Positions 1 through 64,000 of a DNA stretch of 64,000 nt are shown piece after piece. Position 1 is the first letter of the stretch. Each line of letters begins with the position of its first letter. The notes beneath the pieces are model-generated. The model ran no database searches, was not told the DNA's origin, and saw nothing but the letters and a program-made list of their open reading frames with translations. This DNA comes from Calothrix sp. PCC 7716 (lineage in GTDB: Bacteria > Cyanobacteriota > Cyanobacteriia > Cyanobacteriales > Nostocaceae): NCBI RefSeq assembly GCF_019977735.1, contig NZ_AP025019.1, forward strand, positions 248,001 to 312,000, given 5' to 3'. A program made the position numbers and the translations under genes.

Positions 1-2
1 AC

Positions 3-1538
3 ACTGCAAAGTGGTGTGAGACAACCAGCACACCCTGCTATCTATGGAATCTTAATGAAGATAAATTAATTCAATTGAATTGCGAAGAAGATAGATTATC
101 AATATCTAAATGTGATGAATATCAACCGTTGTCAAACAAACAAAATCGTGAAGACTATTTTCAAATTTTGAATTTTTGGAAAAACTATGAAGGGCAAGGC
201 ATTTTAATTATTGAAAACTTGTTCCCTTGGATTCAAAGCGTTGACATGCGGGAAACTGAATTTTTCATAGTATCTGAGTGGGTTAAATCATCTTTACTCA
301 ATATAAAATTACATAACCAGAATCAAAATAAAACAACATTGCTTCTTGGTTCATCACTACAAATATCAAACGACATCGCAGCCGAAATTCCAACATGGTA
401 CAACGAGTTACCAACAATTGGAGAAATAATTAACGAATTACAACTTAGCAGGTTGTTACCTAACTCATACACAGATACTGATTACATAAAAATAGGTAGT
501 GCAGGAATTGGCTTATACTTATCAAATATATTAAACGGTATCAGAGAAATCAAAAAAAATATTGATTTAAATAATATTGATACCGCAACTCAATCATTTC
601 TAAAATACAAAGTAAACTTGCTTAATAAGCTTTACAATATTGAATTTGTTCAACCACCTAAAATAGAAATAGGTGGATTAGAGTTAATGCAAGAATCTGT
701 CAAAAAATTTAAACGATTACTTACTCCGCGCGCCAAACAATACAATCTAAAAGTACCAAAGGGTATGATGTTGGTGGGTCCCCCAGGTACAGGTAAATCC
801 CATTCGGCAAAAGCTTGCTCTCAACAGATGGGAATTCCTTTAATCATGGTAGATTGGGGCAATTTCCGCAGTTTTGGCATAGCAGCTGAAGCAAAGTTAA
901 CTAAACTACTTAAACTAGCTGATACACTCAACCAAACTATTATATATTTTGATGATTTTGACAAAGGTTTCGCTGGTGATGACGACTTATCTAAGCGACT
1001 TGCAGGTAAATTACTAACTTGGATGCAAGAACGTACTAGCGACGTGTTTGTAATCGCATCAGTAAACCGTATGGAATGGTTGCCCCCAGAATTAACGCGC
1101 GCTGGACGATTTGACTATATATATAAAGTTGACTTACCTAACAATGGTGAGCGACACACTATTTTTAAAATTAACGCAGCAAAATTTGATAAACGTTTTC
1201 AGAATGGTGGTGACCCCTGGAGTGAAGACGATTGGCGCCGCATTATTAAAGCGTCTTATCGTTGTGTAGGTGCAGAAATTCAAACAATGGTTGAGCGTGC
1301 CGCATCAACAATCTTCCACAACAATATTAGTGGCGATAAATGGGATGAATTTGATTATCCCCCACTAGAACTAACTATCGAAGCAATCCTCGAAGAACGG
1401 CGCCAAATGAACCCACTAGCTATTCGCGAAGCAGATAGAGTTGAAAGTATGCGCGATAAAGCAGATGCACAAGGCTTACCCAGCAGCCCAATAGATGACT
1501 CAATTTACGCAAACAACAATATAGAAATTTTTGGGTAA
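3..1538 (+). CDS. Ycf46-type AAA+ ATPase, 5' end outside the window
   Basis: The reading frame is open to the left edge: codons upstream of the first possible start (TTG at 75) read as plausible protein, including YLWNLNED, so the N-terminus lies before the window. The N-terminal half resembles the Ycf46 helical domain. The C-terminal half is a classical AAA+ module: Walker A GPPGTGKS near base 780, Walker B with acidic residues IIYFDDFD near 940, and the second-region-of-homology stretch ELTRAGRFD near 1090 that carries the arginine finger. The family hydrolyses ATP to remodel other proteins; the substrate here is unknown. It is followed at once by a DUF192 gene and lies just upstream of the type IV secretion genes, so a role in assembly or transfer is possible but is only inference. 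Confidence 0.85.
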   Translation, partial: TAKWCETTSTPCYLWNLNEDKLIQLNCEEDRLSISKCDEYQPLSNKQNREDYFQILNFWKNYEGQGILIIENLFPWIQSVDMRETEFFIVSEWVKSSLLNIKLHNQNQNKTTLLLGSSLQISNDIAAEIPTWYNELPTIGEIINELQLSRLLPNSYTDTDYIKIGSAGIGLYLSNILNGIREIKKNIDLNNIDTATQSFLKYKVNLLNKLYNIEFVQPPKIEIGGLELMQESVKKFKRLLTPRAKQYNLKVPKGMMLVGPPGTGKSHSAKACSQQMGIPLIMVDWGNFRSFGIAAEAKLTKLLKLADTLNQTIIYFDDFDKGFAGDDDLSKRLAGKLLTWMQERTSDVFVIASVNRMEWLPPELTRAGRFDYIYKVDLPNNGERHTIFKINAAKFDKRFQNGGDPWSEDDWRRIIKASYRCVGAEIQTMVERAASTIFHNNISGDKWDEFDYPPLELTIEAILEERRQMNPLAIREADRVESMRDKADAQGLPSSPIDDSIYANNNIEIFG

Positions 1539-1542
1539 ATAC

Positions 1543-2070
1543 ATGCACAATTATCATCAAACTAAAAAAACAATTAGCACTGAAGAATTATTTCTCAAAT
1601 TTCTAAATGTAATAGGACCAATTGCCGCAATACTGCTCGCTACAGTGCCTGTTACGTTAGCTCTTTACAATAGGCAACCTCAAAAACTACCAATAGGCGC
1701 CACTTTTACAAAAAATTATCAAACAATCAAACTTGAAGTTGCTAGAAGTCGAAGAGAACTAGCACTAGGACTAAAATTTCGTAAATCAATCCCTGAAAAC
1801 ACTGGAATGCTTTTCATTGTTGATAATCCTGAACCCATCCGCCTTTGGATGAAAGACACTTACATCCCCCTCGATATGATTTTTATGCGTGATGGTGTAG
1901 TAAACGATATCGTAAATAATGCTCTGCCATGCAAAAAAGAACCATGTCCTGACTATGGCGGCAAACTTCCCGCAAACCAGATTATCGAAATTCCATCAGG
2001 TAAAACTCAAAAACTTGGAATTAAATTAGGAGACAAAATCAACATAAACTATCTCAAATCACCAAAATAG
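1543..2070 (+). CDS. DUF192 family membrane-anchored protein
   Basis: A 175-residue protein that starts 4 bases after the stop of the ATPase gene. An in-frame TTG at 1531 lies inside the preceding gene, so ATG 1543 is preferred. A hydrophobic segment at about residues 25-42 looks like an N-terminal membrane anchor. The rest matches DUF192: a typical RRELALGL stretch, then GMLF, then the conserved WMKDTYIPLDMIF signature and a C-terminal beta-rich part. DUF192 proteins are small exported or periplasmic domains of unknown biochemical function, common in cyanobacteria. Its tight spacing suggests co-transcription with the ATPase. No catalytic residues can be named. Confidence 0.85.
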   Translation: MHNYHQTKKTISTEELFLKFLNVIGPIAAILLATVPVTLALYNRQPQKLPIGATFTKNYQTIKLEVARSRRELALGLKFRKSIPENTGMLFIVDNPEPIRLWMKDTYIPLDMIFMRDGVVNDIVNNALPCKKEPCPDYGGKLPANQIIEIPSGKTQKLGIKLGDKININYLKSPK

Positions 2071-2570
2071 TTTACAAAACAACAAATACTATCTAAGTCT
2101 AAACACTACTACGCAATACTACATAAAGTCATCAGTTAATAATACAAAACGCTACAAGTATTACAGCATAAAGGTTTGCAGCAATAATATCCTCAGCTAA
2201 AATATATATTTTAGCTGAAACTATATCTAAGTACACCAAATAAATATATCTCCAAAAATAATTATAATCCGCCCAAAGACAGTAGTATTTAGCTCCATAA
2301 CCACCCAAGTACACGGCACGTAAGACATATAAAGAAATTGTGTAATGATTTGTAAATTATACTCTAGTCAAAGAATATATACATTAGAAGCAAATTCTAG
2401 GCGGAACTGGTCGCAAGATATGAATTTTATTAGATGTGTTTACTTGTACTCAAGCATGAGAATACGCATAACGGGGCTTAAAAGCAATCAATCTTTTATT
2501 TGCTCTTTTGCCAAAAATGCAGCACGAAGTAACGAATAAAGACCTTTTCTACAAGAAACTAGAACATCGT
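2071..2570. other. Intergenic region before the type IV secretion genes
   Basis: About 500 bases without a convincing gene. Short open frames on both strands are rich in Tyr, Ile and Cys with no recognisable domain and look fortuitous. The clearest content is the perfect palindrome listed separately at 2193-2218. The region probably holds the promoter of the secretion operon, but I cannot name -35/-10 boxes with confidence. Confidence 0.5.
2193..2218. repeat. Perfect 26-bp palindrome
   Basis: The bases 2193-2218 are identical to their own reverse complement. The arms begin TCAGCTAAAA and meet in an alternating AT centre. No T-tract follows, so it is not a standard terminator. It lies between the DUF192 gene and the first secretion gene, where an operator for a dimeric repressor or a hairpin in the leader transcript are both possible. 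Confidence 0.8.
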
Positions 2571-3179
2571 ATGACAAAAAATTATTACCAAGATTACGAC
2601 AGCCAAGGAAATAATAACTACGAAGACAAGTTCACTTACGCAGCAAACACAATTAATCGGCGCCGCAGCTTCAAGGAAGATAGCGCAATTGCTGGATTGA
2701 TGATAGTTGGCACAGGCTTGATGCTTGCTGATATTTCAATCCATAACATGGTGATAGCATCACTTGCTTTTATTACGGCTGGCGTAGCGTTAATGCCCAA
2801 GCAAGCAAATTCACTACTGTGTAATTTTGAAAAATGGCAGCGTAAGTACGGTATTAATGTATACACCGTTCTTTTCTGCTTAGTTGGTGCTGTTTTTTTG
2901 CTCGATATGGCAACGGCGCCAGCTAACGCACAGTTTTTTAATAAAGCAGAAGCATTTTTCAAAAATCAGGCATACTTCCCTGGTATAGAACCAACAGTCG
3001 TCGGATTTATCTTTGCGATATTAAGAGGTTTATTTTTGCTTTATCTTGGTATTGCACTTGTACAAGTCGTCCAAAAAGCTAGAAACGACGAAGATTGGCA
3101 AACTATTGCTCGTACTCCAATTATTGTTGCCATTACAGTTGTAGTAGGTGATACTCTTGCTGGACTGGTAACTGGTTAA
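2571..3179 (+). CDS. Polytopic protein with VirB2/TrbC-like pilin segment
   Basis: About 200 residues with four to five hydrophobic segments. The N-terminal part has two membrane helices. The C-terminal part begins with a hydrophobic stretch ending in APANA-QFF, which looks like a signal-peptidase site, followed by two hydrophobic helices separated by a charged loop (QKARNDED). That is the usual plan of VirB2/TrbC conjugative pilins. It directly precedes VirB3- and VirB4-like genes, the place where virB2 sits. ATG 2571 is preferred, but ATG 2517 is possible. No sequence motif proves pilin identity, so this is inference from topology and position. The unusual point is that the pilin-like part is attached to an extra membrane domain. 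Confidence 0.55.
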   Translation: MTKNYYQDYDSQGNNNYEDKFTYAANTINRRRSFKEDSAIAGLMIVGTGLMLADISIHNMVIASLAFITAGVALMPKQANSLLCNFEKWQRKYGINVYTVLFCLVGAVFLLDMATAPANAQFFNKAEAFFKNQAYFPGIEPTVVGFIFAILRGLFLLYLGIALVQVVQKARNDEDWQTIARTPIIVAITVVVGDTLAGLVTG

Positions 3180-3229
3180 TCAATGCAAATACTGGAGTAA
3201 ATATTAATCACACTCCTACTATAAATAAA

Positions 3230-3553
3230 ATGCCTGGAGAATTTCGTACTGTTAACCGAGTCCTAGGCGACCAACCCAGGCTTGGTCCTTTCCCTGCCGA
3301 CCAAATAGTACCTTGGACTGGAATATTCTTATTTGGAGTATTAGTAGTAAACCAGGTATTTCAGGCAAGTTGGTTTGTAACGGGTCTATTCATTGCTTGG
3401 GGGTGGGCAACATGGTGGACTTTATCTTCAAGTAAAGCGTATTTAGGCAAGTTTGTTGCTACACCACGAGTAGTTCGTGGATATAAACGCTATGTATCGT
3501 TAGTAAACCCCCCACCTCCTTTAATTAAAAACAAAAAGCAAAAAAATAAGTAA
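3230..3553 (+). CDS. VirB3-like inner membrane protein
   Basis: A 107-residue protein with two adjacent hydrophobic segments in the middle (VPWTGIFLFGVLVV and the WFVTGLFIAWGW region) and a very basic tail rich in Lys. Size, two-helix topology and position immediately upstream of the VirB4 ATPase (8 bases) match VirB3, a small inner-membrane partner of VirB4. Sequence similarity itself is weak by eye, so the assignment rests on topology and gene order. Confidence 0.6.
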   Translation: MPGEFRTVNRVLGDQPRLGPFPADQIVPWTGIFLFGVLVVNQVFQASWFVTGLFIAWGWATWWTLSSSKAYLGKFVATPRVVRGYKRYVSLVNPPPPLIKNKKQKNK

Positions 3554-3560
3554 GCTCACC

Positions 3561-6371
3561 ATGACTTCAACTAAACCAACAATCGGTAAACAATCACTCG
3601 AAGCCGACCAACTTGGCGTAGTAAAAGGTCTGACACCATTTGAAGATATTACGCATATCGCTGGTATTGCGAGTATTTCACTTGGAGGACGCAAAAATAT
3701 TGGCGCACTAATCCTGGCTAAAAAAGAAGATATTCAAGTTAAATTTTGTTTTGATGTTCGCGGTATACACCCATCCTTACCTGAAGAACAAATCTTACCT
3801 ATATTCCAAAATATTGAGGGAGGATTAAAAGAACTACCTGAAGGTGAAACGTTTACTATTCACATTGGCTCATTCACAGACGATTCGTGGCGCCAGAAAG
3901 AATTAAAAAAAATTGAGTCTAACTGTAAACTCGAACAACTTAACCTATTAATACGTTCCGAGCGACTACGTGCGCGCGAGCTAACAAACACAGGTATTCG
4001 TAAAAACAAATTTTTACGCTTTTGGTGTACTTATACCGTTAAAGCTTCCCAAGATGTCAAGAGTGGCGACCCAATCGAAAAACTACTCAAGCAATTGCAA
4101 ACCCAGTGGCAAACGTTCACTGGTGAAATACACGAAATGCGTAAATTCAGAATTGAAAGCATATTAAAAGATAGTTTTATTACTGGCTTTCAATTATGGG
4201 AGCAAGTTATTTCAAATACAATGGGACTTAATTGTAAAGCGTTAACTTCTGAAGATATTTGGGAAGTAATATGGAATCAATTTAATCAAAGCTTACCACC
4301 AGAAATTGCAAATCCGCTCATACTTGATGAAGAAGGGTTAAAAGAAATACAAAATAGCGAATTTCATATTCGTCACCTAATTTTAGAAAACGAAGATTCA
4401 GTTCCTTTTTTCGACAGAAATTGGGTGCAATTGCAAGATAAATATATTGGCGTGCTTCAATTTAGCGAAAAGCCTCAAGGTTGGGTAGATGAGTACGACC
4501 AACTACGCTATCTATGGCGCGTTTTAAGTAAAGAAAAAATATCTGATACCGAAATAATTTGTCAGCTAGTAAAAGCAAATCAAACGCTTGCTAAAGTTGC
4601 ATTGCAACGTATTACTAAACAATCAATTACCTCCAGCGCATTATCTAACGAAAAGGGAAGCATCGATGTAAAGGCTAATATGAATATCGAGGAAGCTGTT
4701 GCCGCACAAGAAACTATCTTGCGTGGCAGCATTCCAATACATAGTGCTGTTGTTTTTCTAGTACATCGCGACACACCCCAAAAGTTAGACGAAGCTTGTA
4801 AATATATTCAAAGTTGTTTCTTGCGACCCGCGCGTATTGACAGAGAACTCGAATACGCATGGAAAACTTGGTTGCAATGCTCTCCTATCGTTTGGGAAAG
4901 CCTACTAACTAAACCATTTAATCGGCGCCTACCCTACTTCTCCTCCGAAATACCTGGTATCGCACCATTGATTTGTACATCAACCGGCGATAAACAAGGC
5001 TTTGAACTTATTGCCGAAGAAGGTGGTACACCAGTACACCTGGATTTATACACCCAGCACAAAAACCTAGTAATATTTGGTACAACACGTGCTGGTAAGT
5101 CTGTATTAGTGGCAGGGGTGTTAACACCTGCACTAGCACAAGGTATTCCTGTGATAGCGCTTGACTTTCCCAAACCTGATGGAAGCAGTACATTTACTGA
5201 TTACACTGAGTTTATGGGGTCAGAAGGCGCCTATTTTGATATTACTAAAGAATCAAATAATTTATTTGAACTACCTGATTTAAATGGATATGAGCCAGAA
5301 ATAATTAAAGAAAGAATGACAGATTTTAAAGAGTTTTTAAAATCAACATTAATGGTAATGGTATTAGGTACAAACCCAATTGGGGTATCTCCATCAACCG
5401 TTACAAATATCGAAAGTATTATTACATTAGCAATCGAAAATTTCTTTAACGATGACGATATTAAACTACGTTATAAACTAGCGTTTGAAAAAGGATTTGG
5501 TTCAGCAGAATGGAGTGATATTCCTACACTGCAAGACTTTTATAATATGTGTTCGCCTGGATATATCAAACTAGATTCAATTACCAACAACAGTACAGAT
5601 ATCCTCGAAGCGCTTAACCAAATTAGATTGCGCTTGAAGTTTTGGTTAAACAGTCGAGTCGGTCAATCGATTGCCAAACCTTCAAGTTTTCGGACAGATG
5701 CTTTATTACTCGTATTCGCACTACGCTCGTTAGGTAGCGAAACCGATGCTGCAATTCTCGCGCTATCTGCTTACTCCGCAGCACTACGACGCGCACTTAG
5801 TAGTAAAGCATCAATATTTTTTCTTGACGAAGCACCAATTTTATTCAACTTCGAGTCAATCGCTGAATTAATTGGTCGTTTGTGTGCCAATGGCGCCAAG
5901 GCGGGTATAAGAGTAATTCTATCTGCCCAAGAACCAGAAAGTATATTCCAAGCAAAAGCGGCGCCTAAGATATTTGCCAATATCACAACCAGATTAGTTG
6001 GACGTATTCAAACAAGTGCCGTTGAGCCATTTATCAGACGCTTTAATTATCCTTCAGAAATTATTTCTCGCAACAGTACTGAAGCTTTCTTCCCTAGAAA
6101 GGAAAACATCTACTCCCAGTGGCTACTTGATGATAATGGCAAGCTTACTTTCTGCCGCTATTATCCTGCATTCTGCTTACTTGCGGCTGTAGCGAATAAT
6201 CCCAACGAGCAAGAATTACGCACAATGTACCTAACTAAATACAAGCATAACCCTATGCAAGGTATGGTTAAATTCTCCGATGCATTTGTGCGCTTGCTCC
6301 GAGGCGATGAACCAGACGAAGAAACAAAAGAACTTTTGAGTAAAGGGTTAAAAAAATTAAAAGCTGCGTAG
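3561..6371 (+). CDS. virB4: VirB4/TraC-type conjugation ATPase
   Basis: 936 residues, the usual size for VirB4. The N-terminal 480 residues are the poorly conserved VirB4 domain. The ATPase core follows, with Walker A GTTRAGKS at about residues 508-515 and Walker B IFFLDEAP at about 752-759, followed by the ILSAQEPES stretch typical of the VirB4/TraC/HerA-like group. VirB4 powers assembly of the conjugative channel and pilus at the inner membrane. It sits in an operon-like run with 8-base spacing from the VirB3-like gene. No damage is seen; motifs are complete. Confidence 0.9.
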   Translation: MTSTKPTIGKQSLEADQLGVVKGLTPFEDITHIAGIASISLGGRKNIGALILAKKEDIQVKFCFDVRGIHPSLPEEQILPIFQNIEGGLKELPEGETFTIHIGSFTDDSWRQKELKKIESNCKLEQLNLLIRSERLRARELTNTGIRKNKFLRFWCTYTVKASQDVKSGDPIEKLLKQLQTQWQTFTGEIHEMRKFRIESILKDSFITGFQLWEQVISNTMGLNCKALTSEDIWEVIWNQFNQSLPPEIANPLILDEEGLKEIQNSEFHIRHLILENEDSVPFFDRNWVQLQDKYIGVLQFSEKPQGWVDEYDQLRYLWRVLSKEKISDTEIICQLVKANQTLAKVALQRITKQSITSSALSNEKGSIDVKANMNIEEAVAAQETILRGSIPIHSAVVFLVHRDTPQKLDEACKYIQSCFLRPARIDRELEYAWKTWLQCSPIVWESLLTKPFNRRLPYFSSEIPGIAPLICTSTGDKQGFELIAEEGGTPVHLDLYTQHKNLVIFGTTRAGKSVLVAGVLTPALAQGIPVIALDFPKPDGSSTFTDYTEFMGSEGAYFDITKESNNLFELPDLNGYEPEIIKERMTDFKEFLKSTLMVMVLGTNPIGVSPSTVTNIESIITLAIENFFNDDDIKLRYKLAFEKGFGSAEWSDIPTLQDFYNMCSPGYIKLDSITNNSTDILEALNQIRLRLKFWLNSRVGQSIAKPSSFRTDALLLVFALRSLGSETDAAILALSAYSAALRRALSSKASIFFLDEAPILFNFESIAELIGRLCANGAKAGIRVILSAQEPESIFQAKAAPKIFANITTRLVGRIQTSAVEPFIRRFNYPSEIISRNSTEAFFPRKENIYSQWLLDDNGKLTFCRYYPAFCLLAAVANNPNEQELRTMYLTKYKHNPMQGMVKFSDAFVRLLRGDEPDEETKELLSKGLKKLKAA

Positions 6372-6432
6372 CAACATTTTAACCCTCTTAAAATTTCTTT
6401 TTTAAATGCTTTACTACATATCTTAAAAAAGT

Positions 6433-7245
6433 ATGAATGAGACAAAACAAAAAAACAAACTGAAAAAGAGCGTAATCATAGGGACTGTTGGAATAGCCTC
6501 TCTATTTATTGCAGCACCAAGCTACGCTTTTTCACTCAATATTAACGATTTTTTCAATGGCATGTTAGGAGGCGTAACTGACTATTTTCAACAAGTTCAA
6601 ACCAGTGTAAATAGTGCTATTAATGAGAGATGGGCTGGGCTAAAGCAGGATGCTCAAGCTGCTATAAATCAGTCATTAGGCATAATGAAAGCTCCTAACC
6701 CAATAGCTGCAGGTGAAACTATCAAAGAAAAAATTGGTGCAAATGGAGTATCTCAAAGAGATAACAACATTATTCAAGGCGCCGTATTTGAACAAAATGC
6801 AATAGAACAAGAAATAACTCGTGCCAATGTTGAAAGCGTTTTAGGCGCTCAAGGTCAACAACGAACCAGAAATGAAATAAATGCTACTGCACAAACTGTA
6901 AGCGATGCCCAAGCACTCGCGGATGGAGCGCAACAAATGGATGCTTCACAAGACATTCTAAAAGCAATTGCCGCTCAAAATGCTCAAGTAGTATCAATCA
7001 TTGCTCAATCTCGTACAGACGGATTACAAGCACGTCAGGACGCACAACAAGCAAACCTGATGCTATCTCAAATAGCTAAACAAGGAGATACACAACGTCT
7101 TCGTGAAAACTTACAAATCGATGGCTTAACAGCACAACACATGGAAATCGCTGGATACACTACGCTTACAACCACTGCGGGATGTACAACCAGACCCATG
7201 CCAGAAGTATCAGAAAACACTACAATTACAAGCTGTCCTCCCTAA
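6433..7245 (+). CDS. Exported helical protein, VirB5/TrbJ-like by position
   Basis: 270 residues with a clear signal peptide: a Lys-rich start, a hydrophobic core, and a likely cleavage after PSYA at residue 32. The mature part is Ala/Gln-rich and predicted to be nearly all helical with coiled-coil character (many QQ, AQA and DAQ repeats). Two Cys near the C-terminus (GCTT and SCPP) may form a disulfide. It lies between the VirB4 and VirB6-like genes, where VirB5/TrbJ minor pilus proteins are found, and these are also helical periplasmic proteins. Direct similarity cannot be shown by eye. Confidence 0.6.
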   Translation: MNETKQKNKLKKSVIIGTVGIASLFIAAPSYAFSLNINDFFNGMLGGVTDYFQQVQTSVNSAINERWAGLKQDAQAAINQSLGIMKAPNPIAAGETIKEKIGANGVSQRDNNIIQGAVFEQNAIEQEITRANVESVLGAQGQQRTRNEINATAQTVSDAQALADGAQQMDASQDILKAIAAQNAQVVSIIAQSRTDGLQARQDAQQANLMLSQIAKQGDTQRLRENLQIDGLTAQHMEIAGYTTLTTTAGCTTRPMPEVSENTTITSCPP

Positions 7246-7283
7246 AAACATAAACATTTTTATTTTCTAAAAACCAAATATTG

Positions 7284-7312
7284 CTATCTCTATATAACAA
7301 ATATAGAGATAG
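7284..7312 (+). promoter_or_regulatory. 12-bp perfect hairpin in the secretion operon
   Basis: Inverted repeat CTATCTCTATAT / ATATAGAGATAG with a 5-base loop, 23 bases upstream of the VirB6-like start at 7335. There is no T-tract, so it may stabilise or process the mRNA between the pilus-protein gene and the downstream genes rather than terminate it. Confidence 0.6.
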
Positions 7313-7334
7313 ATTTATAAATTAATACATAACA

Positions 7335-8495
7335 ATGTTAGATATTACATTTATCGCAGCTACATCAGCTGATATTCTTCAAAATGCGGCTAACGGTTCA
7401 AGAGAAATTGCACAAGGATTTGACCAACTATGGAATCAAACACTCAACGGTAATTTATATGCAGCATTAATGAACGTTGCTCGATTATTCGCTTTAGCTA
7501 CACTAATTTTTTACATAGTGGAATTAGCTAAAAATTGGATGAATCAAGAAGACATGAAAGCACTTTCAAGTTGGATATGGCCAATTATAGTTATTTGCTT
7601 AATGTTTAATAATGGAGCGCTGTTAAAAACAGCCACATTATCAGCAAGAGCATATATAAATAATATCAACACTGGCATACTTAACGAGACAGCAGCAGGC
7701 GCCAGTCTTGAAACCGCATATAATAGTGCTGTTGGTGAAACCACTCTTAAAAAAGAAATAGGGTCTGCACTAGAGCGATGCCGCTCACTCGGTACATCAA
7801 AAGATGCTGCAGACTGTTTAAATGCAGAAAAACAAAAGTTACAGGCAAAAGCAGCTGAATTTTACAGAAATCAGCAAATATCTCAGGGTGGACAAGACGC
7901 ACTTAACGTTCTTGATAATGTAGCCAATGGCATTATGAGCGTAATAAATGACCCAGCAGGCGCCATCGGAAGCGGAATTGGTTCAGTGTGGGATGCCGCA
8001 ATGGGTGGTGTTGGGGAAGTTGTTACAAGTCTTGTTACGGTAATACTACTCGCATTCAATAACGCTTATCAATGGTGTATTGAATTTGCATTGCTTCTGA
8101 CAGCTTTACTTGGACCAATGGCTGTTGGTGCTTCGTTACTACCATTTGGGCAAAGAGCTATTTTTGCTTGGCTTTCTTCAATAATGGGTGTTGGTATAGC
8201 AAAACTTAGCTTCAACATTATATGTGGACTTTGTGGGCAACTGGTATCAAACGCCCAAGCCAATCAACCTATGATTTTCCTTCTATTTGTAGGATTACTT
8301 TCTCCACTTTTAGCAACCGCTTTAGGTGCAGGTGGAGGTATGGCAGCAATGGGTGCCATAGCTAAAGGTGGTGAAGTCGCAGCAAGAGCTGGCGCTGCCA
8401 TAGCTACAAGTGGTGCATCAGAAATTAAAGGAGGAATGGCAAGGGCAGCTGCATCAAAAGCCGCATCAACAGCAGCAAAAAGTGCAACCAAATAA
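7335..8495 (+). CDS. VirB6/TrbL-like polytopic channel protein
   Basis: 386 residues. After a short N-terminal segment there are hydrophobic stretches at about residues 45-65 and 80-95, a soluble helical middle with two Cys (CRSLG and DCLNAEK), then four or more membrane helices between residues 230 and 345, and a Gly/Ala/Ser-rich tail. This layout (soluble insert, helix cluster, low-complexity tail) fits TrbL/VirB6, the inner-membrane channel component. It follows the VirB5-like gene after about 90 bases and precedes the VirB8-like gene. Confidence 0.75.
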   Translation: MLDITFIAATSADILQNAANGSREIAQGFDQLWNQTLNGNLYAALMNVARLFALATLIFYIVELAKNWMNQEDMKALSSWIWPIIVICLMFNNGALLKTATLSARAYINNINTGILNETAAGASLETAYNSAVGETTLKKEIGSALERCRSLGTSKDAADCLNAEKQKLQAKAAEFYRNQQISQGGQDALNVLDNVANGIMSVINDPAGAIGSGIGSVWDAAMGGVGEVVTSLVTVILLAFNNAYQWCIEFALLLTALLGPMAVGASLLPFGQRAIFAWLSSIMGVGIAKLSFNIICGLCGQLVSNAQANQPMIFLLFVGLLSPLLATALGAGGGMAAMGAIAKGGEVAARAGAAIATSGASEIKGGMARAAASKAASTAAKSATK

Positions 8496-8538
8496 GTCTT
8501 AAAAAACAATTATTTACACGACATAGAGGTAATAAATA

Positions 8539-9369
8539 ATGCTCGGTTTAGTAAAGAAAAAATCAAAAGCTCCAGAAGATAAACAGCCTGCTGCTAAAAG
8601 AACTAAAGCACAACCAATGCGCTTACTTAGCTATGGACAAGCAACCAGTATTCCAGTAGCAGTATCTTCTTTAGTAAGCGCTGGTGCTGCTTCATTATCT
8701 TTCTTATTACTACTTGCAAATTATGGTGCCACAAGTTCGATAGCACAACACACAAGAGGTATGTCACTTATACAACTTCAAGATGGAAGCACCGGAATTG
8801 CATCATTTGCAGCACCAAATCAAAGAAGCAATGAAGCAATCAAAAACTTTGTCGCAAATAGCATGATTAGGATATTTACTTGGAACGGAATTATTCGTTC
8901 TGAAGAAAATGGAAGAATTATTGAAACTATTGACAAAGGTACCCCGATTAAATCAGAAAATGCTGGGAAAAAATTAATACCAACCAGTGTCTGGGAAGCA
9001 GCATTTGCTCTATCCGAAGAAAAAGACTTTAGAGCAAGCTTTCTTGAAAAACTTGCAGAAACCATACCCGATGGAATTCTAAATGGCAAAGGAACAGTTA
9101 CATTAATAACCAATCATATTTCAGCACCTCGCAAAATTAGTGATGGCACGTGGGAAGTAGATATGGTTGCCAATCTTATCACTTTCGATGCTGAACGTAG
9201 CCAAAGTAGAGGAGTTGAGTTTAATAAGACTGTAACAGTGCGAGCAATCGATATTCCCCAAAACCCTCCCAAAATCAACGATATAACACAAAAGATATAT
9301 AAAGCTAAAGCTCAGGGAATGGAGATAACACAAATTATCGATTTAGATTTAGGTAAAAAGCAAAAATAA
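8539..9369 (+). CDS. VirB8/TraE-like bitopic protein
   Basis: 276 residues: a basic N-terminal cytoplasmic tail, a single membrane helix around residues 40-63, and a periplasmic domain of about 200 residues with alternating strands and helices, ending in KTVTVRAIDIP. Topology, size and position between VirB6-like and VirB10 genes match VirB8/TraE scaffold proteins, whose periplasmic part has an NTF2-like fold. The call is based on architecture and gene order; conserved residues cannot be checked by eye. Confidence 0.65.
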   Translation: MLGLVKKKSKAPEDKQPAAKRTKAQPMRLLSYGQATSIPVAVSSLVSAGAASLSFLLLLANYGATSSIAQHTRGMSLIQLQDGSTGIASFAAPNQRSNEAIKNFVANSMIRIFTWNGIIRSEENGRIIETIDKGTPIKSENAGKKLIPTSVWEAAFALSEEKDFRASFLEKLAETIPDGILNGKGTVTLITNHISAPRKISDGTWEVDMVANLITFDAERSQSRGVEFNKTVTVRAIDIPQNPPKINDITQKIYKAKAQGMEITQIIDLDLGKKQK

Positions 9370-9405
9370 TTTTAGGTTTCAACTTCTATAATTAATATTA
9401 CTAAA

Positions 9406-11208
9406 ATGACTGATTTTGACAGCAATTCACATAACTCAAGCGTAAACGAACTACTGCCGCTTGATGATGACAAAATAATTAAATCCGAGCATGAAGAATT
9501 AGAAAATGATGCAGAAGAAAATGAATCGGATATTGACCCAGCAAAAATAGTCACAAAACATAACTTTGTCACATCACCTTATGTAAAAGCAGGGTTTGTT
9601 GGTGGTTTCTTTTTATTAGGTTTTGGACTTGTTTATTTATCTTTAAATACTTTAATGGGTGGGGGAAATGTGTCCGAAAAAACTCCTGAAGCAACACCAA
9701 CACCAACATCAACACCATTTGTTGCTCAACAAGACGGTGATGCTTACGCCAAGCTTGCCCTTCAAAAGCAAGAAAGTGACTTAAAAAATCTAAATGGTAA
9801 GCAAGAAACTCAAACTGAAACTGATAAACTAGCCGAAGATAAAAATAAAGCTGCAGCAACTAATCCAGCCAATTCAGCCAACAATACAACAAATCAAAAA
9901 ACCACAAATACGACAAGCACTACAAATACTTCAACACGAGCGCCTAGTCCTAGGAATACAGCGACCGTTGCGAGTCAACCTGTAACCAACAGTCCTCCTC
10001 CTAGAAGAGTTAGCAATAATAATTTACCCGCCCCAGCTTCATCACAACCAGTAAATAGAAGCTTTGCTCAAACACGTATAGCCCAAGCTACACCATCACG
10101 CCCAATTATGCCAACAATTCCCAAACTCTTTATTCCATCGTCAGGTAATAGTAGTAACAATAATCAAAGGTTTGCTGCTGCAAGGAATAATAGCAATAGT
10201 ATAGAAAGACAATCTGACCCGCTAGGTGATATCGAACGCTTACGTAATTTAAGCAGTATGGGCAGAATTAGCTATGCTAGAAAAATTTCATCCCCTACAC
10301 TAGTCGCTAGTGCCAATACAAATAATTCAAACAGCACTACTTCATCAGATGCATCAAACTTAAGGCGCCGAAGAGGACAAAGCAACACAGTTGACACTCC
10401 TGCAAATAGTAATCAAGACACAGCTTTAATCGAGAATAACAGCATCCAAAAATTAACACCAAAATGGCAACCAACAACACAGAATAGGACGGTTGAATTT
10501 AGGCAAGAGGCAAGCCGAAAAAGTTTAGTGCAGGTTAACTATGAACCAGAAGAATCACAAATTCTTGATGAGCGCGCACCACAATACTTAGTCGTTGGCT
10601 CAACTACAAACGCCACACTTATAACACCATTATTACTTGCTGGTGATAAGCCTAATAAAAACCTCCGTTTCATCGCACAACTTACACAACCAATTAAAAG
10701 TAATACTGGCGCCACTGCAATACCTGCTGGTACCCAGATGGCTATCACTGTAAATGGTATCGATGGCGGATTCGGCTTAGATGCTGAAGTCGTCGGTATT
10801 CTCAAAGATGGTACTGAGTACCCTATATTACCAGGAACTATTACTGCACTTGCTAAAGGTGGGAATCCATTAATTGCGCGACCATACAAAGGCAAGGGTG
10901 GAGAGATTGCTGGATATGATGCAACACTTGGTGCTATCGCAGGTCTTGCAAAAATAGGGGAGGTTATAAATAGACCTGACCAATCTACAACCCAAACACT
11001 GCCTTTAGGTGGCACTGTCACTTCAACTTTTGGAAACCAACGTAATATTACTGGCGCATTTCTTGAAGGCGCCTTTGGCTCATTAACTTCAACTGTTGGC
11101 GCGCGCACTCGAACCGCAACAACCGAAATTATAAATAGACCAAACGTATGGTATGTACCTGCCAATACACAAATTACCTTACGTATAAACCGCTCAGTTC
11201 AATTATAA
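9406..11208 (+). CDS. virB10: VirB10/TrbI-like channel protein
   Basis: 600 residues. An acidic cytoplasmic N-terminus is followed by one membrane helix (about residues 61-81), a long Asn/Thr/Ser/Pro-rich periplasmic linker (about 90-370), and a conserved C-terminal beta-barrel domain (about 390-600) with segments such as AIPAGTQMAITVNG and VWYVPANTQITLRIN that are typical of VirB10/TrbI. VirB10 spans the envelope and links the inner-membrane ATPases to the outer-membrane core. The linker is longer and more Asn-rich than in proteobacterial members, which may reflect the thick cyanobacterial cell wall (inference). Confidence 0.85.
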   Translation: MTDFDSNSHNSSVNELLPLDDDKIIKSEHEELENDAEENESDIDPAKIVTKHNFVTSPYVKAGFVGGFFLLGFGLVYLSLNTLMGGGNVSEKTPEATPTPTSTPFVAQQDGDAYAKLALQKQESDLKNLNGKQETQTETDKLAEDKNKAAATNPANSANNTTNQKTTNTTSTTNTSTRAPSPRNTATVASQPVTNSPPPRRVSNNNLPAPASSQPVNRSFAQTRIAQATPSRPIMPTIPKLFIPSSGNSSNNNQRFAAARNNSNSIERQSDPLGDIERLRNLSSMGRISYARKISSPTLVASANTNNSNSTTSSDASNLRRRRGQSNTVDTPANSNQDTALIENNSIQKLTPKWQPTTQNRTVEFRQEASRKSLVQVNYEPEESQILDERAPQYLVVGSTTNATLITPLLLAGDKPNKNLRFIAQLTQPIKSNTGATAIPAGTQMAITVNGIDGGFGLDAEVVGILKDGTEYPILPGTITALAKGGNPLIARPYKGKGGEIAGYDATLGAIAGLAKIGEVINRPDQSTTQTLPLGGTVTSTFGNQRNITGAFLEGAFGSLTSTVGARTRTATTEIINRPNVWYVPANTQITLRINRSVQL

Positions 11209-11218
11209 TGTGCCAAAA

Positions 11219-12049
11219 ATGAAGAATAAATTATTAATACCTTTATTACTATCACTAAATACATCTATATTTTTACCGTCAGCATCCAATGCTAGCATTG
11301 TTCGCTCGGTCGAGGCTTCACAAGTATCAGGTAAAAATGCTACAGGAAAAACAATTAAAGTATGGGCAGGACACGGCGTATCAATATCTTTTTATAGCAG
11401 TGGTGAGATTATTCAAAAAATATGGTTCGATGACCCGTCCCAATTTATTGTTGATGTCGATGGCTGCCTTGAAGGCATGAACAACTGTTCTGGTGAAAAT
11501 GTAGGCGCCGGTTTAATTCATATACGTCGAATTAATCAAGTTAATATCCCAGGTTTACCAAAAGCTTCATACGGTTCACATCTCACTGTTATTACTGTTT
11601 CAAGTACTGGCGATAAGAAAGTTTACCATTTCAATGTTGTGCCAGGTAACGGCAGACCAGAATATAGCCAATTTGAAATTATATCTTCTACTTCTGCTAC
11701 ACCAAATCGAGCAGCGCAACAAACTGCTGACTATACGGCTTTAAGCGACAGTCGATTTATTAGTAAAGGAATGAAAATTGCATTAACTAACCAATGGCTA
11801 GCGGCTAATGGGCAATTATGGCAAAGACTAAATCAAGTGGTTACAGCACGCGCACAAGGCATAGATTTAACATTAGCTGCTTCAAATGCTGGTGTTTCAA
11901 TGCAGCTAATAGAAAAACTTATGCAAATGGGTGGTAAAAGATATCTACAAATACCACCGAGGTTTAATACACCATCCACCCCCAATAACAACCAAAATCC
12001 TACAACTGAAACAGAAAATGTAGTTTATGAAAAAATTAAACGGAGGTAA
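11219..12049 (+). CDS. Exported beta-rich protein, VirB9/TrbG/TraK-like
   Basis: 276 residues from ATG 11219 (a GTG at 11210 would add three residues). A signal peptide is clear: Lys, a hydrophobic run, cleavage near SASNA. The mature N-terminal half is rich in beta strands, with KTIKVWAGHGVSISF and KIWFDDPSQF resembling the N-terminal domain of VirB9/TrbG/TraK outer-membrane core proteins. The C-terminal quarter is helical and Asn/Thr-rich. It abuts VirB10, its expected partner. It ends 2 bases before the next start, so the two are probably translationally linked. Confidence 0.65.
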   Translation: MKNKLLIPLLLSLNTSIFLPSASNASIVRSVEASQVSGKNATGKTIKVWAGHGVSISFYSSGEIIQKIWFDDPSQFIVDVDGCLEGMNNCSGENVGAGLIHIRRINQVNIPGLPKASYGSHLTVITVSSTGDKKVYHFNVVPGNGRPEYSQFEIISSTSATPNRAAQQTADYTALSDSRFISKGMKIALTNQWLAANGQLWQRLNQVVTARAQGIDLTLAASNAGVSMQLIEKLMQMGGKRYLQIPPRFNTPSTPNNNQNPTTETENVVYEKIKRR

Positions 12050-12051
12050 GT

Positions 12052-13575
12052 ATGAATCAAGACAATAACTGGTATTTTTATGAACCCAATAATCAAACAA
12101 AACTTAAACCAATTCCTCAATTTAAAACGGCACCACAAGATAATCAAAAAAATGAAGTGCTTAACGTTATTCATATTGCGAATAACGCACTCGCTACAAA
12201 CAGTGGAGGTGATATTAATGTAGTAAAAGTCAACGATAATATAGTAGCAATAGTACCCTTTATTGATACTAAAGACTTAGCTACAGCACCTACGCCCAAC
12301 GCTCCAACCAAAAGAGATATCTGGAGGCAACAGAAAATGAACGTATACCGTTATCTAATTTTTTCTGGTTTACTAATTAGTCTCGCAATACATAGCATGA
12401 TTCGCTACGGCAGCGGGTATAACATTAGTAACTTACTAATTCAAAAAGCTAATGCTGAAAATATCAAAAGCCAAGTTCCCTCGGTAGCTGCCAACACAAG
12501 TCAAGCTCCCACACCTGACTGGAGTAGAATTAAATTTAATAATATGAAGTTCTCTGAAGGTGGCAGCGTTGAATTTCCAAATATTAAAAATCCTGGCATG
12601 AAAGAAAAACGAGTTTGGTCTGCAGGTCAGTCACTCGGAGATGTAATGGAACTAGGCGACTTTCAAGACACCGAATTCAAGATAGAAAATCTTAATCTTG
12701 ATAACATAAGTAAAATTACTGGTGTTAATCTCGATAATTACAACCTTAGTGATTTACAATTGCTCGACTGGCAATCACTACCTGAACTAGTCACAGCAAT
12801 CCCAGAATTATCAAACTTATCGCCTGATGCTGTACCTCCTATCGCTGATTTTTTAAATAAATTATCAATTCCTAGTGTCGGCAGCACAATTGGAGAATTG
12901 GTACAAAACAATCCTGAACTTAAAGACATTGAATTAGGCGAATACATTGATTTAAATCAGTACAAAATCACTTCAATACCAGGAATTGATAAAACGCAGC
13001 TTAATCAGTTTGCAAATTGGCAAAATACTACTATAGCCAAAGTACCGGGACTATCAGAAGTACCATTTAACCAATTCCCTGGTATACCTGTACCCGATAT
13101 GGCTTTAGTTGGCAAAGTTGATATCGTACTTAGAGAAGTAGAAAACGGACGCTGGAAATCTATATCAGGGTCGTACCAAGAAGGGTTTAACGTACCGTGC
13201 TATAACAAACAATGCGCTCATATAGAAGTTGCTGGAAGTGATAATTTAACTGGCGCCGCATGGATGAGCGGCAAATACCAACAAGTAAAAGGTGGCTTTG
13301 GTATTTTAGGTGCCCTTAACGGTGGTAAAGAACCTACTGGGCGCCATCCTTTTGGTAAAGCATTCAAGCAAGTTTTGTGGGAGCCGAACGAAGCTCGCGG
13401 TTCAATTACAAGCAATATGTACTTCCGCATTTGCAAGCGTGGCGGGTTTATCGATTTAGGATGCTCACCATACTTCATTGGTCCTGTGCCATTTTTTGAA
13501 TACAGAGAAAAAGACCCAATTATTCTAGGCACGCCGCTCACTGTACCCAAAAAAGCAGTACAAGTTCAACCATAA
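12052..13575 (+). CDS. Membrane-anchored protein of the transfer operon, unknown
   Basis: 507 residues, starting 2 bases after the preceding stop. One membrane helix lies at about residues 97-113 after a polar N-terminus. The following region (about 150-330) is full of short Leu/Asn-rich repeats such as NLDNYNLSDLQLL that look like imperfect leucine-repeat units. The C-terminal 150 residues form a distinct domain with Cys pairs (CYNKQC and a later C-x8-C) and a GRHPFGKAF motif. I recognise no family. Its place between the outer-membrane core gene and VirD4 suggests an accessory part of the transfer apparatus specific to cyanobacterial elements. Confidence 0.75.
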   Translation: MNQDNNWYFYEPNNQTKLKPIPQFKTAPQDNQKNEVLNVIHIANNALATNSGGDINVVKVNDNIVAIVPFIDTKDLATAPTPNAPTKRDIWRQQKMNVYRYLIFSGLLISLAIHSMIRYGSGYNISNLLIQKANAENIKSQVPSVAANTSQAPTPDWSRIKFNNMKFSEGGSVEFPNIKNPGMKEKRVWSAGQSLGDVMELGDFQDTEFKIENLNLDNISKITGVNLDNYNLSDLQLLDWQSLPELVTAIPELSNLSPDAVPPIADFLNKLSIPSVGSTIGELVQNNPELKDIELGEYIDLNQYKITSIPGIDKTQLNQFANWQNTTIAKVPGLSEVPFNQFPGIPVPDMALVGKVDIVLREVENGRWKSISGSYQEGFNVPCYNKQCAHIEVAGSDNLTGAAWMSGKYQQVKGGFGILGALNGGKEPTGRHPFGKAFKQVLWEPNEARGSITSNMYFRICKRGGFIDLGCSPYFIGPVPFFEYREKDPIILGTPLTVPKKAVQVQP

Positions 13576-13639
13576 AACCGCGTATGTAACTTTAATTTTT
13601 AAATACTGCCTAATCAAGCTTCCCTTCAACCACCACAAA

Positions 13640-13710
13640 AGAAGAAGTTGAACTAAACCCGTAACCGCTCTCTAGCCAACCACTCAGACAGTGGATAGTT
13701 CGCTTCTTCT
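13640..13710 (+). promoter_or_regulatory. Branched stem-loop before virD4
   Basis: Outer arms AGAAGAAG and GAAC (13640-13653) pair with GTTC and CTTCTTCT (13698-13710). An inner hairpin CCACT/AGTGG lies near 13679-13694. A T-rich stretch follows. This could be a terminator or attenuator separating virD4 from the channel genes. Confidence 0.55.
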
Positions 13711-13733
13711 ATTTCTTATGCTTATTAATAATT

Positions 13734-15500
13734 ATGAATCTAAAATACAACGTATTACTTGCACAAACCGCTAAAGTCACTACTACTGCAAAACCCACAC
13801 AATATTTTGATTTTGATAAGTATACAAAGCCATTCATGACTCCTCAATATCTAACAATAGCAATAGCTATTGGAGCTTTAGTCATACTTAGCAAACTGAG
13901 TGGCGGTAGTAATAAAAATAAAATTGCTTCTGGTTATTGGGGTGGAGCAAAAGAAATAGCTGCTGCAAAGAAAAAAGGTATCAAACAAATATTAGACCCC
14001 AAATGTGACAGCGCTGCTCTATATATTGGTAAACACAAATACAAAAATCAAAAATTACCCAAAGGTAGTGGAGGTACGCCCATATACATACCCGATGTAC
14101 AACGCGGTACTGCAGTAATCGGCGCCCCTGGTAGTGGTAAATCTTTCAGTGCTATCGACCCAATGCTGTACTCCGCCATTGAACAAGGTCATGGTATCGT
14201 CTTATACGACTTCAAATACCCATCACAATCACGTATTGCAGCATACGCAAAAAGACATGGGTATAGTGTCCATATATTCGCACCCGGATTTCCAGAATCT
14301 GAAGTTTGTAACCCTATTGATTTTTTACGTGATAGCAGCGATGCCGAAACCGCGCGTCAACTCGCCGCGGTAATCAATAAAAACTTTCGTATGCTCGGTG
14401 GTGGTAACGAAGATGCATTCTTTGGTCCTGCGGGTGACCAGTTGACCCAAGCCATACTAATGTTGACCAAGGAAATTCAAGAATTTCCCGACATCATGAC
14501 CGCTGCCGCACTCCTTAGTAGTGAAAAAATGGTGGAACGATTGATGGCGGCATCACTCAATCCTTGGGTCAAAATTGCATTCGGTCAATTATTTAGTTCT
14601 GCTGGTTCGGAAAAAACGGTATCAGGTATCGCTGGTACCGCATCACTTATGTTTACCAGGTTTATGGCAGCAAACACTCTTGGTTGTTTCGTTGGTAAAA
14701 CTACGTTACCCCTCAGCGTTGGTCGTAAACAAATGGTTGTGTTTGGTCTTGACCGAGAACGACGCGATGCCGTATCGCCATTGATGTGCAGCATCTTACA
14801 CATGACTGTCGCTCGAAGCATCGCCAAAAAACGTAAAGACTCTGGTCCACTCGTCGTATCATTAGACGAATTACCCTCAATATTCTTACCTGATTTATTT
14901 AAGTGGCTGAATGAATCACGTTCTGAGGGTTTTTGTGGCTTATTGGGATGGCAGAACATGGGGCAGTTAGAAAAGATATACGGTAAAGAAATATCAAAGG
15001 CAATACTTGGCGCCTGCGGTACAAAGTTTGTATTTAATCCTGGTGAAGAAGAATCAGCACGGTTGTTTAGTGCTTACCTCGGTGATGAGGAAATCAAGCA
15101 TATTCAAAAATCAAAAAGTAATAGTTCAGGCAAGACCAGTACATCTACTACACCGCAAGAAAAAACGCGCAAAATGTTTGAAGCCGCTCAATTCCTCAAA
15201 CTTCCACCCGGTAAATGTGTATTATTTAATCCTGCATACGCCAACCAAAAAGAAGGTTCAGTGCCTATCCAAAAAACAATCAAGGTACCAAAGGCAATAA
15301 TCGACGAGAAGGATGAAAATGATAAGGAATGGGATAAGTTAACCAAAGAATTAGCGCGTACTTCTACACAAAGAAGACCATCAAGAGAAGATTTAGATGC
15401 GCGTGTTAAAGTTGTAGATGAGAAATTCCCTATACCACAACAACCTGTACAAGCAGGTAATGCTCCATTACCAGTTGATGCATATGAAGGGTTCTTTTAA
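13734..15500 (+). CDS. virD4: VirD4/TraG-type coupling ATPase
   Basis: 588 residues. A hydrophobic helix near residues 36-53 anchors it in the membrane. Walker A GAPGSGKS lies at about residues 130-137, followed by YDFKYPSQ, a hallmark of VirD4/TraG. The Walker B/DEAP-equivalent is VVSLDELPS at about 377-385, and GLLGWQNMGQL follows. Coupling proteins bring the relaxase-DNA complex to the channel and energise DNA export. Presence of VirD4 indicates DNA transfer rather than pure protein secretion. It lies at the end of the transfer run, after a structured 158-base gap. Confidence 0.92.
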   Translation: MNLKYNVLLAQTAKVTTTAKPTQYFDFDKYTKPFMTPQYLTIAIAIGALVILSKLSGGSNKNKIASGYWGGAKEIAAAKKKGIKQILDPKCDSAALYIGKHKYKNQKLPKGSGGTPIYIPDVQRGTAVIGAPGSGKSFSAIDPMLYSAIEQGHGIVLYDFKYPSQSRIAAYAKRHGYSVHIFAPGFPESEVCNPIDFLRDSSDAETARQLAAVINKNFRMLGGGNEDAFFGPAGDQLTQAILMLTKEIQEFPDIMTAAALLSSEKMVERLMAASLNPWVKIAFGQLFSSAGSEKTVSGIAGTASLMFTRFMAANTLGCFVGKTTLPLSVGRKQMVVFGLDRERRDAVSPLMCSILHMTVARSIAKKRKDSGPLVVSLDELPSIFLPDLFKWLNESRSEGFCGLLGWQNMGQLEKIYGKEISKAILGACGTKFVFNPGEEESARLFSAYLGDEEIKHIQKSKSNSSGKTSTSTTPQEKTRKMFEAAQFLKLPPGKCVLFNPAYANQKEGSVPIQKTIKVPKAIIDEKDENDKEWDKLTKELARTSTQRRPSREDLDARVKVVDEKFPIPQQPVQAGNAPLPVDAYEGFF

Positions 15501-15511
15501 TCAGTAGCTAT

Positions 15512-15781
15512 ATGATATCAAATAAACTACAAACACAAATTAATAAATATAAGAAATTACCTCGATGGAGTAGTAAATTTCCTCCATATATTGAGCAACA
15601 TTTCTTTGATTCAATTATTGTTTACCACAAAGATAGAAATCATCTTGATAAAACATACTGCGACATGCTACCCATCAATGGTGCCAAACCTAAATTGATA
15701 GTAGTTAAATTTGATAACCAAATAGTATTTGCTTCACTGAATGGCTCTATTTTAATCGACAGACTACCACTAGCACAATAA
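15512..15781 (+). CDS. Small hypothetical protein after virD4
   Basis: 89 residues, starting 11 bases after virD4 and ending 4 bases before the next gene, so very likely in the same operon. Basic N-terminus (KLQTQINKYKKLPRW), then a predicted beta-rich region with KLIVVKFDNQIVFASLNGS. No Cys, no membrane segment and no recognisable family. Confidence 0.75.
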   Translation: MISNKLQTQINKYKKLPRWSSKFPPYIEQHFFDSIIVYHKDRNHLDKTYCDMLPINGAKPKLIVVKFDNQIVFASLNGSILIDRLPLAQ

Positions 15782-15785
15782 AATC

Positions 15786-18674
15786 ATGTTTAACCAAAAA
15801 GATAATCGACTCGACCAATCCTACCTTGAAACACAGGAACATGCAGCAAGAACATCTGCTGAATTTGCAAAATTGTTATGGGAGTTACTTAAAGCACTAA
15901 ACGAAAAATGGAAAGAACATCAAGAAAATAGAAAAGTCGCTGTAAAGGTTGATGAAGAAACATATAATTTAGTTGAAGACCCAAACACACCTGGCGCCTA
16001 CAAATGGGAAAAGGTTGACCTAAATAAAGAGTCAAAAGAAGGTACAAAAACTCAGATAGCGACAGACGTAGAAATATCCGAATTTGATTCTAAAGAGTCA
16101 AATACAGAACCAATACAATATAATGCAGAAATAGAAAATTCTTTTACAAAATATCAAGCACAAATCCTAGCAACTAGATTAGTAAGCCTTTTACCAGAGA
16201 GCAATAGAGATTACGACGATTATAGTTCTATAAACCTACCTCCAGCAATTCAAATAACAGCTACAAAAGAAAATGGTGAAACTAAAGTGCTTTACGAACA
16301 GACAGAAGATGGTGAAGTCATAAAAAATGCTTTTACCGAAGAACTTAGCCAAGAAGAAATTCTTGATGCTGCATACGAACCTTTAAGCAAGTTGCTGCCC
16401 TCTGAATCCCCCTTATTACTACCTCCAAGCGGCAATATTGAAGCTGAAGCGCAAGCAAAAGCAGCTAATAACATAGATGCATCTGCTTCAGATATGTTAT
16501 CTCAAATTATAGATGAATCCTCAATTGAAAATTCTAACAATCAAAATACATTAGAAATTAAGCGGAACAATGAATTAATTAATTCTGACAATGAATCAGA
16601 TGAATTTGATGTCCCAAATAATGAAAATTTGACCAGAAGTCCAATTCCACAATACGACGCCGACGGATTAATTCTTGAAAATGATGTTGATGAATCTAAA
16701 GATTTAAGTAAAAAGCAAAAAAATGGTGATTTTGATATTGATGAATTTACCGAGGTTAATCAACCACCCAAAACAATTAAAAAAAATGAAAATAATCAGC
16801 TACCACAGCAAAATGAAGACATTCTTTTTATAGACGAAACTCAAACCGAAATTAAGCCAAATTCCTTACCTGATAATGATGAAATTGACGAGTTCTACAA
16901 TTTAGAAGCAACCGTTAAAACTGAAAATAGTTTATTCAATGAATCACAACCAAAAAATATTAATAATCCAGACGAAGTAGTTAAAACATCATCGCTTGAT
17001 AGTCAAGAATCAAATGTTGATGATGTTGAACCAGTTTTTAATGAATCTGAATTAAACGAATCTTCTACTCAACAAACAACTGAATCTAACGGCGCCACTT
17101 TTATAGCTGGAACAACAGCTACCCAAGTAAGTATCAATAGTAAGTATACTCCAACACCACCTACAAATTATATTGACTCAGAACATTCAACACTTGCCAC
17201 CAAAAAGCAAAATACTGAGGTGATAGATGAAGCAACTACACTCACCGTCAAAAAGCCAAACGATGAACTACAAGAAGAGAAAACACGACAAACTGCGAAA
17301 AAATTACCTACTCCAGAGCAAGAAGAATCCGAACCAGCCGCTAATTATACATACAAAGAAATTGCTTCAAATCCTGAAGTTGAACCACGCACGCAACAAT
17401 GGGCAAAGCAATCAACTATTCCGGTATATGAAATTAAGCATAGAGGCGAAAAAGCAAAAGTCGAATTTGAAAATAACAAAAGTATTGCTTCATCTGCTAC
17501 TGAAATGCTTAAAAAGTATGGCACAATTGAAACCGATGGCAGTCGAATTTACCGCAGTGATGCTTTTGCCATTCGCAAAAAAGATAATGTAGTCAGTATC
17601 CACCGTCGCGGTGATGAAGCTAAAGGGTTTAAAGAAGCACTTATCGAATTTACATTAGATGATAAAAATAAACCAATTATCAAGAAGGATAACCTATTAA
17701 ACAATTTAAGTCGTCAAACTACTACAAATCGTCTATCTCCTGTTGAGAAACAAGAATTTTTAATTGTTGCCGAACAACTTAAAGAAGGTAAGGGTTTGCC
17801 AGACTTACAGTCGGCTGATATCCGAGAAATGGGTAACACGCTCGGTAGTTTGGCACCAGCTGGGACACTACGAACACTTAAAGCCTTTAAAGAAACAGAA
17901 GTTCTGGGGATACTCAATAGCACATTAAACCAAGCGAAACGTGACGAGTTGAATATGGGCGATTTTAATATTAAGCGCGAACGCGACCCAGAAAATGAAA
18001 ACCGCGTATCGCTTGTACTTACAAAAGACAACAACGACGGCAGAGGGTCACAAAAGTTAGTGCAATTTGATTTAGAAAAAACAGAAAATGGTGTTGAAAG
18101 TAAAGTCGCTGCCATGAATATTTCCGATTACGATATATCTCAAATAAAAGAATTAGCTAAAAATTCTAACAATCAAGATTTTAGCGCAAACTTTTATAAT
18201 AACAACGAAACGCAAAATTCAAAACTGACAACAGAATATGATAATAGAAATGTTGGTGCAATTCCTATTGAAGTTCATCCGTGGATAAAGCAGGAGTGGG
18301 TGCAAATGGTTGATGAATTAAAAGAAGAACCACCCCATACTTTGGAAATTCTAGATGGAGTGGAGGAGATAAAAGAAAAACTAAGCCAGAACAAAGGTAA
18401 AGCTTCAATTCCTGACCAATGCGAAATGTACGACAAAATCGTCACGCACAAAGTCGCAATGGCACAGCAAGTAGATGACCCAAATGGCACAGTTGCGCTA
18501 ATAAACAAAAGCGAAATTATAAATGATTTAAAGGGATTACGACTAGAAGCAATTAATCAAAATTTTACACCTGTTGAAAATTTGACTGAAAAACAAAAAG
18601 CTGTACAGCAACAAGCACATACAGCACCTCGTCCTACACAACGACCAAAGCAACCACAAGGCGTTGAACTATAG
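15786..18674 (+). CDS. Large acidic, partly disordered protein, unknown
   Basis: 962 residues in three parts: a helical N-terminus with a basic patch (KALNEKWKEHQENRK), a long disordered middle (about residues 110-540) rich in Asp, Glu, Asn and Ser, and a folded C-terminal region (about 545-930) with YEIKHRGEKAKVEF, SDAFAIRKKDNVVSIHRRG and a helical segment near LGSLAPAGTLRTLKAF. The tail ends in Gln/Pro/Arg-rich sequence. I see no relaxase HUH triad or Tyr motif. Its place directly after virD4 makes a mobilisation or translocated protein plausible, but this is inference only. Codon use matches its neighbours. Confidence 0.7.
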   Translation: MFNQKDNRLDQSYLETQEHAARTSAEFAKLLWELLKALNEKWKEHQENRKVAVKVDEETYNLVEDPNTPGAYKWEKVDLNKESKEGTKTQIATDVEISEFDSKESNTEPIQYNAEIENSFTKYQAQILATRLVSLLPESNRDYDDYSSINLPPAIQITATKENGETKVLYEQTEDGEVIKNAFTEELSQEEILDAAYEPLSKLLPSESPLLLPPSGNIEAEAQAKAANNIDASASDMLSQIIDESSIENSNNQNTLEIKRNNELINSDNESDEFDVPNNENLTRSPIPQYDADGLILENDVDESKDLSKKQKNGDFDIDEFTEVNQPPKTIKKNENNQLPQQNEDILFIDETQTEIKPNSLPDNDEIDEFYNLEATVKTENSLFNESQPKNINNPDEVVKTSSLDSQESNVDDVEPVFNESELNESSTQQTTESNGATFIAGTTATQVSINSKYTPTPPTNYIDSEHSTLATKKQNTEVIDEATTLTVKKPNDELQEEKTRQTAKKLPTPEQEESEPAANYTYKEIASNPEVEPRTQQWAKQSTIPVYEIKHRGEKAKVEFENNKSIASSATEMLKKYGTIETDGSRIYRSDAFAIRKKDNVVSIHRRGDEAKGFKEALIEFTLDDKNKPIIKKDNLLNNLSRQTTTNRLSPVEKQEFLIVAEQLKEGKGLPDLQSADIREMGNTLGSLAPAGTLRTLKAFKETEVLGILNSTLNQAKRDELNMGDFNIKRERDPENENRVSLVLTKDNNDGRGSQKLVQFDLEKTENGVESKVAAMNISDYDISQIKELAKNSNNQDFSANFYNNNETQNSKLTTEYDNRNVGAIPIEVHPWIKQEWVQMVDELKEEPPHTLEILDGVEEIKEKLSQNKGKASIPDQCEMYDKIVTHKVAMAQQVDDPNGTVALINKSEIINDLKGLRLEAINQNFTPVENLTEKQKAVQQQAHTAPRPTQRPKQPQGVEL

Positions 18675-18678
18675 TTAT

Positions 18679-20940
18679 TTACTTGACAACGAACAATCGC
18701 AAGGCGCCAAGCAAGTTAGAATAATTATCAGTCCAAGCTTTAACATCATTGCCAACTACCACCTCATTCCAGCCGTAAAAGTATTTGTTCAAAGCGGACT
18801 GTGTGCCTACTACCAACCACTTGGCTTGTGCCTCTCCAAGACGCGCGCTCTCTGGTGTGGGATTATAATCTTTCTTTAAAGTAACTTTTCCTAATCCGTG
18901 TACTGTAGCAGCAACAGCCTGAGACAAGTCGAAATATCTATTACTGATATGAACCAGTATTACTCCACCAGGCGCCATCCGACTCTGGTATATCTCAAAT
19001 GCTTCTTTGGTTAACAAATGTGTTGGTATAGCATCACTGCTGAATGCGTCTAGTACTAACAAGTCATATTTTTGGTTGCTACGTGCGAGGGACAGTCTAG
19101 CATCACCTTCAATAATATTTACCTTGGCAGGCGACTTATTTATGTACGTAAAATAATTATTATCAGTGGCAACCTTGACTACTAATGGGTCTATTTCATA
19201 GAAATCAAGTGCATCATCACCCGAAGTGTACATAGCACTAATACCTGCACCCATACCTACCATTCCTACTTTAACAGGACGGTTATAGCTATCGCTTATC
19301 TTTTCTACTAATTCTTTAACCGCAGTGTAGTATGCAAGTCCTGGCGCCTTTAGCCCAAATGGTGGATTATCTAATATACTGTCTGATTGAAATCCATGCA
19401 TCGTTATTCCATGCAGCATTACCCTTGACCCACCATTAGTATCAGACCTAATCACTTGTAAATTGCCAAAATATGACCTATCAGCAAACAAAGAATTACC
19501 AAATGGTTTAAACACAAACAATAGACCGAAAATTGATGATATTACAAAAATCTGTTGAAATTTGGTTGAATCCAGTTTCAATATTGCAACTGTAAATAAA
19601 ATTAATGGTACTAACACCCCAGAAATATTTTTAAAATTTAAACTAAAGTACCAACCTCCCCCGAACAAAATATATCCAATTGCCGCACTTGCCAAAATAA
19701 TAATATAAACTGTATTCCTATCCCAAAAAGTCGGTTTTATATTGTATTGCTTCAACATAAATCCACTATCTAGCAAAAACTTACTGCGCCAATCATGTGT
19801 AGTAACATTAATCTGATTCACAGGGTTAATCAATAAACACAAGACTAAACACATAGCATACTCTATAGTAAATTTATATGCTGTCGGCGCCACAAGTGCG
19901 TTGATTAATCCTCCTGTAACGCCGCCAAGGGCAGTACATAAATAAAACTGAGTAAGGTACGCAACGCCTGGACGAAACTGATATAAATAGTTATGAATAC
20001 TCAATGATATTTGATAAAATAAAACTGCTGACAATATAAATTTGATTTGCGGTGGTATTGGAAAATAAGGATTAAAACCTAAAAAAACAATTGCAATTAA
20101 TACATATTTATATGGGCTTGCAAGAAATGTTGGTTTATTCAATAATTTAAAGCCACGTATGTATGACAGTAAATATAAACCTAGTGGTAATACCCAAAGT
20201 AAAGGAAACGAGCCTATATCTTGAGTAATATAGGAAGTAAGCGATAACGATAAACTAACAGGTAGTGCTGCAATAAATATCCAACGTAATCTATCTGAAA
20301 TAGTTGGAGCTATTACTGAAAAATCATCACCGTAATCACTAATATTAAATTTTATACCCCAATTCTCGCTCTTTAAAGTAGAAAAAATAACAGTTATAAT
20401 TCCAGAAAGTAAAATTAAATAAGCATTGCGCCAAGACTCATATTGTATATCTAAATCTAATCGAGGCTCAATTAATAACGGATAAACCAATATGCCTAAA
20501 AAACTGCCAAAGTTAGAAGCTGCATACAGTAAATAGGGATTACTACCAGGCATCACTCTTCCATACCAATACTGCAAAAGTGGCGCCACAGTACATAAGA
20601 ATAATGAAGGCAACCCTATATTCGCCAGTAAGTATCTTAAAACCCAAATCACTGGCTCACCTGGAGGTAGACTAACATCTACTTTTAATTGCAATGGTAG
20701 GATAAAAGCTACCCCAAGGGTAAGTAGAAAATATATGTATCGACCCCAACTTATACGTGATAACATAGTTGATACGCAATACCCACTTAAAAGTAGGAAT
20801 TGAAAAAACAAGTTTACGCTTATCCAAACGTTGGGCGAACCCCCAAGCGCAGGTAGAATTATTTTAGCTACCAGCAATTGTATAGAAAACAACAAAAATG
20901 CCGATACAAAAAGTGTAGTAACGTATATGAAATTTAGCAT
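18679..20940 (-). CDS. Polytopic membrane protein fused to spermidine-synthase-like domain
   Basis: 753 residues on the minus strand. The first ~510 residues hold about a dozen membrane helices. The C-terminal ~240 residues are a spermidine-synthase-like Rossmann methyltransferase-fold domain: VGMVGMGAGISAMY (nucleotide-binding loop), DFYEIDPLVV (acidic residue after strand 2), EGDARLSLA and YDLLVLDAFSSDAIPTHLLT. Such fused proteins are widespread in bacteria and of uncertain substrate. The minus-strand orientation against a plus-strand operon suggests cargo. Its start overlaps the divergent gene at 20927 by 14 bases. Confidence 0.88.
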   Translation of the reverse strand: MLNFIYVTTLFVSAFLLFSIQLLVAKIILPALGGSPNVWISVNLFFQFLLLSGYCVSTMLSRISWGRYIYFLLTLGVAFILPLQLKVDVSLPPGEPVIWVLRYLLANIGLPSLFLCTVAPLLQYWYGRVMPGSNPYLLYAASNFGSFLGILVYPLLIEPRLDLDIQYESWRNAYLILLSGIITVIFSTLKSENWGIKFNISDYGDDFSVIAPTISDRLRWIFIAALPVSLSLSLTSYITQDIGSFPLLWVLPLGLYLLSYIRGFKLLNKPTFLASPYKYVLIAIVFLGFNPYFPIPPQIKFILSAVLFYQISLSIHNYLYQFRPGVAYLTQFYLCTALGGVTGGLINALVAPTAYKFTIEYAMCLVLCLLINPVNQINVTTHDWRSKFLLDSGFMLKQYNIKPTFWDRNTVYIIILASAAIGYILFGGGWYFSLNFKNISGVLVPLILFTVAILKLDSTKFQQIFVISSIFGLLFVFKPFGNSLFADRSYFGNLQVIRSDTNGGSRVMLHGITMHGFQSDSILDNPPFGLKAPGLAYYTAVKELVEKISDSYNRPVKVGMVGMGAGISAMYTSGDDALDFYEIDPLVVKVATDNNYFTYINKSPAKVNIIEGDARLSLARSNQKYDLLVLDAFSSDAIPTHLLTKEAFEIYQSRMAPGGVILVHISNRYFDLSQAVAATVHGLGKVTLKKDYNPTPESARLGEAQAKWLVVGTQSALNKYFYGWNEVVVGNDVKAWTDNYSNLLGALRLFVVK

Positions 20941-22060
20941 AGCTCCATTTATCGGACGTATATATATATTGCTTTGCGCGATTGTCGCGACAATTATTTC
21001 AGTATTGATTATTTATCAATGCTATAACAGTAAATTGTTTAGCGATTCACCGTTATTAAAATTAATTATACCAATCATAATAATAACTGGTTTATACGGC
21101 TTAATTCTACCTACCCAAGTCCCACATAAAATAGGAATCACCCCCGACCCTATCACGCAAAAATATCTAGATGTAACTACAAAGAAAAAATTAAAATACA
21201 GAATTGCACCCAACGACAAAATTGAAGTATATGAAATCCCAAGACTAATCTGGCGCCAAAAAGTTATTTACATAGGAATAGCACTTTTAACAATAGACCA
21301 ATGTAATTTAGCAAACATTATCACAAACACTCTTGAATCTCAATCAGTAAATATACTTAGACAAGAGTTGTCTTTCTGGCAGGGTGTGGCAAGTGTAACT
21401 ACGAATAGCTTTCAATTATGGAAACCATTCACAAAATGGTATATACAATATCTATCAAAGTTTGTAGATAGTATTGATTATTCGTTTGAAAGTAACATAT
21501 TTAATTCTTATATTATAAATAAAATTAAAAACAGAGAGCTTGATGTTTTTGAAGATTATGTTCGTCCTAAGAATAAGAGCATTGCTACTCTATGCGCTAG
21601 GCAATTAGATAAAAGTTGTGCTTATATGTGGACAGCAGCCTATGCTTTACTTACAGATACCGAATTATCAGTCAAAGAAAAACAATTACCCAAATATCAG
21701 GATGTCTGTCAATTAGCAAACCTAAGTATAATAGAAGATTTATCACCCCAAAAAGTGATTAACGGCTTAAATGAAAGGTTAAATTCTAATTTGAGTAATA
21801 CTGAATTAATTCAATTAGATAAAGACCAAAGCGAGCAGATTTGTAGTCACATTGTGAAAAATTGTCCGCTTGTAGAAGTAGTTGAAGTAACAAAAGTAAA
21901 ACTACAATGGGTCACACAAATACCAAGTTTTATCATAATTTGCAGAAAACGAAAAAGTATTGTGGATTTAAACGAACACACAAAACTTATTGAAAAACAA
22001 TTACAATCAGTAGCAAATAATTTAGATGGCGATTGGACAATTTTAGTAGTATACAAATAA
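20927..22060 (+). CDS. Membrane-anchored hypothetical protein
   Basis: 377 residues from ATG 20927; an upstream in-frame start at 20831 would run deep into the divergent gene and is not preferred. Two membrane helices occur near residues 12-30 and 42-62, followed by a soluble region of about 310 residues with scattered Cys and no motif I recognise. The final part (PSFIIICRKRKSIVDLN) is beta-rich. It starts divergently from the spermidine-synthase fusion, so the two probably share a control region. Confidence 0.75.
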   Translation: MKFSIAPFIGRIYILLCAIVATIISVLIIYQCYNSKLFSDSPLLKLIIPIIIITGLYGLILPTQVPHKIGITPDPITQKYLDVTTKKKLKYRIAPNDKIEVYEIPRLIWRQKVIYIGIALLTIDQCNLANIITNTLESQSVNILRQELSFWQGVASVTTNSFQLWKPFTKWYIQYLSKFVDSIDYSFESNIFNSYIINKIKNRELDVFEDYVRPKNKSIATLCARQLDKSCAYMWTAAYALLTDTELSVKEKQLPKYQDVCQLANLSIIEDLSPQKVINGLNERLNSNLSNTELIQLDKDQSEQICSHIVKNCPLVEVVEVTKVKLQWVTQIPSFIIICRKRKSIVDLNEHTKLIEKQLQSVANNLDGDWTILVVYK

Positions 22061-22097
22061 ATTTACTTCAGTTAAAACACATAGCGACGCATGGAGT

Positions 22098-23006
22098 ATG
22101 AAACAATCATATTTCATACACATGAGCTTAACTAAAGAACTAAAGAACCCAAAATCACCCATTAGCAAATGGTTTGCCAGCAAATACCATAAAGGAATAG
22201 CAAATATTATTTACCAGCATAATAAAATAATGTCACAAGCATCTATCATAACACCAATAGATGGTACAAACTTTCCCTTAGTTGGCAATGCAGTCACCTA
22301 CGCTTTTCGGAAATTTATTGCCTCAAAACAAAACAACCAGTCTTGGCTAAATAATACATTAGCTGGAAATGTCCTCTCTCGTACTAATTTGACCAACCTC
22401 AGCAAAATCTGTTATGAAGTTAGCAAATTACCCGAAGAGGAAGCATTCAAAATGCTCTTACTCGGCGCCTTTGAAACGTACTACAGAAACTACAAAACCG
22501 ACATAATCATTCAGCCCTTTCTTAATGGTGCAGGTTATAAACTTGGTGTATCAACCGATTATATTTCCCAGTGGCGCCCTAGTATCGATGATGTTTCAAA
22601 TATCAGCGCTACATTACCAACTATATGGTGTGCGATTGAGCATTTAGTAAGCATCGAGAAACCTGTAATCTCAAACGCTACATTCAGCTTGAGTAACACA
22701 CTACACGCCGACTGCCAAATGATAATGGATAGCTCAATTGTTGATATTCGTACAAGCGCTAAAAAACAACCTTTTACACTTGAAAACTTCTACCAACAAC
22801 TATCATACTTACTTTTTGACAGTAATAACGAGTATAAAATTGAGCAACTAATTTGGGTATATACTCGCCAAAAAACAACCTTCTCTTACAGAGTTGAGGA
22901 GTTATTCAAAAATATCAACGCAACGCGCGCTGAATTCAAAGAAATGATTCTTCAAAACTATCACCGAAGCAGGATTAAAAAACTTGTTTCTTCCGCTAAA
23001 CAGTAA
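22098..23006 (+). CDS. PD-(D/E)XK-like protein
   Basis: 302 residues. The C-terminal half resembles a restriction-endonuclease-like fold: ADCQMIMDSSIVDIRTS at about residues 203-220 gives the D-x(n)-D-x-(R/K) pattern, followed by a helix with QQLSYLLFD and a strand before VYTRQKTTFSYRVEEL. Proteins of this layout occur in cyanobacteria and actinobacteria as uncharacterised PD-(D/E)XK members. The usual Lys is Arg here, so catalysis is uncertain. A second in-frame ATG at 22122 is an alternative start. A short gap of 37 bases separates it from the previous gene. Confidence 0.65.
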   Translation: MKQSYFIHMSLTKELKNPKSPISKWFASKYHKGIANIIYQHNKIMSQASIITPIDGTNFPLVGNAVTYAFRKFIASKQNNQSWLNNTLAGNVLSRTNLTNLSKICYEVSKLPEEEAFKMLLLGAFETYYRNYKTDIIIQPFLNGAGYKLGVSTDYISQWRPSIDDVSNISATLPTIWCAIEHLVSIEKPVISNATFSLSNTLHADCQMIMDSSIVDIRTSAKKQPFTLENFYQQLSYLLFDSNNEYKIEQLIWVYTRQKTTFSYRVEELFKNINATRAEFKEMILQNYHRSRIKKLVSSAKQ

Positions 23007-23028
23007 ACCGAATTTACTTATTGTTGGT

Positions 23029-23046
23029 GTGGCTCTTGCGAGCCAC
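23029..23046 (+). repeat. Dispersed hairpin repeat, copy 1
   Basis: GTGGCTC-TTGC-GAGCCAC forms a perfect 7-bp stem with a 4-base loop. It sits in the gap after the PD-(D/E)XK-like gene. Related copies occur at 37946, 58214 and 63324, always between genes. Confidence 0.7.
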
Positions 23047-23175
23047 TCCTATACTAAAACAATAAATAAAATGTTCAATACATGCATCTATAATGTGTCT
23101 TAGAGTACATTTAATATCAACAGCTTTTAGTAATGTAATATTAGTGTATTCGTTAAGCTCTCACGAATGTAAGTT

Positions 23176-24036
23176 ATGAGTAAGGTTAAGAATAAACCAA
23201 TTTTTAAAGTAGGGAAGGTGTTCGGAGATTTTATTGTAATTGAAGAACCGAGCGAGGAAGATGCTCATGTAAAATGTATATGTAGAAATGATTTTAAAAT
23301 AATTGATATTGAGAAAAACAAATTAGTAATTGACACTAATTTGAATAAAAGTAGTAATATTCGGCGCAAGGCAGATGTTCCTGAAGTTGGAAAAAAAATA
23401 AACAAGTTAACAGTAATCAGCGACGAAATAATACGCGACCATAATAGTGAAATATTGATTAAAGTAAGATGTGATTGTGGGAATGAAAAATATGTCAGAA
23501 GTCGTAATTTAACGAGCAGAAGCACGACAAGCTGTGGTTGTGTTCAAAAAGCGCGCGTTAAGGAGATTAAAGTAACTCATGGGTTATATAAATCTAAAGA
23601 ATATAAGACATGGCAACGTATCAAAAATATTTGTTTTAATGGTAATAATGCAAAAAATAAAGATGAAAGTATGACAATGTATCCAGAGTGGGTTAATTGT
23701 TTTCAAAGTTTTTATGACCATATGGGTTCTTGTCCAGAAAACTGTATAATTGCACGAATTGACTCATCAAAAGGGTTTTTTCCAAACAATTGCTGTTGGG
23801 TAACACGAGAAGAATTTAAAAAAATGAATAGCTTGATTAAATGCGGCATAAATCCTAAAATTTTAGTCCAGCCACAAACACAAAAAACTATACTAAAGTC
23901 AAAAAATAAAATTTCAAAAAGCGCAATAGCCGCTATTCGTAAGGAGCATGGTAAAGGAGAATCAAACATTTCTGTGCTTTCCCAAAAGTACGGAATTACA
24001 CCAAGCGAAATAGTCAATATTTTAATTTATGAATAA
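23176..24036 (+). CDS. Phage-like zinc-motif/HTH protein related to HNH-type proteins
   Basis: 286 residues. Two related N-terminal units (GKVFGDFIVIEE...CICRND, and GKKINKLTVISDE...CDCGNEKYVRSRNL...SCGC) carry Cys pairs suited to zinc binding, the second complete and the first degenerate. A central domain of the phage type follows: YKTWQRIKNICFN, YPEWVNCFQSFYDHMG, IARIDSSKGFFPNNCCWVT. The C-terminus (SKSAIAAIRKEHGKG...LSQKYGITPSEIVNIL) is a helix-turn-helix. Proteins of this build are common in phages and mobile elements and are often annotated as HNH- or AP2-like; the catalytic HNH residues are not obvious here. A strong terminator follows at 24106. Confidence 0.75.
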   Translation: MSKVKNKPIFKVGKVFGDFIVIEEPSEEDAHVKCICRNDFKIIDIEKNKLVIDTNLNKSSNIRRKADVPEVGKKINKLTVISDEIIRDHNSEILIKVRCDCGNEKYVRSRNLTSRSTTSCGCVQKARVKEIKVTHGLYKSKEYKTWQRIKNICFNGNNAKNKDESMTMYPEWVNCFQSFYDHMGSCPENCIIARIDSSKGFFPNNCCWVTREEFKKMNSLIKCGINPKILVQPQTQKTILKSKNKISKSAIAAIRKEHGKGESNISVLSQKYGITPSEIVNILIYE

Positions 24037-24105
24037 TACAATCACTTCAATACAATAACTTATGCTTATGCATGTACGTAATGTGGAATACATGTTACGC
24101 ATTAT

Positions 24106-24137
24106 GCTGCTAGACTTGGCTAGCAGCTTTTTATTTT
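24106..24137 (+). terminator. Intrinsic terminator
   Basis: GCTGCTAG / CTAGCAGC stem with a 6-base loop, followed by TTTTTATTTTT. It ends the plus-strand zinc/HTH gene and also lies at the 3' side of the convergent minus-strand gene. Confidence 0.85.
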
Positions 24138-24138
24138 T

Positions 24139-24549
24139 CTATAAATCAAGCCCGTTATCGATTTGCGGTGATACCTGCTGAGTATTTTTAGAGCGATAAG
24201 GACTATCAGGTACACTGGGGTTAGTTCCTAGTCGTAACTCTTCTGCGAGTGTCACACCATCGTTGTCTTGGTCTGAATTGGCAAAATAGCTAACTAAATA
24301 ATCAGGCAAATGCGTCTCTATTGCCGAAAAAACCTTCGCATAATATTCGGGAGTGGCTTCAATTGAATCAAGGTATTTGAGCAAATCATCTATATCCTCT
24401 GTTTGTAGGTTGTCTACATTTTTTTCATCAATACCAGCATCAGCAATACTTTCCAAATAAAATGCTTTATCTTCAGGCACCAACACTTGTTTCAAAGATT
24501 CGCGCACACGAACTACCTGCTCAGAATCAAACTTATTTTCTGTATTCAT
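24139..24549 (-). CDS. Small acidic protein with calcium-binding-like loop
   Basis: 136 residues on the minus strand, acidic and mostly helical. Near the C-terminus, SDQDNDGVTLAEELRLGTNP matches the D-x-D-x-D-G loop and following Glu of thrombospondin-type-3/EF-hand-like calcium-binding repeats. There is no signal peptide, which is unusual for such repeats. Function unknown. It converges with the zinc/HTH gene on a shared terminator and diverges from the helicase gene. Confidence 0.75.
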   Translation of the reverse strand: MNTENKFDSEQVVRVRESLKQVLVPEDKAFYLESIADAGIDEKNVDNLQTEDIDDLLKYLDSIEATPEYYAKVFSAIETHLPDYLVSYFANSDQDNDGVTLAEELRLGTNPSVPDSPYRSKNTQQVSPQIDNGLDL

Positions 24550-24677
24550 AATTTTTTCGAGATTTAAACCACTTTATATTTGTACATAAATCATAGATAC
24601 ATACTAGATAAATTGACATTCAATATAATAACTAATACGACGTATCACTAAAATGTTAACATATATGGTTAATTGCT

Positions 24678-27383
24678 ATGCAAACAAATTTGCACTTTCC
24701 CAGTTGGCTAAAATCCTCACACGCAGTATATAGCAAATCATTAGGTGTCATGTTAGTCAAAGCTATTATCGGAAAAAAGTTAATAGCTCAGATAGGCACA
24801 GCGACCAAAGAAATTGAAGATTGGCATAAACTGATTAAAAGCGGTGACTTAATGCAAATCGAAACGGCGCCGATAACTAATAAAGTAAAGTATGGTTTTT
24901 TTGAAGCGTTTTTAAACAGATACAATTTGCTGTTACACGCATCAAAAATTAATAGTCAAAATGGTGTATTTGAACCAATACCTAATGACATTAATCCTAT
25001 CATCAAAAATGCGCTTATTCAAACAGGTATTACTAAACTTTATTCGCATCAAATTGATGCATGGAAGGCGTACACAGAAAGCAAGGATATTGCGTTACTA
25101 ACACAAACAAGCAGTGGAAAATCTCTAGCTTTTTTAATTCCAGCACTGCATGAGTGTTTAAATAACAACTCAGTCTTGATTTTCTTCAATTTAAAAGGTC
25201 TAGCACTCGACCAATCACGAAAAATCAAGGATATTGTTAAACATATACCAGTGGAATATCGTCCAAAAATATTAAATATTAATGGCGATACTCCTCGTAA
25301 AGAAAGGTTGCAACAGTATGTAAACACGCCTACAATTATACTCGCGACTCCAGACGCTTGGAACCACGATTTAGAAGCAAGCAAAGGCAACAATTTTCAG
25401 TTAATTCAGACTTTATTAAACATTAAGTTGGTTGTTATAGATGAGATGCATCTTTACAACGGTACTTTCGGTGCCCATTTTTCGTGGTTAAATAAAAGAA
25501 CACAGTTAAAGGTTGATATGCTAGGAGGTCAACCAGATTCAATTAAGTACATCTTTGCTTCCGCGACTATTGGTAATCCTAAACTGGTTGCATCTCTAAT
25601 ATCAAACCGTTCACAAGATAATTTAGCAGTTATTGAATCAAGCGGGGCTAAATCATTTGAAAAGCAATTTGTTTGTTTGAAAAATAGCAAAACATCTACT
25701 CAACATGCTGCTATATGTTTAGCAAAGCTAATTGAATTAGATGTCACAACAATTTGCTTTACTATTAGTAAAGCACAAAGTAAGGCTATTGCAGCAAAAA
25801 TCCGTCAAATACTCATCAACAAAGGAAGGAACGATTTAGCAAATAAATGTTCTTGTTTTTATGGCAGCATGAAACCAGCACAACGCTCGAAAATAATCAA
25901 CGGATTATTAAAAGGCAAAATCAAAGGTATAGTATCAACCAGCGCTCTAGAAGCAGGTGTTGATATTAGCGGAATTGAAGCGACCATCATCTGTAAATAC
26001 CCAGGAACAATACTAAGTGCGCGGCAGCAAATGGGACGTGCGGGTAGGCATAAAGAAGGATTAATCGTATTTATTCCCTCATCTTATAGCGTAATTGATG
26101 GATATTATGCAGATAATCCTAATAAGTTGTTTACAGATAAAGCTGAAATTGTTAGCTTTAACCAAAACTACGAATCCATAATTACCAACCACCTCATTGC
26201 GGCAGCAATTGAAAGTAAACCTACAGTTGAGATAATTGAAAAATACTTCGGTATTGCTGGGCTAGAAATTATGCATAAACTGTTGAATGAAGAAAAACTT
26301 CTTCCATCATTCAATAACCGAATTCAAGCCAATTTAAATCTGGGTTACTACCACAGTAATATTAAAATGCGTGGTGATAGCAGCAATGTTCAGTACATTA
26401 ATCAAGAAACTGGTGAGGAATTTGAGTCAAGCTCAACAAGTATCGCAATCCGCGAAGTGTATAAAGGCGCCATCTACCCAGCGCAAGACTTTGACGGACA
26501 GCCCGTAAAATACTGTGTAATAAGTCTCGACTTGGAAGAAGGAAAGTGCATACTGACACCAATCGATACTAATACAAACCTTTACACCGTATGCAAATCA
26601 GAATTAAAAATTAGTAAAATCAAGCAAGATAAGGATGAATCTAGAAATATAAAACTTGATGATACATCGTCATTGATTTTTAATCCTATTTGGGGACTAA
26701 TTAAAGAATCAGTGAGCGGGTATGACTTGCACAATAAAGAAATTAGGTGGACTTGCAACCGCAAAAAATGCCGTAACCATCACAAAAAACTTCACGCCAC
26801 ATACAAAACATGTCCTGCCTGCGGAAACTTATTAAGAGATATCGAGGTGGACGAAGTGGTTGAACAAGTAATTTATCCAAATCCTATCACAGTCGAATAC
26901 GAGGCGCCTGCAATCGAAGTATCAGTTTCAGGCAATGCTACGAACTATTTCAAAATTATTGTGTCAAATGCAAAAGAAACTATTAAAGAAAATATCCGCT
27001 TAGGTCATTGTGTCATGACCAAAGAAGTCGCTAATGTCTTTACATCTGAAGCGACACAACTCGTTGTACACACAATAGCACATCAAATTATGCTCGCATT
27101 ACCTTCAGTAAAACACGAAACAAATAGCAAGGATATTGAATTCGGATTAACCAAAAATTCAAAGCCTATAATCGGGTATTTCTTCGATACAACTGCTGAA
27201 GGCACAGGCGCCTGCCAAACTCTTATAGCTTACTGGGACTTGATTGTTGAAAAAGCAAACCTACTTGTAAATAGTTGTGATTGCAAACACGGGTGTAACA
27301 AATGCACCATAATACATCAATGCCCAGATGATAACGAATACCTTTTTAAAGACTTAGGAGTAAAACTTTTGCATAATGCATAA
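24678..27383 (+). CDS. MrfA/YprA-like superfamily 2 helicase with zinc cluster
   Basis: 901 residues. Helicase motifs in order: Q-like HQIDAW, Walker A TSSGKS, motif II VIDEMH, motif III SATIG, and motif V/VI STSALEAGVDISG with QQMGRAGR. A middle zinc-like site (CNRKKCRNHH...CPACG) is followed by a C-terminal Cys cluster CDCKHGCNKC...C, as in the DUF1998/MrfA C-terminal domain. MrfA is a 3'-5' DNA helicase acting in DNA repair in Bacillus. Here it opens the replication island and could unwind DNA for the primase-polymerase encoded next to it (inference). It is complete. Confidence 0.85.
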   Translation: MQTNLHFPSWLKSSHAVYSKSLGVMLVKAIIGKKLIAQIGTATKEIEDWHKLIKSGDLMQIETAPITNKVKYGFFEAFLNRYNLLLHASKINSQNGVFEPIPNDINPIIKNALIQTGITKLYSHQIDAWKAYTESKDIALLTQTSSGKSLAFLIPALHECLNNNSVLIFFNLKGLALDQSRKIKDIVKHIPVEYRPKILNINGDTPRKERLQQYVNTPTIILATPDAWNHDLEASKGNNFQLIQTLLNIKLVVIDEMHLYNGTFGAHFSWLNKRTQLKVDMLGGQPDSIKYIFASATIGNPKLVASLISNRSQDNLAVIESSGAKSFEKQFVCLKNSKTSTQHAAICLAKLIELDVTTICFTISKAQSKAIAAKIRQILINKGRNDLANKCSCFYGSMKPAQRSKIINGLLKGKIKGIVSTSALEAGVDISGIEATIICKYPGTILSARQQMGRAGRHKEGLIVFIPSSYSVIDGYYADNPNKLFTDKAEIVSFNQNYESIITNHLIAAAIESKPTVEIIEKYFGIAGLEIMHKLLNEEKLLPSFNNRIQANLNLGYYHSNIKMRGDSSNVQYINQETGEEFESSSTSIAIREVYKGAIYPAQDFDGQPVKYCVISLDLEEGKCILTPIDTNTNLYTVCKSELKISKIKQDKDESRNIKLDDTSSLIFNPIWGLIKESVSGYDLHNKEIRWTCNRKKCRNHHKKLHATYKTCPACGNLLRDIEVDEVVEQVIYPNPITVEYEAPAIEVSVSGNATNYFKIIVSNAKETIKENIRLGHCVMTKEVANVFTSEATQLVVHTIAHQIMLALPSVKHETNSKDIEFGLTKNSKPIIGYFFDTTAEGTGACQTLIAYWDLIVEKANLLVNSCDCKHGCNKCTIIHQCPDDNEYLFKDLGVKLLHNA

Positions 27384-27396
27384 ATACTCAAATTAC

Positions 27397-27424
27397 ATTT
27401 ACGATATTTTAAGGTCGTAAATTT
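27397..27424 (+). promoter_or_regulatory. Hairpin between helicase and primase-polymerase genes
   Basis: ATTTACGA / TCGTAAAT inverted repeat with a 10-base loop, just after the helicase stop. No T-tract is present; possibly an mRNA-processing or stability element. Confidence 0.5.
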
Positions 27425-27434
27425 AATATACGTT

Positions 27435-28391
27435 ATGTCAATACAACTTAAAAATTTAATTGAGGGATTATCCGAAATCCCTCCACATTGGTTAATTGTG
27501 CCAGCACGTATGAAAATGGCTTTGGGGAAAAGCTGGCAAAGTCAACCCTACTTAGCTAATCAATTACAAGAATTACTGATTCGGCAAAATGGGATATTAC
27601 GCATAGAAACAAAACATGGGTTACGGGATGCTGTACCAACAGGGTTTGGTTTGAAATGTGGCGCCAACAATAAAGAGTTCCTGCTAGCAATAGACTGTGA
27701 CGGTATAGAAGCGTATCGGCGAGTTATTGAAATCAATGAAGGAAAGCAAAAAATATTAACTAAAGTTGATGACTTAGAAGTTAAGCAGCTAGCAGAGAGG
27801 TATCTTCCACCGACTGTATCATTCACAAGTGGAAGAAAAAATCGGCGCCAATACATCTATAAAACCGACCTGTCCATGCAGCACCAACTTAAATCGCGAG
27901 TCATCGATGCGGGTAACGGGAGTCATCTTGAGCTGCGTGGTACAAACTTAAACTCCATACTCCCTCCCTCCTTGCATCCAAGGGGTAAGCAATACAAATG
28001 GGTATTAGGGAGTCCAAGAATTATACCTGTGGAAGAGGCGCCGCAATGGGTTATAAATCTAATGAACTACAAACCACGAAAACACACTAAATCACAGTCT
28101 ACATATCAATACAGTCAGATTGATGATACTCATGAAGGAACACCAGAAGAAATTAAAATTGCTTCCACCCTCCTAGACGTAATTCATCCCAGATATGCTG
28201 ATGATTACATTCCCTGGATAAAAATAGGTATGGCATTAAAATCGGTTAGCGATAAGCTACTTCCAGATTGGGAAGAATGGAGCCAATTGTCAGATAAGTA
28301 CGAATTTGGGTTATGTCCCTATAAATGGAGTACATTTAAAAACTTGAGATGCTCTATCCGCAGTTTGTATTATTTTGCTAATAATTCGTAG
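27435..28391 (+). CDS. Primase-polymerase (AEP/Prim-Pol) with PriCT-2 domain
   Basis: 318 residues. The N-terminal archaeo-eukaryotic primase fold is shown by the D-x-D metal motif in FLLAIDCDG (residues ~79-87) and the later nucleotide-binding strand LELRGTNLNSILPPSLHPRG. The normally conserved S-x-H motif reads TSGRKNRRQYIY, with Gln in place of His, a variant I have seen in cyanobacterial relatives. The C-terminal ~80 residues (YADDYIPWIKIGMALKS, WEEWSQLSDKY, KWSTFKN) are the PriCT-2 primase C-terminal domain. The enzyme would lay primers for the polymerase encoded downstream. It follows the helicase gene after about 50 bases. Confidence 0.85.
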   Translation: MSIQLKNLIEGLSEIPPHWLIVPARMKMALGKSWQSQPYLANQLQELLIRQNGILRIETKHGLRDAVPTGFGLKCGANNKEFLLAIDCDGIEAYRRVIEINEGKQKILTKVDDLEVKQLAERYLPPTVSFTSGRKNRRQYIYKTDLSMQHQLKSRVIDAGNGSHLELRGTNLNSILPPSLHPRGKQYKWVLGSPRIIPVEEAPQWVINLMNYKPRKHTKSQSTYQYSQIDDTHEGTPEEIKIASTLLDVIHPRYADDYIPWIKIGMALKSVSDKLLPDWEEWSQLSDKYEFGLCPYKWSTFKNLRCSIRSLYYFANNS

Positions 28392-28403
28392 TTAGTCAAT
28401 TCT

Positions 28404-29108
28404 ATGAACTACGTTATACGTTCATACCAAAACAACAGGTATGAGCGTATGAACCAATATTTCAACAGCGATGCTCTCAAAAATAAGATACCCAAACATA
28501 TTGGACAGATAATGCCTAACAATATTGATATTAGTGACATCAATTTTCAATTTAATACTGTAATGAAGCAGTTATCCTTTGGAATGTCAGTTGATAGCTT
28601 CATTGCAGAACATCCTATTAAAGAGTGGGTAGAATTTACTTCAACATACACTAATACGCAGGGTAATAAATACTACAACATTGATTTATCATACCAGTAT
28701 AGTAATGAAGTGTACTTAATTGAAAATTATGATTTCATTATCATTAATAACAACAGCGTAACAGCTTTTGATTGGAGTACTTCTAAAGCTCAAGATACCA
28801 AATGGCTAGAAAATGCTTGGAAAACTAAACTAAGGTTATTTTTACTCCCAGAAAATTTTGCGATAAAATGCGAAAACATATCTTTGCTATACTTATTTCC
28901 TAATAGCAAAGAAACGTGCCAGATTTGGTATAGCCTGAAACAACATAAAGCAAATTTCAAAACAATTGGTTCCACAGTCAATTCTGCAATTTCTAAACCA
29001 GTTACAGAAAAAATACCAGTGATGGAAAATCAATATTACCACACAGCATGGTTAACCGAAACATCAGTCAAGGAAGATTTCGACGCAATACCAGAAATTC
29101 AACTATAA
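28404..29108 (+). CDS. PD-(D/E)XK nuclease-like protein
   Basis: 234 residues, 12 bases after the primase gene. The core reads YDFIIINNNSVTAFDWSTSK at about residues 108-127, giving D-x(13)-D-W-S, close to the D...DWK pattern of Cas4/RecB-like PD-(D/E)XK nucleases, followed by a helix WLENAWKTKLRLFLL as in that family. The catalytic Lys is replaced by Ser or shifted to the nearby Lys, so activity is uncertain. Position in the replication island suggests a role in DNA end or intermediate processing. Confidence 0.65.
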   Translation: MNYVIRSYQNNRYERMNQYFNSDALKNKIPKHIGQIMPNNIDISDINFQFNTVMKQLSFGMSVDSFIAEHPIKEWVEFTSTYTNTQGNKYYNIDLSYQYSNEVYLIENYDFIIINNNSVTAFDWSTSKAQDTKWLENAWKTKLRLFLLPENFAIKCENISLLYLFPNSKETCQIWYSLKQHKANFKTIGSTVNSAISKPVTEKIPVMENQYYHTAWLTETSVKEDFDAIPEIQL

Positions 29109-29110
29109 CT

Positions 29111-29497
29111 ATGACACAGACAGCAACACAATTATTACCAAAACCAACACACGCTGAACAAATTGATGCAGAAGGTTGGAGTATCAACATGTATGGTACG
29201 CGCGCAGCTACCATCACAAACCCAGAAGGAAGACGAATTACTACATATTTTGGGTTTGATTCAAAGACAAAAGCATTACAGTTTGAAGAATGGCTTCTCC
29301 AATATAAATATTGCGAAAAATGTAAAGTACGCAAATCTAAAAGACTCAATACACGTTGGGAAATTAAGGTTTGGAAATGTCCAGCTTGGTTATTAGAAGA
29401 TTCAATAATTGCTGAAATCAAGAAAATTAACACAAGTATCAATCAATTTATGCTCTACATACAATTAAAAATAGGAGACAAAAATGGCGCGCAGTAA
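29111..29497 (+). CDS. Small hypothetical protein with CxxC motif
   Basis: 128 residues from ATG 29111, 2 bases after the preceding stop; an earlier in-frame ATG lies inside that gene. The N-terminal half is beta-rich (GWSINMYGTRAATITNPEG). YKYCEKCKVRKSKR with a later WKCPAWL gives three Cys that could bind zinc. It overlaps the next gene by 14 bases, indicating coupled translation. No family recognised. Confidence 0.75.
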   Translation: MTQTATQLLPKPTHAEQIDAEGWSINMYGTRAATITNPEGRRITTYFGFDSKTKALQFEEWLLQYKYCEKCKVRKSKRLNTRWEIKVWKCPAWLLEDSIIAEIKKINTSINQFMLYIQLKIGDKNGAQ

Positions 29498-29726
29498 AAG
29501 CAAAAAGCACGAACAACAAACCTGGAATAGTTACACGTCATATATATTTGAACCACACCCTGATTGTATGGTAACTGTCTATGGTAGTACAAATTGTAAA
29601 ACAATAGCTGTCCACGATGGTCAAGAAAAGTCAATCAGCTTAAAATTCTCGAAAAATACTGTTAGTTTATTGGAAAGTTACGTCCAAAAATTACAAAAAA
29701 TGTTAATTGAAATAAAAGCTAACTAA
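29484..29726 (+). CDS. Small basic hypothetical protein
   Basis: 80 residues, starting inside the end of the previous gene. Lys-rich at both ends with a beta-rich centre (MVTVYGSTNCKTIAVHDG) and a C-terminal helix. No family recognised. A hairpin with terminator character follows at 29732. Confidence 0.7.
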   Translation: MARSKSKKHEQQTWNSYTSYIFEPHPDCMVTVYGSTNCKTIAVHDGQEKSISLKFSKNTVSLLESYVQKLQKMLIEIKAN

Positions 29727-29731
29727 ATATA

Positions 29732-29770
29732 ATGGTTGTCTACATGGCAACCGTTAGTTTTCAATTTTAA
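29732..29770 (+). terminator. Probable terminator
   Basis: GGTTGTC / GGCAACC stem (7 bp, one G-T pair) with loop TACAT, followed by TTAGTTTTCAATTTT. It would end the helicase-primase-nuclease run before the next transcription unit. Confidence 0.6.
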
Positions 29771-29826
29771 TTACTTAATCGCTATGCGTAATCGAAGCGT
29801 AATTTAACAAAGCGAGTGCCTATACT

Positions 29827-30828
29827 ATGGCTATTAAAAACGGCAAAGCTCCATCAAGCATTGAAACCTCTCAAACTGATATATCTAATACTACAGCAAT
29901 TACAGGTAAACAACGCTCTGAAGAAGAAAGGAAAAAAGCAGCTAGTAAATATCTAGACCCTAAACACAACAAACCTATTAGCAGTGCGCCAATAACGCAA
30001 ATCATAAATATACAAGACCCAGAAAAAGTGGGATTGTTTATTAAAGAAAGTGCGCTTAATCGTATCAACTGGAAAGGTGAGAAACCAACATATACACACA
30101 CATTCTCTAGTGGGGAAGAAGAAACTGGTATATTACTTAAGTCGCCAAGATTAAATATTATACAAAAGAGTTACACTTTCCCTGAAGCACGAAAAGACTT
30201 AGACGATGGCACAACATCTGGTACTCTGTCCAACACCATACTTGAAACAAATGAAGGCAGAGAATTTTACAACGCAAACAAAGAAACGCATGTTCTAAGA
30301 AGGTTCTATTTCGGATTCGTGCTAGATGAAAACAACAATAACCTTCATGACATTCCTATTGCGATAACCATGAAAGGTGTACAGCTAGTAAGATTCGACA
30401 TAGCATTAGAGTCCTTCTATTCGGACATGGATACAGCATTCGCCAATTTTTATGGTGAAGATAGGTGCCCCAAAGACGATGAATTTCATAGATTATGTGT
30501 ATTTAACCCTACATTCGTCCCATCCCACGAACCTAAAACTGAACCAAAACCTTCAAAGCGTTCATGGGTAGCAATCATCGAAGATTATGAAGCACCAAAA
30601 CAAGATGGTAGTAATTTCCTAGACTTCTTTTGTGAATGGAAGGAAAAAGAATATGCCACTCTTGTCGCAACAAACCCTGACCTCACTATGAGTATCGGCA
30701 AAGCGGCGCCTATTGTAGAAGAGCATAATCGACTTGTAATGGAAGGTAAAATCGACAGAAAATTACTACCACCCGCAGCTTTAGTAGAAGCTGACATCGA
30801 AGAACTCGACAACGCACCTCCCTACTAA
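29827..30828 (+). CDS. Conserved cyanobacterial protein, candidate ssDNA-binding protein
   Basis: 333 residues. A disordered polar N-terminus is followed by a beta-rich central region (about 60-230) with TGILLKSPRLNII and RFYFGFVLDENNNNLHDIPIAITMKGV. The last residues are acidic and end EELDNAPPY, which resembles the acidic tip of bacterial SSB proteins (DDDIPF) that recruits replication partners. I believe similar proteins in cyanobacteria carry a DUF5895 label, but cannot check. Its place between the primase and the sliding clamp supports a single-strand-binding role; this is inference. A long-loop hairpin at 30837 separates it from the clamp gene. Confidence 0.6.
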   Translation: MAIKNGKAPSSIETSQTDISNTTAITGKQRSEEERKKAASKYLDPKHNKPISSAPITQIINIQDPEKVGLFIKESALNRINWKGEKPTYTHTFSSGEEETGILLKSPRLNIIQKSYTFPEARKDLDDGTTSGTLSNTILETNEGREFYNANKETHVLRRFYFGFVLDENNNNLHDIPIAITMKGVQLVRFDIALESFYSDMDTAFANFYGEDRCPKDDEFHRLCVFNPTFVPSHEPKTEPKPSKRSWVAIIEDYEAPKQDGSNFLDFFCEWKEKEYATLVATNPDLTMSIGKAAPIVEEHNRLVMEGKIDRKLLPPAALVEADIEELDNAPPY

Positions 30829-30835
30829 AAATTAA

Positions 30836-30877
30836 GTTGTCAGTAATTGTGCTATCACCCAAACGCGATTACTGACA
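30836..30877 (+). terminator. Hairpin between SSB-like gene and clamp gene
   Basis: TTGTCAGTAAT / ATTACTGACAA gives an 11-bp perfect stem around a loop of about 20 bases, followed by TAAAAATAC. Weak as a terminator because no T-run follows; it may limit read-through into the clamp gene. Confidence 0.55.
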
Positions 30878-30916
30878 ATAAAAATACACGACCCACATCA
30901 ATAACATTACCACAAA

Positions 30917-32233
30917 ATGAAAGTACAAATTAATCAAACAATACTCAGCGGCGCCATAGCATCCGCAATTTTGGCTATATCTAGCAAACCATGCACCCCA
31001 ATTACAGGGTGTATTATTATTGAAGCATCTACAGAAAACAAATTAACTTTAAAGAGTACCGATGCGTCATTTAGCATTAACCAAATAATTGATGCTGATG
31101 TAATAGAAGCAGGCACTGTTGCAGTATTGGGTAAAAAGCTTAATGACACAATTAACACGCTAACTGGCGAACTTACGCTTTCTGCTGATGAACAACATCT
31201 AACAATCACATACGAAACTGGACTATGCCGACTAGCTATCAATGAGAATTTAGATGAATTTCCACAAATCGAAAGCTCGTGTGATGACATAGAACCAACA
31301 AGTGTATTTTTACTATCGTCGTTAAAATTACAAAAAGCCATCGCAAGCGTTCTATATAGTACAGCTAATGACCAAACCAAAATGTTACTTACTGGTGCTA
31401 ACTTTAGCATTGCAGGTAATGAACTATACGCAACAGCAACAGATGGTCACAGACTAGCGCGCATCAAGTTATCTCTAGATAAAAACAAAGACAATGAAGA
31501 TTATGACAAACAATTTAACTTCACGGTTTCAGCAAAAATACTTACATCAGTCCTAAAAGTTCTACAACGGGCGCCTGAAAATAACGATTGCGTAATTCAT
31601 GTATTTGATAAAATCGTAGTGATGAATATGCCAGGAATTAAAATGGTATCTAGTTTATTGGATGGGCAATTTCCAGCTATTGAACGAATCATTCCTAACG
31701 AATTTATTTATAAATTTACGATTGAAAGGAAAGCTTTTTTAGCGACAATCAAACGAGTCGAAAACCTTGCTCACGAAAAAGATAAATCGGTGTTAATTGA
31801 TTTTAATGCCAATAATTGTAATGCTATAGTATCTACCGAATCGTCCGATTACGGAGAAGCTTACGACTCAATTAGCATAAAACCAGAGGCAAAAACAACG
31901 GGTAATATAAACATTGGATTCAATATTGATTACCTGTATCAAGCAGTTAACTCTATTGATACCGATGAAATAGTTATCAATTGCAATAACGGTGTAGGTC
32001 CAGTCGTAATATCTCCTATTGGTGGTTTAATCGAACAAACCGCACTCGTGATGCCACTGCAAATTAGACGAGGTAACAATACAGAAACACCGGAAACCCC
32101 TGTAGAAACGTCTAGTACACAAAAACCTGTTGAAAAGGAGGTGTCTCCAAAGAAAAGCAACAAATCTCTTACAAAAACAATATCTACCAAAAGTAAAAGT
32201 ACCACAGCCCGTAAATCAAAAGTTGCTGCCTAA
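30917..32233 (+). CDS. dnaN: DNA polymerase III beta subunit (sliding clamp)
   Basis: 438 residues; typical clamps have about 370. The three-domain clamp is recognisable: the N-terminal domain with LTLKSTDASFSI, the second with YATATDGHRLARIKL (the highly conserved TDGHRLA signature), the third ending in VISPIGGLIEQTALVMPLQIRR. After this typical C-terminus comes an extra tail of about 50 residues, first acidic and Pro/Thr-rich, then Lys/Ser-rich and basic. The clamp encircles DNA and tethers polymerases. Host cyanobacteria have their own dnaN, so this is a second, element-encoded clamp. It sits directly upstream of dnaX. Confidence 0.93.
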   Translation: MKVQINQTILSGAIASAILAISSKPCTPITGCIIIEASTENKLTLKSTDASFSINQIIDADVIEAGTVAVLGKKLNDTINTLTGELTLSADEQHLTITYETGLCRLAINENLDEFPQIESSCDDIEPTSVFLLSSLKLQKAIASVLYSTANDQTKMLLTGANFSIAGNELYATATDGHRLARIKLSLDKNKDNEDYDKQFNFTVSAKILTSVLKVLQRAPENNDCVIHVFDKIVVMNMPGIKMVSSLLDGQFPAIERIIPNEFIYKFTIERKAFLATIKRVENLAHEKDKSVLIDFNANNCNAIVSTESSDYGEAYDSISIKPEAKTTGNINIGFNIDYLYQAVNSIDTDEIVINCNNGVGPVVISPIGGLIEQTALVMPLQIRRGNNTETPETPVETSSTQKPVEKEVSPKKSNKSLTKTISTKSKSTTARKSKVAA

Positions 32234-32237
32234 ATAA

Positions 32238-32264
32238 TTATCCCCCCTTACTTAAAAGGGGGTA
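32238..32264 (+). promoter_or_regulatory. GC-rich hairpin between dnaN and dnaX
   Basis: CCCCCCTT pairs with AAGGGGG around a short loop. The run of C and G stands out in AT-rich DNA. No T-tract follows, so it may attenuate or stabilise rather than end the dnaN transcript. Confidence 0.6.
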
Positions 32265-32293
32265 TCAACACATTACACAATTCAAAATAGCAT

Positions 32294-33496
32294 ATGCACG
32301 AACCATTCCATCTCAAATACCGACCCCGAAACCTATCAGAAGTAATAGGGCAAGAAACCACAGTTACAACACTGCAAAACGCGGTTAACCAAAAGCGTAT
32401 TGCACCGGTTTACCTATTCACTGGCGCTAAAGGAACGGGGAAGACATCGACTGCTAGAATTTTAGCCAAAATGATTAATTGTTCAGCAGAAAAAGTACCA
32501 TGCAACAAATGTAATTCTTGTATAAGTATTAACAATGGTAATAACCTTGACGTAATAGAAATAGATGCAGCTTCAAATTCAGGTGTAGATGCCATGCGCG
32601 AGGTGATAGAACGCACTCAGTTTGCTCCTATTGGATTATGGAAAGTAATTATCATTGATGAATGTCATTCGTTATCCCACCAAGCATGGCAATCACTCTT
32701 GAAAACAACTGAAAGTCCGCTAAAGAATGTAACTTTTATATTCTGCACTACCGAAGAATCAAAAGTCCTATCCACAATTAAGTCACGCGCGCAAACATTT
32801 GAATTCAAACTTATTAGTGAAGATAAAATAGCATCAGCACTTGTAAGTATTGCAAACGAAGAACAATTTGATTTAGATATAAACACAGCAAAAGCAATAG
32901 CAACAGCAAAAAGTGGTCACATGCGCGACTCGCAAACTCTACTCGACCAACTATATACATTGGGTAAACCCATTACCAAAGATGTTATCGAAGAAGTTTG
33001 CGGTATAGTCAATGAATCAACTGCCTACAAAATACTCGTTTACCTTGGAACCGCAAATTATCAAATAGTCAAAATAATAGTTAGCAGCTTCATTGCGCGC
33101 GGCAAGAGTCCTCATAAAATCTTAACTGCGATAGTAGAAACCTGTATTAAATATATAACTCAGGCTGAACACCCCATCAAGCAGGTGTGGAACAACAAAG
33201 AGCTACAGCAAATTGTCACAACACTTACCAACAAAGAGCATCTCACCAAAGGTGAATTTTCAGATATTTGGGTACAAGCCATCTTAATGGAAATTGCGCG
33301 CGTTGAATTAAATGAAAGGTTTTTACCTATCTGTAGCCTTTGGAAATCAGAAAATGATGCCCTTGCCTGGGGTAAAGAACAGCTACCAAATCATGATATC
33401 GATGCTGCGTGGCAAAATCTGGAACGAATTAATGGTAAAAAGGCACCAGCCTGGATATATTATATAATTCGCGAACAAATAATAAATTTAGTGTAA
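32294..33496 (+). CDS. dnaX: DNA polymerase III gamma/tau-like clamp loader subunit
   Basis: 400 residues. It begins with the DnaX signature FHLKYRPRNLSEVIGQE, then Walker A GAKGTGKTS, a zinc-like module CSAEKVPCNKCNSC, Walker B IIIDECHSLS, and the sensor/arginine-finger segment TIKSRAQTFEF. It is gamma-length: the long tau extension that binds helicase and the alpha polymerase is absent, consistent with a replisome that uses a family B polymerase instead of PolC/DnaE. A strong terminator follows at 33504. Confidence 0.92.
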   Translation: MHEPFHLKYRPRNLSEVIGQETTVTTLQNAVNQKRIAPVYLFTGAKGTGKTSTARILAKMINCSAEKVPCNKCNSCISINNGNNLDVIEIDAASNSGVDAMREVIERTQFAPIGLWKVIIIDECHSLSHQAWQSLLKTTESPLKNVTFIFCTTEESKVLSTIKSRAQTFEFKLISEDKIASALVSIANEEQFDLDINTAKAIATAKSGHMRDSQTLLDQLYTLGKPITKDVIEEVCGIVNESTAYKILVYLGTANYQIVKIIVSSFIARGKSPHKILTAIVETCIKYITQAEHPIKQVWNNKELQQIVTTLTNKEHLTKGEFSDIWVQAILMEIARVELNERFLPICSLWKSENDALAWGKEQLPNHDIDAAWQNLERINGKKAPAWIYYIIREQIINLV

Positions 33497-33503
33497 TTGC
33501 AGT

Positions 33504-33545
33504 CAATCAAGTAATATATACTTGATTGATTTTCATTTTTATTGC
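33504..33545 (+). terminator. Intrinsic terminator after dnaX
   Basis: CAATCAAGTA / TACTTGATTG perfect 10-bp stem with loop ATATA, then ATTTTCATTTTTATT. It overlaps any start earlier than 33586 for the polymerase gene and so supports the later start. Confidence 0.85.
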
Positions 33546-33585
33546 GAAAGCATACGCATATAAAATAAAAATTTGCAATAACACA

Positions 33586-35412
33586 ATGAGTTATAATCCT
33601 AGAAACTTTGTCCATAGGGTCAAAAATGAATTAATTGTAGACGAAGATAAATTAAATATTTTTTGGAAATATCCTCGTAAAAAGAATCAGTGGAAACCCA
33701 GCAAGGAGATACCAGCATATGAAGGGTTAAGACGCATAGCAGTAGATATAGAGACTGCGGGACTCAACCCAGACAAAGACAGGATTCTTGCAATCGGCGC
33801 CTACAATGCACATAAGGATATTAAATATGCCGACATATTCATGGCGATAAATGAAAAACGATGTCTCAAACAGTTTGTAGAATTAATAGGAGATACAAAA
33901 CCAGATGTTATACTAACATATAACGGCATGTCATTTGATTTGCCGTTTATCATTAAAAGGTGTCAAATACATAAAATCAATCATCCATTCAGGGTGAGTA
34001 ACAAAAGTATATATATAGAGACTGCAAAACCATATGGACGAGATTCATTAACAATAAATCCTATTTATATACGTCCCAATATTGAACATGTTGATGTATA
34101 TATATGTGTATTAAGATGGGATAATGCAAGGCGCCTTCTTAGCGATAGCAAGTCCCTTAAAAGTGTAGCAATTGAATTAGGGTTACGCCCTGGCGCACGT
34201 TTAACATTGGAGTACCAAGACATCATCAAGTGTTGGGAAGAAGGTGAAGGTAGTAATGGATGGGAACAAATTAAAGAGTATCTACGATATGACCTTGAAG
34301 ATACTATACTAGTTAGCGACCACATAGTACCTACCTTTTACTATGAAAAATATATTGCTCCAAGTATGGGGTTGGGTGACTTAACCATCAAAGGTAATGG
34401 TACTAAATGGAGTGTAGGGCTGCAACTACAATACCCCAATAAAGTACCCAAGGCAGAACCTAAATATCAATTTAAAGGTGGCGCTACTTTTGCTTCTTCA
34501 GGTTTCTATCGAAAAAAAACAATTGCACTTGTTGATATTACAGGTATGCACCCCTGGATAATATGTACATACGGATTACACTCTAAATATGACGTAGACG
34601 AAATATCACTCGCAATGCTTGATTATTTTGGAGAAGAACGCGAACGGGTAAAGAGTATTACTGGATTAAGTAATAGACAAGATTCACTTAAAGGTATACG
34701 CAATTGCTACTATGGACTACTTGGTACTGGTAAACTTCCTTTCAATGATATGGTCGCCGCAGCATTGGTATGCGCGCATTCCAGAAAAATACTTCTTACC
34801 ATGCTGCAAATCATGGAAGAAACAGGTGCCACTATCCTTGAATACGACACCGATGGTATCTATTTCATGCATGAAAACCCACCATATATACACCAATTAT
34901 TAATGGAGAAATTGCCAGAGGGTATCAAAATCAAACTGGAAAAAGAGTCAAAGGCAATGTACATTCCTCCAAACGGATGCAAAAACTACCTGCTATGGAC
35001 TAACGATGGCAAAATCATCAAGAAAGGTTCGTGGACTAGTCGCGCCAAATCTAAAATCGAAAACCAGCACCCAATTGATTACCTCACGCACTTCCTCCAA
35101 GGATACAACGCCGCAGAGCAATACCACCAAGAACTGATTGATACTATTCAATCAAGTAATTACCCTATCAAAAATCTCATCGTCAGGCGCCGCATTAAAG
35201 AAGGAGAAATCGAATTACTCAAAATCGGCAAACCTAAAGATGTCATTTCCTACTACGTCGGGACAAACGGTATTTGCACTGAAGGCAATTACTCCAAGTC
35301 CTATTATACCAATTTAATCAATACTAAACGTAGCGAATTATTACAAATTATAGCACCTGAGAAATTAAGGGGTGGAACCATTGTAGAACAACTAAGCCTA
35401 TTTTCAACATGA
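33586..35412 (+). CDS. polB: Family B DNA polymerase with 3'-5' exonuclease
   Basis: 608 residues from ATG 33586. Exonuclease motifs: Exo I VDIETAGL (D54, E56), Exo II YNGMSFD (N113, D118), Exo III YDLED (Y235, D239). Polymerase: the FKGGA motif near 297-300, motif A VDITGMHPWII (D317), motif B KGIRNCYYG (K369-G377), motif C EYDTDGIYF (D421, D423). The catalytic residues are all present. It is compact for family B (usually over 750). The C-terminus reads EQLSLFST: QLSLF is a canonical bacterial sliding-clamp-binding motif, so it should run on the DnaN encoded here. It overlaps the next gene by 4 bases (ATGA). Confidence 0.92.
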   Translation: MSYNPRNFVHRVKNELIVDEDKLNIFWKYPRKKNQWKPSKEIPAYEGLRRIAVDIETAGLNPDKDRILAIGAYNAHKDIKYADIFMAINEKRCLKQFVELIGDTKPDVILTYNGMSFDLPFIIKRCQIHKINHPFRVSNKSIYIETAKPYGRDSLTINPIYIRPNIEHVDVYICVLRWDNARRLLSDSKSLKSVAIELGLRPGARLTLEYQDIIKCWEEGEGSNGWEQIKEYLRYDLEDTILVSDHIVPTFYYEKYIAPSMGLGDLTIKGNGTKWSVGLQLQYPNKVPKAEPKYQFKGGATFASSGFYRKKTIALVDITGMHPWIICTYGLHSKYDVDEISLAMLDYFGEERERVKSITGLSNRQDSLKGIRNCYYGLLGTGKLPFNDMVAAALVCAHSRKILLTMLQIMEETGATILEYDTDGIYFMHENPPYIHQLLMEKLPEGIKIKLEKESKAMYIPPNGCKNYLLWTNDGKIIKKGSWTSRAKSKIENQHPIDYLTHFLQGYNAAEQYHQELIDTIQSSNYPIKNLIVRRRIKEGEIELLKIGKPKDVISYYVGTNGICTEGNYSKSYYTNLINTKRSELLQIIAPEKLRGGTIVEQLSLFST

Positions 35413-36116
35413 AGGAGAATCAACTAAATAAAAAGCAAAAAGAGTGGTTGGAGGAGTTCCTAGAAACTCGGCCATATAATCATTATCGCGTATACACCAC
35501 AACTGCTGGTACGCGCACAATTGAAATTGAATGGAGAGAAGAAGCAAGCGTTACCATTCTAGATGACCACACATATATTGCAACTAAAATCAAACATAAA
35601 CTAGTGGTAGTGTTAAGGTTTAATGGGCACCCGATAAAAAGTGGTAAATATTCATTTGATATTACACCTCCGCAAAGGTATAGCGTTGAATATACTCTTG
35701 AAGGGCAACTAGCTCTAGATATCCCACAACATTACGAAATAAAGTTTCCTGAAAACCCTGTTACTGTTAAACATCGAATCAGGAAGCCAAAGAATAGAAA
35801 TCGGTTTGAACGCTCTTTACCAGCACAGCAACATAAGCTTACTTTAGACAAAGGCTCACAAGCATTACAAAATTTAAACTATCAAGCAACAGGAGCAATT
35901 AAAAGCGAAGATGAACTGTTACAAACAAGAAAAATAGGTAACATTCGATTACCAGACAGCATTATGAAAATGCTTCAAGAAAAAAGTGCAACAGAAGAAG
36001 AATTAATGTATTGCTCCATATTATTCAATTCAGGCAATGTGGAAGCAGTTCTTAACTACATCAACCAAATCGAACAATTCAGAGAACAAATCAAGAAGAC
36101 TGTATCTCGAAAATAA
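35409..36116 (+). CDS. Unknown protein translationally coupled to PolB
   Basis: 235 residues, ATG overlapping the polymerase stop by 4 bases. N-terminal half beta-rich (HYRVYTTTAGTRTIEIEW, KHKLVVVLRFNG), then a basic linker (KHRIRKPKNRNRFERS), and a helical C-terminus. The mix of a beta-rich domain and basic linker would suit a nucleic-acid-binding polymerase cofactor, but I recognise no family. The next gene, delta, follows after 77 bases containing a perfect hairpin (36122-36155). Confidence 0.75.
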   Translation: MKENQLNKKQKEWLEEFLETRPYNHYRVYTTTAGTRTIEIEWREEASVTILDDHTYIATKIKHKLVVVLRFNGHPIKSGKYSFDITPPQRYSVEYTLEGQLALDIPQHYEIKFPENPVTVKHRIRKPKNRNRFERSLPAQQHKLTLDKGSQALQNLNYQATGAIKSEDELLQTRKIGNIRLPDSIMKMLQEKSATEEELMYCSILFNSGNVEAVLNYINQIEQFREQIKKTVSRK

Positions 36117-36121
36117 TTAAT

Positions 36122-36155
36122 ATGCCAGTAGTTAAATCAATATAATTACTGGCAT
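36122..36155 (+). terminator. Hairpin before holA
   Basis: ATGCCAGTA / TACTGGCAT perfect 9-bp stem around a 16-base loop, just after the stop codon at 36116. No T-run, so it is only a weak terminator candidate. Confidence 0.5.
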
Positions 36156-36193
36156 TACATTCAATTACATGAACAGCATAACCACTACCGACG

Positions 36194-37123
36194 ATGAAAA
36201 CTTATATACTATACGGCGATGATACTTTTAATATCAATCAACGTATTAAAAAAATCAAGCAGCTAATCGATGATGCATGGTCATTCAATTACTGTAAAAT
36301 GCACGAAAGCACTACCCCAAAAGAGGTGATTAACGAATTACTCACGCCTCCCCTTGGTGGCGCCAACAAAATAGTTCATGTTGATAATGATTGCCTATTC
36401 AAAGATGCCGATAATACTAAAAAAGTGATTAAAGGTAAATTTGAGTTGATGCCAGCAGGCAATATACTTTTAATTACTACTACCAAAAAACCTGCGTTAA
36501 ATACAGTAGTAGTAAAAGAATTACTCAAATATGGTGCAATGGAAGAATATGCACTAATCTCTGAATGGGATATTTCCAAAATAACCTCATATATCAAGAA
36601 TGCTGCCACATCTAAAAGAGTAAATCTTAACGGTAAATGCATTGAGTATCTTGTTGATAATATCGGTGCCAATACTGAACTAATTGATTCGGAATTAAAC
36701 AAAATCAATACGTTTGGCAAAAATATTACTCTTGAGCAATTGCAACAATTAGTAGGCAGCAACCATAGTAATTCGGTTGAATTGGCAAAATATTGCCTCA
36801 ATGGTAATAGTGAAAAAGCATATACCAAATTAAATCAATTAAATGACCATCCGCTGCAAATAGTAGCAGCACTATACACCTGTTTCCGCACCTGGTTGGC
36901 AGTAAAGGCTGGCATCGATGAAGGGCTAAACAACACTGAAATTGCACTTTCTGGCGCCATAAACAATCCTAATCGTGTTTACTTCCTCCGCGAAGAAGTA
37001 CGCAATTGTTCATTGTCACGATTAAGAAACATATTATCAATCCTTACCACCCTTGAGTATGAATTGAAAACAGGTAAAAACACACTACCAAATCGGATTA
37101 TCGAAATCGCATCCTATGAGTAA
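36194..37123 (+). CDS. holA: DNA polymerase III delta subunit
   Basis: 309 residues. The start YILYGDDTFNINQRIKKIK matches the delta subunit (typical FLLYGDE...), followed by an AAA+-like fold without functional Walker motifs, a helical domain with LVDNIGANTELIDSELNKI (typical of HolA: ...DLRQLANELEKL), and the C-terminal collar domain (HPLQIVAALYTCFRTWLAVKA). Delta opens the clamp ring during loading. It overlaps the delta' gene by 8 bases, so the two are made together. Confidence 0.88.
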   Translation: MKTYILYGDDTFNINQRIKKIKQLIDDAWSFNYCKMHESTTPKEVINELLTPPLGGANKIVHVDNDCLFKDADNTKKVIKGKFELMPAGNILLITTTKKPALNTVVVKELLKYGAMEEYALISEWDISKITSYIKNAATSKRVNLNGKCIEYLVDNIGANTELIDSELNKINTFGKNITLEQLQQLVGSNHSNSVELAKYCLNGNSEKAYTKLNQLNDHPLQIVAALYTCFRTWLAVKAGIDEGLNNTEIALSGAINNPNRVYFLREEVRNCSLSRLRNILSILTTLEYELKTGKNTLPNRIIEIASYE

Positions 37124-37928
37124 TAACTTTAGCAAGGTTATTGGTAATAAATTAGCAATTAGTTCGCTAAAAAATATTATCAATAAAGACAAATATGCAC
37201 CTGCATACTTATTTAGTGGGGTATCGGGTATAGGCAAGTTTGAAGCAGCATTTATATTTGCTTGTTGCCTCGTAGCTTGTCATACAGAAATACTAATCAT
37301 TGAAAACTTTGAAGGTGCCACGAGTATTAAAATCGAACAAATGCACGAGATGATAAGTTGGTGTGCCACTAAACCTATAATTGGTACAAGAAAGACAGTC
37401 ATTATCGATGCCAAAGATGGTCTATCCGAAAAATGTAGCAATGCACTATTAAAAACACTAGAGGCGCCTCCCTCTGGAGTAACAATAATAGTGGTATCAA
37501 ATAGTGAGATGCTACCGACCATCAATAGCAGATGTCACCACATACCATTTAACAGACTAACTTCGTCTGAAGTTAGCGAGGTGTTAAATAATCTAGGGCA
37601 TACAAATGTAAACGGCGCCATAATTGATGCTGCACAGGGTAGCCCAGGTAAAGCACTACAAATCTTCAACGAGTGGGACAACATTTCAACTTTTGTAGAA
37701 GACTTATCCACCTTACCCAATTCAATAACACAAGCACTATCTATTAGTACCACTATTACCAAACTTGAATATCAGTCACAAGTAGTACTGCTACAAGTAC
37801 TAACCTTAGTGTGGTGGAAGCAATACAATGTTGCGTTGCTGGGCAAGGCTACCACTGCGATGACTTGCCTAAAAGCAAAGCTAAACCCGCGCGCAGTATG
37901 GGATACCTTACTTACAACAAATCAATAA
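37116..37928 (+). CDS. holB: DNA polymerase III delta' subunit
   Basis: 270 residues, shorter than the usual ~330. The start FSKVIGNKLAISSLKNII and YLFSGVSGIGKFEAA are typical of HolB, the latter being a P-loop-like GxxGxGK ending in Phe rather than Thr/Ser, so ATP binding is doubtful, as in many delta' subunits. LLKTLEAPPSGVTIIVVSNS and TINSRCHHIPF (the SRC motif that supplies an arginine finger to DnaX) are conserved. The zinc module is missing. With DnaX and delta it completes a clamp loader. Confidence 0.88.
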   Translation: MSNNFSKVIGNKLAISSLKNIINKDKYAPAYLFSGVSGIGKFEAAFIFACCLVACHTEILIIENFEGATSIKIEQMHEMISWCATKPIIGTRKTVIIDAKDGLSEKCSNALLKTLEAPPSGVTIIVVSNSEMLPTINSRCHHIPFNRLTSSEVSEVLNNLGHTNVNGAIIDAAQGSPGKALQIFNEWDNISTFVEDLSTLPNSITQALSISTTITKLEYQSQVVLLQVLTLVWWKQYNVALLGKATTAMTCLKAKLNPRAVWDTLLTTNQ

Positions 37929-37945
37929 ACATAACAATATCCGTA

Positions 37946-37980
37946 TGGCTCGCAGGAGCCACGCTGATATTATTTTATTT
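37946..37980 (+). repeat. Dispersed hairpin repeat, copy 2, terminator-like
   Basis: TGGCTC-GCAG-GAGCCA stem followed by TATTATTTTATTTTTCTT. It closes the clamp-loader operon and is related to the copies at 23029, 58214 and 63324. Confidence 0.65.
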
Positions 37981-38058
37981 TTCTTGTGCAAGATAAAAAA
38001 TGAATCAATATAATTACTGATGTCACGCATATCAATTTGAGTTTTAGCTAGATAAAAT

Positions 38059-41000
38059 ATGCGTACTATTGAAATCGAATCAAATCTTAAAACTACTCCC
38101 AAACAACGTTGGGAAAATAATAAACAAGCGATAATAACACTTCATCAGTTGCGAGCGACTGGAAAACAGCCAACCCGAGAGCAATTAATAAAACTCGCAT
38201 CATTTAACGGGTGGGGTAGTTTATCGCGCGTATTTAATCTGAACCCAACCGGATGGGAAGCAGTAGCACAACAGGAACTCAAGGAATTATTAGGTGAAAG
38301 GGAGTACAACAATGCAGCCGCCTTAACCCTAAATGCTTACTACACAGACCCAGCAATCATCCGCAGTATATGGGATGTAATAGTTAAAGCAGGATTCAAG
38401 AATGGTAGAGTTCTTGAACCGGCTTGCGGGACAGGTTTATTCTTCGGTGGAATGAAACCACACTACCTCAACAAATCGGAATTATTTGGAGTAGAAATCG
38501 ACCCAACATCTGCGGCTATCGCACAATATTTATATCCCGACGCGGTTATACACAACTCACCATTCGAGAAAGTACAATTTCCTGATAATTATTTTGACCT
38601 TATAGTATCTAACGTACCTTTTGGCAGCTTAGGAATCAGCGACCCAAGCTATGACCACCTTGGACTCAAGATACATAACTACTTTCTTGCTAAATGTAGT
38701 GATTTAGTGCGGGTTGGGGGGTTGATAGGCATCATTACTTCGTCATACACACTTGATGCTCCAGGTAGTCAAAGATTCCGCGAGTGGTTAAGCAAAAAAC
38801 TTAAGCTAATTACAGCTTTTAGGTTACCTAACACAGCATTCAAAGAAGTTGCAAATACAGAAGTCACAACCGATTTCCTGTTATTCCAAAAAGTTGAGGC
38901 GCCAACTGACAAAGAAGACCTACCCAGTATTCCAAACTGGATTTATAGCGACAAAGTTATAATTGAACCTCAAAATTGGCAAATTGACGGTAAAGGAGAA
39001 CTATCAGAAGCGTACCTATCAAATTATTATCGCAAAGAATTTGATGGTAGAAAATTTGATTTGCAATACCAAAAGCTGATCGACGATAAACCAAACGATG
39101 AAAGGTTCGCACAATTTAAGGAGAAAATCTATACTGGTGCCCAACAATTAATTGGCGCCCCATCAGTAAACAAACTCTACGGTGACGGATTCGCGTTGCT
39201 CAGTGATGGTCGAGATGTTCTTGCTGCAATTGATGCCATCAAGATTGATAAATGTTATCAGCCTAGCAACTCCAAAGACAAAGTTATTGTAATTCCACCC
39301 GAATTACAAAATGTCAAAGACATGGCATTTTGCTTGCACGAAGGGAGGGTATACCAAAGGCAAGGTTCCAACCTCGTAAAAGTAAAAAATGTTGAAATCG
39401 AGCGCATCAAATCATTTTGGCGCCTGCGTGAAGCCACTATCGAATGTCTAAACGCACAATCAACTAATGATAATCTTGAGCCATATCAACAGCGACTCAA
39501 GCAAGAATATGAAAGCTTTATCTTTACATGGGGTAAAGTAAACGAAAAAAGAAATACTGATAAGCTTGACAGAGACCCAAATTACTACCTAATAAGAGGA
39601 CTTGAAAAGCCTAAATCATCAACGCTTGCCGATATATTCCACAAGCGAGTATGCTCCTACAATGTAGCACCGACAAGTGCATCAAACATACACGATGCAA
39701 TTTCAATATCTTTGACAAATACGGGCAAGTTTGATATTTCCTATGCTAGTAAGTTGCTAAACAAGTCAGAATCGGAAGTTATTCAACTACTTGAAGCTGA
39801 AACTCTTGCTTATTTTAATCCGGAAACTCAAAATTGGGAGCTAAAAGATGCATACCTTAGCGGTAATGTTGTTGAGAAGTTAACACTTGCCAATCAGCAC
39901 TTGCTTGCTCGCAATGTTGAAGCGCTCAAAAGAACACTGCCATTACCTATGCTACCTCCAACATCAAGCAACATCAAGTTCGCTTGCATTGAAGCACTTG
40001 GCATAGAATGGGATACGCTTTCAAAGCACAAGCAAGAAACAATCCTCAAAAAGCATATCAACGCATCAATCGGCGCCGGTTGGATTGATAGTAAATACTA
40101 CCAGCAATTCGCGCTTGAAGTATTGAAAATTTCAACAACAATAAGGAAAGTTGATACCGCTAACCTTTCCTGCTGGACTGTAAAAGGTTACTCACGCGAC
40201 GTAATCGAGTATGGAACACAGCATCTCAATAGTTTAGAGATATTTCGTTATACCCTCAATCGGCAAGAACCGCGTGTATCTTTGTATGACGATGAGAAAA
40301 AGTTAGATATTAATGCTTCCAACAAAGCAACAGAAGCAGCACGCACTAAAGCTAATCTAATCAAGAAAGCTTTTGCTGATTGGATATGGTCAGATAAAAC
40401 AAGAAGTATAGAACTATGCCTGCATTATAACCAACACGTAAATGTTTACGTTGACCGCCAGTACGACGGGTCGTATCTAACATTTCCAGGCATGAACCCA
40501 GCAATTAAGCTCAAGAAGCATCAAAGAAATGCAGTAGCCCGAATGATTCAAACTGGCGCCACCTTCCTTGGTCATCAAGTTGGGTTCGGCAAAACATATA
40601 CGCTAATTGCAGCAATTATGGAATGTCGCCGTTTGAAACTAGTCAAGCGTCCCATACTTGTTGCACTAAACGGTACTGAGCAGCAAATATACGATGATTG
40701 GAAGAAGCTATACCCTACTGCTAACGTATTATTGCTGCCTAACTTGAATGCTGATAACCGTAAATACTTCTCTGCTGCACTTGCTAGCGCTGACTTTGAT
40801 GGAGTAATACTAACGCACTCTCAGTATTTCTCACTCGCATTATCCAAAGAGTATCAGCTTGAATTCCTTGAAAAAGAAAAGTCAATATTAAAAGATTACC
40901 TGAACAGCGTTAAATCTGATGGTGACAAAGGCGCCGCAAAACAAATACAGCGAACGCTAAGGACAATCGAAAACCGTATATACAAAGTAACAAACTCTGA

Positions 41001-43254
41001 GCGCAAAGATAACCATATAGATTTTGAGGACTTGCGTATTGATTTGGTAGCAGTTGATGAAGTGCAAATGTTTAAGAATTTGTCTGTCATCACGAAGCTA
41101 TTCAATATCAAAGGTATCCAAACTACCTACAGCCAACGCGCAACCGATAATTATATGAAGTTGCTGCACGTAATGAATAATGCCATCAAAGGCATAAAGA
41201 ACACGGGCAGTAAAATATTTGCGGCAACAGGAACAGTTATCAATAATAGCTTGTGCGAGATATTCACGTGGATAAGAACATATGCACCCCAAGAATTAGA
41301 AAAGCTTAAAGCAAGCGCGTTCGATAAGTTCATGAGTTATTTCGGTGTAATATCGAGTGGTGCCGAGATTTCAGCAAGCGGTCAGTACAAAGTGATGACC
41401 CGCTTCAAGAGTTTCTGCAATTTGCAACCACTGCGCGCACTTTGTAAGCAATTCCTTGATATAGCTAATTCTCATACTCATCCAGAAATTGCAGATGAAC
41501 TCCAAATCCCCGACGAGAAATATATTGATGTCGTAGTACCCCCATCTGAAGCACAACTTAAATTCTTAAGAGATGCAGCAGTCAAACGTGCCAAAGCTAT
41601 CCAAGACCGTGAAGTTGACCCACGCGAAGACAACTTCTTGAAGCTAACTACTGACTTTAACCTTTGGGCTTTATCTGGTCGTCTTGGTGGAGAAATGAAA
41701 GAGGCACTTTGTAGTAAATTACATCAATGTGCATGGAACGTTTGGCAAATATGGAAAGCGAGTCAGTCCACAAAGCGCACACAGCTTATATTCTGTGATT
41801 ATAGTACACCTAAGTGTGACAGGTATAACGTGTATGACTACATGAAATTACTGCTAAAGGCATTAGGCATTCCTGAATCGCAAATCGCTTTCATCCATGA
41901 TTATGATGCTGAGGAAAGACCCAAACTATACAAGCTTATCGAACAAGGCAAAGTTCAAGTACTAATTGGTAGTACAAGTAAGCTAGGTACTGGGTGTAAC
42001 GTACACAAGCGCGGTATTGTCGCAATGCACCACCTCGATGCTCCCTGGCGCCCAAGCGACCTAAAGCAAAGAGATGGAAGAGGAGTAAGGCAAGGTAACG
42101 GCGATTTACTTGGCGAAAAAGTCAAGGCAGTGCTTATATTCCGGTATATCACCGAGCAATTGGATGCTTTGCGCTGGCAGGTATTAGCAGTAAAACAGGA
42201 ATTTATTGAGAAATTCTTCAACGGTGATGAAGATGAAATTGAAAACTGTGAAGAGGTTGTTTACTCTTATCACCAAGTTATGTCAATTGCAACTGGAAAC
42301 CCATTATTGATTGAAGAAGCAAATCTACGCAACGAATTGAACATGTTGCTAATGCAGCTTTCTTCCCACGAGCAACAACAATTTTCGTTATCCTATGAAC
42401 AAAGAAAATGGGAATTGTGGATACCAGAGCTACAAGACAAAATTGCGCGCGTCAAAGAAGATATCAACAATGTTGATAGTGTACCAGAAATATTTGAATA
42501 CACTCAAATCGAGGATAATATCAATGCTGCTCGTAAACAGGCACTAAATGAACAACCCATATACTTTGTTCAATTAGGTAAATATCGCAATTTCGGTATA
42601 TATGGATATTACAATACTTACAAAAAGGAGGTAGAAATTTCACTGCGTGGGTTAGCAGAATATGATTTCAATACTGTTATCAAAGGTGCGCGCGTACCGT
42701 TTCAAGTCAAGCACATACTCAATAGCATTGATGAATTAATAGCGTTAATACCCGATTATTTGAGTCAATTAAACGCTGAAATTAAAAGCGCTAACATTGA
42801 ACTTTCTAGATGCAAGTCTCTCGTTGGCAAGCAGTTTGACGAAATGGATCGTATCTCAGAAATAAAGCAACGCTTGGGTGACATCGAAGCCATCCTGGAA
42901 GAACATGAAGGTGCTGTTTATGACATGTATTCTTCAGAAGATGAAATTAAGAGCGAATCTAGTAGTGATAACAATGAATCAGGCGACGATGATGAGTCGA
43001 AGGGTGTAAACAAATTCTGGACAATGCAAGATAGAAGTAGTGGCGCCACTACCCTCGAAAAAGAAGTAGTAGATATGCTACTAAATCAAACGCACGATAA
43101 TGTTGATTGGCTTACAGAATTTATCAAAAATCAATCAAGCACCATTGCGATAACTATTAAAACAACTGACACAGCGACATCATCAACAATTGCACAAATC
43201 AATTCAAAACCTGCTGCCGTTAGTACTAAGCAGTTAAGTTTGTTTGAATTGTAA
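38059..43254 (+). CDS. DNA methyltransferase-helicase fusion, DarB-like
   Basis: 1731 residues. The N-terminal N6-adenine-type methyltransferase has motif I VLEPACGTGLFFGG (~118-131), acidic GVEIDPT (~144-150) and motif IV SNVPFG (~184-189). A superfamily 2 helicase follows: Walker A VGFGKT (~839), DEVQ motif II (~1000), and STSKLGTGCNVHKRG with QRDGRGVRQG (~1325-1342). The tail is acidic and ends QLSLFEL, a canonical clamp-binding motif. Such fusions are found in phages and plasmids; P1 DarB protects DNA against type I restriction. Antirestriction is therefore likely but inferred. Its target sequence is unknown. Confidence 0.85.
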   Translation: MRTIEIESNLKTTPKQRWENNKQAIITLHQLRATGKQPTREQLIKLASFNGWGSLSRVFNLNPTGWEAVAQQELKELLGEREYNNAAALTLNAYYTDPAIIRSIWDVIVKAGFKNGRVLEPACGTGLFFGGMKPHYLNKSELFGVEIDPTSAAIAQYLYPDAVIHNSPFEKVQFPDNYFDLIVSNVPFGSLGISDPSYDHLGLKIHNYFLAKCSDLVRVGGLIGIITSSYTLDAPGSQRFREWLSKKLKLITAFRLPNTAFKEVANTEVTTDFLLFQKVEAPTDKEDLPSIPNWIYSDKVIIEPQNWQIDGKGELSEAYLSNYYRKEFDGRKFDLQYQKLIDDKPNDERFAQFKEKIYTGAQQLIGAPSVNKLYGDGFALLSDGRDVLAAIDAIKIDKCYQPSNSKDKVIVIPPELQNVKDMAFCLHEGRVYQRQGSNLVKVKNVEIERIKSFWRLREATIECLNAQSTNDNLEPYQQRLKQEYESFIFTWGKVNEKRNTDKLDRDPNYYLIRGLEKPKSSTLADIFHKRVCSYNVAPTSASNIHDAISISLTNTGKFDISYASKLLNKSESEVIQLLEAETLAYFNPETQNWELKDAYLSGNVVEKLTLANQHLLARNVEALKRTLPLPMLPPTSSNIKFACIEALGIEWDTLSKHKQETILKKHINASIGAGWIDSKYYQQFALEVLKISTTIRKVDTANLSCWTVKGYSRDVIEYGTQHLNSLEIFRYTLNRQEPRVSLYDDEKKLDINASNKATEAARTKANLIKKAFADWIWSDKTRSIELCLHYNQHVNVYVDRQYDGSYLTFPGMNPAIKLKKHQRNAVARMIQTGATFLGHQVGFGKTYTLIAAIMECRRLKLVKRPILVALNGTEQQIYDDWKKLYPTANVLLLPNLNADNRKYFSAALASADFDGVILTHSQYFSLALSKEYQLEFLEKEKSILKDYLNSVKSDGDKGAAKQIQRTLRTIENRIYKVTNSERKDNHIDFEDLRIDLVAVDEVQMFKNLSVITKLFNIKGIQTTYSQRATDNYMKLLHVMNNAIKGIKNTGSKIFAATGTVINNSLCEIFTWIRTYAPQELEKLKASAFDKFMSYFGVISSGAEISASGQYKVMTRFKSFCNLQPLRALCKQFLDIANSHTHPEIADELQIPDEKYIDVVVPPSEAQLKFLRDAAVKRAKAIQDREVDPREDNFLKLTTDFNLWALSGRLGGEMKEALCSKLHQCAWNVWQIWKASQSTKRTQLIFCDYSTPKCDRYNVYDYMKLLLKALGIPESQIAFIHDYDAEERPKLYKLIEQGKVQVLIGSTSKLGTGCNVHKRGIVAMHHLDAPWRPSDLKQRDGRGVRQGNGDLLGEKVKAVLIFRYITEQLDALRWQVLAVKQEFIEKFFNGDEDEIENCEEVVYSYHQVMSIATGNPLLIEEANLRNELNMLLMQLSSHEQQQFSLSYEQRKWELWIPELQDKIARVKEDINNVDSVPEIFEYTQIEDNINAARKQALNEQPIYFVQLGKYRNFGIYGYYNTYKKEVEISLRGLAEYDFNTVIKGARVPFQVKHILNSIDELIALIPDYLSQLNAEIKSANIELSRCKSLVGKQFDEMDRISEIKQRLGDIEAILEEHEGAVYDMYSSEDEIKSESSSDNNESGDDDESKGVNKFWTMQDRSSGATTLEKEVVDMLLNQTHDNVDWLTEFIKNQSSTIAITIKTTDTATSSTIAQINSKPAAVSTKQLSLFEL

Positions 43255-43346
43255 TAAATTAATAACGAGGCATGATTAATAATCTTGCTTCATTATTTTT
43301 TCAATAATATTACTAAATCGATACGATTAACACAAATAATCATGTC

Positions 43347-43466
43347 ATGAGCCAAGCAGTGTCGGAAACCATCGTCACTCTCGTGGGCGGGTTTCCCGAC
43401 GCCCCAGAAGTAACGTTCCCGTTGGACTGGCGAACCCAAAAGGAGGAAAAATCAAATGCTAAATAA
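43347..43466 (+). CDS. Possible 39-residue leader or small protein
   Basis: An open frame with ATG 43347 in an unusually GC-rich stretch. It reads as a plausible peptide (VTLVGGFPDAPEVTFP) and its last bases contain AGGAGG, a strong ribosome-binding site 9 bases before the next gene's start; it overlaps that gene by 11 bases. The DNA also folds: GTCGGAAACC pairs with GGTTTCCCGAC. It could be a translated leader controlling the next gene or a small coupled gene. I do not recognise a family. Confidence 0.45.
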   Translation: MSQAVSETIVTLVGGFPDAPEVTFPLDWRTQKEEKSNAK

Positions 43467-44010
43467 ACTTAAATCAGTAATTTCTGAAATATTGAAAAAT
43501 AGAAGCATCTTTTTTGAGTGCGGATACCACATGCATATAAATATAAACGAAAGTTTTGTTACATATAAAGGACGAGTAATTAAACATCATGATTTTAATT
43601 ATTGGAAGGAGGCAAATACTATGCAGGAATTATATCAAAGATGCCTGCATATCGAATCATTAGGGTTAAAAGCTAACATACATAATGTCGCGCGCGAGTG
43701 GGAAGATTACAAAAATCTTCAGCCAGGTATTCCAACTTTAACTGCCTACCCGTGGGTAAGCGATGATTACTACGAAAGCAGAAACGTTTGGCGCCCAATT
43801 AGTCAAAAGCAGTATGAAAGACATCTAAACGTGGTTCCCCCAATCACGATGGTTCGAGGTGGATTTATTCAAGGAGAAGCAATCACTTACGACTCTAAAA
43901 GAGAAACTATTTACCTTGCCTGCCGGGAACAGTCAGGTAGGTATTACGCTAAATTGACAAATTTGAATAATTTCTACACTGAAATGAAACAAAAAATTAA
44001 CCAGCAATAA
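43456..44010 (+). CDS. Single-module protein of the HIESLGLK family
   Basis: 184 residues with a strong AGGAGG ribosome-binding site. It consists of one copy of a module found four times in this region: a short N-terminal strand region (FVTYKGRVIKHH), then ELYQRCLHIESLGLKANIHN, a Trp/Tyr region with YPWVSDDYYESRNVWRPI, and a C-terminal stretch TIYLACREQSGRYYAKLTNL. I know no name for it. Conserved Cys, His, Trp and Tyr suggest a small folded binding domain. It overlaps the methyltransferase gene by one base. Confidence 0.8.
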   Translation: MLNKLKSVISEILKNRSIFFECGYHMHININESFVTYKGRVIKHHDFNYWKEANTMQELYQRCLHIESLGLKANIHNVAREWEDYKNLQPGIPTLTAYPWVSDDYYESRNVWRPISQKQYERHLNVVPPITMVRGGFIQGEAITYDSKRETIYLACREQSGRYYAKLTNLNNFYTEMKQKINQQ

Positions 44011-44537
44011 TGATACAAAATCAGCAACAATGGTTAGACTATACACGTTGGAAGTCAGCACGTTGGAAAACTGCTATCCACAGAACAAAACTATCCCAAC
44101 CGATTAAAGGTGCCATCGCAAGGGGTATCATACATGAAAATAGCCAGCTACTTGACATCGGTTGTGGACATCGTAGCGACTGTAACCTGCTCAATCAGCA
44201 AGGCATAAAAGCAGTAGGGTTTGACCCATACTATTATCCACAACTTGAGCTAATTCAACCAACAGAAGTTATTTCATTAAACTTCGTCATTAATGTTATC
44301 GAATGCCCATTTGAAAGAGAATATGTACTAAAATGGGCATGGGAACTAACAAAACAATGGTTGATTATTGCGGTTCAACTACACAACCCTAGCAAAAATC
44401 GAATTGGTGAAATACAAACAAAAAAAGGCACTTTTCAAAAGTATTACACTAATTGCGAATTAACTAAATTTATCAACAGCACCATCAGACCCAAATACAT
44501 CAAATCTAAATCAGGCATCGTTTTTATCCGCAAATAA
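44010..44537 (+). CDS. DNA phosphorothioation-associated methyltransferase-like protein, short form
   Basis: 175 residues. KTAIHRTKLSQP (20-31), LLDIGCGHRSD (47-57, SAM-binding motif I), GFDPYYYP (70-77) and NFVINVIECPFER (91-103) match the N-terminal core of the family annotated as DNA phosphorothioation-associated putative methyltransferase, whose longer members have many more residues. This looks like a minimal version. No dnd (dndA-E) genes are seen nearby, so it is an orphan. Its ATG overlaps the upstream stop (TAATG), and a strong terminator follows at 44547. Confidence 0.75.
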   Translation: MIQNQQQWLDYTRWKSARWKTAIHRTKLSQPIKGAIARGIIHENSQLLDIGCGHRSDCNLLNQQGIKAVGFDPYYYPQLELIQPTEVISLNFVINVIECPFEREYVLKWAWELTKQWLIIAVQLHNPSKNRIGEIQTKKGTFQKYYTNCELTKFINSTIRPKYIKSKSGIVFIRK

Positions 44538-44546
44538 ATTATTAAT

Positions 44547-44577
44547 AATCTTACTAAATATAGTAAGATTTTTTTTA
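44547..44577 (+). terminator. Intrinsic terminator
   Basis: AATCTTACTA / TAGTAAGATT perfect 10-bp stem with loop AATA, followed by six further T. It ends the module/methyltransferase operon. Confidence 0.9.
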
Positions 44578-44711
44578 ACATTAAATCAATTAAATCATAC
44601 AAATAACTTATGAAATTTTAAAAAATAACTCGTAGATATCCACGTCCTATAACACCAAGAAGACTGAATGCATCTGAAAAAGCACTACAAAAAGAACGCA
44701 ATAAATTCCCT

Positions 44712-45041
44712 TTGCTCTCTGATTGGATAGCAGAACAACAACCTACACCAGAAGGACGACTAGTTAAGTTTCAAGACTCGGAAATCATAGCTGAAAAAAG
44801 AAATAGAGAATATGCAGCGTCAATGTGGCGCCACTCAAGAAAAATATTATATAGTTTATCCTTTCAGGAGAGGCAGAAGTTAGTTGCCGAGTGGAATAAA
44901 TCACATCTACCAAAAACATATGAATACTTTGCTGATTTTCTAGCTAATAACATCCCTTCTGTAAAAGAAACAGCATTAAAAGAACTAGAAGAATCAACTA
45001 ATAATCACCATCAATCAATTAAACAGCTTTATACGCAATAA
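44712..45041 (+). CDS. Hypothetical protein with probably interrupted N-terminus
   Basis: 109 residues from TTG 44712. The frame continues upstream with protein-like sequence (RRYPRPITPRRLNASEKAL) back to a TAA at 44619-44621; before that lies an in-frame ATG at 44610, three codons earlier. So either the gene is ATG-started and broken at codon 4, or it uses an unusual start. The visible protein is basic and helical (WRHSRKILYSLSFQERQKLVAEW). I do not recognise a family, though the pattern of Pro-rich start plus QQPTPEGR looks conserved-like. Confidence 0.55.
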   Translation: MLSDWIAEQQPTPEGRLVKFQDSEIIAEKRNREYAASMWRHSRKILYSLSFQERQKLVAEWNKSHLPKTYEYFADFLANNIPSVKETALKELEESTNNHHQSIKQLYTQ

Positions 45042-45163
45042 AACAAATTTAATCAATTCTCTACTAATATGTTGCAGCACTCCTTCTGCTTCATTTTTTG
45101 AAATATTCAATATTATTACTTAATCTACGTTTATAGTCTGCACACTAAAGTGAGTATGCGGAC

Positions 45164-45484
45164 ATGCAAACAAATAATAAATTATCTTTTATTGCCAAAA
45201 CCATCATAGAACAAATGGGTGGCATGGGTAAATTAGTAGCAATGATAGGCGCCTGGAATTTTCAAGAGGAAAAGAAACCAGACGGCATTTCTTTCAGATT
45301 CAAAGGCAGCAAGATTGCCAACCACGTCAAAATAACACTTGTATCTGATTTATATATAGTGCAATTTTCCCTTATCTCCGCAAAAGATGGTTTGTGTAGA
45401 GAAGGAGAAAAATACGAAGGTGTATACGACACCATGTTGAAAGGAATTTTTGAAGATTATACCAAATTGTATCTTTCACTATAG
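45164..45484 (+). CDS. Phage-type conserved hypothetical protein
   Basis: 106 residues. The pattern IIEQMGG...LVAMIGAWNF, ISFRFKGSKIANHVKITL, LYIVQFSLIS and YEGVYDTMLKGIFEDYTKLYLSL resembles a small family often seen in phages and plasmids with no known function. Predicted alpha/beta fold, no Cys in the core. It lies 13 bases before the next gene and probably shares its transcript. Confidence 0.7.
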   Translation: MQTNNKLSFIAKTIIEQMGGMGKLVAMIGAWNFQEEKKPDGISFRFKGSKIANHVKITLVSDLYIVQFSLISAKDGLCREGEKYEGVYDTMLKGIFEDYTKLYLSL

Positions 45485-45497
45485 GAGAAATATTTCA

Positions 45498-45944
45498 ATG
45501 AGTGCAACAAAGCATTTTATTAATACTAATTGTTTCATCGATGAAACCACAGGTACATATAGATTCAAAGATGGATTTCCTCAATCGGCACCTGAACACA
45601 TCATGCAGCAAAGGTTAGCAAATGCTGGGTTAATAGATAAAACTCAACAACAAAAACAATTCAATTATGAATGCAGCGACCTAGATAAACATAAATTCTA
45701 TCAAGCAATCAATAATGGCAAAAAAGTAAAAATTGATTCGACTTGGTACAACGTATACCTTGACATGGAACCATACGAATACAACTGCAATGTTCAATGG
45801 TTTGAAAATAACGCGACATTCACAAAAGTATTAATCGATTTTATAGTCAAAATAAACAATGAAATGATTGCCTTTTGGTATGATATGGATGAGAAGCAGT
45901 TTTACTGCCGCAAACTGATTAATTACAAGTTATCAGTTCAATAA
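45498..45944 (+). CDS. Hypothetical protein
   Basis: 148 residues from ATG 45498, preceded by a good ribosome-binding site (AGGAGA, 9 bases upstream). An earlier in-frame ATG lies within the previous gene and is rejected. Aromatic-rich (WYNVYLDMEPYEYNCNVQWF) with a predicted beta-rich second half. No family recognised. Followed after 23 bases by the ASCH-domain gene. Confidence 0.75.
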   Translation: MSATKHFINTNCFIDETTGTYRFKDGFPQSAPEHIMQQRLANAGLIDKTQQQKQFNYECSDLDKHKFYQAINNGKKVKIDSTWYNVYLDMEPYEYNCNVQWFENNATFTKVLIDFIVKINNEMIAFWYDMDEKQFYCRKLINYKLSVQ

Positions 45945-45967
45945 ATTCATGCGCCATTATTAAACAA

Positions 45968-46915
45968 ATGGCGCCTACACCAACCAATTTATTACATATG
46001 CAAGCAATTACAATGTGGTATCCCTGGTGCTATTTACTCCTAATGGATATTAAGAAAATAGAAACACGTCCTCGCGGAGTAAGATGTCCATTACCAACAC
46101 AATTAATAATCCATTGCAGTAGTCAAAAACCCGATGCAGCAACACAGGCACTCGCTGATAAATATTTAGGTGAAAATTTTAAACCAAAATATGGTCATGC
46201 AATCGGAATTTGTACCTTGACAGGTACAACAAAAATGACTCCTGATTATATTGCATCCCAAACCGCACAAGAAATTGAAGTTGGCATCTGGGAGGAAGGT
46301 CGTGTTGCTTGGCACGTCACCGACAAAATAATATTCAATATACCAATAAAAGTTCCAGGGAAACAAGCGGCACCTTGGAAACCGAGTGACAATTTAATTC
46401 AACGTGTAAACCAAGAATTAAGCTTTCTCAATCAGGATAGCAGCAGTTTTAAAGTAGAAAAAGCATTGCATCATGATTCATATGTAATAGTTTGGAAAAA
46501 CGAGCCAGTAGGGAATTATGACCCCAATGAAGACCCAATAAACAAAGTAGACGAATTACGCGCGCACTGTCTACACATCGAATCAATTGGATTAAAACCA
46601 TGTTTAAGGAATTGCAGTATCTACTGGAATAAGTACGAAATACTTGAAGGGTTTACAGTGGAATCGGGGTTTCCTTGGATAGTTGATGATTATTTCAACA
46701 ATAATAGGGAGTGGCGCCAAATCGATGAACAACATTGGCAATGGTACCAAGACAAACCATGCATTGAGACTAAAAAAGATGCTTTCCTGATATCCGAAGT
46801 TCGCACATACAACAACAGTAACGAAGATGTGTATGTTGCTTGCTGTCAAAAAAAAGGTAAGTATTATGCACAATTAATGACACTCAAAGAATTTAACTCA
46901 ATGGAGGTAAAATGA
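45968..46915 (+). CDS. ASCH domain fused to HIESLGLK module
   Basis: 315 residues. Residues ~11-145 form an ASCH domain: AITMWYPWCYLLLMDIKKIETRPRG is the typical start (P-x-A-x-L-I-x-x-G-x-K-x-x-E-x-R) and LIIHCSSQKP and AIGICTLTG are later strands. ASCH domains bind RNA or modified nucleotides. Residues ~165-315 are one copy of the module shared with 43456 and 46912 (CLHIESIGLKPCLRNCSIYW, FPWIVDDYFNNNREWRQID, VYVACCQKKGKYYAQLMTL). The fusion suggests the module acts with base recognition, but this is inference. It overlaps the next gene by 4 bases. Confidence 0.8.
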   Translation: MAPTPTNLLHMQAITMWYPWCYLLLMDIKKIETRPRGVRCPLPTQLIIHCSSQKPDAATQALADKYLGENFKPKYGHAIGICTLTGTTKMTPDYIASQTAQEIEVGIWEEGRVAWHVTDKIIFNIPIKVPGKQAAPWKPSDNLIQRVNQELSFLNQDSSSFKVEKALHHDSYVIVWKNEPVGNYDPNEDPINKVDELRAHCLHIESIGLKPCLRNCSIYWNKYEILEGFTVESGFPWIVDDYFNNNREWRQIDEQHWQWYQDKPCIETKKDAFLISEVRTYNNSNEDVYVACCQKKGKYYAQLMTLKEFNSMEVK

Positions 46916-48138
46916 ATTTAGTTGATGCTAAACAAACCGACCATAAAATCTTTAGAAATAAAGTGGTAGAAATAGCATTAGAAATACTTCAAGGTACTGA
47001 AGATGGTAATAGATTATCCGCAAGACACCTAAGCCTACTTCAATATGCTGTTAACAACACGATTACAGACGAAGGTATTAAGGAGCTAGAACGAGTTCAT
47101 CAATTGGTCATTGACAACAATTACGTTGATTGGTTCCACGGCATACCAGGTATGAGAAAAAGGCATAATGGTTATATTGAGTACAAAAGTGAAATAATCG
47201 AACATTATTCATTCAGAAATTATCATGAAGAGGAGCGCGCGATTACAGAACTTTATGCAAGATGTCAACACATTGAACTGCTTGGCATTAAACCGACAAT
47301 ACATAATTGTGTACACTTCTGGGGAAAATACGAAAAACTACAGCCTAATGTAATAGCAGGCGCCTACCCATTAGTCATCGACGATTATTTTAGTGGGGAC
47401 AAACGCTGGCGCCAAATTGATAAAGCTCATTATAAACTCATATTTGAAGCCCAACTACCCCTTAAAGTGTTCGAGAATACATACCTAACTGGGGGTAGTC
47501 CCTACATTCATCTTGATGATGGGCAAGGCTTATATATTGCTTGCAAAAAAAATGAAAGTAAATATTATGCTCGATTACTAACAATTAAGGAGTTCCTTAC
47601 TGAAATTAACGAGCCGATTGTAGAACGTCCACCTGTTCAGGTTGATTGGTATCACGGCATAGAACACTTGTATAAGTACTACGACGGCTGCATCAAATGG
47701 AAGGGAGAACTTGTGGAAATCGAATCTCAAAAAGATTCAGAAAACAAAGTATCTCCTAAAGAATTACACTCTCGTTGCTTACATATTGAGTCGTTGGGAT
47801 TAAAACCTAGCGTTCGCAACTGTATTCATTATTGGGAAGAAGATTACAAAGACCTTCGACCAAATACCATTGGCTCCGCAAGCCCGTGGGTGCATGAAGA
47901 CTACTACAACAATGACCCCAAGTGGCGCCAGATTGATGAATATCACTACTACTTCTACCGTGATGAAATATACCCAACAAAGCTTGACGGTAATTTATTC
48001 CTTGATGGCAACGACTGGCTTCACACCGAGTCATGGGAATCAGTACACCTTGCCTGCAAATACGAGGACAGCAAATACTACGCTCAACTCATGACTATCA
48101 AGCAATACGATTTAATTTTCTGCACCAAAACTAATTAA
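46912..48138 (+). CDS. Protein with two tandem HIESLGLK modules
   Basis: 408 residues. A helical N-terminal ~70 residues precede two full modules (~73-232 and ~240-400). Each starts W(F/Y)HGI, runs through RC-x-HIE-x-LG-(I/L)-KP, N-C-x-H-(F/Y)-W, DDYF or EDYY, WRQID and ends with IACK or LACK, SKYYA-(R/Q)-L. Module 2 contains CLHIESLGLKPSVRNCIHYW. Shared residues across all four copies in the region include Arg-Cys, His-Ile-Glu, Leu-Gly, the aromatic W/Y pairs and a C-terminal Lys-Tyr-Tyr-Ala. ATGA overlap with the ASCH gene shows a single operon. Confidence 0.8.
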   Translation: MNLVDAKQTDHKIFRNKVVEIALEILQGTEDGNRLSARHLSLLQYAVNNTITDEGIKELERVHQLVIDNNYVDWFHGIPGMRKRHNGYIEYKSEIIEHYSFRNYHEEERAITELYARCQHIELLGIKPTIHNCVHFWGKYEKLQPNVIAGAYPLVIDDYFSGDKRWRQIDKAHYKLIFEAQLPLKVFENTYLTGGSPYIHLDDGQGLYIACKKNESKYYARLLTIKEFLTEINEPIVERPPVQVDWYHGIEHLYKYYDGCIKWKGELVEIESQKDSENKVSPKELHSRCLHIESLGLKPSVRNCIHYWEEDYKDLRPNTIGSASPWVHEDYYNNDPKWRQIDEYHYYFYRDEIYPTKLDGNLFLDGNDWLHTESWESVHLACKYEDSKYYAQLMTIKQYDLIFCTKTN

Positions 48139-48147
48139 AAAAATTGG

Positions 48148-48176
48148 TGAGTTAGTTGGCTCACCAGTTTAAAAAA
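48148..48176 (+). terminator. Hairpin after the module operon
   Basis: TGGTGAG / CTCACCA stem with an 8-base loop, flanked by an A-run on the left and TTTAAAAAA on the right, so it may work in both directions. Confidence 0.55.
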
Positions 48177-48203
48177 TACTCATTTTTTAATCCAAATATA
48201 ATT

Positions 48204-49448
48204 ATGTATCAAGAAATTACGGCAATTGACTTTTTCTGTGGCATGGGCGGTTCAACCACTGGCGCCACCCGTGCCAAAGTGAATGTCACACACGCAGCAA
48301 ATCACGAAAAGACAGCCATTGAATGCCATGCCGCAAACCACCCAACTACTGAACATGACCTAGTAAACCTACAAACGTGCAGTGTTGATAGATACCCCAA
48401 ATACCCAACATTTGCATTATTCTCCCCCGAATGTCGCGCACATACAGTCGCCAGTGGCAAAGTCAAACCTACACTCCATAAACAATTGAACCTACTCGAA
48501 GATGAGGTTATTGACCAAAACGCTGAACAGTCACGACTAACCGCATATGAAGTGGTACGTTTCACTCAACATCTTCACCCAAAGTTCGCAGTTGTTGAAA
48601 ATGTGGTTGAATTTAGTAAATATTACTTGTTTGATAAATGGGTTAGGGAGATAGCAGCACTTGGTTATAAGTACAAATTACTATCGCTTAATAGCCAATT
48701 CTTTGGTGTTCCTCAAAGTAGGGATAGATTATTTGTGGTATTTTGGCAATCAAATCTACCTACACCGAATCTTGATTACAAACCAGGCACCTACTGTGAA
48801 TTTTGTAACACACATATCAATGCGACCCAGTGGTGGAAGAATCCACGCACGAGTGTTGGAAAATATAGGCAGCAATATATATATATATGTCCCGAATGCT
48901 CTAAACGTTATGCCAAACCAGTAATCGTAAAGCCTGACATCAAAGAGGCAGCGTCAATAATCGATTGGTCGATAAAGGCAAACCTAATCCATGACCGTGA
49001 TAAACCTCTATCACCCAACACGCTACAAAGAATAACAAGACAATTAGAGAAATACAAAAATACTCCTTTCATCAGTAGTGGAGGCGCCGCTGCCATCAAC
49101 CAGGCGTTACCCACAATTACCACCCACGAAAAACACGCACTAGTGATACCTCCCCCATTCTTGGTTCAATATTACTCGCGTAGCGATGCTACTTCTAGTA
49201 TTGACAAACCACTACCCACCATTACAACAAACCCACGTCACGCACTCGCAGTGCCTTCACATTCACTTAGAGTAGAGGACTGTGGTTTCAGGATGTTAGA
49301 GACACACGAATTGAAGTTGGGTATGGGTTTCGACGAGAAAACAATATTATTGGGTAGTAAGAAAGTAAAAGTGAAACTGTTGGGTAATGCAGTTACTCCC
49401 CCTGTAATAACTTGGATAATTAAACGTTGTTTAGAGGTAGTCGCATGA
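48204..49448 (+). CDS. Cytosine-C5 DNA methyltransferase with SPEC motif
   Basis: 414 residues from ATG 48204. Motif I AIDFFCGMGGST, motif IV reads FSPECRAHTVASGK (the usual PPCQ is PEC here), motif VI VVENVVEF, motif VIII PQSRDRLFVV, motif X LLGNAVTPPV. The catalytic Cys is present. A zinc-like pair (CEFC...CPEC) sits in the target-recognition region, as in some phage-type DNA methylases. Repeated LPTITT segments occur before motif X. No partner endonuclease is encoded nearby, so it is an orphan methylase. It overlaps the XRE gene by 4 bases. Confidence 0.88.
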   Translation: MYQEITAIDFFCGMGGSTTGATRAKVNVTHAANHEKTAIECHAANHPTTEHDLVNLQTCSVDRYPKYPTFALFSPECRAHTVASGKVKPTLHKQLNLLEDEVIDQNAEQSRLTAYEVVRFTQHLHPKFAVVENVVEFSKYYLFDKWVREIAALGYKYKLLSLNSQFFGVPQSRDRLFVVFWQSNLPTPNLDYKPGTYCEFCNTHINATQWWKNPRTSVGKYRQQYIYICPECSKRYAKPVIVKPDIKEAASIIDWSIKANLIHDRDKPLSPNTLQRITRQLEKYKNTPFISSGGAAAINQALPTITTHEKHALVIPPPFLVQYYSRSDATSSIDKPLPTITTNPRHALAVPSHSLRVEDCGFRMLETHELKLGMGFDEKTILLGSKKVKVKLLGNAVTPPVITWIIKRCLEVVA

Positions 49449-49750
49449 AAAATATTGGTAAAGCAATCAAATTATTAAGACAAACACATAATTTGAAAGC
49501 ATCAGAATTTGCCAAGGTTACTGGTTTATCAAAATCGTATATAAGTGAAATTGAAAATGGGTATAATAACCCTAGTCTTGACAAATTATCAGTAATAGCA
49601 AAGGCGTTATCTATCAATGTTAGCGAAATATTTCTGATTGCCGAACAACTTGATAATCCGCGTATAATTAATGAAAATACCACTATTGCCAATGTCATAC
49701 ACCCTAAATTATTAGCAATAATGAATATAGTAAAAGAAGTAAAACAATGA
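49445..49750 (+). CDS. XRE-family transcriptional regulator
   Basis: 101 residues. The ATG lies in the ATGA overlap with the methyltransferase stop. HTH region: IGKAIKLLRQTHNLKASEFAKVTGLSKSYISEIENG (helices at ~4-36), typical of XRE/Cro proteins. The small C-terminal part is hydrophobic. As with controller proteins of modification systems, it may regulate the methyltransferase, but no restriction enzyme is present. It overlaps the next gene by 4 bases. Confidence 0.88.
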   Translation: MKNIGKAIKLLRQTHNLKASEFAKVTGLSKSYISEIENGYNNPSLDKLSVIAKALSINVSEIFLIAEQLDNPRIINENTTIANVIHPKLLAIMNIVKEVKQ

Positions 49751-50217
49751 CAACCAAACAAGAAATAAACAAAGAAAACATACTGAAATTAATTGAATCA
49801 CCTGAACAATTTGTTAAGTGGTTAAACAATTTCAACACTATCCAACAAGTTGGATGGGAACGGTGTTGGTTCAAATGTCCAGTTCACAATTATCTAGTAG
49901 ATAAACTGGAATTAGAAGGTTCAAAAATAAAAGTATGGCATAAAACAATTTTATACCGTGTAAATGAAGACGAATGCTGGATATTTCATGAAAACTTAGA
50001 TAAATTCTTGAAAATTAATCGTCGGGATAAATTATCTTGGATGCAACCGTTTCGGAAACCTGGCGCCGGAATGTTGGAATATATTACGCAATATTTCAAT
50101 GGTAAATTCGGAGATATCGAATTTATCGGGGATGACTACGAAAAAGATTTGCTCGCAGCGCAAAGTGCGGGTATTCCATTCAAACATGTTTGGGAAATCG
50201 TGAGAAAGAGTAGTTAA
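49747..50217 (+). CDS. Hypothetical protein, operon partner of XRE regulator
   Basis: 156 residues, ATGA overlap with the regulator. Aromatic-rich centre (GWERCWFKCPVHN). The C-terminus FIGDDYEKDLLAAQSAGIPFKHVW resembles the last motif of HAD-fold phosphatases (GD-x3-D-x2-A-A-x2-A-G-I), but the nucleophile motif DxD is not seen at the N-terminus, so catalysis by that route is doubtful. Confidence 0.7.
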   Translation: MTTKQEINKENILKLIESPEQFVKWLNNFNTIQQVGWERCWFKCPVHNYLVDKLELEGSKIKVWHKTILYRVNEDECWIFHENLDKFLKINRRDKLSWMQPFRKPGAGMLEYITQYFNGKFGDIEFIGDDYEKDLLAAQSAGIPFKHVWEIVRKSS

Positions 50218-50250
50218 TTTTCAATATTTATTACTTAGGATTACTTCTTA

Positions 50251-50293
50251 AAGTGTGAATGTCAAATAGACATAAGCAAACACATTCACACTT
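50251..50293 (+). promoter_or_regulatory. 11-bp inverted repeat before 50309
   Basis: AAGTGTGAATG / CATTCACACTT perfect arms spaced by 21 bases, directly upstream of the next start. Could be an operator or a leader hairpin; no T-tract follows. Confidence 0.55.
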
Positions 50294-50308
50294 ATCAAAA
50301 GTACAATC

Positions 50309-50764
50309 ATGGAATTTTTAAATATTATTGCGTCAATTGCCCATAATTTAATGGGTCGCAACCCTGAATTAAAGGAAGCATCAGCTATCAATCAAGCGAC
50401 CAAGGAGTATTTCAACGAACAAATCGAGCTTTGGGAAAAACTGCGACAAATTAAACATAGTCTCGGTGAACAGGAATGGGAAAACTTCGTGACCTCTTTT
50501 AATGGTGGCGCCAAAACACCAGAACAACTGCTAGACATCTACAACACAATGATAGATTCAAACGAGTTTATCAATGGTATTACGGTAGACGATATTAAAT
50601 TAGTAGTTGAAAAAGAAGGTACATTCACGCAAACGATACTTCCTGCTGGCAGCAAAGTAAAAATATCACGCGCGCACTGGGATAATACGTATCAATTTAT
50701 AGAAATTTGGTCGGCGCCTGATTGCGTAGATTATACACTTCGCCAAAATGTTCTCGCGTTATAG
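50309..50764 (+). CDS. Hypothetical protein
   Basis: 151 residues, helical N-terminal two-thirds (EQIELWEKLRQIKHSLGEQEWENF) and a beta-rich end (KVKISRAHWDNTYQFIEIWSAP). No family recognised. A hairpin between 50780 and 50819 (TATTTGATTA / TAATCAAATA) may serve as a bidirectional terminator with the convergent gene. Confidence 0.7.
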   Translation: MEFLNIIASIAHNLMGRNPELKEASAINQATKEYFNEQIELWEKLRQIKHSLGEQEWENFVTSFNGGAKTPEQLLDIYNTMIDSNEFINGITVDDIKLVVEKEGTFTQTILPAGSKVKISRAHWDNTYQFIEIWSAPDCVDYTLRQNVLAL

Positions 50765-50779
50765 CAGCACATATAAATG

Positions 50780-50819
50780 TATTTGATTAGAATAATAAAC
50801 TATTTATTTTAATCAAATA
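50780..50819. terminator. Probable bidirectional terminator
   Basis: TATTTGATTA / TAATCAAATA perfect stem around an AT-rich 20-base loop between convergent genes ending at 50764 (+) and 50903 (-). Confidence 0.5.
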
Positions 50820-50902
50820 TGTTTATAAGGTTATCCATTAATAAAACGGCAATACTTTACCAAATTATTATTTAAAGTTTTTAAACAAGATGTAAATTAA
50901 TA

Positions 50903-51688
50903 TTAAGAGTAGTAATATGTTGCTTTATGTTGCCTCTTAATCCTACCTTTTTTTTTCGATACCAGCAGTAACTGCGTAGAGAGCGTCTTATATATACTTG
51001 ACGCATTGCTATCGTTAACGCCATCGTATAGTGCGCCAACCAAATCACTAACATGATAAACCTGGTTAGGATTTTGTGACATATAAATTTCGGCAGCCTC
51101 AGAAATACCCAATCCTGCAAACTGCTCCTTGAGTCTATATTTTGATTTTCTCCCTAGAATTTTTGTATCACTTTCTTTACTTGATGAAAGCAAATTTAGA
51201 AGCGGGTAATCCTCGCCAGTAGAACTACTCTCGTTCGTGGCAATATTTCCTACCTCAGACTGCGAATCTTTTTTTTGAGTAGTCACGGCAGATGGCTCAT
51301 CGTAAATATTTGACTCCTGGTTGAAATTATCAGAGGTAGAATAGTTTACACACAAATCAGTTTCGCTAGGTTTTGCAGTTGGTGGCGCCACAGTTTCTGG
51401 GACTATATTCTTTACAAACTCTACTTTTAAAGGATTAATGGCGTTATCTTCTTCGACATCATCGGTCACACCCATAAACTGACTGTATCCTTCTACCATC
51501 ACTCGCAAGTCAAAAACGATTTCCCTGTACTTCTGAATTTTGCTATCTAAAAATTTTAGGTCTTGCTCCAAGAGTATGCGTTCCTTCTGTAGCCTCACAA
51601 TATCAGCACTATATTCATGTATCTGCCGAACGTATTCATCGCGTCTATGCGTAACCTTGTCCTTCGCTTTTGACTTATCCTGTGACAT
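50903..51688 (-). CDS. Coiled-coil protein with C-terminal winged-helix-like domain
   Basis: 261 residues on the minus strand. The N-terminal ~75 residues form a basic coiled coil (RRDEYVRQIHEYSADIVRLQKERILLEQDLKFLDSK in short pieces), the middle is Ser/Asp-rich and disordered, and the C-terminal ~80 residues (GISEAAEIYMSQNPNQVYHVSDLVGALY...STQLLLVSKKKGRIKR) look like a winged helix of the HARE type. A DNA-binding regulator is plausible. It is divergent from 52072 across a 383-base gap. Confidence 0.7.
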   Translation of the reverse strand: MSQDKSKAKDKVTHRRDEYVRQIHEYSADIVRLQKERILLEQDLKFLDSKIQKYREIVFDLRVMVEGYSQFMGVTDDVEEDNAINPLKVEFVKNIVPETVAPPTAKPSETDLCVNYSTSDNFNQESNIYDEPSAVTTQKKDSQSEVGNIATNESSSTGEDYPLLNLLSSSKESDTKILGRKSKYRLKEQFAGLGISEAAEIYMSQNPNQVYHVSDLVGALYDGVNDSNASSIYKTLSTQLLLVSKKKGRIKRQHKATYYYS

Positions 51689-52071
51689 TAGTTTTTACTT
51701 ATGTAAATCTTATACAACCCTACAAAATCACTATACATCAAGACAATTCGCAATTCCGCAAGTGCATAACGCTACAAAATAAAGTCAAAAATTTACAAAA
51801 ATTTACATATAGCACTAGCTCTTAAATTACTTAACCAAATTAAATGTATCTTTTACAATCTAAATTTTGACTGTGCGTAATACAACTAGCTTGATTGAAT
51901 AACCCTCCAATTTGAGTAGGCATCGCTCTTCATGTGAGATGAACTTCATGTGATATAGCTAGTACTATATTTATTTTAAGCTGACCGTATAAAAACAATT
52001 AAATAAAAAACTTTTTTTCAGTAATACGACTTCCATACTGGTTTAGTTGTCAGTAGTATAAGTATTAAAGC
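51689..52071. other. Divergent control region
   Basis: 383 bases without a gene between divergent genes. It holds two direct repeats CTTCATGTGA at 51928 and 51944 (16-base spacing), whose TTCAT half also pairs with ATGAA between them, and a repeated AAATTTACA near 51789-51805. These are candidate operator sites, perhaps for the adjacent winged-helix protein. No promoter boxes are certain. Confidence 0.5.
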
Positions 52072-52677
52072 ATGTTTCAAAAGTTAAAAATTGAGTTAAT
52101 AGCTGGTCTTGTCGTGAGTAACTGTACTTATATACCACCTATAAACTGGGATGAAGATATTTTATTACCAACCCTTCCACCAGTAAACATTTTTGAATTA
52201 AAAAGTAACGAATTTGAGGATTATGTCAACAAACAAAAAATTATAAACGTGCTATCTCAAAGAACCTCGCTTAAAATAGCAGATTGCTTGTTCTATGAAA
52301 AAGATATTCGCGGTATAAACAACATTGTTGGGTATCGAATATCATCTTCAGAAAATAGGTTTGCTATGGGACTATCAGAAGTTCATTCAGAATATAAGAG
52401 CAGTTCGGGATATAAACATTGCCTAAGCTTGCCACTCGAAGATGATAATTCTGAAGAAGCGCGCGTTATACGAACAAACCAGATTAATGATATTCCACCT
52501 CGTCTTATTGAGAAGGTCAAGCATAAACTGATGCTTATCCAAAACGATTGGAATTACAGCAGTTACAACAAAAAAATATTTGAAATAGCGCTGACCACAC
52601 GACATATACTATCTCAGCTTGAATTTGATGCTGAATTATCAGATATCAAACTAATGATTGTGTGGTGCTGGAAGTAA
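52072..52677 (+). CDS. Hypothetical protein upstream of sigma factor
   Basis: 201 residues. Pro-rich start (YIPPINWDEDILLPTLPPVN), then mixed alpha/beta with several Cys (DCLFYE, KHCLSLP, VWCWK at the end). No family recognised. It ends 22 bases before the sigma factor gene and may regulate it or be co-transcribed. Confidence 0.7.
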   Translation: MFQKLKIELIAGLVVSNCTYIPPINWDEDILLPTLPPVNIFELKSNEFEDYVNKQKIINVLSQRTSLKIADCLFYEKDIRGINNIVGYRISSSENRFAMGLSEVHSEYKSSSGYKHCLSLPLEDDNSEEARVIRTNQINDIPPRLIEKVKHKLMLIQNDWNYSSYNKKIFEIALTTRHILSQLEFDAELSDIKLMIVWCWK

Positions 52678-52699
52678 ATAACTAAACTTAACTAAATTT

Positions 52700-53656
52700 A
52701 TGCAAACTCTAACTATAGATGGACTTGGTCAATTTCTAGAAACTATCGGAAAGAAGCCATTACTTACTCGCGAACAGGAAATATTACTAAGCCGTAAAAT
52801 TCAAGCAATGGTAGCTATCGATGAAGCACGCACTTCGTTTCTAGAAAACAAAGGATACACTCCAAATAATGAAGAACTAGCGAATTATTTAAAATATACT
52901 GTTGAAGAATTGAACAAAAACTACTCTATCGGAGTACGTGCAAAAAAACAACTTATAGAACATAATCTTAAGCTTGTTGTTAGCATCGCTAAAAACTATG
53001 TAAATCACGATATAGGAATGGAAGATTTAATTCAAGAAGGGTGCTTTGGATTAGATAGAGCTACCGTAAAATTTGACCCAAGTAAAGGATGCAAATTTTC
53101 AACATATGCAACTTGGTGGATACGACAATCAATAATTCGGTCAATTCATGATAAATGCAGAATAATTCGGCTTCCTCTCCATATTACAGAAGCAATGAAC
53201 AAAGTAAAAAAAGCTGCCAGTCAACTTTACCAAAATGACGGTCAATATCCATCCTTTACAGAAATTGATGCTCTCATTGGTTGGGAAAGTGGAAAAGCAG
53301 CTAAAACCTACAGTTATTATATTATGGCAAGCAAAATAGCCTCTATCGATAAAAAAGTAGGTAGGGAGGAAGATACTGAAATAATCAATTTAATCAGCAA
53401 GGATAATTTGGGTAATTCCTACACACTAGACCCACTTGAAGCTGCTATGTACACCCGAATCGATGATGTAGATAGTTTACTTGATTGTCTTAACCCAAAA
53501 GAAAAACAAGCAATCTGCTTGTACTTTGGCTTAACAGAAAAAGAGATGAGTCTGGCAGGAGTAGGAGAACGACTTAACTTATCGCGCGAGCGTGTGCGCC
53601 AAATTATTAATAAAGCAATCAAGAAACTCCAAAAAAATATCAAAATAGAGGACTAA
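52700..53656 (+). CDS. RNA polymerase sigma-70 factor, group 2-like
   Basis: 318 residues. Region 1.2 (LGQFLETIGKKPLLTREQE), region 2 (MEDLIQEGCFGLDRATVKFDPSKGCKFSTYATWWIRQSI, ~108-147, containing the -10 recognition and melting helices), region 3, and region 4.2 (LAGVGERLNLSRERVRQI, ~285-303). It follows the pattern of cyanobacterial group 2 sigmas, but LDRATVKFD replaces the very conserved LIRAAEKFD, so it is diverged. It may direct host RNA polymerase to promoters of this element. Confidence 0.92.
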   Translation: MQTLTIDGLGQFLETIGKKPLLTREQEILLSRKIQAMVAIDEARTSFLENKGYTPNNEELANYLKYTVEELNKNYSIGVRAKKQLIEHNLKLVVSIAKNYVNHDIGMEDLIQEGCFGLDRATVKFDPSKGCKFSTYATWWIRQSIIRSIHDKCRIIRLPLHITEAMNKVKKAASQLYQNDGQYPSFTEIDALIGWESGKAAKTYSYYIMASKIASIDKKVGREEDTEIINLISKDNLGNSYTLDPLEAAMYTRIDDVDSLLDCLNPKEKQAICLYFGLTEKEMSLAGVGERLNLSRERVRQIINKAIKKLQKNIKIED

Positions 53657-53657
53657 A

Positions 53658-53954
53658 ATGAACCAAGCTACGATGCAAGAAGCATGGAATCAGTTGATGG
53701 ACGGGCACAAGCAAGTTTACCATAAGCACGGTTTCTATGCGCTAGGTGATGCCTACATCATTAGCGGTAAAGACAAAAAGTATAAAGACCAAGTAATACT
53801 AATCGAACGTTGCGAAAAACTACAGCATAACCATTGGGAGTTTAAATGCAGTAAGAAAGATTGTAAATTCCAGCCGACAATCACAACAAATGGTGATGAT
53901 AATAAAGGTAATCTAAAACGCAAGGCGCCTAAACTTCAAATTATTGAAGAATAG
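53658..53954 (+). CDS. Small hypothetical protein after sigma factor
   Basis: 98 residues, starting 1 base after the sigma stop, so in the same operon. Lys-rich; contains HWEFKCSKKDCKFQP, a Cys pair that could bind metal. Function unknown; an anti-sigma or DNA-binding role is possible but not supported by any motif. Confidence 0.7.
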   Translation: MNQATMQEAWNQLMDGHKQVYHKHGFYALGDAYIISGKDKKYKDQVILIERCEKLQHNHWEFKCSKKDCKFQPTITTNGDDNKGNLKRKAPKLQIIEE

Positions 53955-54031
53955 CAAGTATAATCTATATACTTGATGCTTAGTAATAAGATATCTCTTT
54001 GAGTTTAGCTTAATTTGCAAAACCTCTCAAT

Positions 54032-54064
54032 ATCCTAGTCTTATAGCAGGGACTAGGATTTATT
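54032..54064 (+). terminator. Intrinsic terminator after the sigma operon
   Basis: ATCCTAGTC / GACTAGGAT 9-bp stem with a 10-base loop followed by TTATT. A second hairpin, CAAGTATA / TATACTTG, lies upstream near 53956. Confidence 0.65.
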
Positions 54065-54083
54065 ACAACAATCATTTTACTAC

Positions 54084-54437
54084 ATGAACAGTTTTGCGAA
54101 TACAATACGCTCCAAACGTAAAAGTTTAGGTTTAACACAGCATCAGCTTGCTAAAAAAATAAATTTTGATGTAACTTACCTATCAAAACTTGAAAATAAA
54201 CGCAATGATTATCCCCCTAGTGAAGAACTTCTTCACAAGCTAGCCTTCCATTTAAATTTAGAATACAATGAACTGTTAATTAGTAGTGGTCGAATAGAAA
54301 GCAGTGCCTATTTATTATTTTGCACTTTAGCTGAAAAATATTCACAATTTATACCTTTCATGCAAAAAATTAATCAAGACAGTCACTTTGCTCAACATAT
54401 ATTTAAACTTTTAGAGGAAAACGAAAGTGAAATCTAG
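54084..54437 (+). CDS. XRE-family regulator next to iteron-like repeats
   Basis: 117 residues. N-terminal HTH (NTIRSKRKSLGLTQHQLAKKI...TYLSKLENKRNDYPPSEELLHKLA) of the XRE/Cro type, followed by a short hydrophobic C-terminal part. It lies directly before the repeat array at 54453, so it could bind those repeats or control a gene there (inference). Confidence 0.88.
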   Translation: MNSFANTIRSKRKSLGLTQHQLAKKINFDVTYLSKLENKRNDYPPSEELLHKLAFHLNLEYNELLISSGRIESSAYLLFCTLAEKYSQFIPFMQKINQDSHFAQHIFKLLEENESEI

Positions 54438-54452
54438 CTCCCGGCACTATGA

Positions 54453-54849
54453 TTTTTACTTTGACTTTGCCACATTTTTACTTTGACTTTACCGCATAAG
54501 GTGTTGCAAAGCTTCAAACAGCGTGGTGTATGTCTATGTCAAAAAAGCCTATTTTATTTTGACTTTGCCGCGATTCAATTTTTGAACTTTGAGATTGCCG
54601 CGATTTGAGATTGCCGTATTTATCGACAATAACACCTAAAATAAGTATGAACGGCAAATTTAGGCTATTTCGGCTTCAACACGAGCTATCTAGTTAACCA
54701 AAGTAAAGCATGAAATAGGATATAAGTAGTATTTTGTAAAGTTTGATAAGCTTTAGTTTTTAACTGAAACACGACATATCAAACTTTTATACCATAACTT
54801 TGCCGTTAACTTTTTATACCATCAGCTTGCCGTTTTGGCAAAGTCAAAT
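54453..54849. repeat. Iteron-like repeat array, candidate origin
   Basis: Seven direct copies and one inverted copy of a core ACTTTGCCG-like motif. Copies 1 and 2 (TTTTTACTTTGACTTTGCCA and a near match) are exactly 22 bases apart at 54453 and 54475. Further copies start at 54552, 54579 and 54604; a second subtype with TATACCAT before the core starts at 54784 and 54810. The inverted copy is at 54835-54849. Two more cores occur at 59395 and 59416. Tandem 22-bp repeats in a 500-base gene-free region fit plasmid iterons, but no Rep protein is recognised next to it. Confidence 0.6.
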
Positions 54850-54943
54850 TACAAATCACAGGCACCGCAAAAAAAACATCATACTCCGAACCCAGGCTAA
54901 CGCCTATAACAAGACTGATTAAATCTAGCAAAACATATAGATT

Positions 54944-55831
54944 ATGGTAAAGTACATAGAAAACTGGTTTAGTAACATGGCTAAACTATACACTCCTATA
55001 ATAATTGAAGGAATTAGTTATTGTAGTATAGAAAATGCATATCAGGCAGCAAAGACGCTTAATGTAGAAAAAAGAGCGCACATAGCAGCATTAGAACCAG
55101 GTTATTCTAAAAAGGTTGGTCGTAATCTCAAGCTAAGAGACGACTGGGAAACTATTAAAGTCGCAGTTATGTATATTGCGCTAATGCAAAAATTCGACCA
55201 GCCTGAGTGGAAAGCTGAACTCAAAGCAACTGGTATTGAATATTTAGTTGAGTGGAACAACTGGAAAGATGAGATCTGGGGTATCCATTGCAAAATATCA
55301 CCAAAGGCATTTGCTATACCCAATGGTAAAAGTGGAAATAACTACTTAGGCAGATTATTAATGTTCATCCGTGATAATGAAGCAATTGATACTAGCTCAT
55401 ACTCATTAGATGATACACAGCAGTTACGCACGCTCAACGATATACTGCTAGGTAAACTTGTGGCGCCTGATAACAAGCTATTAAACTCTACTACCCACTA
55501 CGAAACAAGCTTGGTTCCTTCTAAGCGTATGAACGTTGCTGTGTACGGCGATGCAATTAACGCAGTAACACCAGAAATTGTAAATAGAATTGATAACCTT
55601 ATTAATTTAGGCGCCCAAATACATTTATGCAATTCGCCACTAGCTAGCACAATCAAGGATTATTTAGATTCAAAATGCTACTCGCGCATTACTTGGGTAA
55701 ATACGCAAGACCTATCAAACACTCAGTATGGGCTGCTAATTAAGCAGGATTCTGGAATTAATGACTATAACTATCACCCTGCTAGTAAAACTCGAATTGT
55801 GTTGGTCAACAAAGAAACAAAATTGTGCTAG
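54944..55831 (+). CDS. NADAR-domain protein with C-terminal Rossmann-like part
   Basis: 295 residues. Residues ~1-150 match the NADAR domain: ENWFSNM, SIENAYQAAKT, SKKVGRNLKLRDDWETIKVAVMY, MQKFDQPEWKAEL, VEWNNWKDEIWG and GNNYLGRLLMFIR. NADAR enzymes act on ADP-ribose linkages and some reverse ADP-ribosylation of guanine by DarT-like toxins or serve in anti-phage systems. The C-terminal ~100 residues (MNVAVYGDAINAVTPEIVNRIDNLINLGAQIHLCNS) look like a SLOG/Rossmann nucleotide-sensor fold. No DarT-like toxin gene is recognised nearby. The combination suggests a sensor-effector or protective enzyme. Confidence 0.8.
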   Translation: MVKYIENWFSNMAKLYTPIIIEGISYCSIENAYQAAKTLNVEKRAHIAALEPGYSKKVGRNLKLRDDWETIKVAVMYIALMQKFDQPEWKAELKATGIEYLVEWNNWKDEIWGIHCKISPKAFAIPNGKSGNNYLGRLLMFIRDNEAIDTSSYSLDDTQQLRTLNDILLGKLVAPDNKLLNSTTHYETSLVPSKRMNVAVYGDAINAVTPEIVNRIDNLINLGAQIHLCNSPLASTIKDYLDSKCYSRITWVNTQDLSNTQYGLLIKQDSGINDYNYHPASKTRIVLVNKETKLC

Positions 55832-55980
55832 TCGCTCCATTCCAAAATTTTGTTTTTAATAATTCAATCTGTATATATTGACACACACGATATATTGCAG
55901 GGTATTATTAAAAATGAAATAACGTAAACCTAACAAAGAAGCAAATAATACACATTCTTCTGGTTTACTAAAAGGTTAAC

Positions 55981-56013
55981 CTACCCTGAAAGTTTCTCAG
56001 GCAGGCAGGGTAG
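55981..56013 (+). promoter_or_regulatory. Inverted repeat before 56042
   Basis: CTACCCTG / CAGGGTAG arms with an internal alternative stem CCTGA / TCAGG. The two exclusive folds upstream of a gene start are compatible with a simple leader switch, though no known riboswitch class is recognised. Confidence 0.45.
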
Positions 56014-56041
56014 ATACCAATAATTCCCTTGTCAGAAATTA

Positions 56042-56500
56042 ATGATAGGTATGATTTTAGCAGAAAAGCAAAAGGACTTAAAAGCACACAAATTAAAGCT
56101 ATCTATTGAAAAGGAGTGCGAAGCAGAAAATCTTGCTACCCAGCAAATTGATACCAATATATTTACAATCGTTAGCAAATCCCAGAATAAACTGATTGGA
56201 GTTATTGGTTTTAGTGATAAGTGGTGGTGTGTACCTACTTCATCACAAACTGGTATTTCAATCAAAACAAAGAGTTATTCTGAAGCAATTGCTGCTTTGG
56301 TAGCGTTAAATCAGGATGTATGGATTTATAAAGTAACGGTAGATGGAAGCGAATGGAACATCTATCGCGAAGAACATGAGTTTTGCTCTGACGATGAAGC
56401 TATTGCATTTGGGCGCCAGCTTGCAGATAAATGGCTTGAAGCTAAAGAAGTTCGTATAAGAAAGAAGCTTTCACCTGGTAGATGGATAGACATTTTATAG
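56042..56500 (+). CDS. Hypothetical protein
   Basis: 152 residues; ATG 56051 is an alternative start. Helical N-terminus with KECEAENLATQQ, then a beta-rich part (VIGFSDKWWCVPTSSQTG) and a helical C-terminus ending RKKLSPGRWIDIL. No family recognised. Confidence 0.65.
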   Translation: MIGMILAEKQKDLKAHKLKLSIEKECEAENLATQQIDTNIFTIVSKSQNKLIGVIGFSDKWWCVPTSSQTGISIKTKSYSEAIAALVALNQDVWIYKVTVDGSEWNIYREEHEFCSDDEAIAFGRQLADKWLEAKEVRIRKKLSPGRWIDIL

Positions 56501-56567
56501 TTTATCAATACCAACAAGCTTTTAATCGGTACTCAGACAGAATAATCAGTCAATTTTTAAATGTAAA

Positions 56568-56771
56568 ATGAAAACCATTATCTTAATAGGAATTTTAGTT
56601 GCATCTCACACGCTTTTGCTTGTGAAAAATGAAACTAGTCAAATCTTGGCATTAAAAGGGGTTCCAGATATACCTTGGTGCAAAAAAGGACAAGACCCTA
56701 AAAGGGGAGATAAGTGCAGGAATGGTCGTGAAAGCGGTGGACTATATTTACCAGTAGAGGTGGAAGCATGA
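56568..56771 (+). CDS. Small exported Cys-containing peptide
   Basis: 67 residues. A hydrophobic N-terminus (MKTIILIGILVASHTLLL) looks like a signal peptide or anchor. The rest has WCKKGQDPKRGDKCRNG with two Cys 14 apart. It overlaps the start of the GGDEF gene by 4 bases (ATGA), so the two were once translated together. Confidence 0.65.
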   Translation: MKTIILIGILVASHTLLLVKNETSQILALKGVPDIPWCKKGQDPKRGDKCRNGRESGGLYLPVEVEA

Positions 56772-57256
56772 CCGAATTAATAGCTATTTTGCTTCAAAGA
56801 ATCAGCGAGTTAGAAAAAATGGCAATGCACGATTCACTTACTGGTTCTCTTAATGGTCACGCACTCAACCAAATTTTAATTCATCCTCGCCAGATAAGCG
56901 TAATAGCTGTAGATATTAAAGGGTTGTAGCAATTCAATCTAGACAATAGCTATGAGGATGGTAATGAACTAATCATCAAAGTTGCATCTTGGTTGAAGAA
57001 AGTTATCCGTGATAAAGATAGTGTTTTTCGGATAGGAGGTGACGAATTCCTAGTTTTACTCAAAGATTGTAATTTGTCGGATGCGCTCATAATTAAGCAG
57101 CGTATCGAATCATTAGGCGTAGAATTATACATTGGTATTGCTTCCGGATATGACCTTAAAGAAATAATAGCTGAAGCTAATAAAAAACGAGATGATGTTA
57201 AACGATTAACATCAAAGCGTTATGTTCAAATCAAATTAATTCAAGAAATCAACTAA
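56768..57256 (+). pseudogene. GGDEF-domain gene interrupted by an in-frame TAG
   Basis: The frame starting at ATG 56768 encodes MAMHDSLTGSLNGHALNQIL (GGDEF start) and VIAVDIKGL, then meets TAG at 56927-56929, and continues in the same frame with EDGNELIIKVASWL, the signature FRIGGDEFLVLL and a typical C-terminal end (LYIGIASGYDLKEIIAEANK). If read through it is about 163 residues, one GGDEF domain with no sensor part. The D-hairpin residues are partly altered. The rest is undamaged, so the stop is recent, or it is suppressed, or a sequencing error. Diguanylate cyclases make c-di-GMP; activity here is doubtful. Confidence 0.8.
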
Positions 57257-57258
57257 CC

Positions 57259-57555
57259 ATGACACAACAAATACCAAGATATATCGAAGGCATCAATCCA
57301 GGGTTTGAAGAATTGGATATTTCAAAAACTTCGGTGCCTGATACACCAGAACAAGAACAGCTTCGTAAGTCGCTAACAATCAAAATCTATGCCGAGTATG
57401 ACAGACTTAGATTGGACCTGCCTGACCAAGAGTATCTTCAAGACCAACATAAGGTGCAGAACTTAGAAGAGGCGCCACTTGCTCCATTAAAACTGTATTT
57501 GTGTTGGCTAGAAAGTCTGATAAGAAAGAATTTAGAGGAAGAATCTCCAGACTAA
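57259..57555 (+). CDS. Hypothetical acidic protein
   Basis: 98 residues, 2 bases after the GGDEF frame ends, acidic and helical, with a Pro-rich start. No family recognised. It may have been the third gene of the peptide-GGDEF operon. A terminator follows at 57580. Confidence 0.65.
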   Translation: MTQQIPRYIEGINPGFEELDISKTSVPDTPEQEQLRKSLTIKIYAEYDRLRLDLPDQEYLQDQHKVQNLEEAPLAPLKLYLCWLESLIRKNLEEESPD

Positions 57556-57579
57556 AGCTTTCCTTAGCATCTTTAATTA

Positions 57580-57613
57580 CCCTAAGTACCTACTTGGGGT
57601 AGTTTTCATTTTT
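57580..57613 (+). terminator. Intrinsic terminator
   Basis: ACCCTAAGTA / TACTTGGGGT stem (one T-G wobble, very short loop) followed by AGTTTTCATTTTT. It closes the GGDEF operon. Confidence 0.8.
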
Positions 57614-57646
57614 AATAGTATGTATGCCCTTCATTAAAGCAAATAC

Positions 57647-58147
57647 ATGAATAAAAACGCGATAAACGCCACTAAAATAACGCTGTGGTATCTAGATAAT
57701 AATACAATTATTTTACAGATATCAAGTCGAATACCTAATTTCATAGAGCAAATATTAAACGGAAAGTATTACCTAAAGAAAAATAGTAAACCTGGAAGCA
57801 CAATAATCAAATTCAACTCTTACAATCATGAAGGAGTTGAAGCACTATTTAATTGGTTCGCAAAGCAGGAAATAAAATGGAAGTGTATGGTACCAACAAG
57901 CATCTTTAATAGTAAGAAATACAATAAACGCAACGTAGCACATCTAAAATTTGGATTAAATGCTGTACTTGAATACGCTAAAGTTCCAAAATTTGATGCT
58001 GCCGTGCAAGGGGGTAAGTGTAGCCATAAATTCTTATTTCCCCCCGTATGGACTGCCGAACCAAGAAGTGTCGCTAATATTCAGGCTCCAAAACCTGGTG
58101 ATGCTGTAATATCTCCAAATTGCGGCGCCTCTAAGTTAGCATTATAG
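57647..58147 (+). CDS. Hypothetical protein
   Basis: 166 residues. N-terminal beta-rich part (TLWYLDNNTIILQIS), helical middle with a Trp-rich segment (NWFAKQEIKWKCM), and a C-terminus with PKPGDAVISPNCGAS. No family recognised. Confidence 0.65.
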   Translation: MNKNAINATKITLWYLDNNTIILQISSRIPNFIEQILNGKYYLKKNSKPGSTIIKFNSYNHEGVEALFNWFAKQEIKWKCMVPTSIFNSKKYNKRNVAHLKFGLNAVLEYAKVPKFDAAVQGGKCSHKFLFPPVWTAEPRSVANIQAPKPGDAVISPNCGASKLAL

Positions 58148-58421
58148 TCTTTCCCACATTCACACCAGCCAACCCAGAAACTGCAAAATTTTGCAAAAAA
58201 TACTGCTTCATTTGGTGTGGCTCTTGGGCACCACTTCAAACATATAAATCTAATAGGTAATAGTATTGATTCTAAAAATAGCAAAATTTATAGCACAGTA
58301 GTTAAACATGTGAGCATAATAAACATGTGGGATACTACAATTATTACGACTATACGTTGATTACTAATAAGGCGCATATATTAATCAGTTTAAATTAATT
58401 TCAATCTACTACCACACTAAC
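58148..58421. other. Gene-free stretch with direct repeats
   Basis: About 270 bases with the third dispersed hairpin-repeat copy (58214-58236) and a direct repeat AAACATGTG near 58305 and 58322 that could be an operator. No gene is supported. Confidence 0.5.
58214..58236 (+). repeat. Dispersed hairpin repeat, copy 3
   Basis: Reads GGTGTGGCTCTTGGGCACCA, closely matching copy 4 at 63324 and copy 1 at 23029. The stem is imperfect here (GTGG pairs with CCAC). Confidence 0.6.
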
Positions 58422-59054
58422 ATGGATAATCCAATAGATTTTCAATTTCTTGATGAAGAATTTGCCACTGCTTTTAATAAAGTATATCTCATCATCCGTA
58501 CACATCCTGTGACTGCAACACTGTATGTCGCTGGAACTACAAATTACAAAGAAAAAGCAATATCTATTTTAGAGTCAAGCAACCTTGGTAGCGATGCTTA
58601 TGTTTTTAGCTTACGGATAATGCAGTTTGGAAAATTGTGGAATGAAGATAGTAGCATATCCCAACAGCAGGATTGGCAAATTCATCAAGAATATAGAAAA
58701 GCAAGCATAGACATGACGGTTGATGGAGAAATAATACCCTGTGACTGCTCTTATCCTTTATTTTCTGCTCTTGGCACTTGCCTTAATACTGAAAACGAAG
58801 CGATTGAGTACTGGTACTATGTCACGTGCTTAGAAGAAGACAATGGGCGCCAAGTTGAAACATGCCCAAACTGCGGTAAAACACTACATGATGAAAATGA
58901 TGAAGATAATGAAGATGATGAGGAGAAAAGTCAGCCGATTGCTTGCGTGGGATGTAAAAATTATCACGGTGAAAGTTATAACGGCGTAGACTTGATATGC
59001 GCGATACACCCAAGCGGCTACAACATAAGTAGCAATTGCCCCGACTGGAGATGA
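58422..59054 (+). CDS. Zinc-motif hypothetical protein
   Basis: 210 residues. The first ~145 residues are unrecognised. Then CPNCGKTLHDE with an acidic linker, and a C-terminal Cys/His cluster (CVGCKNYHG...LICAIHP...NCPDWR) of a kind common in cyanobacterial proteins and likely to bind zinc. It is not a known enzyme. A strong terminator follows. Confidence 0.75.
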   Translation: MDNPIDFQFLDEEFATAFNKVYLIIRTHPVTATLYVAGTTNYKEKAISILESSNLGSDAYVFSLRIMQFGKLWNEDSSISQQQDWQIHQEYRKASIDMTVDGEIIPCDCSYPLFSALGTCLNTENEAIEYWYYVTCLEEDNGRQVETCPNCGKTLHDENDEDNEDDEEKSQPIACVGCKNYHGESYNGVDLICAIHPSGYNISSNCPDWR

Positions 59055-59113
59055 AACAACTACCTGTCATAACTAATAGTTTTGCCCAACAACCCGCTCA
59101 CTCCTAAATATTG

Positions 59114-59157
59114 AAACTCCTGAAAGCTACTGTACTACTTCAGGGGTTTTATTTTTT
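59114..59157 (+). terminator. Intrinsic terminator
   Basis: AAACTCCTGAA / TTCAGGGGTTT 11-bp stem (one wobble) followed by TATTTTTTAA. It ends the zinc-motif gene. Confidence 0.85.
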
Positions 59158-59394
59158 AAGGTATCTCACCTGAAATTACCTCATTCCCATGCCCCGTAAG
59201 CACTTGAAGAGATAGCGAAGCGATTGGACACTTCAAACGAAATTCAACGAAGTTCAAATGAAGGAATTGGCTACTTCAAATGAAGTGGCGATTTGATTCG
59301 CTAAGGAAGCGCGCACGAAACCGCCAGCCAAGAATACCTTATTTTTAATGGAGCAAGCTTTCAATAGTTTTATCTCAAAATTTTTCAGGCATGG

Positions 59395-59433
59395 TTTTGC
59401 CGTTTCATTTTTCAGTTTAGACTTTGCCGTTGC
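59395..59433 (+). repeat. Two further iteron-like motif cores
   Basis: GGTTTTGCCGTTTC and TTTAGACTTTGCCGTTGC repeat the core of the 54453 array, in the same orientation, 5 kb away. Confidence 0.55.
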
Positions 59434-59520
59434 GGTAAAAACAAACTTTAAATTACATTCAATATCAAGACTTGAGTATACACATATACATTTGAATAAT
59501 TCATAATTTATAAATAACTC

Positions 59521-60378
59521 ATGACATATAACCAAATGACTATTTACATGCCTACTGTAACTGAAGTAGGTACTAAGTACATCCAAGGCGTTAATCGAGA
59601 AACATATATTGAGAACCCCAACAATAAATACTGGTACATGCTAGAAAAAGTCTATGCGTCGGGTGAAAGTCGCGAGTGTAGAATCAGGGAAATTAACTAC
59701 GATTATACGGCGCCAATTAATAGAAACATTATTGAATATAGAAGTTTTCAGGATTTCTTTGATGAGAATGAACACACACGGCGCCTATCACCCATAATGC
59801 ACGCGCCAACCTACTTAACCATAAAAGGCGCAAGTTCCCATACCCTTTTCTACGCTTGGAAAACTCCATTGGGTGAGTACAAAAGATTTAGCTCAATAAA
59901 ATCTCACGTCAACATGATTAATCCAGGTAGTATAATTGATTACTCAACAATTGTGCCTGTAATAGTACTACCAAATGGTCAAATTTTTGAACTTAGTTCA
60001 AAATCTAGACCAAATATATCAATTGGCTTCCAGCAAGCCAGTAGCGGTTACGATAGCGACATACTAATATGGAACCTCAACTTAGCAAAAAATGCGCTAT
60101 TATCAAACTCCCCTGACGATGCGGTATTTCTGTATAGGCATATTGCAGCATTTTCCATTCAACTATTTGATAAGCTTGTTCCTGAATTATTTCAGGCTGT
60201 ATTTGACGTGATTTCAGAAAACGAAACCAATTATTTTCGTATACACAAAATTGATGTAGAGGAATCTCAAATTGATGAGCAAATACATGACATGCATAAA
60301 CAACATATTAAATGTGGTGGTTGGTGGCACCTAGAAACCAATTCAAACGGTAGGTTGATGCCATGTTTCTTACTATGA
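59521..60378 (+). CDS. Hypothetical protein with C-terminal CxGWW motif
   Basis: 285 residues, alpha/beta with an aromatic-rich N-terminal half. It ends in KQHIKCGGWWHLETNSNGRLMPCF, and the last ~25 residues are matched by a separate small gene at 60518. Two Cys and the Trp pair suggest a small folded tail, perhaps metal-binding or protein-protein. No known family. A perfect terminator follows at 60421. Confidence 0.7.
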   Translation: MTYNQMTIYMPTVTEVGTKYIQGVNRETYIENPNNKYWYMLEKVYASGESRECRIREINYDYTAPINRNIIEYRSFQDFFDENEHTRRLSPIMHAPTYLTIKGASSHTLFYAWKTPLGEYKRFSSIKSHVNMINPGSIIDYSTIVPVIVLPNGQIFELSSKSRPNISIGFQQASSGYDSDILIWNLNLAKNALLSNSPDDAVFLYRHIAAFSIQLFDKLVPELFQAVFDVISENETNYFRIHKIDVEESQIDEQIHDMHKQHIKCGGWWHLETNSNGRLMPCFLL

Positions 60379-60420
60379 GAAGCTTAGAGGATAACCATCT
60401 GTTAAACAAATATTGATGCT

Positions 60421-60455
60421 ATTAATACTACTTAATTGGTAGTATTAATTTTTTA
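60421..60455 (+). terminator. Intrinsic terminator
   Basis: ATTAATACTAC / GTAGTATTAAT perfect 11-bp stem with a 7-base loop, followed by TTTTTATTAAT. Confidence 0.9.
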
Positions 60456-60517
60456 TTAATAATCAATGATTCGTGATGTTTCATTGAAATACTTCTCTAA
60501 ACTAAAATACAGGCACA

Positions 60518-60676
60518 ATGCTTATAGATTCAATAAATGGTAAAAATAAAATCAAAATTGACTCATCAGATATCGATAAGTTAAAAATTCAACACAAAGC
60601 ATGTAATGGGTGGTGGAATTGGGAATTTAATAAGGCAAATCGACTACTGCCATGTTTTATACCAGCGCAAACTTGA
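60518..60676 (+). CDS. 52-residue protein sharing the CxGWW tail of the upstream gene
   Basis: ATG 60518 to TGA 60676. Its C-terminal half, QHKACNGWWNWEFNKANRLLPCF, aligns without gaps with QHIKCGGWWHLETNSNGRLMPCF of the preceding protein: Gln-His, Cys, Gly-Trp-Trp, Glu, Asn, Arg-Leu, Pro-Cys-Phe are all kept. The N-terminal half is Lys/Asp-rich and unrelated. This shared motif makes the small gene credible although it is very short. Function unknown. Confidence 0.65.
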   Translation: MLIDSINGKNKIKIDSSDIDKLKIQHKACNGWWNWEFNKANRLLPCFIPAQT

Positions 60677-60782
60677 CGCATCACGGTTTCCGTGGGCGGC
60701 AAAGTTTGTAAGACAACGTGTTAACATTATTAGTGTAAACAGGTAAAATAGCTTACACTGCATACAGTCAAATTCACATATT

Positions 60783-60807
60783 ATGGCTACTTAATTTTAG
60801 TAGCCAT
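60783..60807 (+). terminator. Hairpin upstream of methyltransferase gene
   Basis: ATGGCTACT / AGTAGCCAT perfect 9-bp stem with a 7-base loop. A second inverted repeat AGTGTAA / TTACACT lies at 60732-60759. No strong T-run; either may be terminators of the small gene or operators for the next one. Confidence 0.5.
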
Positions 60808-60890
60808 TACTCCTTATCAGGGTAATAAAACAGCCATGAATATCCAAACAGATAATGGCTTTGTAACGGAAATAATAAACATTTAACACG

Positions 60891-61798
60891 ATGAATATCG
60901 ATTCTTTACAAATCCTCGACCTATTTGCTGGTTGTGGTGGAATGTCGCTTGGCTTTACAAACGCTAAATTCAATATCATTGGTGCCGTTGATAAATGGCA
61001 GCCAGCAATAAATATTTACCGCAAAAACTTTGCACACCCTATTTATGACCTTGATATTGGGGATAAAGCAAACTGGGAATTTCTTAAACAAACGGGATGC
61101 AATGCTATTATTGCGAGTCCTCCCTGTCAAGATTTCAGTGCTGCTGGCGCCCGTAATGAAGATGATGGTTGCGGAGATTTAAGCATAAAGTTTGCCGAGT
61201 TAATTGAATACATTAAACCATCAATATTCGTGATGGAAAATGTTGAAAGATATCAAAAAAGTAAAAAGTATAAACAAGTTATTGAAATATTCAAAAACAA
61301 CAAATATGAGCTAACTGAAAAAGTATTTAATGCTGCATATTACGCTGTTCCGCAGAACCGAATGCGTTACATCTGTGTGGGAATGCTGGTCGGCGCCGAC
61401 CACGAGTTGTTACCCTACTTAAATACTGGACTATCATCCAAACCAATGACAGTGCGCGATTACTTTGGGATAGTCTAAACATCGAACATTACTATAGACA
61501 CGCGCGCAGTTACGAGCGAAGGGCGGTGTTTAGTATAGATGAACCATCGCCAACAATTCGAGGAACGAATCGTCCCATATCAAGGAATTACAAAGGGCAC
61601 CCAGGTGATTCGACGCCTATTACTTCAAAGCTACGACCATTGACTACGCTTGAACGTGCGGCAATTCAGACATTTCCACTCCTCTTTGATTTCAGTGGTG
61701 AATGCATGACTGACTTGGAAACAATGATTGGTAACGCTGTACCCGTCAAGTTGTCCGAGTTTGTTGCCAACGCTTTAAATTCTTATCTCCACAAATAA
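60891..61798 (+). pseudogene. Frameshifted cytosine-C5 DNA methyltransferase
   Basis: The first frame (ATG 60891 to TAA 61478) holds motif I ILDLFAGCGGMSLGF, motif IV SPPCQDFSAAG with the catalytic Cys, motif VI MENVERY and motif VIII VPQNRMRYI. The second frame (to 61798) continues with NIEHYYRHARSYERRAVFSI, DEPSPTIRGTNRP (motif near IX) and IGNAVPVKLSEF (motif X). One extra G in the run GGG at 61467-61469 would join them into one intact ~302-residue enzyme. So this is a single-base deletion, or a sequencing error in a G-run. The upstream frame alone lacks motif X. Confidence 0.88.
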
Positions 61799-61800
61799 AT

Positions 61801-62679
61801 ATGTTATTCTACCCCGGCTGGAACATGCCAAATTGCGGTAAATCGGGCACACGCGGCTTTGTTCGTGTGTGTATTTCTTATAATAGACTAGAACATCGCA
61901 AATCTCCATTCCCAGTCAGGGATTGGTTACTCGACTGCGGATTCACACGATTATTAATGGGCAAACCATACCCCTCAACAAAGAAATATGCAAATGCCAT
62001 ATATAAGTGGGCATTGAATAGCTCTTTTGTGGGTGGTTCTCTCGTCGGCGCCTCGACCCAGGACTACCCATGCTTCGATGAAGTACTTGGTCATACTAAA
62101 CTTGATGTCCCTACACATCAAAAGCTAACAATACATAGATACCATCAAATCAAAAAGCACCTGAAAGACATCCATATTGAATCGACGGTGGAACTACATG
62201 CGAGTTTCATGGATTACGCTAACGAGGAATGTGATTATGAACTTGATGATATCTATGACCAAGTTTATGAGGAATTAGATGAACGCGACCTACCGTATGT
62301 AATACCCATACTACAAGGTAAAACAGTATTGGACTATCTAAGTCATCTTGCTCAATATGGCGATGCTGTTGCACAAAATGCGTGGGTGGGAGTTGGGGGG
62401 TTAAAGAGGCGCCCAAACAGTGAAGTGTCTTCAATACTGACTTCAATCAAAATGCAGCGACCAGATATAAAAATACATGGTTACGGGTTATCAAAAAAGC
62501 AGCTTAGTAGCAACGGAATCATCGGATTGCTTTTTAGTGCTGACTCAGCAAGTGGACAGCTAAGTGGTAGCAAAGGCAGCAAATATCAGAATAGTCGCGA
62601 CCCGACATTCTCAATAGCATATGCACAAAATATTGACAAATTGACAATTCAAACAAATATTTTCAACGTTTGTTGTTAA
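61801..62679 (+). CDS. DpdA-like deazaguanine DNA/tRNA transglycosylase
   Basis: 292 residues, starting 2 bases after the methyltransferase stop. The family pattern of TGT-fold DpdA proteins is visible: ISYNRLEHRKSPFPV (25-39), LLDCGFTRLL (43-52), GASTQDYPC (83-91; D88 aligns with a catalytic Asp), THQKLTIHRY (105-114), VIPILQGKTVLDYLSHL (167-183), WVGVGGLKRR (195-204), HGYGL (226-230) and FSADSASG (245-252; second catalytic Asp). DpdA swaps guanine for 7-deazaguanine derivatives in DNA; relatives act on tRNA. No preQ0-pathway genes (QueC/D/E, FolE) are in the window. The zinc site is not clear. Confidence 0.8.
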   Translation: MLFYPGWNMPNCGKSGTRGFVRVCISYNRLEHRKSPFPVRDWLLDCGFTRLLMGKPYPSTKKYANAIYKWALNSSFVGGSLVGASTQDYPCFDEVLGHTKLDVPTHQKLTIHRYHQIKKHLKDIHIESTVELHASFMDYANEECDYELDDIYDQVYEELDERDLPYVIPILQGKTVLDYLSHLAQYGDAVAQNAWVGVGGLKRRPNSEVSSILTSIKMQRPDIKIHGYGLSKKQLSSNGIIGLLFSADSASGQLSGSKGSKYQNSRDPTFSIAYAQNIDKLTIQTNIFNVCC

Positions 62680-62995
62680 TGAGAGTCAGTGTAATTACAC
62701 CTATCAAATTCATAAACTAATATGTGCTACAATACATCCCGCACCTGCCCCCTTTACTGCATGATGCCGTACTATCTCCAAATTCCGATAGTCCAAAATT
62801 ATCAATACAAATAGTAAGTGGCGCCCACTGGTAATTTGATAACTGTTAGAAAAAACTGTCTTTTCATTATCGATTTGATGTGCGGTAGAGAAGCAGCATC
62901 ACTTGATAGAATAAATAGGATTATTCAAAATACATTCAAACTAATCGCATATGAATTAGATAAACGCCATTCACAATAACTACATTCAAACACAA
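62680..62995. other. Gene-free stretch with two possible tiny frames
   Basis: 316 bases. A Cys-rich 30-codon frame (62722-62814) and a 47-codon frame starting TTG at 62836 (to 62979, containing LMCGREAASLDRINRI) are open but have no ribosome-binding site or recognised domain. I do not call either. Confidence 0.4.
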
Positions 62996-63277
62996 CTAAC
63001 AGTGCATCTTGCTATTTTTAACTAAATCTGGACTTTCCAGCATCATTAAATCACGTGCTGGATTGTCAATACATACAGGCGCCATGTTTAAACAATAGCG
63101 ATAAGCTGCTAAACCAATATTAGGATTCATGCCGACTATTGCCAAATACTGTTTCTTAATATCCGAACAAGGCTCAGTATTTTTTACAACAACATGCAAC
63201 CACTTGTTAACCTCAGATTCAGTTAAACTCCCATCTGCTAAAATTAATCTAAATTCTTCTATGCTAGGTAAACTCAT
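62996..63277 (-). CDS. Small hypothetical protein, minus strand
   Basis: 93 residues from ATG 63277; the ATG at 63301 is an alternative. Acidic helical N-terminus (PSIEEFRLILADGSLTESEVNKWL) and four Cys (one in TEPCSDIKK, one in YRYCLNMAPVC pair, one at the end). No family recognised. One of few minus-strand genes here. Confidence 0.6.
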   Translation of the reverse strand: MSLPSIEEFRLILADGSLTESEVNKWLHVVVKNTEPCSDIKKQYLAIVGMNPNIGLAAYRYCLNMAPVCIDNPARDLMMLESPDLVKNSKMHC

Positions 63278-63323
63278 TATATCTATAAATCTATAGTTCA
63301 ATATACTATGTTGCTAGCCTTTT

Positions 63324-63347
63324 GGTATGGCTCCTAAGCACCACTCC
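63324..63347 (+). repeat. Dispersed hairpin repeat, copy 4
   Basis: GGTATGGCTCCTAAGCACCA and following CTCC, matching copy 3 at 58214 in 20 of about 24 positions and located between divergent genes. Confidence 0.6.
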
Positions 63348-63425
63348 ACAACTTTAGTAAGATTGAGAACATTTAAGCAATCTTTCAGTCATATAAGTTA
63401 ATTGTACTATTACCTACCAATAATT

Positions 63426-63788
63426 ATGATTAAACAATTATTCATTTCCAGCCTTATGCTTGTTTGTATAACACTGCCTGCAAAAGCGCAGTATGATTAC
63501 CTCCCTGGCTCAGATGCAAGTATTTACTTAGACTTGATAAATAATAATTTGAAAAAGGATAATAACCCACTACGCGACTTGCCCGATAAAGATAAATTAG
63601 AATACGGTCGCGGATATTGTGCCAAAAGACAAAATGGCTACACCTTAGCTCAAATTGCTCGCGACGTAATTTACAGTTTGAAAAATAACAACAATCTTGA
63701 TGATGAACAAAAAACCTACATACATAAATACGATGTAGTGGTTTCAGCAGCAGCATTAACGGTATTTTGTCCACAATACGCAAAATAG
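63426..63788 (+). CDS. Small exported protein, DUF732-like
   Basis: 120 residues from ATG 63426. Signal peptide MIKQLFISSLMLVCITLPAKA with cleavage after AKA. The mature part has YGRGYCAKRQNGYTLAQIARD and ends VVSAAALTVFCPQYAK: two Cys framing a helical region with Ala-rich last helix, the plan of DUF732-type small exported proteins. Function unknown. Confidence 0.75.
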   Translation: MIKQLFISSLMLVCITLPAKAQYDYLPGSDASIYLDLINNNLKKDNNPLRDLPDKDKLEYGRGYCAKRQNGYTLAQIARDVIYSLKNNNNLDDEQKTYIHKYDVVVSAAALTVFCPQYAK

Positions 63789-63808
63789 TACTTGTGCCAA
63801 CACCTTCT

Positions 63809-64000
63809 CAAAAGCAATAGCAGCAGCGATAAGATGTTATTTATGCTGCTACACATATAACTTTATTCAGGCAGCGTTTCCTTGAGGTTTTAAATTATGG
63901 TGTTGATCCCGCATTGGTTAGTTCAAGTGGTGAACTACATCAATTGTCATTTAATGAACAATTAGTAGAAGTCGCCAAATTAATCAAAATAGAGTGCAAT
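63809..64000 (+). other. Possible truncated reading frame at right edge
   Basis: From about 63832 the frame reads LFRQRFLEVLNYGVDPALVSSSGELHQLSF to the window end without stop, which looks protein-like, but no ATG/GTG/TTG start with a ribosome-binding site is seen before 63913. It may be the start of a gene or a fragment. It contains one of only four GATC sites of the window. Confidence 0.3.

Follow-up and report, generated by a model that had tools for sequence, protein, structure and literature searches.

A plasmid cassette of Calothrix sp. PCC 7716 pairing a family B DNA polymerase with a bacterial-type sliding clamp and clamp loader

We describe a gene cassette, located on the 384.6 kb contig NZ_AP025019.1 of Calothrix sp. 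PCC 7716, that probably specifies a DNA polymerase holoenzyme belonging to the plasmid itself, with a family B DNA polymerase (PolB) working on a bacterial clamp and clamp loader. We regard the pairing as new and its principle as known. The data directly show the genes, their linkage, the intact motifs, the conserved PolB tail and the intact clamp cleft; how the proteins interact, which subunits assemble and that they copy the plasmid is inferred.

Background

Bacterial clamps and clamp loaders are viewed as servants of DnaE and PolC. A mobile element that carries PolB together with a bacterial clamp and a full loader constitutes a natural test of whether a bacterial replicase can exchange its polymerase. 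With only five genes and orf235, it is also a small, defined starting point for reconstituting a hybrid of this kind in vitro. Escherichia coli Pol II, a proofreading polymerase encoded by a chromosomal gene, borrows the clamp and loader of Pol III. Like the PolB analyzed here, it belongs to family B and carries a clamp peptide, QLGLF, at its extreme C-terminus, but it is longer (783 aa versus about 608). The structure of the Pol II peptide on the beta clamp has been solved (PMC3716654), and altering this peptide is reported to shorten clamp binding (PMC5731819).

T4-type replisomes likewise combine an element-encoded PolB with its own clamp and loader, but their parts are described as resembling archaeal and eukaryotic ones (PMC7544198), whereas the cassette has bacterial DnaN, DnaX, HolA and HolB. 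The host Pol III holoenzyme uses the same clamp and loader families as the cassette, which differs in having PolB rather than DnaE and a DnaX with no detected tau-like domain. Nostoc phages A-1 and N-1 encode a PolB that has been assigned to group G3 (PMC7544198); the N-1 protein is 35% identical to the PolB studied here, and the 41.7 kb of phage N-1 covered in our searches yielded no clamp or loader match. Chenard et al. connected the PolB of the phage with plasmids found in Cyanothece PCC 7424, Nostoc PCC 7120 and A. variabilis, in a main text that mentions neither 'clamp' nor 'dnaN' (PMC4916379).

Methods

The window is the whole stretch of 64,000 nucleotides of the contig that was analyzed. 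Genes were scored as present from tblastn searches that used the window proteins as queries (E <= 1e-4), a threshold at which strongly diverged genes could be missed. Linkage was counted over loci L009-L043, leaving out L004-L006, L047, L048, L050 and all non-cyanobacterial loci, and cross-matches between DnaX and HolB were settled by score. PolB tails and motifs were counted over 38 aligned close cyanobacterial sequences; outside this set stand L004, which duplicates the record of L047, the phage locus L007, Deinococcus L008, the broken L042, the Armatimonadota-type L044-L046 and all loci from L048 on, including the cyanobacterial L048 and L050 with their distant PolB. Further PolB records were taken from cyanophages (five of seven), Salinibacter (two of ten) and Deinococcus (three of nine).

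Results

Organization of the cassette

DnaN, DnaX, PolB, HolA and HolB are encoded on one strand, with PrimPol, an MrfA-like helicase, a DUF5895 protein and the 235-aa orf235 as neighbours (Table 1). The co-oriented open reading frames that the initial annotation had assigned to a 13-kb island were all present on the same strand and at the coordinates given, and seven of its eight gene labels hold. The label left unconfirmed is that of a PD-(D/E)XK nuclease for the conserved 234-aa protein: a Pfam search gave no match, and the alignment does not bear out the acidic pair and lysine. The proposed second acidic residue is D in six of the eight rows shown, while Calothrix has N and Gloeothece H, and the canonical lysine two positions further on is absent. 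Reading frames overlap by a few bp between PolB and orf235 and between HolA and HolB, and genes for a TrbI-like protein and a coupling protein lie just upstream of the cassette within the window. GC skew revealed no clear replication origin on the contig, and comparison of the contig ends revealed no overlap that would indicate a circular molecule.

Table 1. Features of the cassette and its downstream neighbour, in window coordinates
Feature	Coordinates	Strand	Evidence
MrfA-like SF2 helicase, 901 aa	24678..27383	+	Pfam DEAD, Helicase_C, MZB
Prim-Pol with PriCT_2, 318 aa	27435..28391	+	Pfam
Conserved 234-aa protein	28404..29108	+	Alignment
DUF5895 protein	29827..30828	+	PF19247
DnaN beta clamp	30917..32233	+	Pfam, PDB beta clamps
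DnaX, 400 aa	32294..33496	+	Pfam, PDB
Family B DNA polymerase (PolB)	33586..35412	+	C-terminus EQLSLFST
QLSLF codons, predicted clamp-binding peptide of PolB	35389..35403	+	
orf235, conserved	35409..36116	+	Two clamp-motif-like peptides
HolA, clamp-loader delta	36194..37123	+	Pfam, PDB delta, alignment with host delta
HolB, delta'	37116..37928	+	Pfam, sequence
1731-aa methyltransferase-helicase fusion, predicted clamp binder	38059..43254	+	Pfam, tail

PolB and its C-terminal peptide

The PolB reading frame is open from TTG 33526, but the protein probably starts at ATG 33586, the start that is preferred because relatives begin there. Pfam matched the exonuclease domain clearly and the polymerase domain weakly (E 0.017), with motifs A, B and C present. 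Under motif names that we take to apply, the acidic residues of Exo I, II and III and motifs A, B and C (DTD) are invariant in 38/38 PolBs, save for a Y/F exchange at one motif B position, which bears out the earlier claim of intact exonuclease and polymerase motifs. Pairwise dN/dS ratios fell between 0.07 and 0.28 in 29 of 36 comparisons, with one at 0 and six saturated.

All 38 aligned proteins end in QL[S/T]LF, to which the window PolB adds two residues (ST), its QLSLF standing at residue 622 of the 628 in the open reading frame; the residues preceding the peptide vary. The tail matches the beta-clamp motif, and binding of PolB to a clamp is predicted accordingly. By comparison, it was absent from the PolBs of all five cyanophages in which it was sought. 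A phage-like contig encodes a PolB ending in QLSLFS with no clamp match within 10 kb on either side, and three Armatimonadota-type PolBs end in QPSLF, so the motif needs no linked clamp.

An insertion sequence splits PolB on Trichormus plasmid C, where DnaN, DnaX, HolA and delta' are annotated as intact, and the copy in the host chromosome is also split. Among 386 evenly drawn cyanobacterial genomes, ten had a PolB match, and five of these carry solely partial or stop-bearing copies.

Clamp and clamp loader

The window DnaN comprises three beta-clamp domains by Pfam, matches PDB beta clamps and is extended at its C-terminus by a basic stretch of about 55 aa. Its peptide cleft is intact, with identity at each of the residues that we take to line the E. 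coli pocket (L155, T172, G174, H175, R176, L177, P242, R246, M362 and P363). The host clamp has the same cleft, and the PolB tail therefore cannot tell which clamp is used. Pfam identified delta N- and C-domains in HolA, which also matches PDB delta; HolB has a Walker A motif without S/T after the K and keeps its SRC motif.

The window DnaX has AAA+ and lid domains (Pfam) with intact Walker A and zinc cysteines, and SRA at the SRC position, preserving the arginine. The tau-like domain PF23007 was not found at E <= 0.1 in this protein or in the DnaX of L011 and L019; it scored above cut-off in host DnaX and L034, and below it in L006, L161, L162 and L163. The initial annotation was thus right that the window DnaX lacks tau, but its explanation, that this is expected without coupling to DnaE or DnaB, does not stand: a tau-like domain is seen in the PolB-linked DnaX of Phormidium, above the Pfam cut-off, and in that of Gloeothece, slightly below it, so tau loss does not follow from PolB use, and a tie between the two was rejected on these proteins. 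The window DnaX tail had no match above threshold among the other open reading frames of the contig.

On a tree built with a simple model, drawn with midpoint rooting and including some long-branched outgroups, cassette DnaX proteins do not form one clade. Those of Phormidium and Argonema, whose cassettes differ in gene order, share a starred set with DnaX proteins from chromosomes. Plasmid DnaX clusters with the DnaX of cyanobacteria from the same order and class, at a split (90/94) that is below the star threshold of the tool.

Linkage in relatives

Conservation of the gene set in relatives, a check named in advance, was borne out. Because all four clamp and loader genes lie on the PolB strand in 29/35 cyanobacterial loci with a close PolB, their association with PolB is more than chance; 26 of the 35 share one gene order. 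Exceptions include L029 and L032, with no clamp genes within 10 kb and a contig edge not being the cause, and L042, with a broken PolB and no DnaX match in the 3.3 kb upstream. The cyanobacterial loci L048 and L050, with a distant PolB (25-26%), had no clamp or loader match.

orf235 and other carriers of clamp-like peptides

The orf235 product has two peptides that resemble clamp motifs, QLALDI (residue 100) and QHKLTL (residue 141), with Q100, L101, Q141 and L144 invariant in 16 sequences. Its fold prediction (mean pLDDT 70.5, pTM 0.35), used weakly and for per-residue confidence and secondary structure alone, places both in a stretch without secondary structure, and had no PDB match at E <= 0.001. 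Across 318 mechanical open reading frames of the contig, QL[SDTGAN]LF occurs four times where 0.6 would be expected; the proteins concerned are PolB and three with helicase domains. The downstream methyltransferase-helicase ends in STKQLSLFEL and its Calothrix counterpart in STKQLSLFDL; this protein and orf235 are predicted to bind the plasmid clamp through peptides of the PolB type.

Discussion

The proposed holoenzyme and the host replicase

In the reading we favour, DnaX, delta and delta' would form a loader that places the plasmid beta clamp on primed DNA, and PolB would dock on this clamp by its C-terminal QLSLF, as E. coli Pol II does by QLGLF, making DNA copying processive and proofread. 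The orf235 product and the methyltransferase-helicase might join the same clamp. We think that the most likely use of the cassette is priming by PrimPol and plasmid strand synthesis, whether during replication, following conjugal transfer or both, with the helicase and other factors supplied by the host. The host chromosome has its own DnaN, DnaX, HolA and HolB and the sole DnaE match, and the 13 DnaB_C matches of the genome lie on contigs C1, C3 and C4, with none on the cassette contig (C2).

The absence of a DnaB-type helicase, noted earlier for the island, thus extends to the whole contig. Of the element-encoded hybrid replisome first proposed, the combination of PolB, bacterial clamp and complete loader stands, but "replisome" is too strong a term without DnaB on the contig. 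Replacement of the host replicase core, also proposed, goes too far in view of the missing DnaB, the split PolB of Trichormus plasmid C and the 23 of 40 HolA-bearing plasmid records without a PolB match; we think that the cassette adds to the host replicase rather than replacing it. More tentatively, and with doubt outweighing confidence, large conjugative cyanobacterial plasmids may run a second replicase, with PolB substituting for DnaE on a clamp and loader of bacterial type, orf235 as a new two-site clamp-binding subunit and the pairing rebuilt more than once by taking host-type DnaX, which would make the polymerase of a bacterial-type replicase swappable.

Alternative explanations

A primase on a contig with no DnaB match would also suit a strand-synthesis kit for conjugation, in which PrimPol primes after entry of single-stranded DNA and clamp-bound PolB makes the second strand with no need for an unwinding helicase. 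The TrbI-like and coupling-protein genes upstream, and the conjugative typing of 15 of the 26 plasmid records with a PolB match, agree with this; we consider it unlikely, since the proteins would have to be present by the time of entry into the recipient or be produced directly afterwards, and the MrfA-like helicase was matched somewhere in 16/16 cassette genomes searched. That helicase figures instead in a repair or translesion kit, in which a polymerase akin to Pol II, equipped with a clamp of its own, would provide damage tolerance to plasmid or cell. In B. subtilis, MrfA serves as a repair helicase, the PolB tail resembles that of Pol II, and PolB loss seems tolerated on Trichormus plasmid C; yet a repair polymerase able to use the host clamp needs no full loader, and the proofreading residues are intact in all 38 PolBs, leaving this reading improbable.

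About equally improbable, in our estimate, is that PolB uses the host clamp and loader, and that the plasmid clamp and loader are mere neighbours in the plasmid backbone serving a different partner, such as host DnaE when it acts on plasmid DNA. The likeness of host and plasmid clefts, the plasmid with a split PolB and a set otherwise annotated as intact, and the HolA-bearing records without PolB, four of which were searched whole and matched neither PolB nor DnaE, all point this way. Against it, a HolA match is kept in 17/17 cyanobacterial plasmid records with a PolB match, and PolB-adjacent DnaX, of more than one origin on the tree, is still found beside PolB.

Accessory genes

The DUF5895 gene usually lies directly before DnaN (29/35 loci); its predicted fold is of low confidence (mean pLDDT 52) and had no PDB match at E <= 0.001. 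A Pfam search for a helicase domain in PrimPol found none, and a replicative role for the MrfA-like protein, whose MZB is the MrfA Zn-binding domain, is a guess. The Tolypothrix gene for this helicase is annotated as two pieces around IS701, and a relative lies near PolB-less clamp and loader genes on Anabaena pANACY.01.

Gene content and setting of the cassette

The polymerase, clamp and loader genes form a real, conserved and plasmid-borne set, best read as a predicted family B polymerase (PolB) holoenzyme on a bacterial clamp; replacement of the host replicase by this set, as put forward in the initial annotation, would be a further, hypothetical step. The window (G000:C2:248001-312000) belongs to a contig, C2, of 384,612 bases in a 12.37-Mb cyanobacterial genome. 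ORFs and domain assignments in the window bear out the co-oriented island of helicase, Prim-Pol, DnaN, DnaX, PolB, delta and delta' described in the initial annotation, with a single-strand run of genes for an MrfA-like helicase, a Prim-Pol with PriCT_2, a 234-aa conserved member of the set with no assigned function, DUF5895, DnaN, DnaX, PolB, a 235-aa protein likewise without an assigned function (orf235), HolA and HolB. The top plasmid record by PolB, the circular 394.7-kb plasmid1 of Calothrix NIES-4105, has cassette genes identical in kind and order, and by this gene content C2 is a plasmid-like contig.

Coordinates and placement of features on C2, the chromosome (C1) and loci of relatives
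Feature	Location	Remarks
SSB-like match	C2:101111-101440	33% over 110 aa
ParA and ParB	C2:103119-104845	
Conjugation genes (TrbI-like, coupling protein)		Window, upstream of cassette
Membrane protein, 753 aa	Window 18679-20940, minus strand	Orientation opposite to neighbours; C-terminal part spermidine-synthase-like, by eye only
DnaX tail segment	Window 33299-33493	AWGKEQLP ... INGKKAPAW
Methyltransferase-helicase fusion, 1731 aa		After HolB, downstream of cassette
Sigma-70 factor, plasmid-encoded	Window 52700-53656	3' of cassette
DpdA-family protein and NADAR-domain protein	Window 61801-62679 and 54944-55831	
Decayed second cassette	C1:7.557-7.564 Mb	
E2 ligase family D, Mov34/MPN, ThiF (annotated)	L005:9950-12116	Tolypothrix PCC 7712 plasmid, inside replication cassette
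DnaB-helicase-like ORF (by eye) adjoining PolB	L086:8223-17785	Phage-like contig; PolB ends QLSLFS; two cytosine-methylase-like ORFs (by eye) downstream

The DpdA name presumably indicates deoxypurine DNA modification, and the E2 ligase, Mov34/MPN and ThiF genes of L005, as annotated, make up a ubiquitin-like conjugation set. Leptolyngbya plasmid pLBX (L163) also encodes a sigma-70 factor, between dnaX and holA, and has a ThiF gene ahead of holA.

Conservation in relatives and previous descriptions

PolB has relatives in 26 plasmid records, of which 17 are cyanobacterial and 9 come from Deinococcus, and in 17 phage records; scanning one genome per species and using the best 80 of 180 PolB matches yielded 77 loci. 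The initial annotation had proposed looking for the same gene set in other cyanobacterial plasmids and phages. Of 35 cyanobacterial loci whose PolB is a close relative (L009-L043), 29 have the full clamp and loader complement on the PolB strand; taken gene by gene, 31 loci have DnaN, 32 DnaX, 32 HolA, 30 HolB, 30 orf235 and 29 DUF5895. Three of the six incomplete loci (L024, L033, L039) are on contigs that stop 0.8-2.3 kb past PolB; on the 4.4-kb contig of L042, PolB is broken and the 3.3 kb 5' of it gave no DnaX match; L029 and L032 are true exceptions within 10 kb. Clamp and loader matches are absent from two cyanobacterial loci whose PolB is distant (L048 and L050, 25-26%), as they are from the remaining distant PolB loci and viral contigs save for a single weak hit to DnaX (L053). 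Of 386 cyanobacterial genomes drawn evenly, 10 had a PolB match, our own genome counted, and in 5 of these the match was full length. Recombination seems to carry PolB from one cassette to another, to judge by two loci (L021 and L043) in which PolB is 90% identical, yet HolA is only 42% and HolB 50% identical.

Annotation of such plasmids already names dnaN, dnaX and holA. Chenard et al. 2016 (PMC4916379) described this PolB from two phages and three plasmids of cyanobacteria, in a paper whose main text contains neither 'clamp' nor 'dnaN', and Kazlauskas et al. 2020 (PMC7544198) assigned Nostoc phage PolB to group G3. No description of the PolB-clamp-loader set appears among the listed matches in open-licence PMC literature, including passages of PMC5987646, so that, as far as these searches go, the parts were already named and their pairing, with its docking peptide, is undescribed.

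Predicted clamp-binding peptides

The window PolB ends in EQLSLFST, and QL[S/T]LF stands at the C-terminal end of all 38 aligned close cyanobacterial PolBs, many of them closely related and hence representing fewer than 38 independent events. Q, L, L and F are each found in 38/38, the middle residue is S in 33 and T in 5, and the positions ahead of the motif are variable. The beta-clamp consensus is given as QL[S/D]LF and the E. coli Pol II peptide as QLGLF in PMC3716654; sequence inspection placed QLGLF as the final five residues of Pol II. The QL[S/T]LF tail is absent from the PolBs examined of five cyanophages, two Salinibacter phages, three Deinococcus plasmids and three IMG/VR loci (L087-L089). 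The tail supports clamp binding by PolB, and not the choice of a particular clamp, because another IMG/VR PolB (L086) terminates in QLSLFS with no clamp match within 10 kb on either side, and three Armatimonadota-type PolBs terminate in QPSLF.

QL[SDTGAN]LF occurs in 4 of 318 mechanical ORFs (≥100 aa) of C2, against 0.6 expected: PolB, the 1731-aa fusion, an 828-aa DEAD-type helicase and a 1076-aa SNF2-type helicase. The fusion's tail, STKQLSLF, is conserved in Calothrix despite a divergent preceding stretch, and is missing from a distant relative on pLBX. Two peptides are conserved in orf235, QL[S/A/C][L/I]x[L/I] and QxxL[P/T][L/F], in a region with no predicted secondary structure (at low prediction confidence); all 16 aligned sequences share Q100, L101, Q141 and L144. 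These peptides resemble two six-residue clamp peptides, Pol IV's QLVLGL and the QTSLPL designed for epsilon (both from PMC5731819), and we infer that orf235 may be a two-site clamp binder.

Host replication genes and loaders without the polymerase

The host chromosome, C1, encodes its own DnaN, HolA, HolB and an intein-containing DnaX of 872 aa, as well as the sole DnaE match in the genome. The claim that no DnaB-type helicase is seen holds for the whole of C2, DnaB matches among the genome's contigs lying on C1, C3 and C4. In the decayed chromosomal cassette, an insert carrying an open frame of 478 aa interrupts PolB. Matches to HolA, HolB and orf235 were found, and the 39 kb examined contained no match to DnaN and none to DnaX apart from a HolB cross-hit.

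HolA matches occur in 40 plasmid records, 17 of which have a PolB hit. Four plasmids that have HolA but no PolB hit also carry DnaX, beside DnaN on two of them, and whole-record searches of these four returned no DnaE match and no PolB match, the latter without its own positive control; three cassette plasmids searched (L004-L006) likewise have no DnaE match. Plasmid dnaN-dnaX-holA groups occur in Anabaena cylindrica pANACY.01 (L161) and Oscillatoria pOSC7112.01 (L164), records without PolB or DnaE matches and with no HolB annotation in the stretch. PolB seems dispensable at least on Trichormus variabilis plasmid C, since ISAva7 interrupts it there alongside DnaN, DnaX, HolA and delta' annotated as intact. 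The MrfA-like gene has a match somewhere in the genome in 16/16 genomes, lies in two frames in the genome of L029, and is annotated in two pieces flanking IS701 in Tolypothrix PCC 7712.

Clamp and loader proteins

The window DnaN retains all E. coli cleft residues compared and the host clamp largely retains them too; R246 is substituted in the DnaN of many Nostoc relatives. Most aligned cassette DnaNs have a basic C-terminal extension, which L034 and L036 lack. Walker A and the zinc cysteines are intact in the window DnaX, and Walker A of HolB lacks S/T, as expected for delta'.

A tree built from 38 DnaX proteins groups all 12 cassette rows with host, same-order and same-class DnaX (90/94, under the star threshold). 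Nine form one starred set (99/99), and L034 and L036 fall in a different starred set (99/96) that also contains the pLBX row and five rows of chromosomal type. The starred branches require the label to change at least twice, which suggests that the PolB-adjacent DnaX was swapped out at least once.

A DnaX without the tau extension had been expected to accompany PolB. The window DnaX does lack the PF23007 C-terminal domain, which is likewise not found in L011, L019 and L164, but the domain scores above the Pfam cut-off in the PolB-linked L034 DnaX, as in the host's, and below it in PolB-linked L006 and PolB-less L161, L162 and L163; judged from these domain matches, loss of the tau-like tail is no rule among PolB-linked loaders. 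A distinct C-terminal segment, standing where the tau-like domain would be, is common to 8 of 11 aligned PolB-linked DnaX proteins, among them that of the window.
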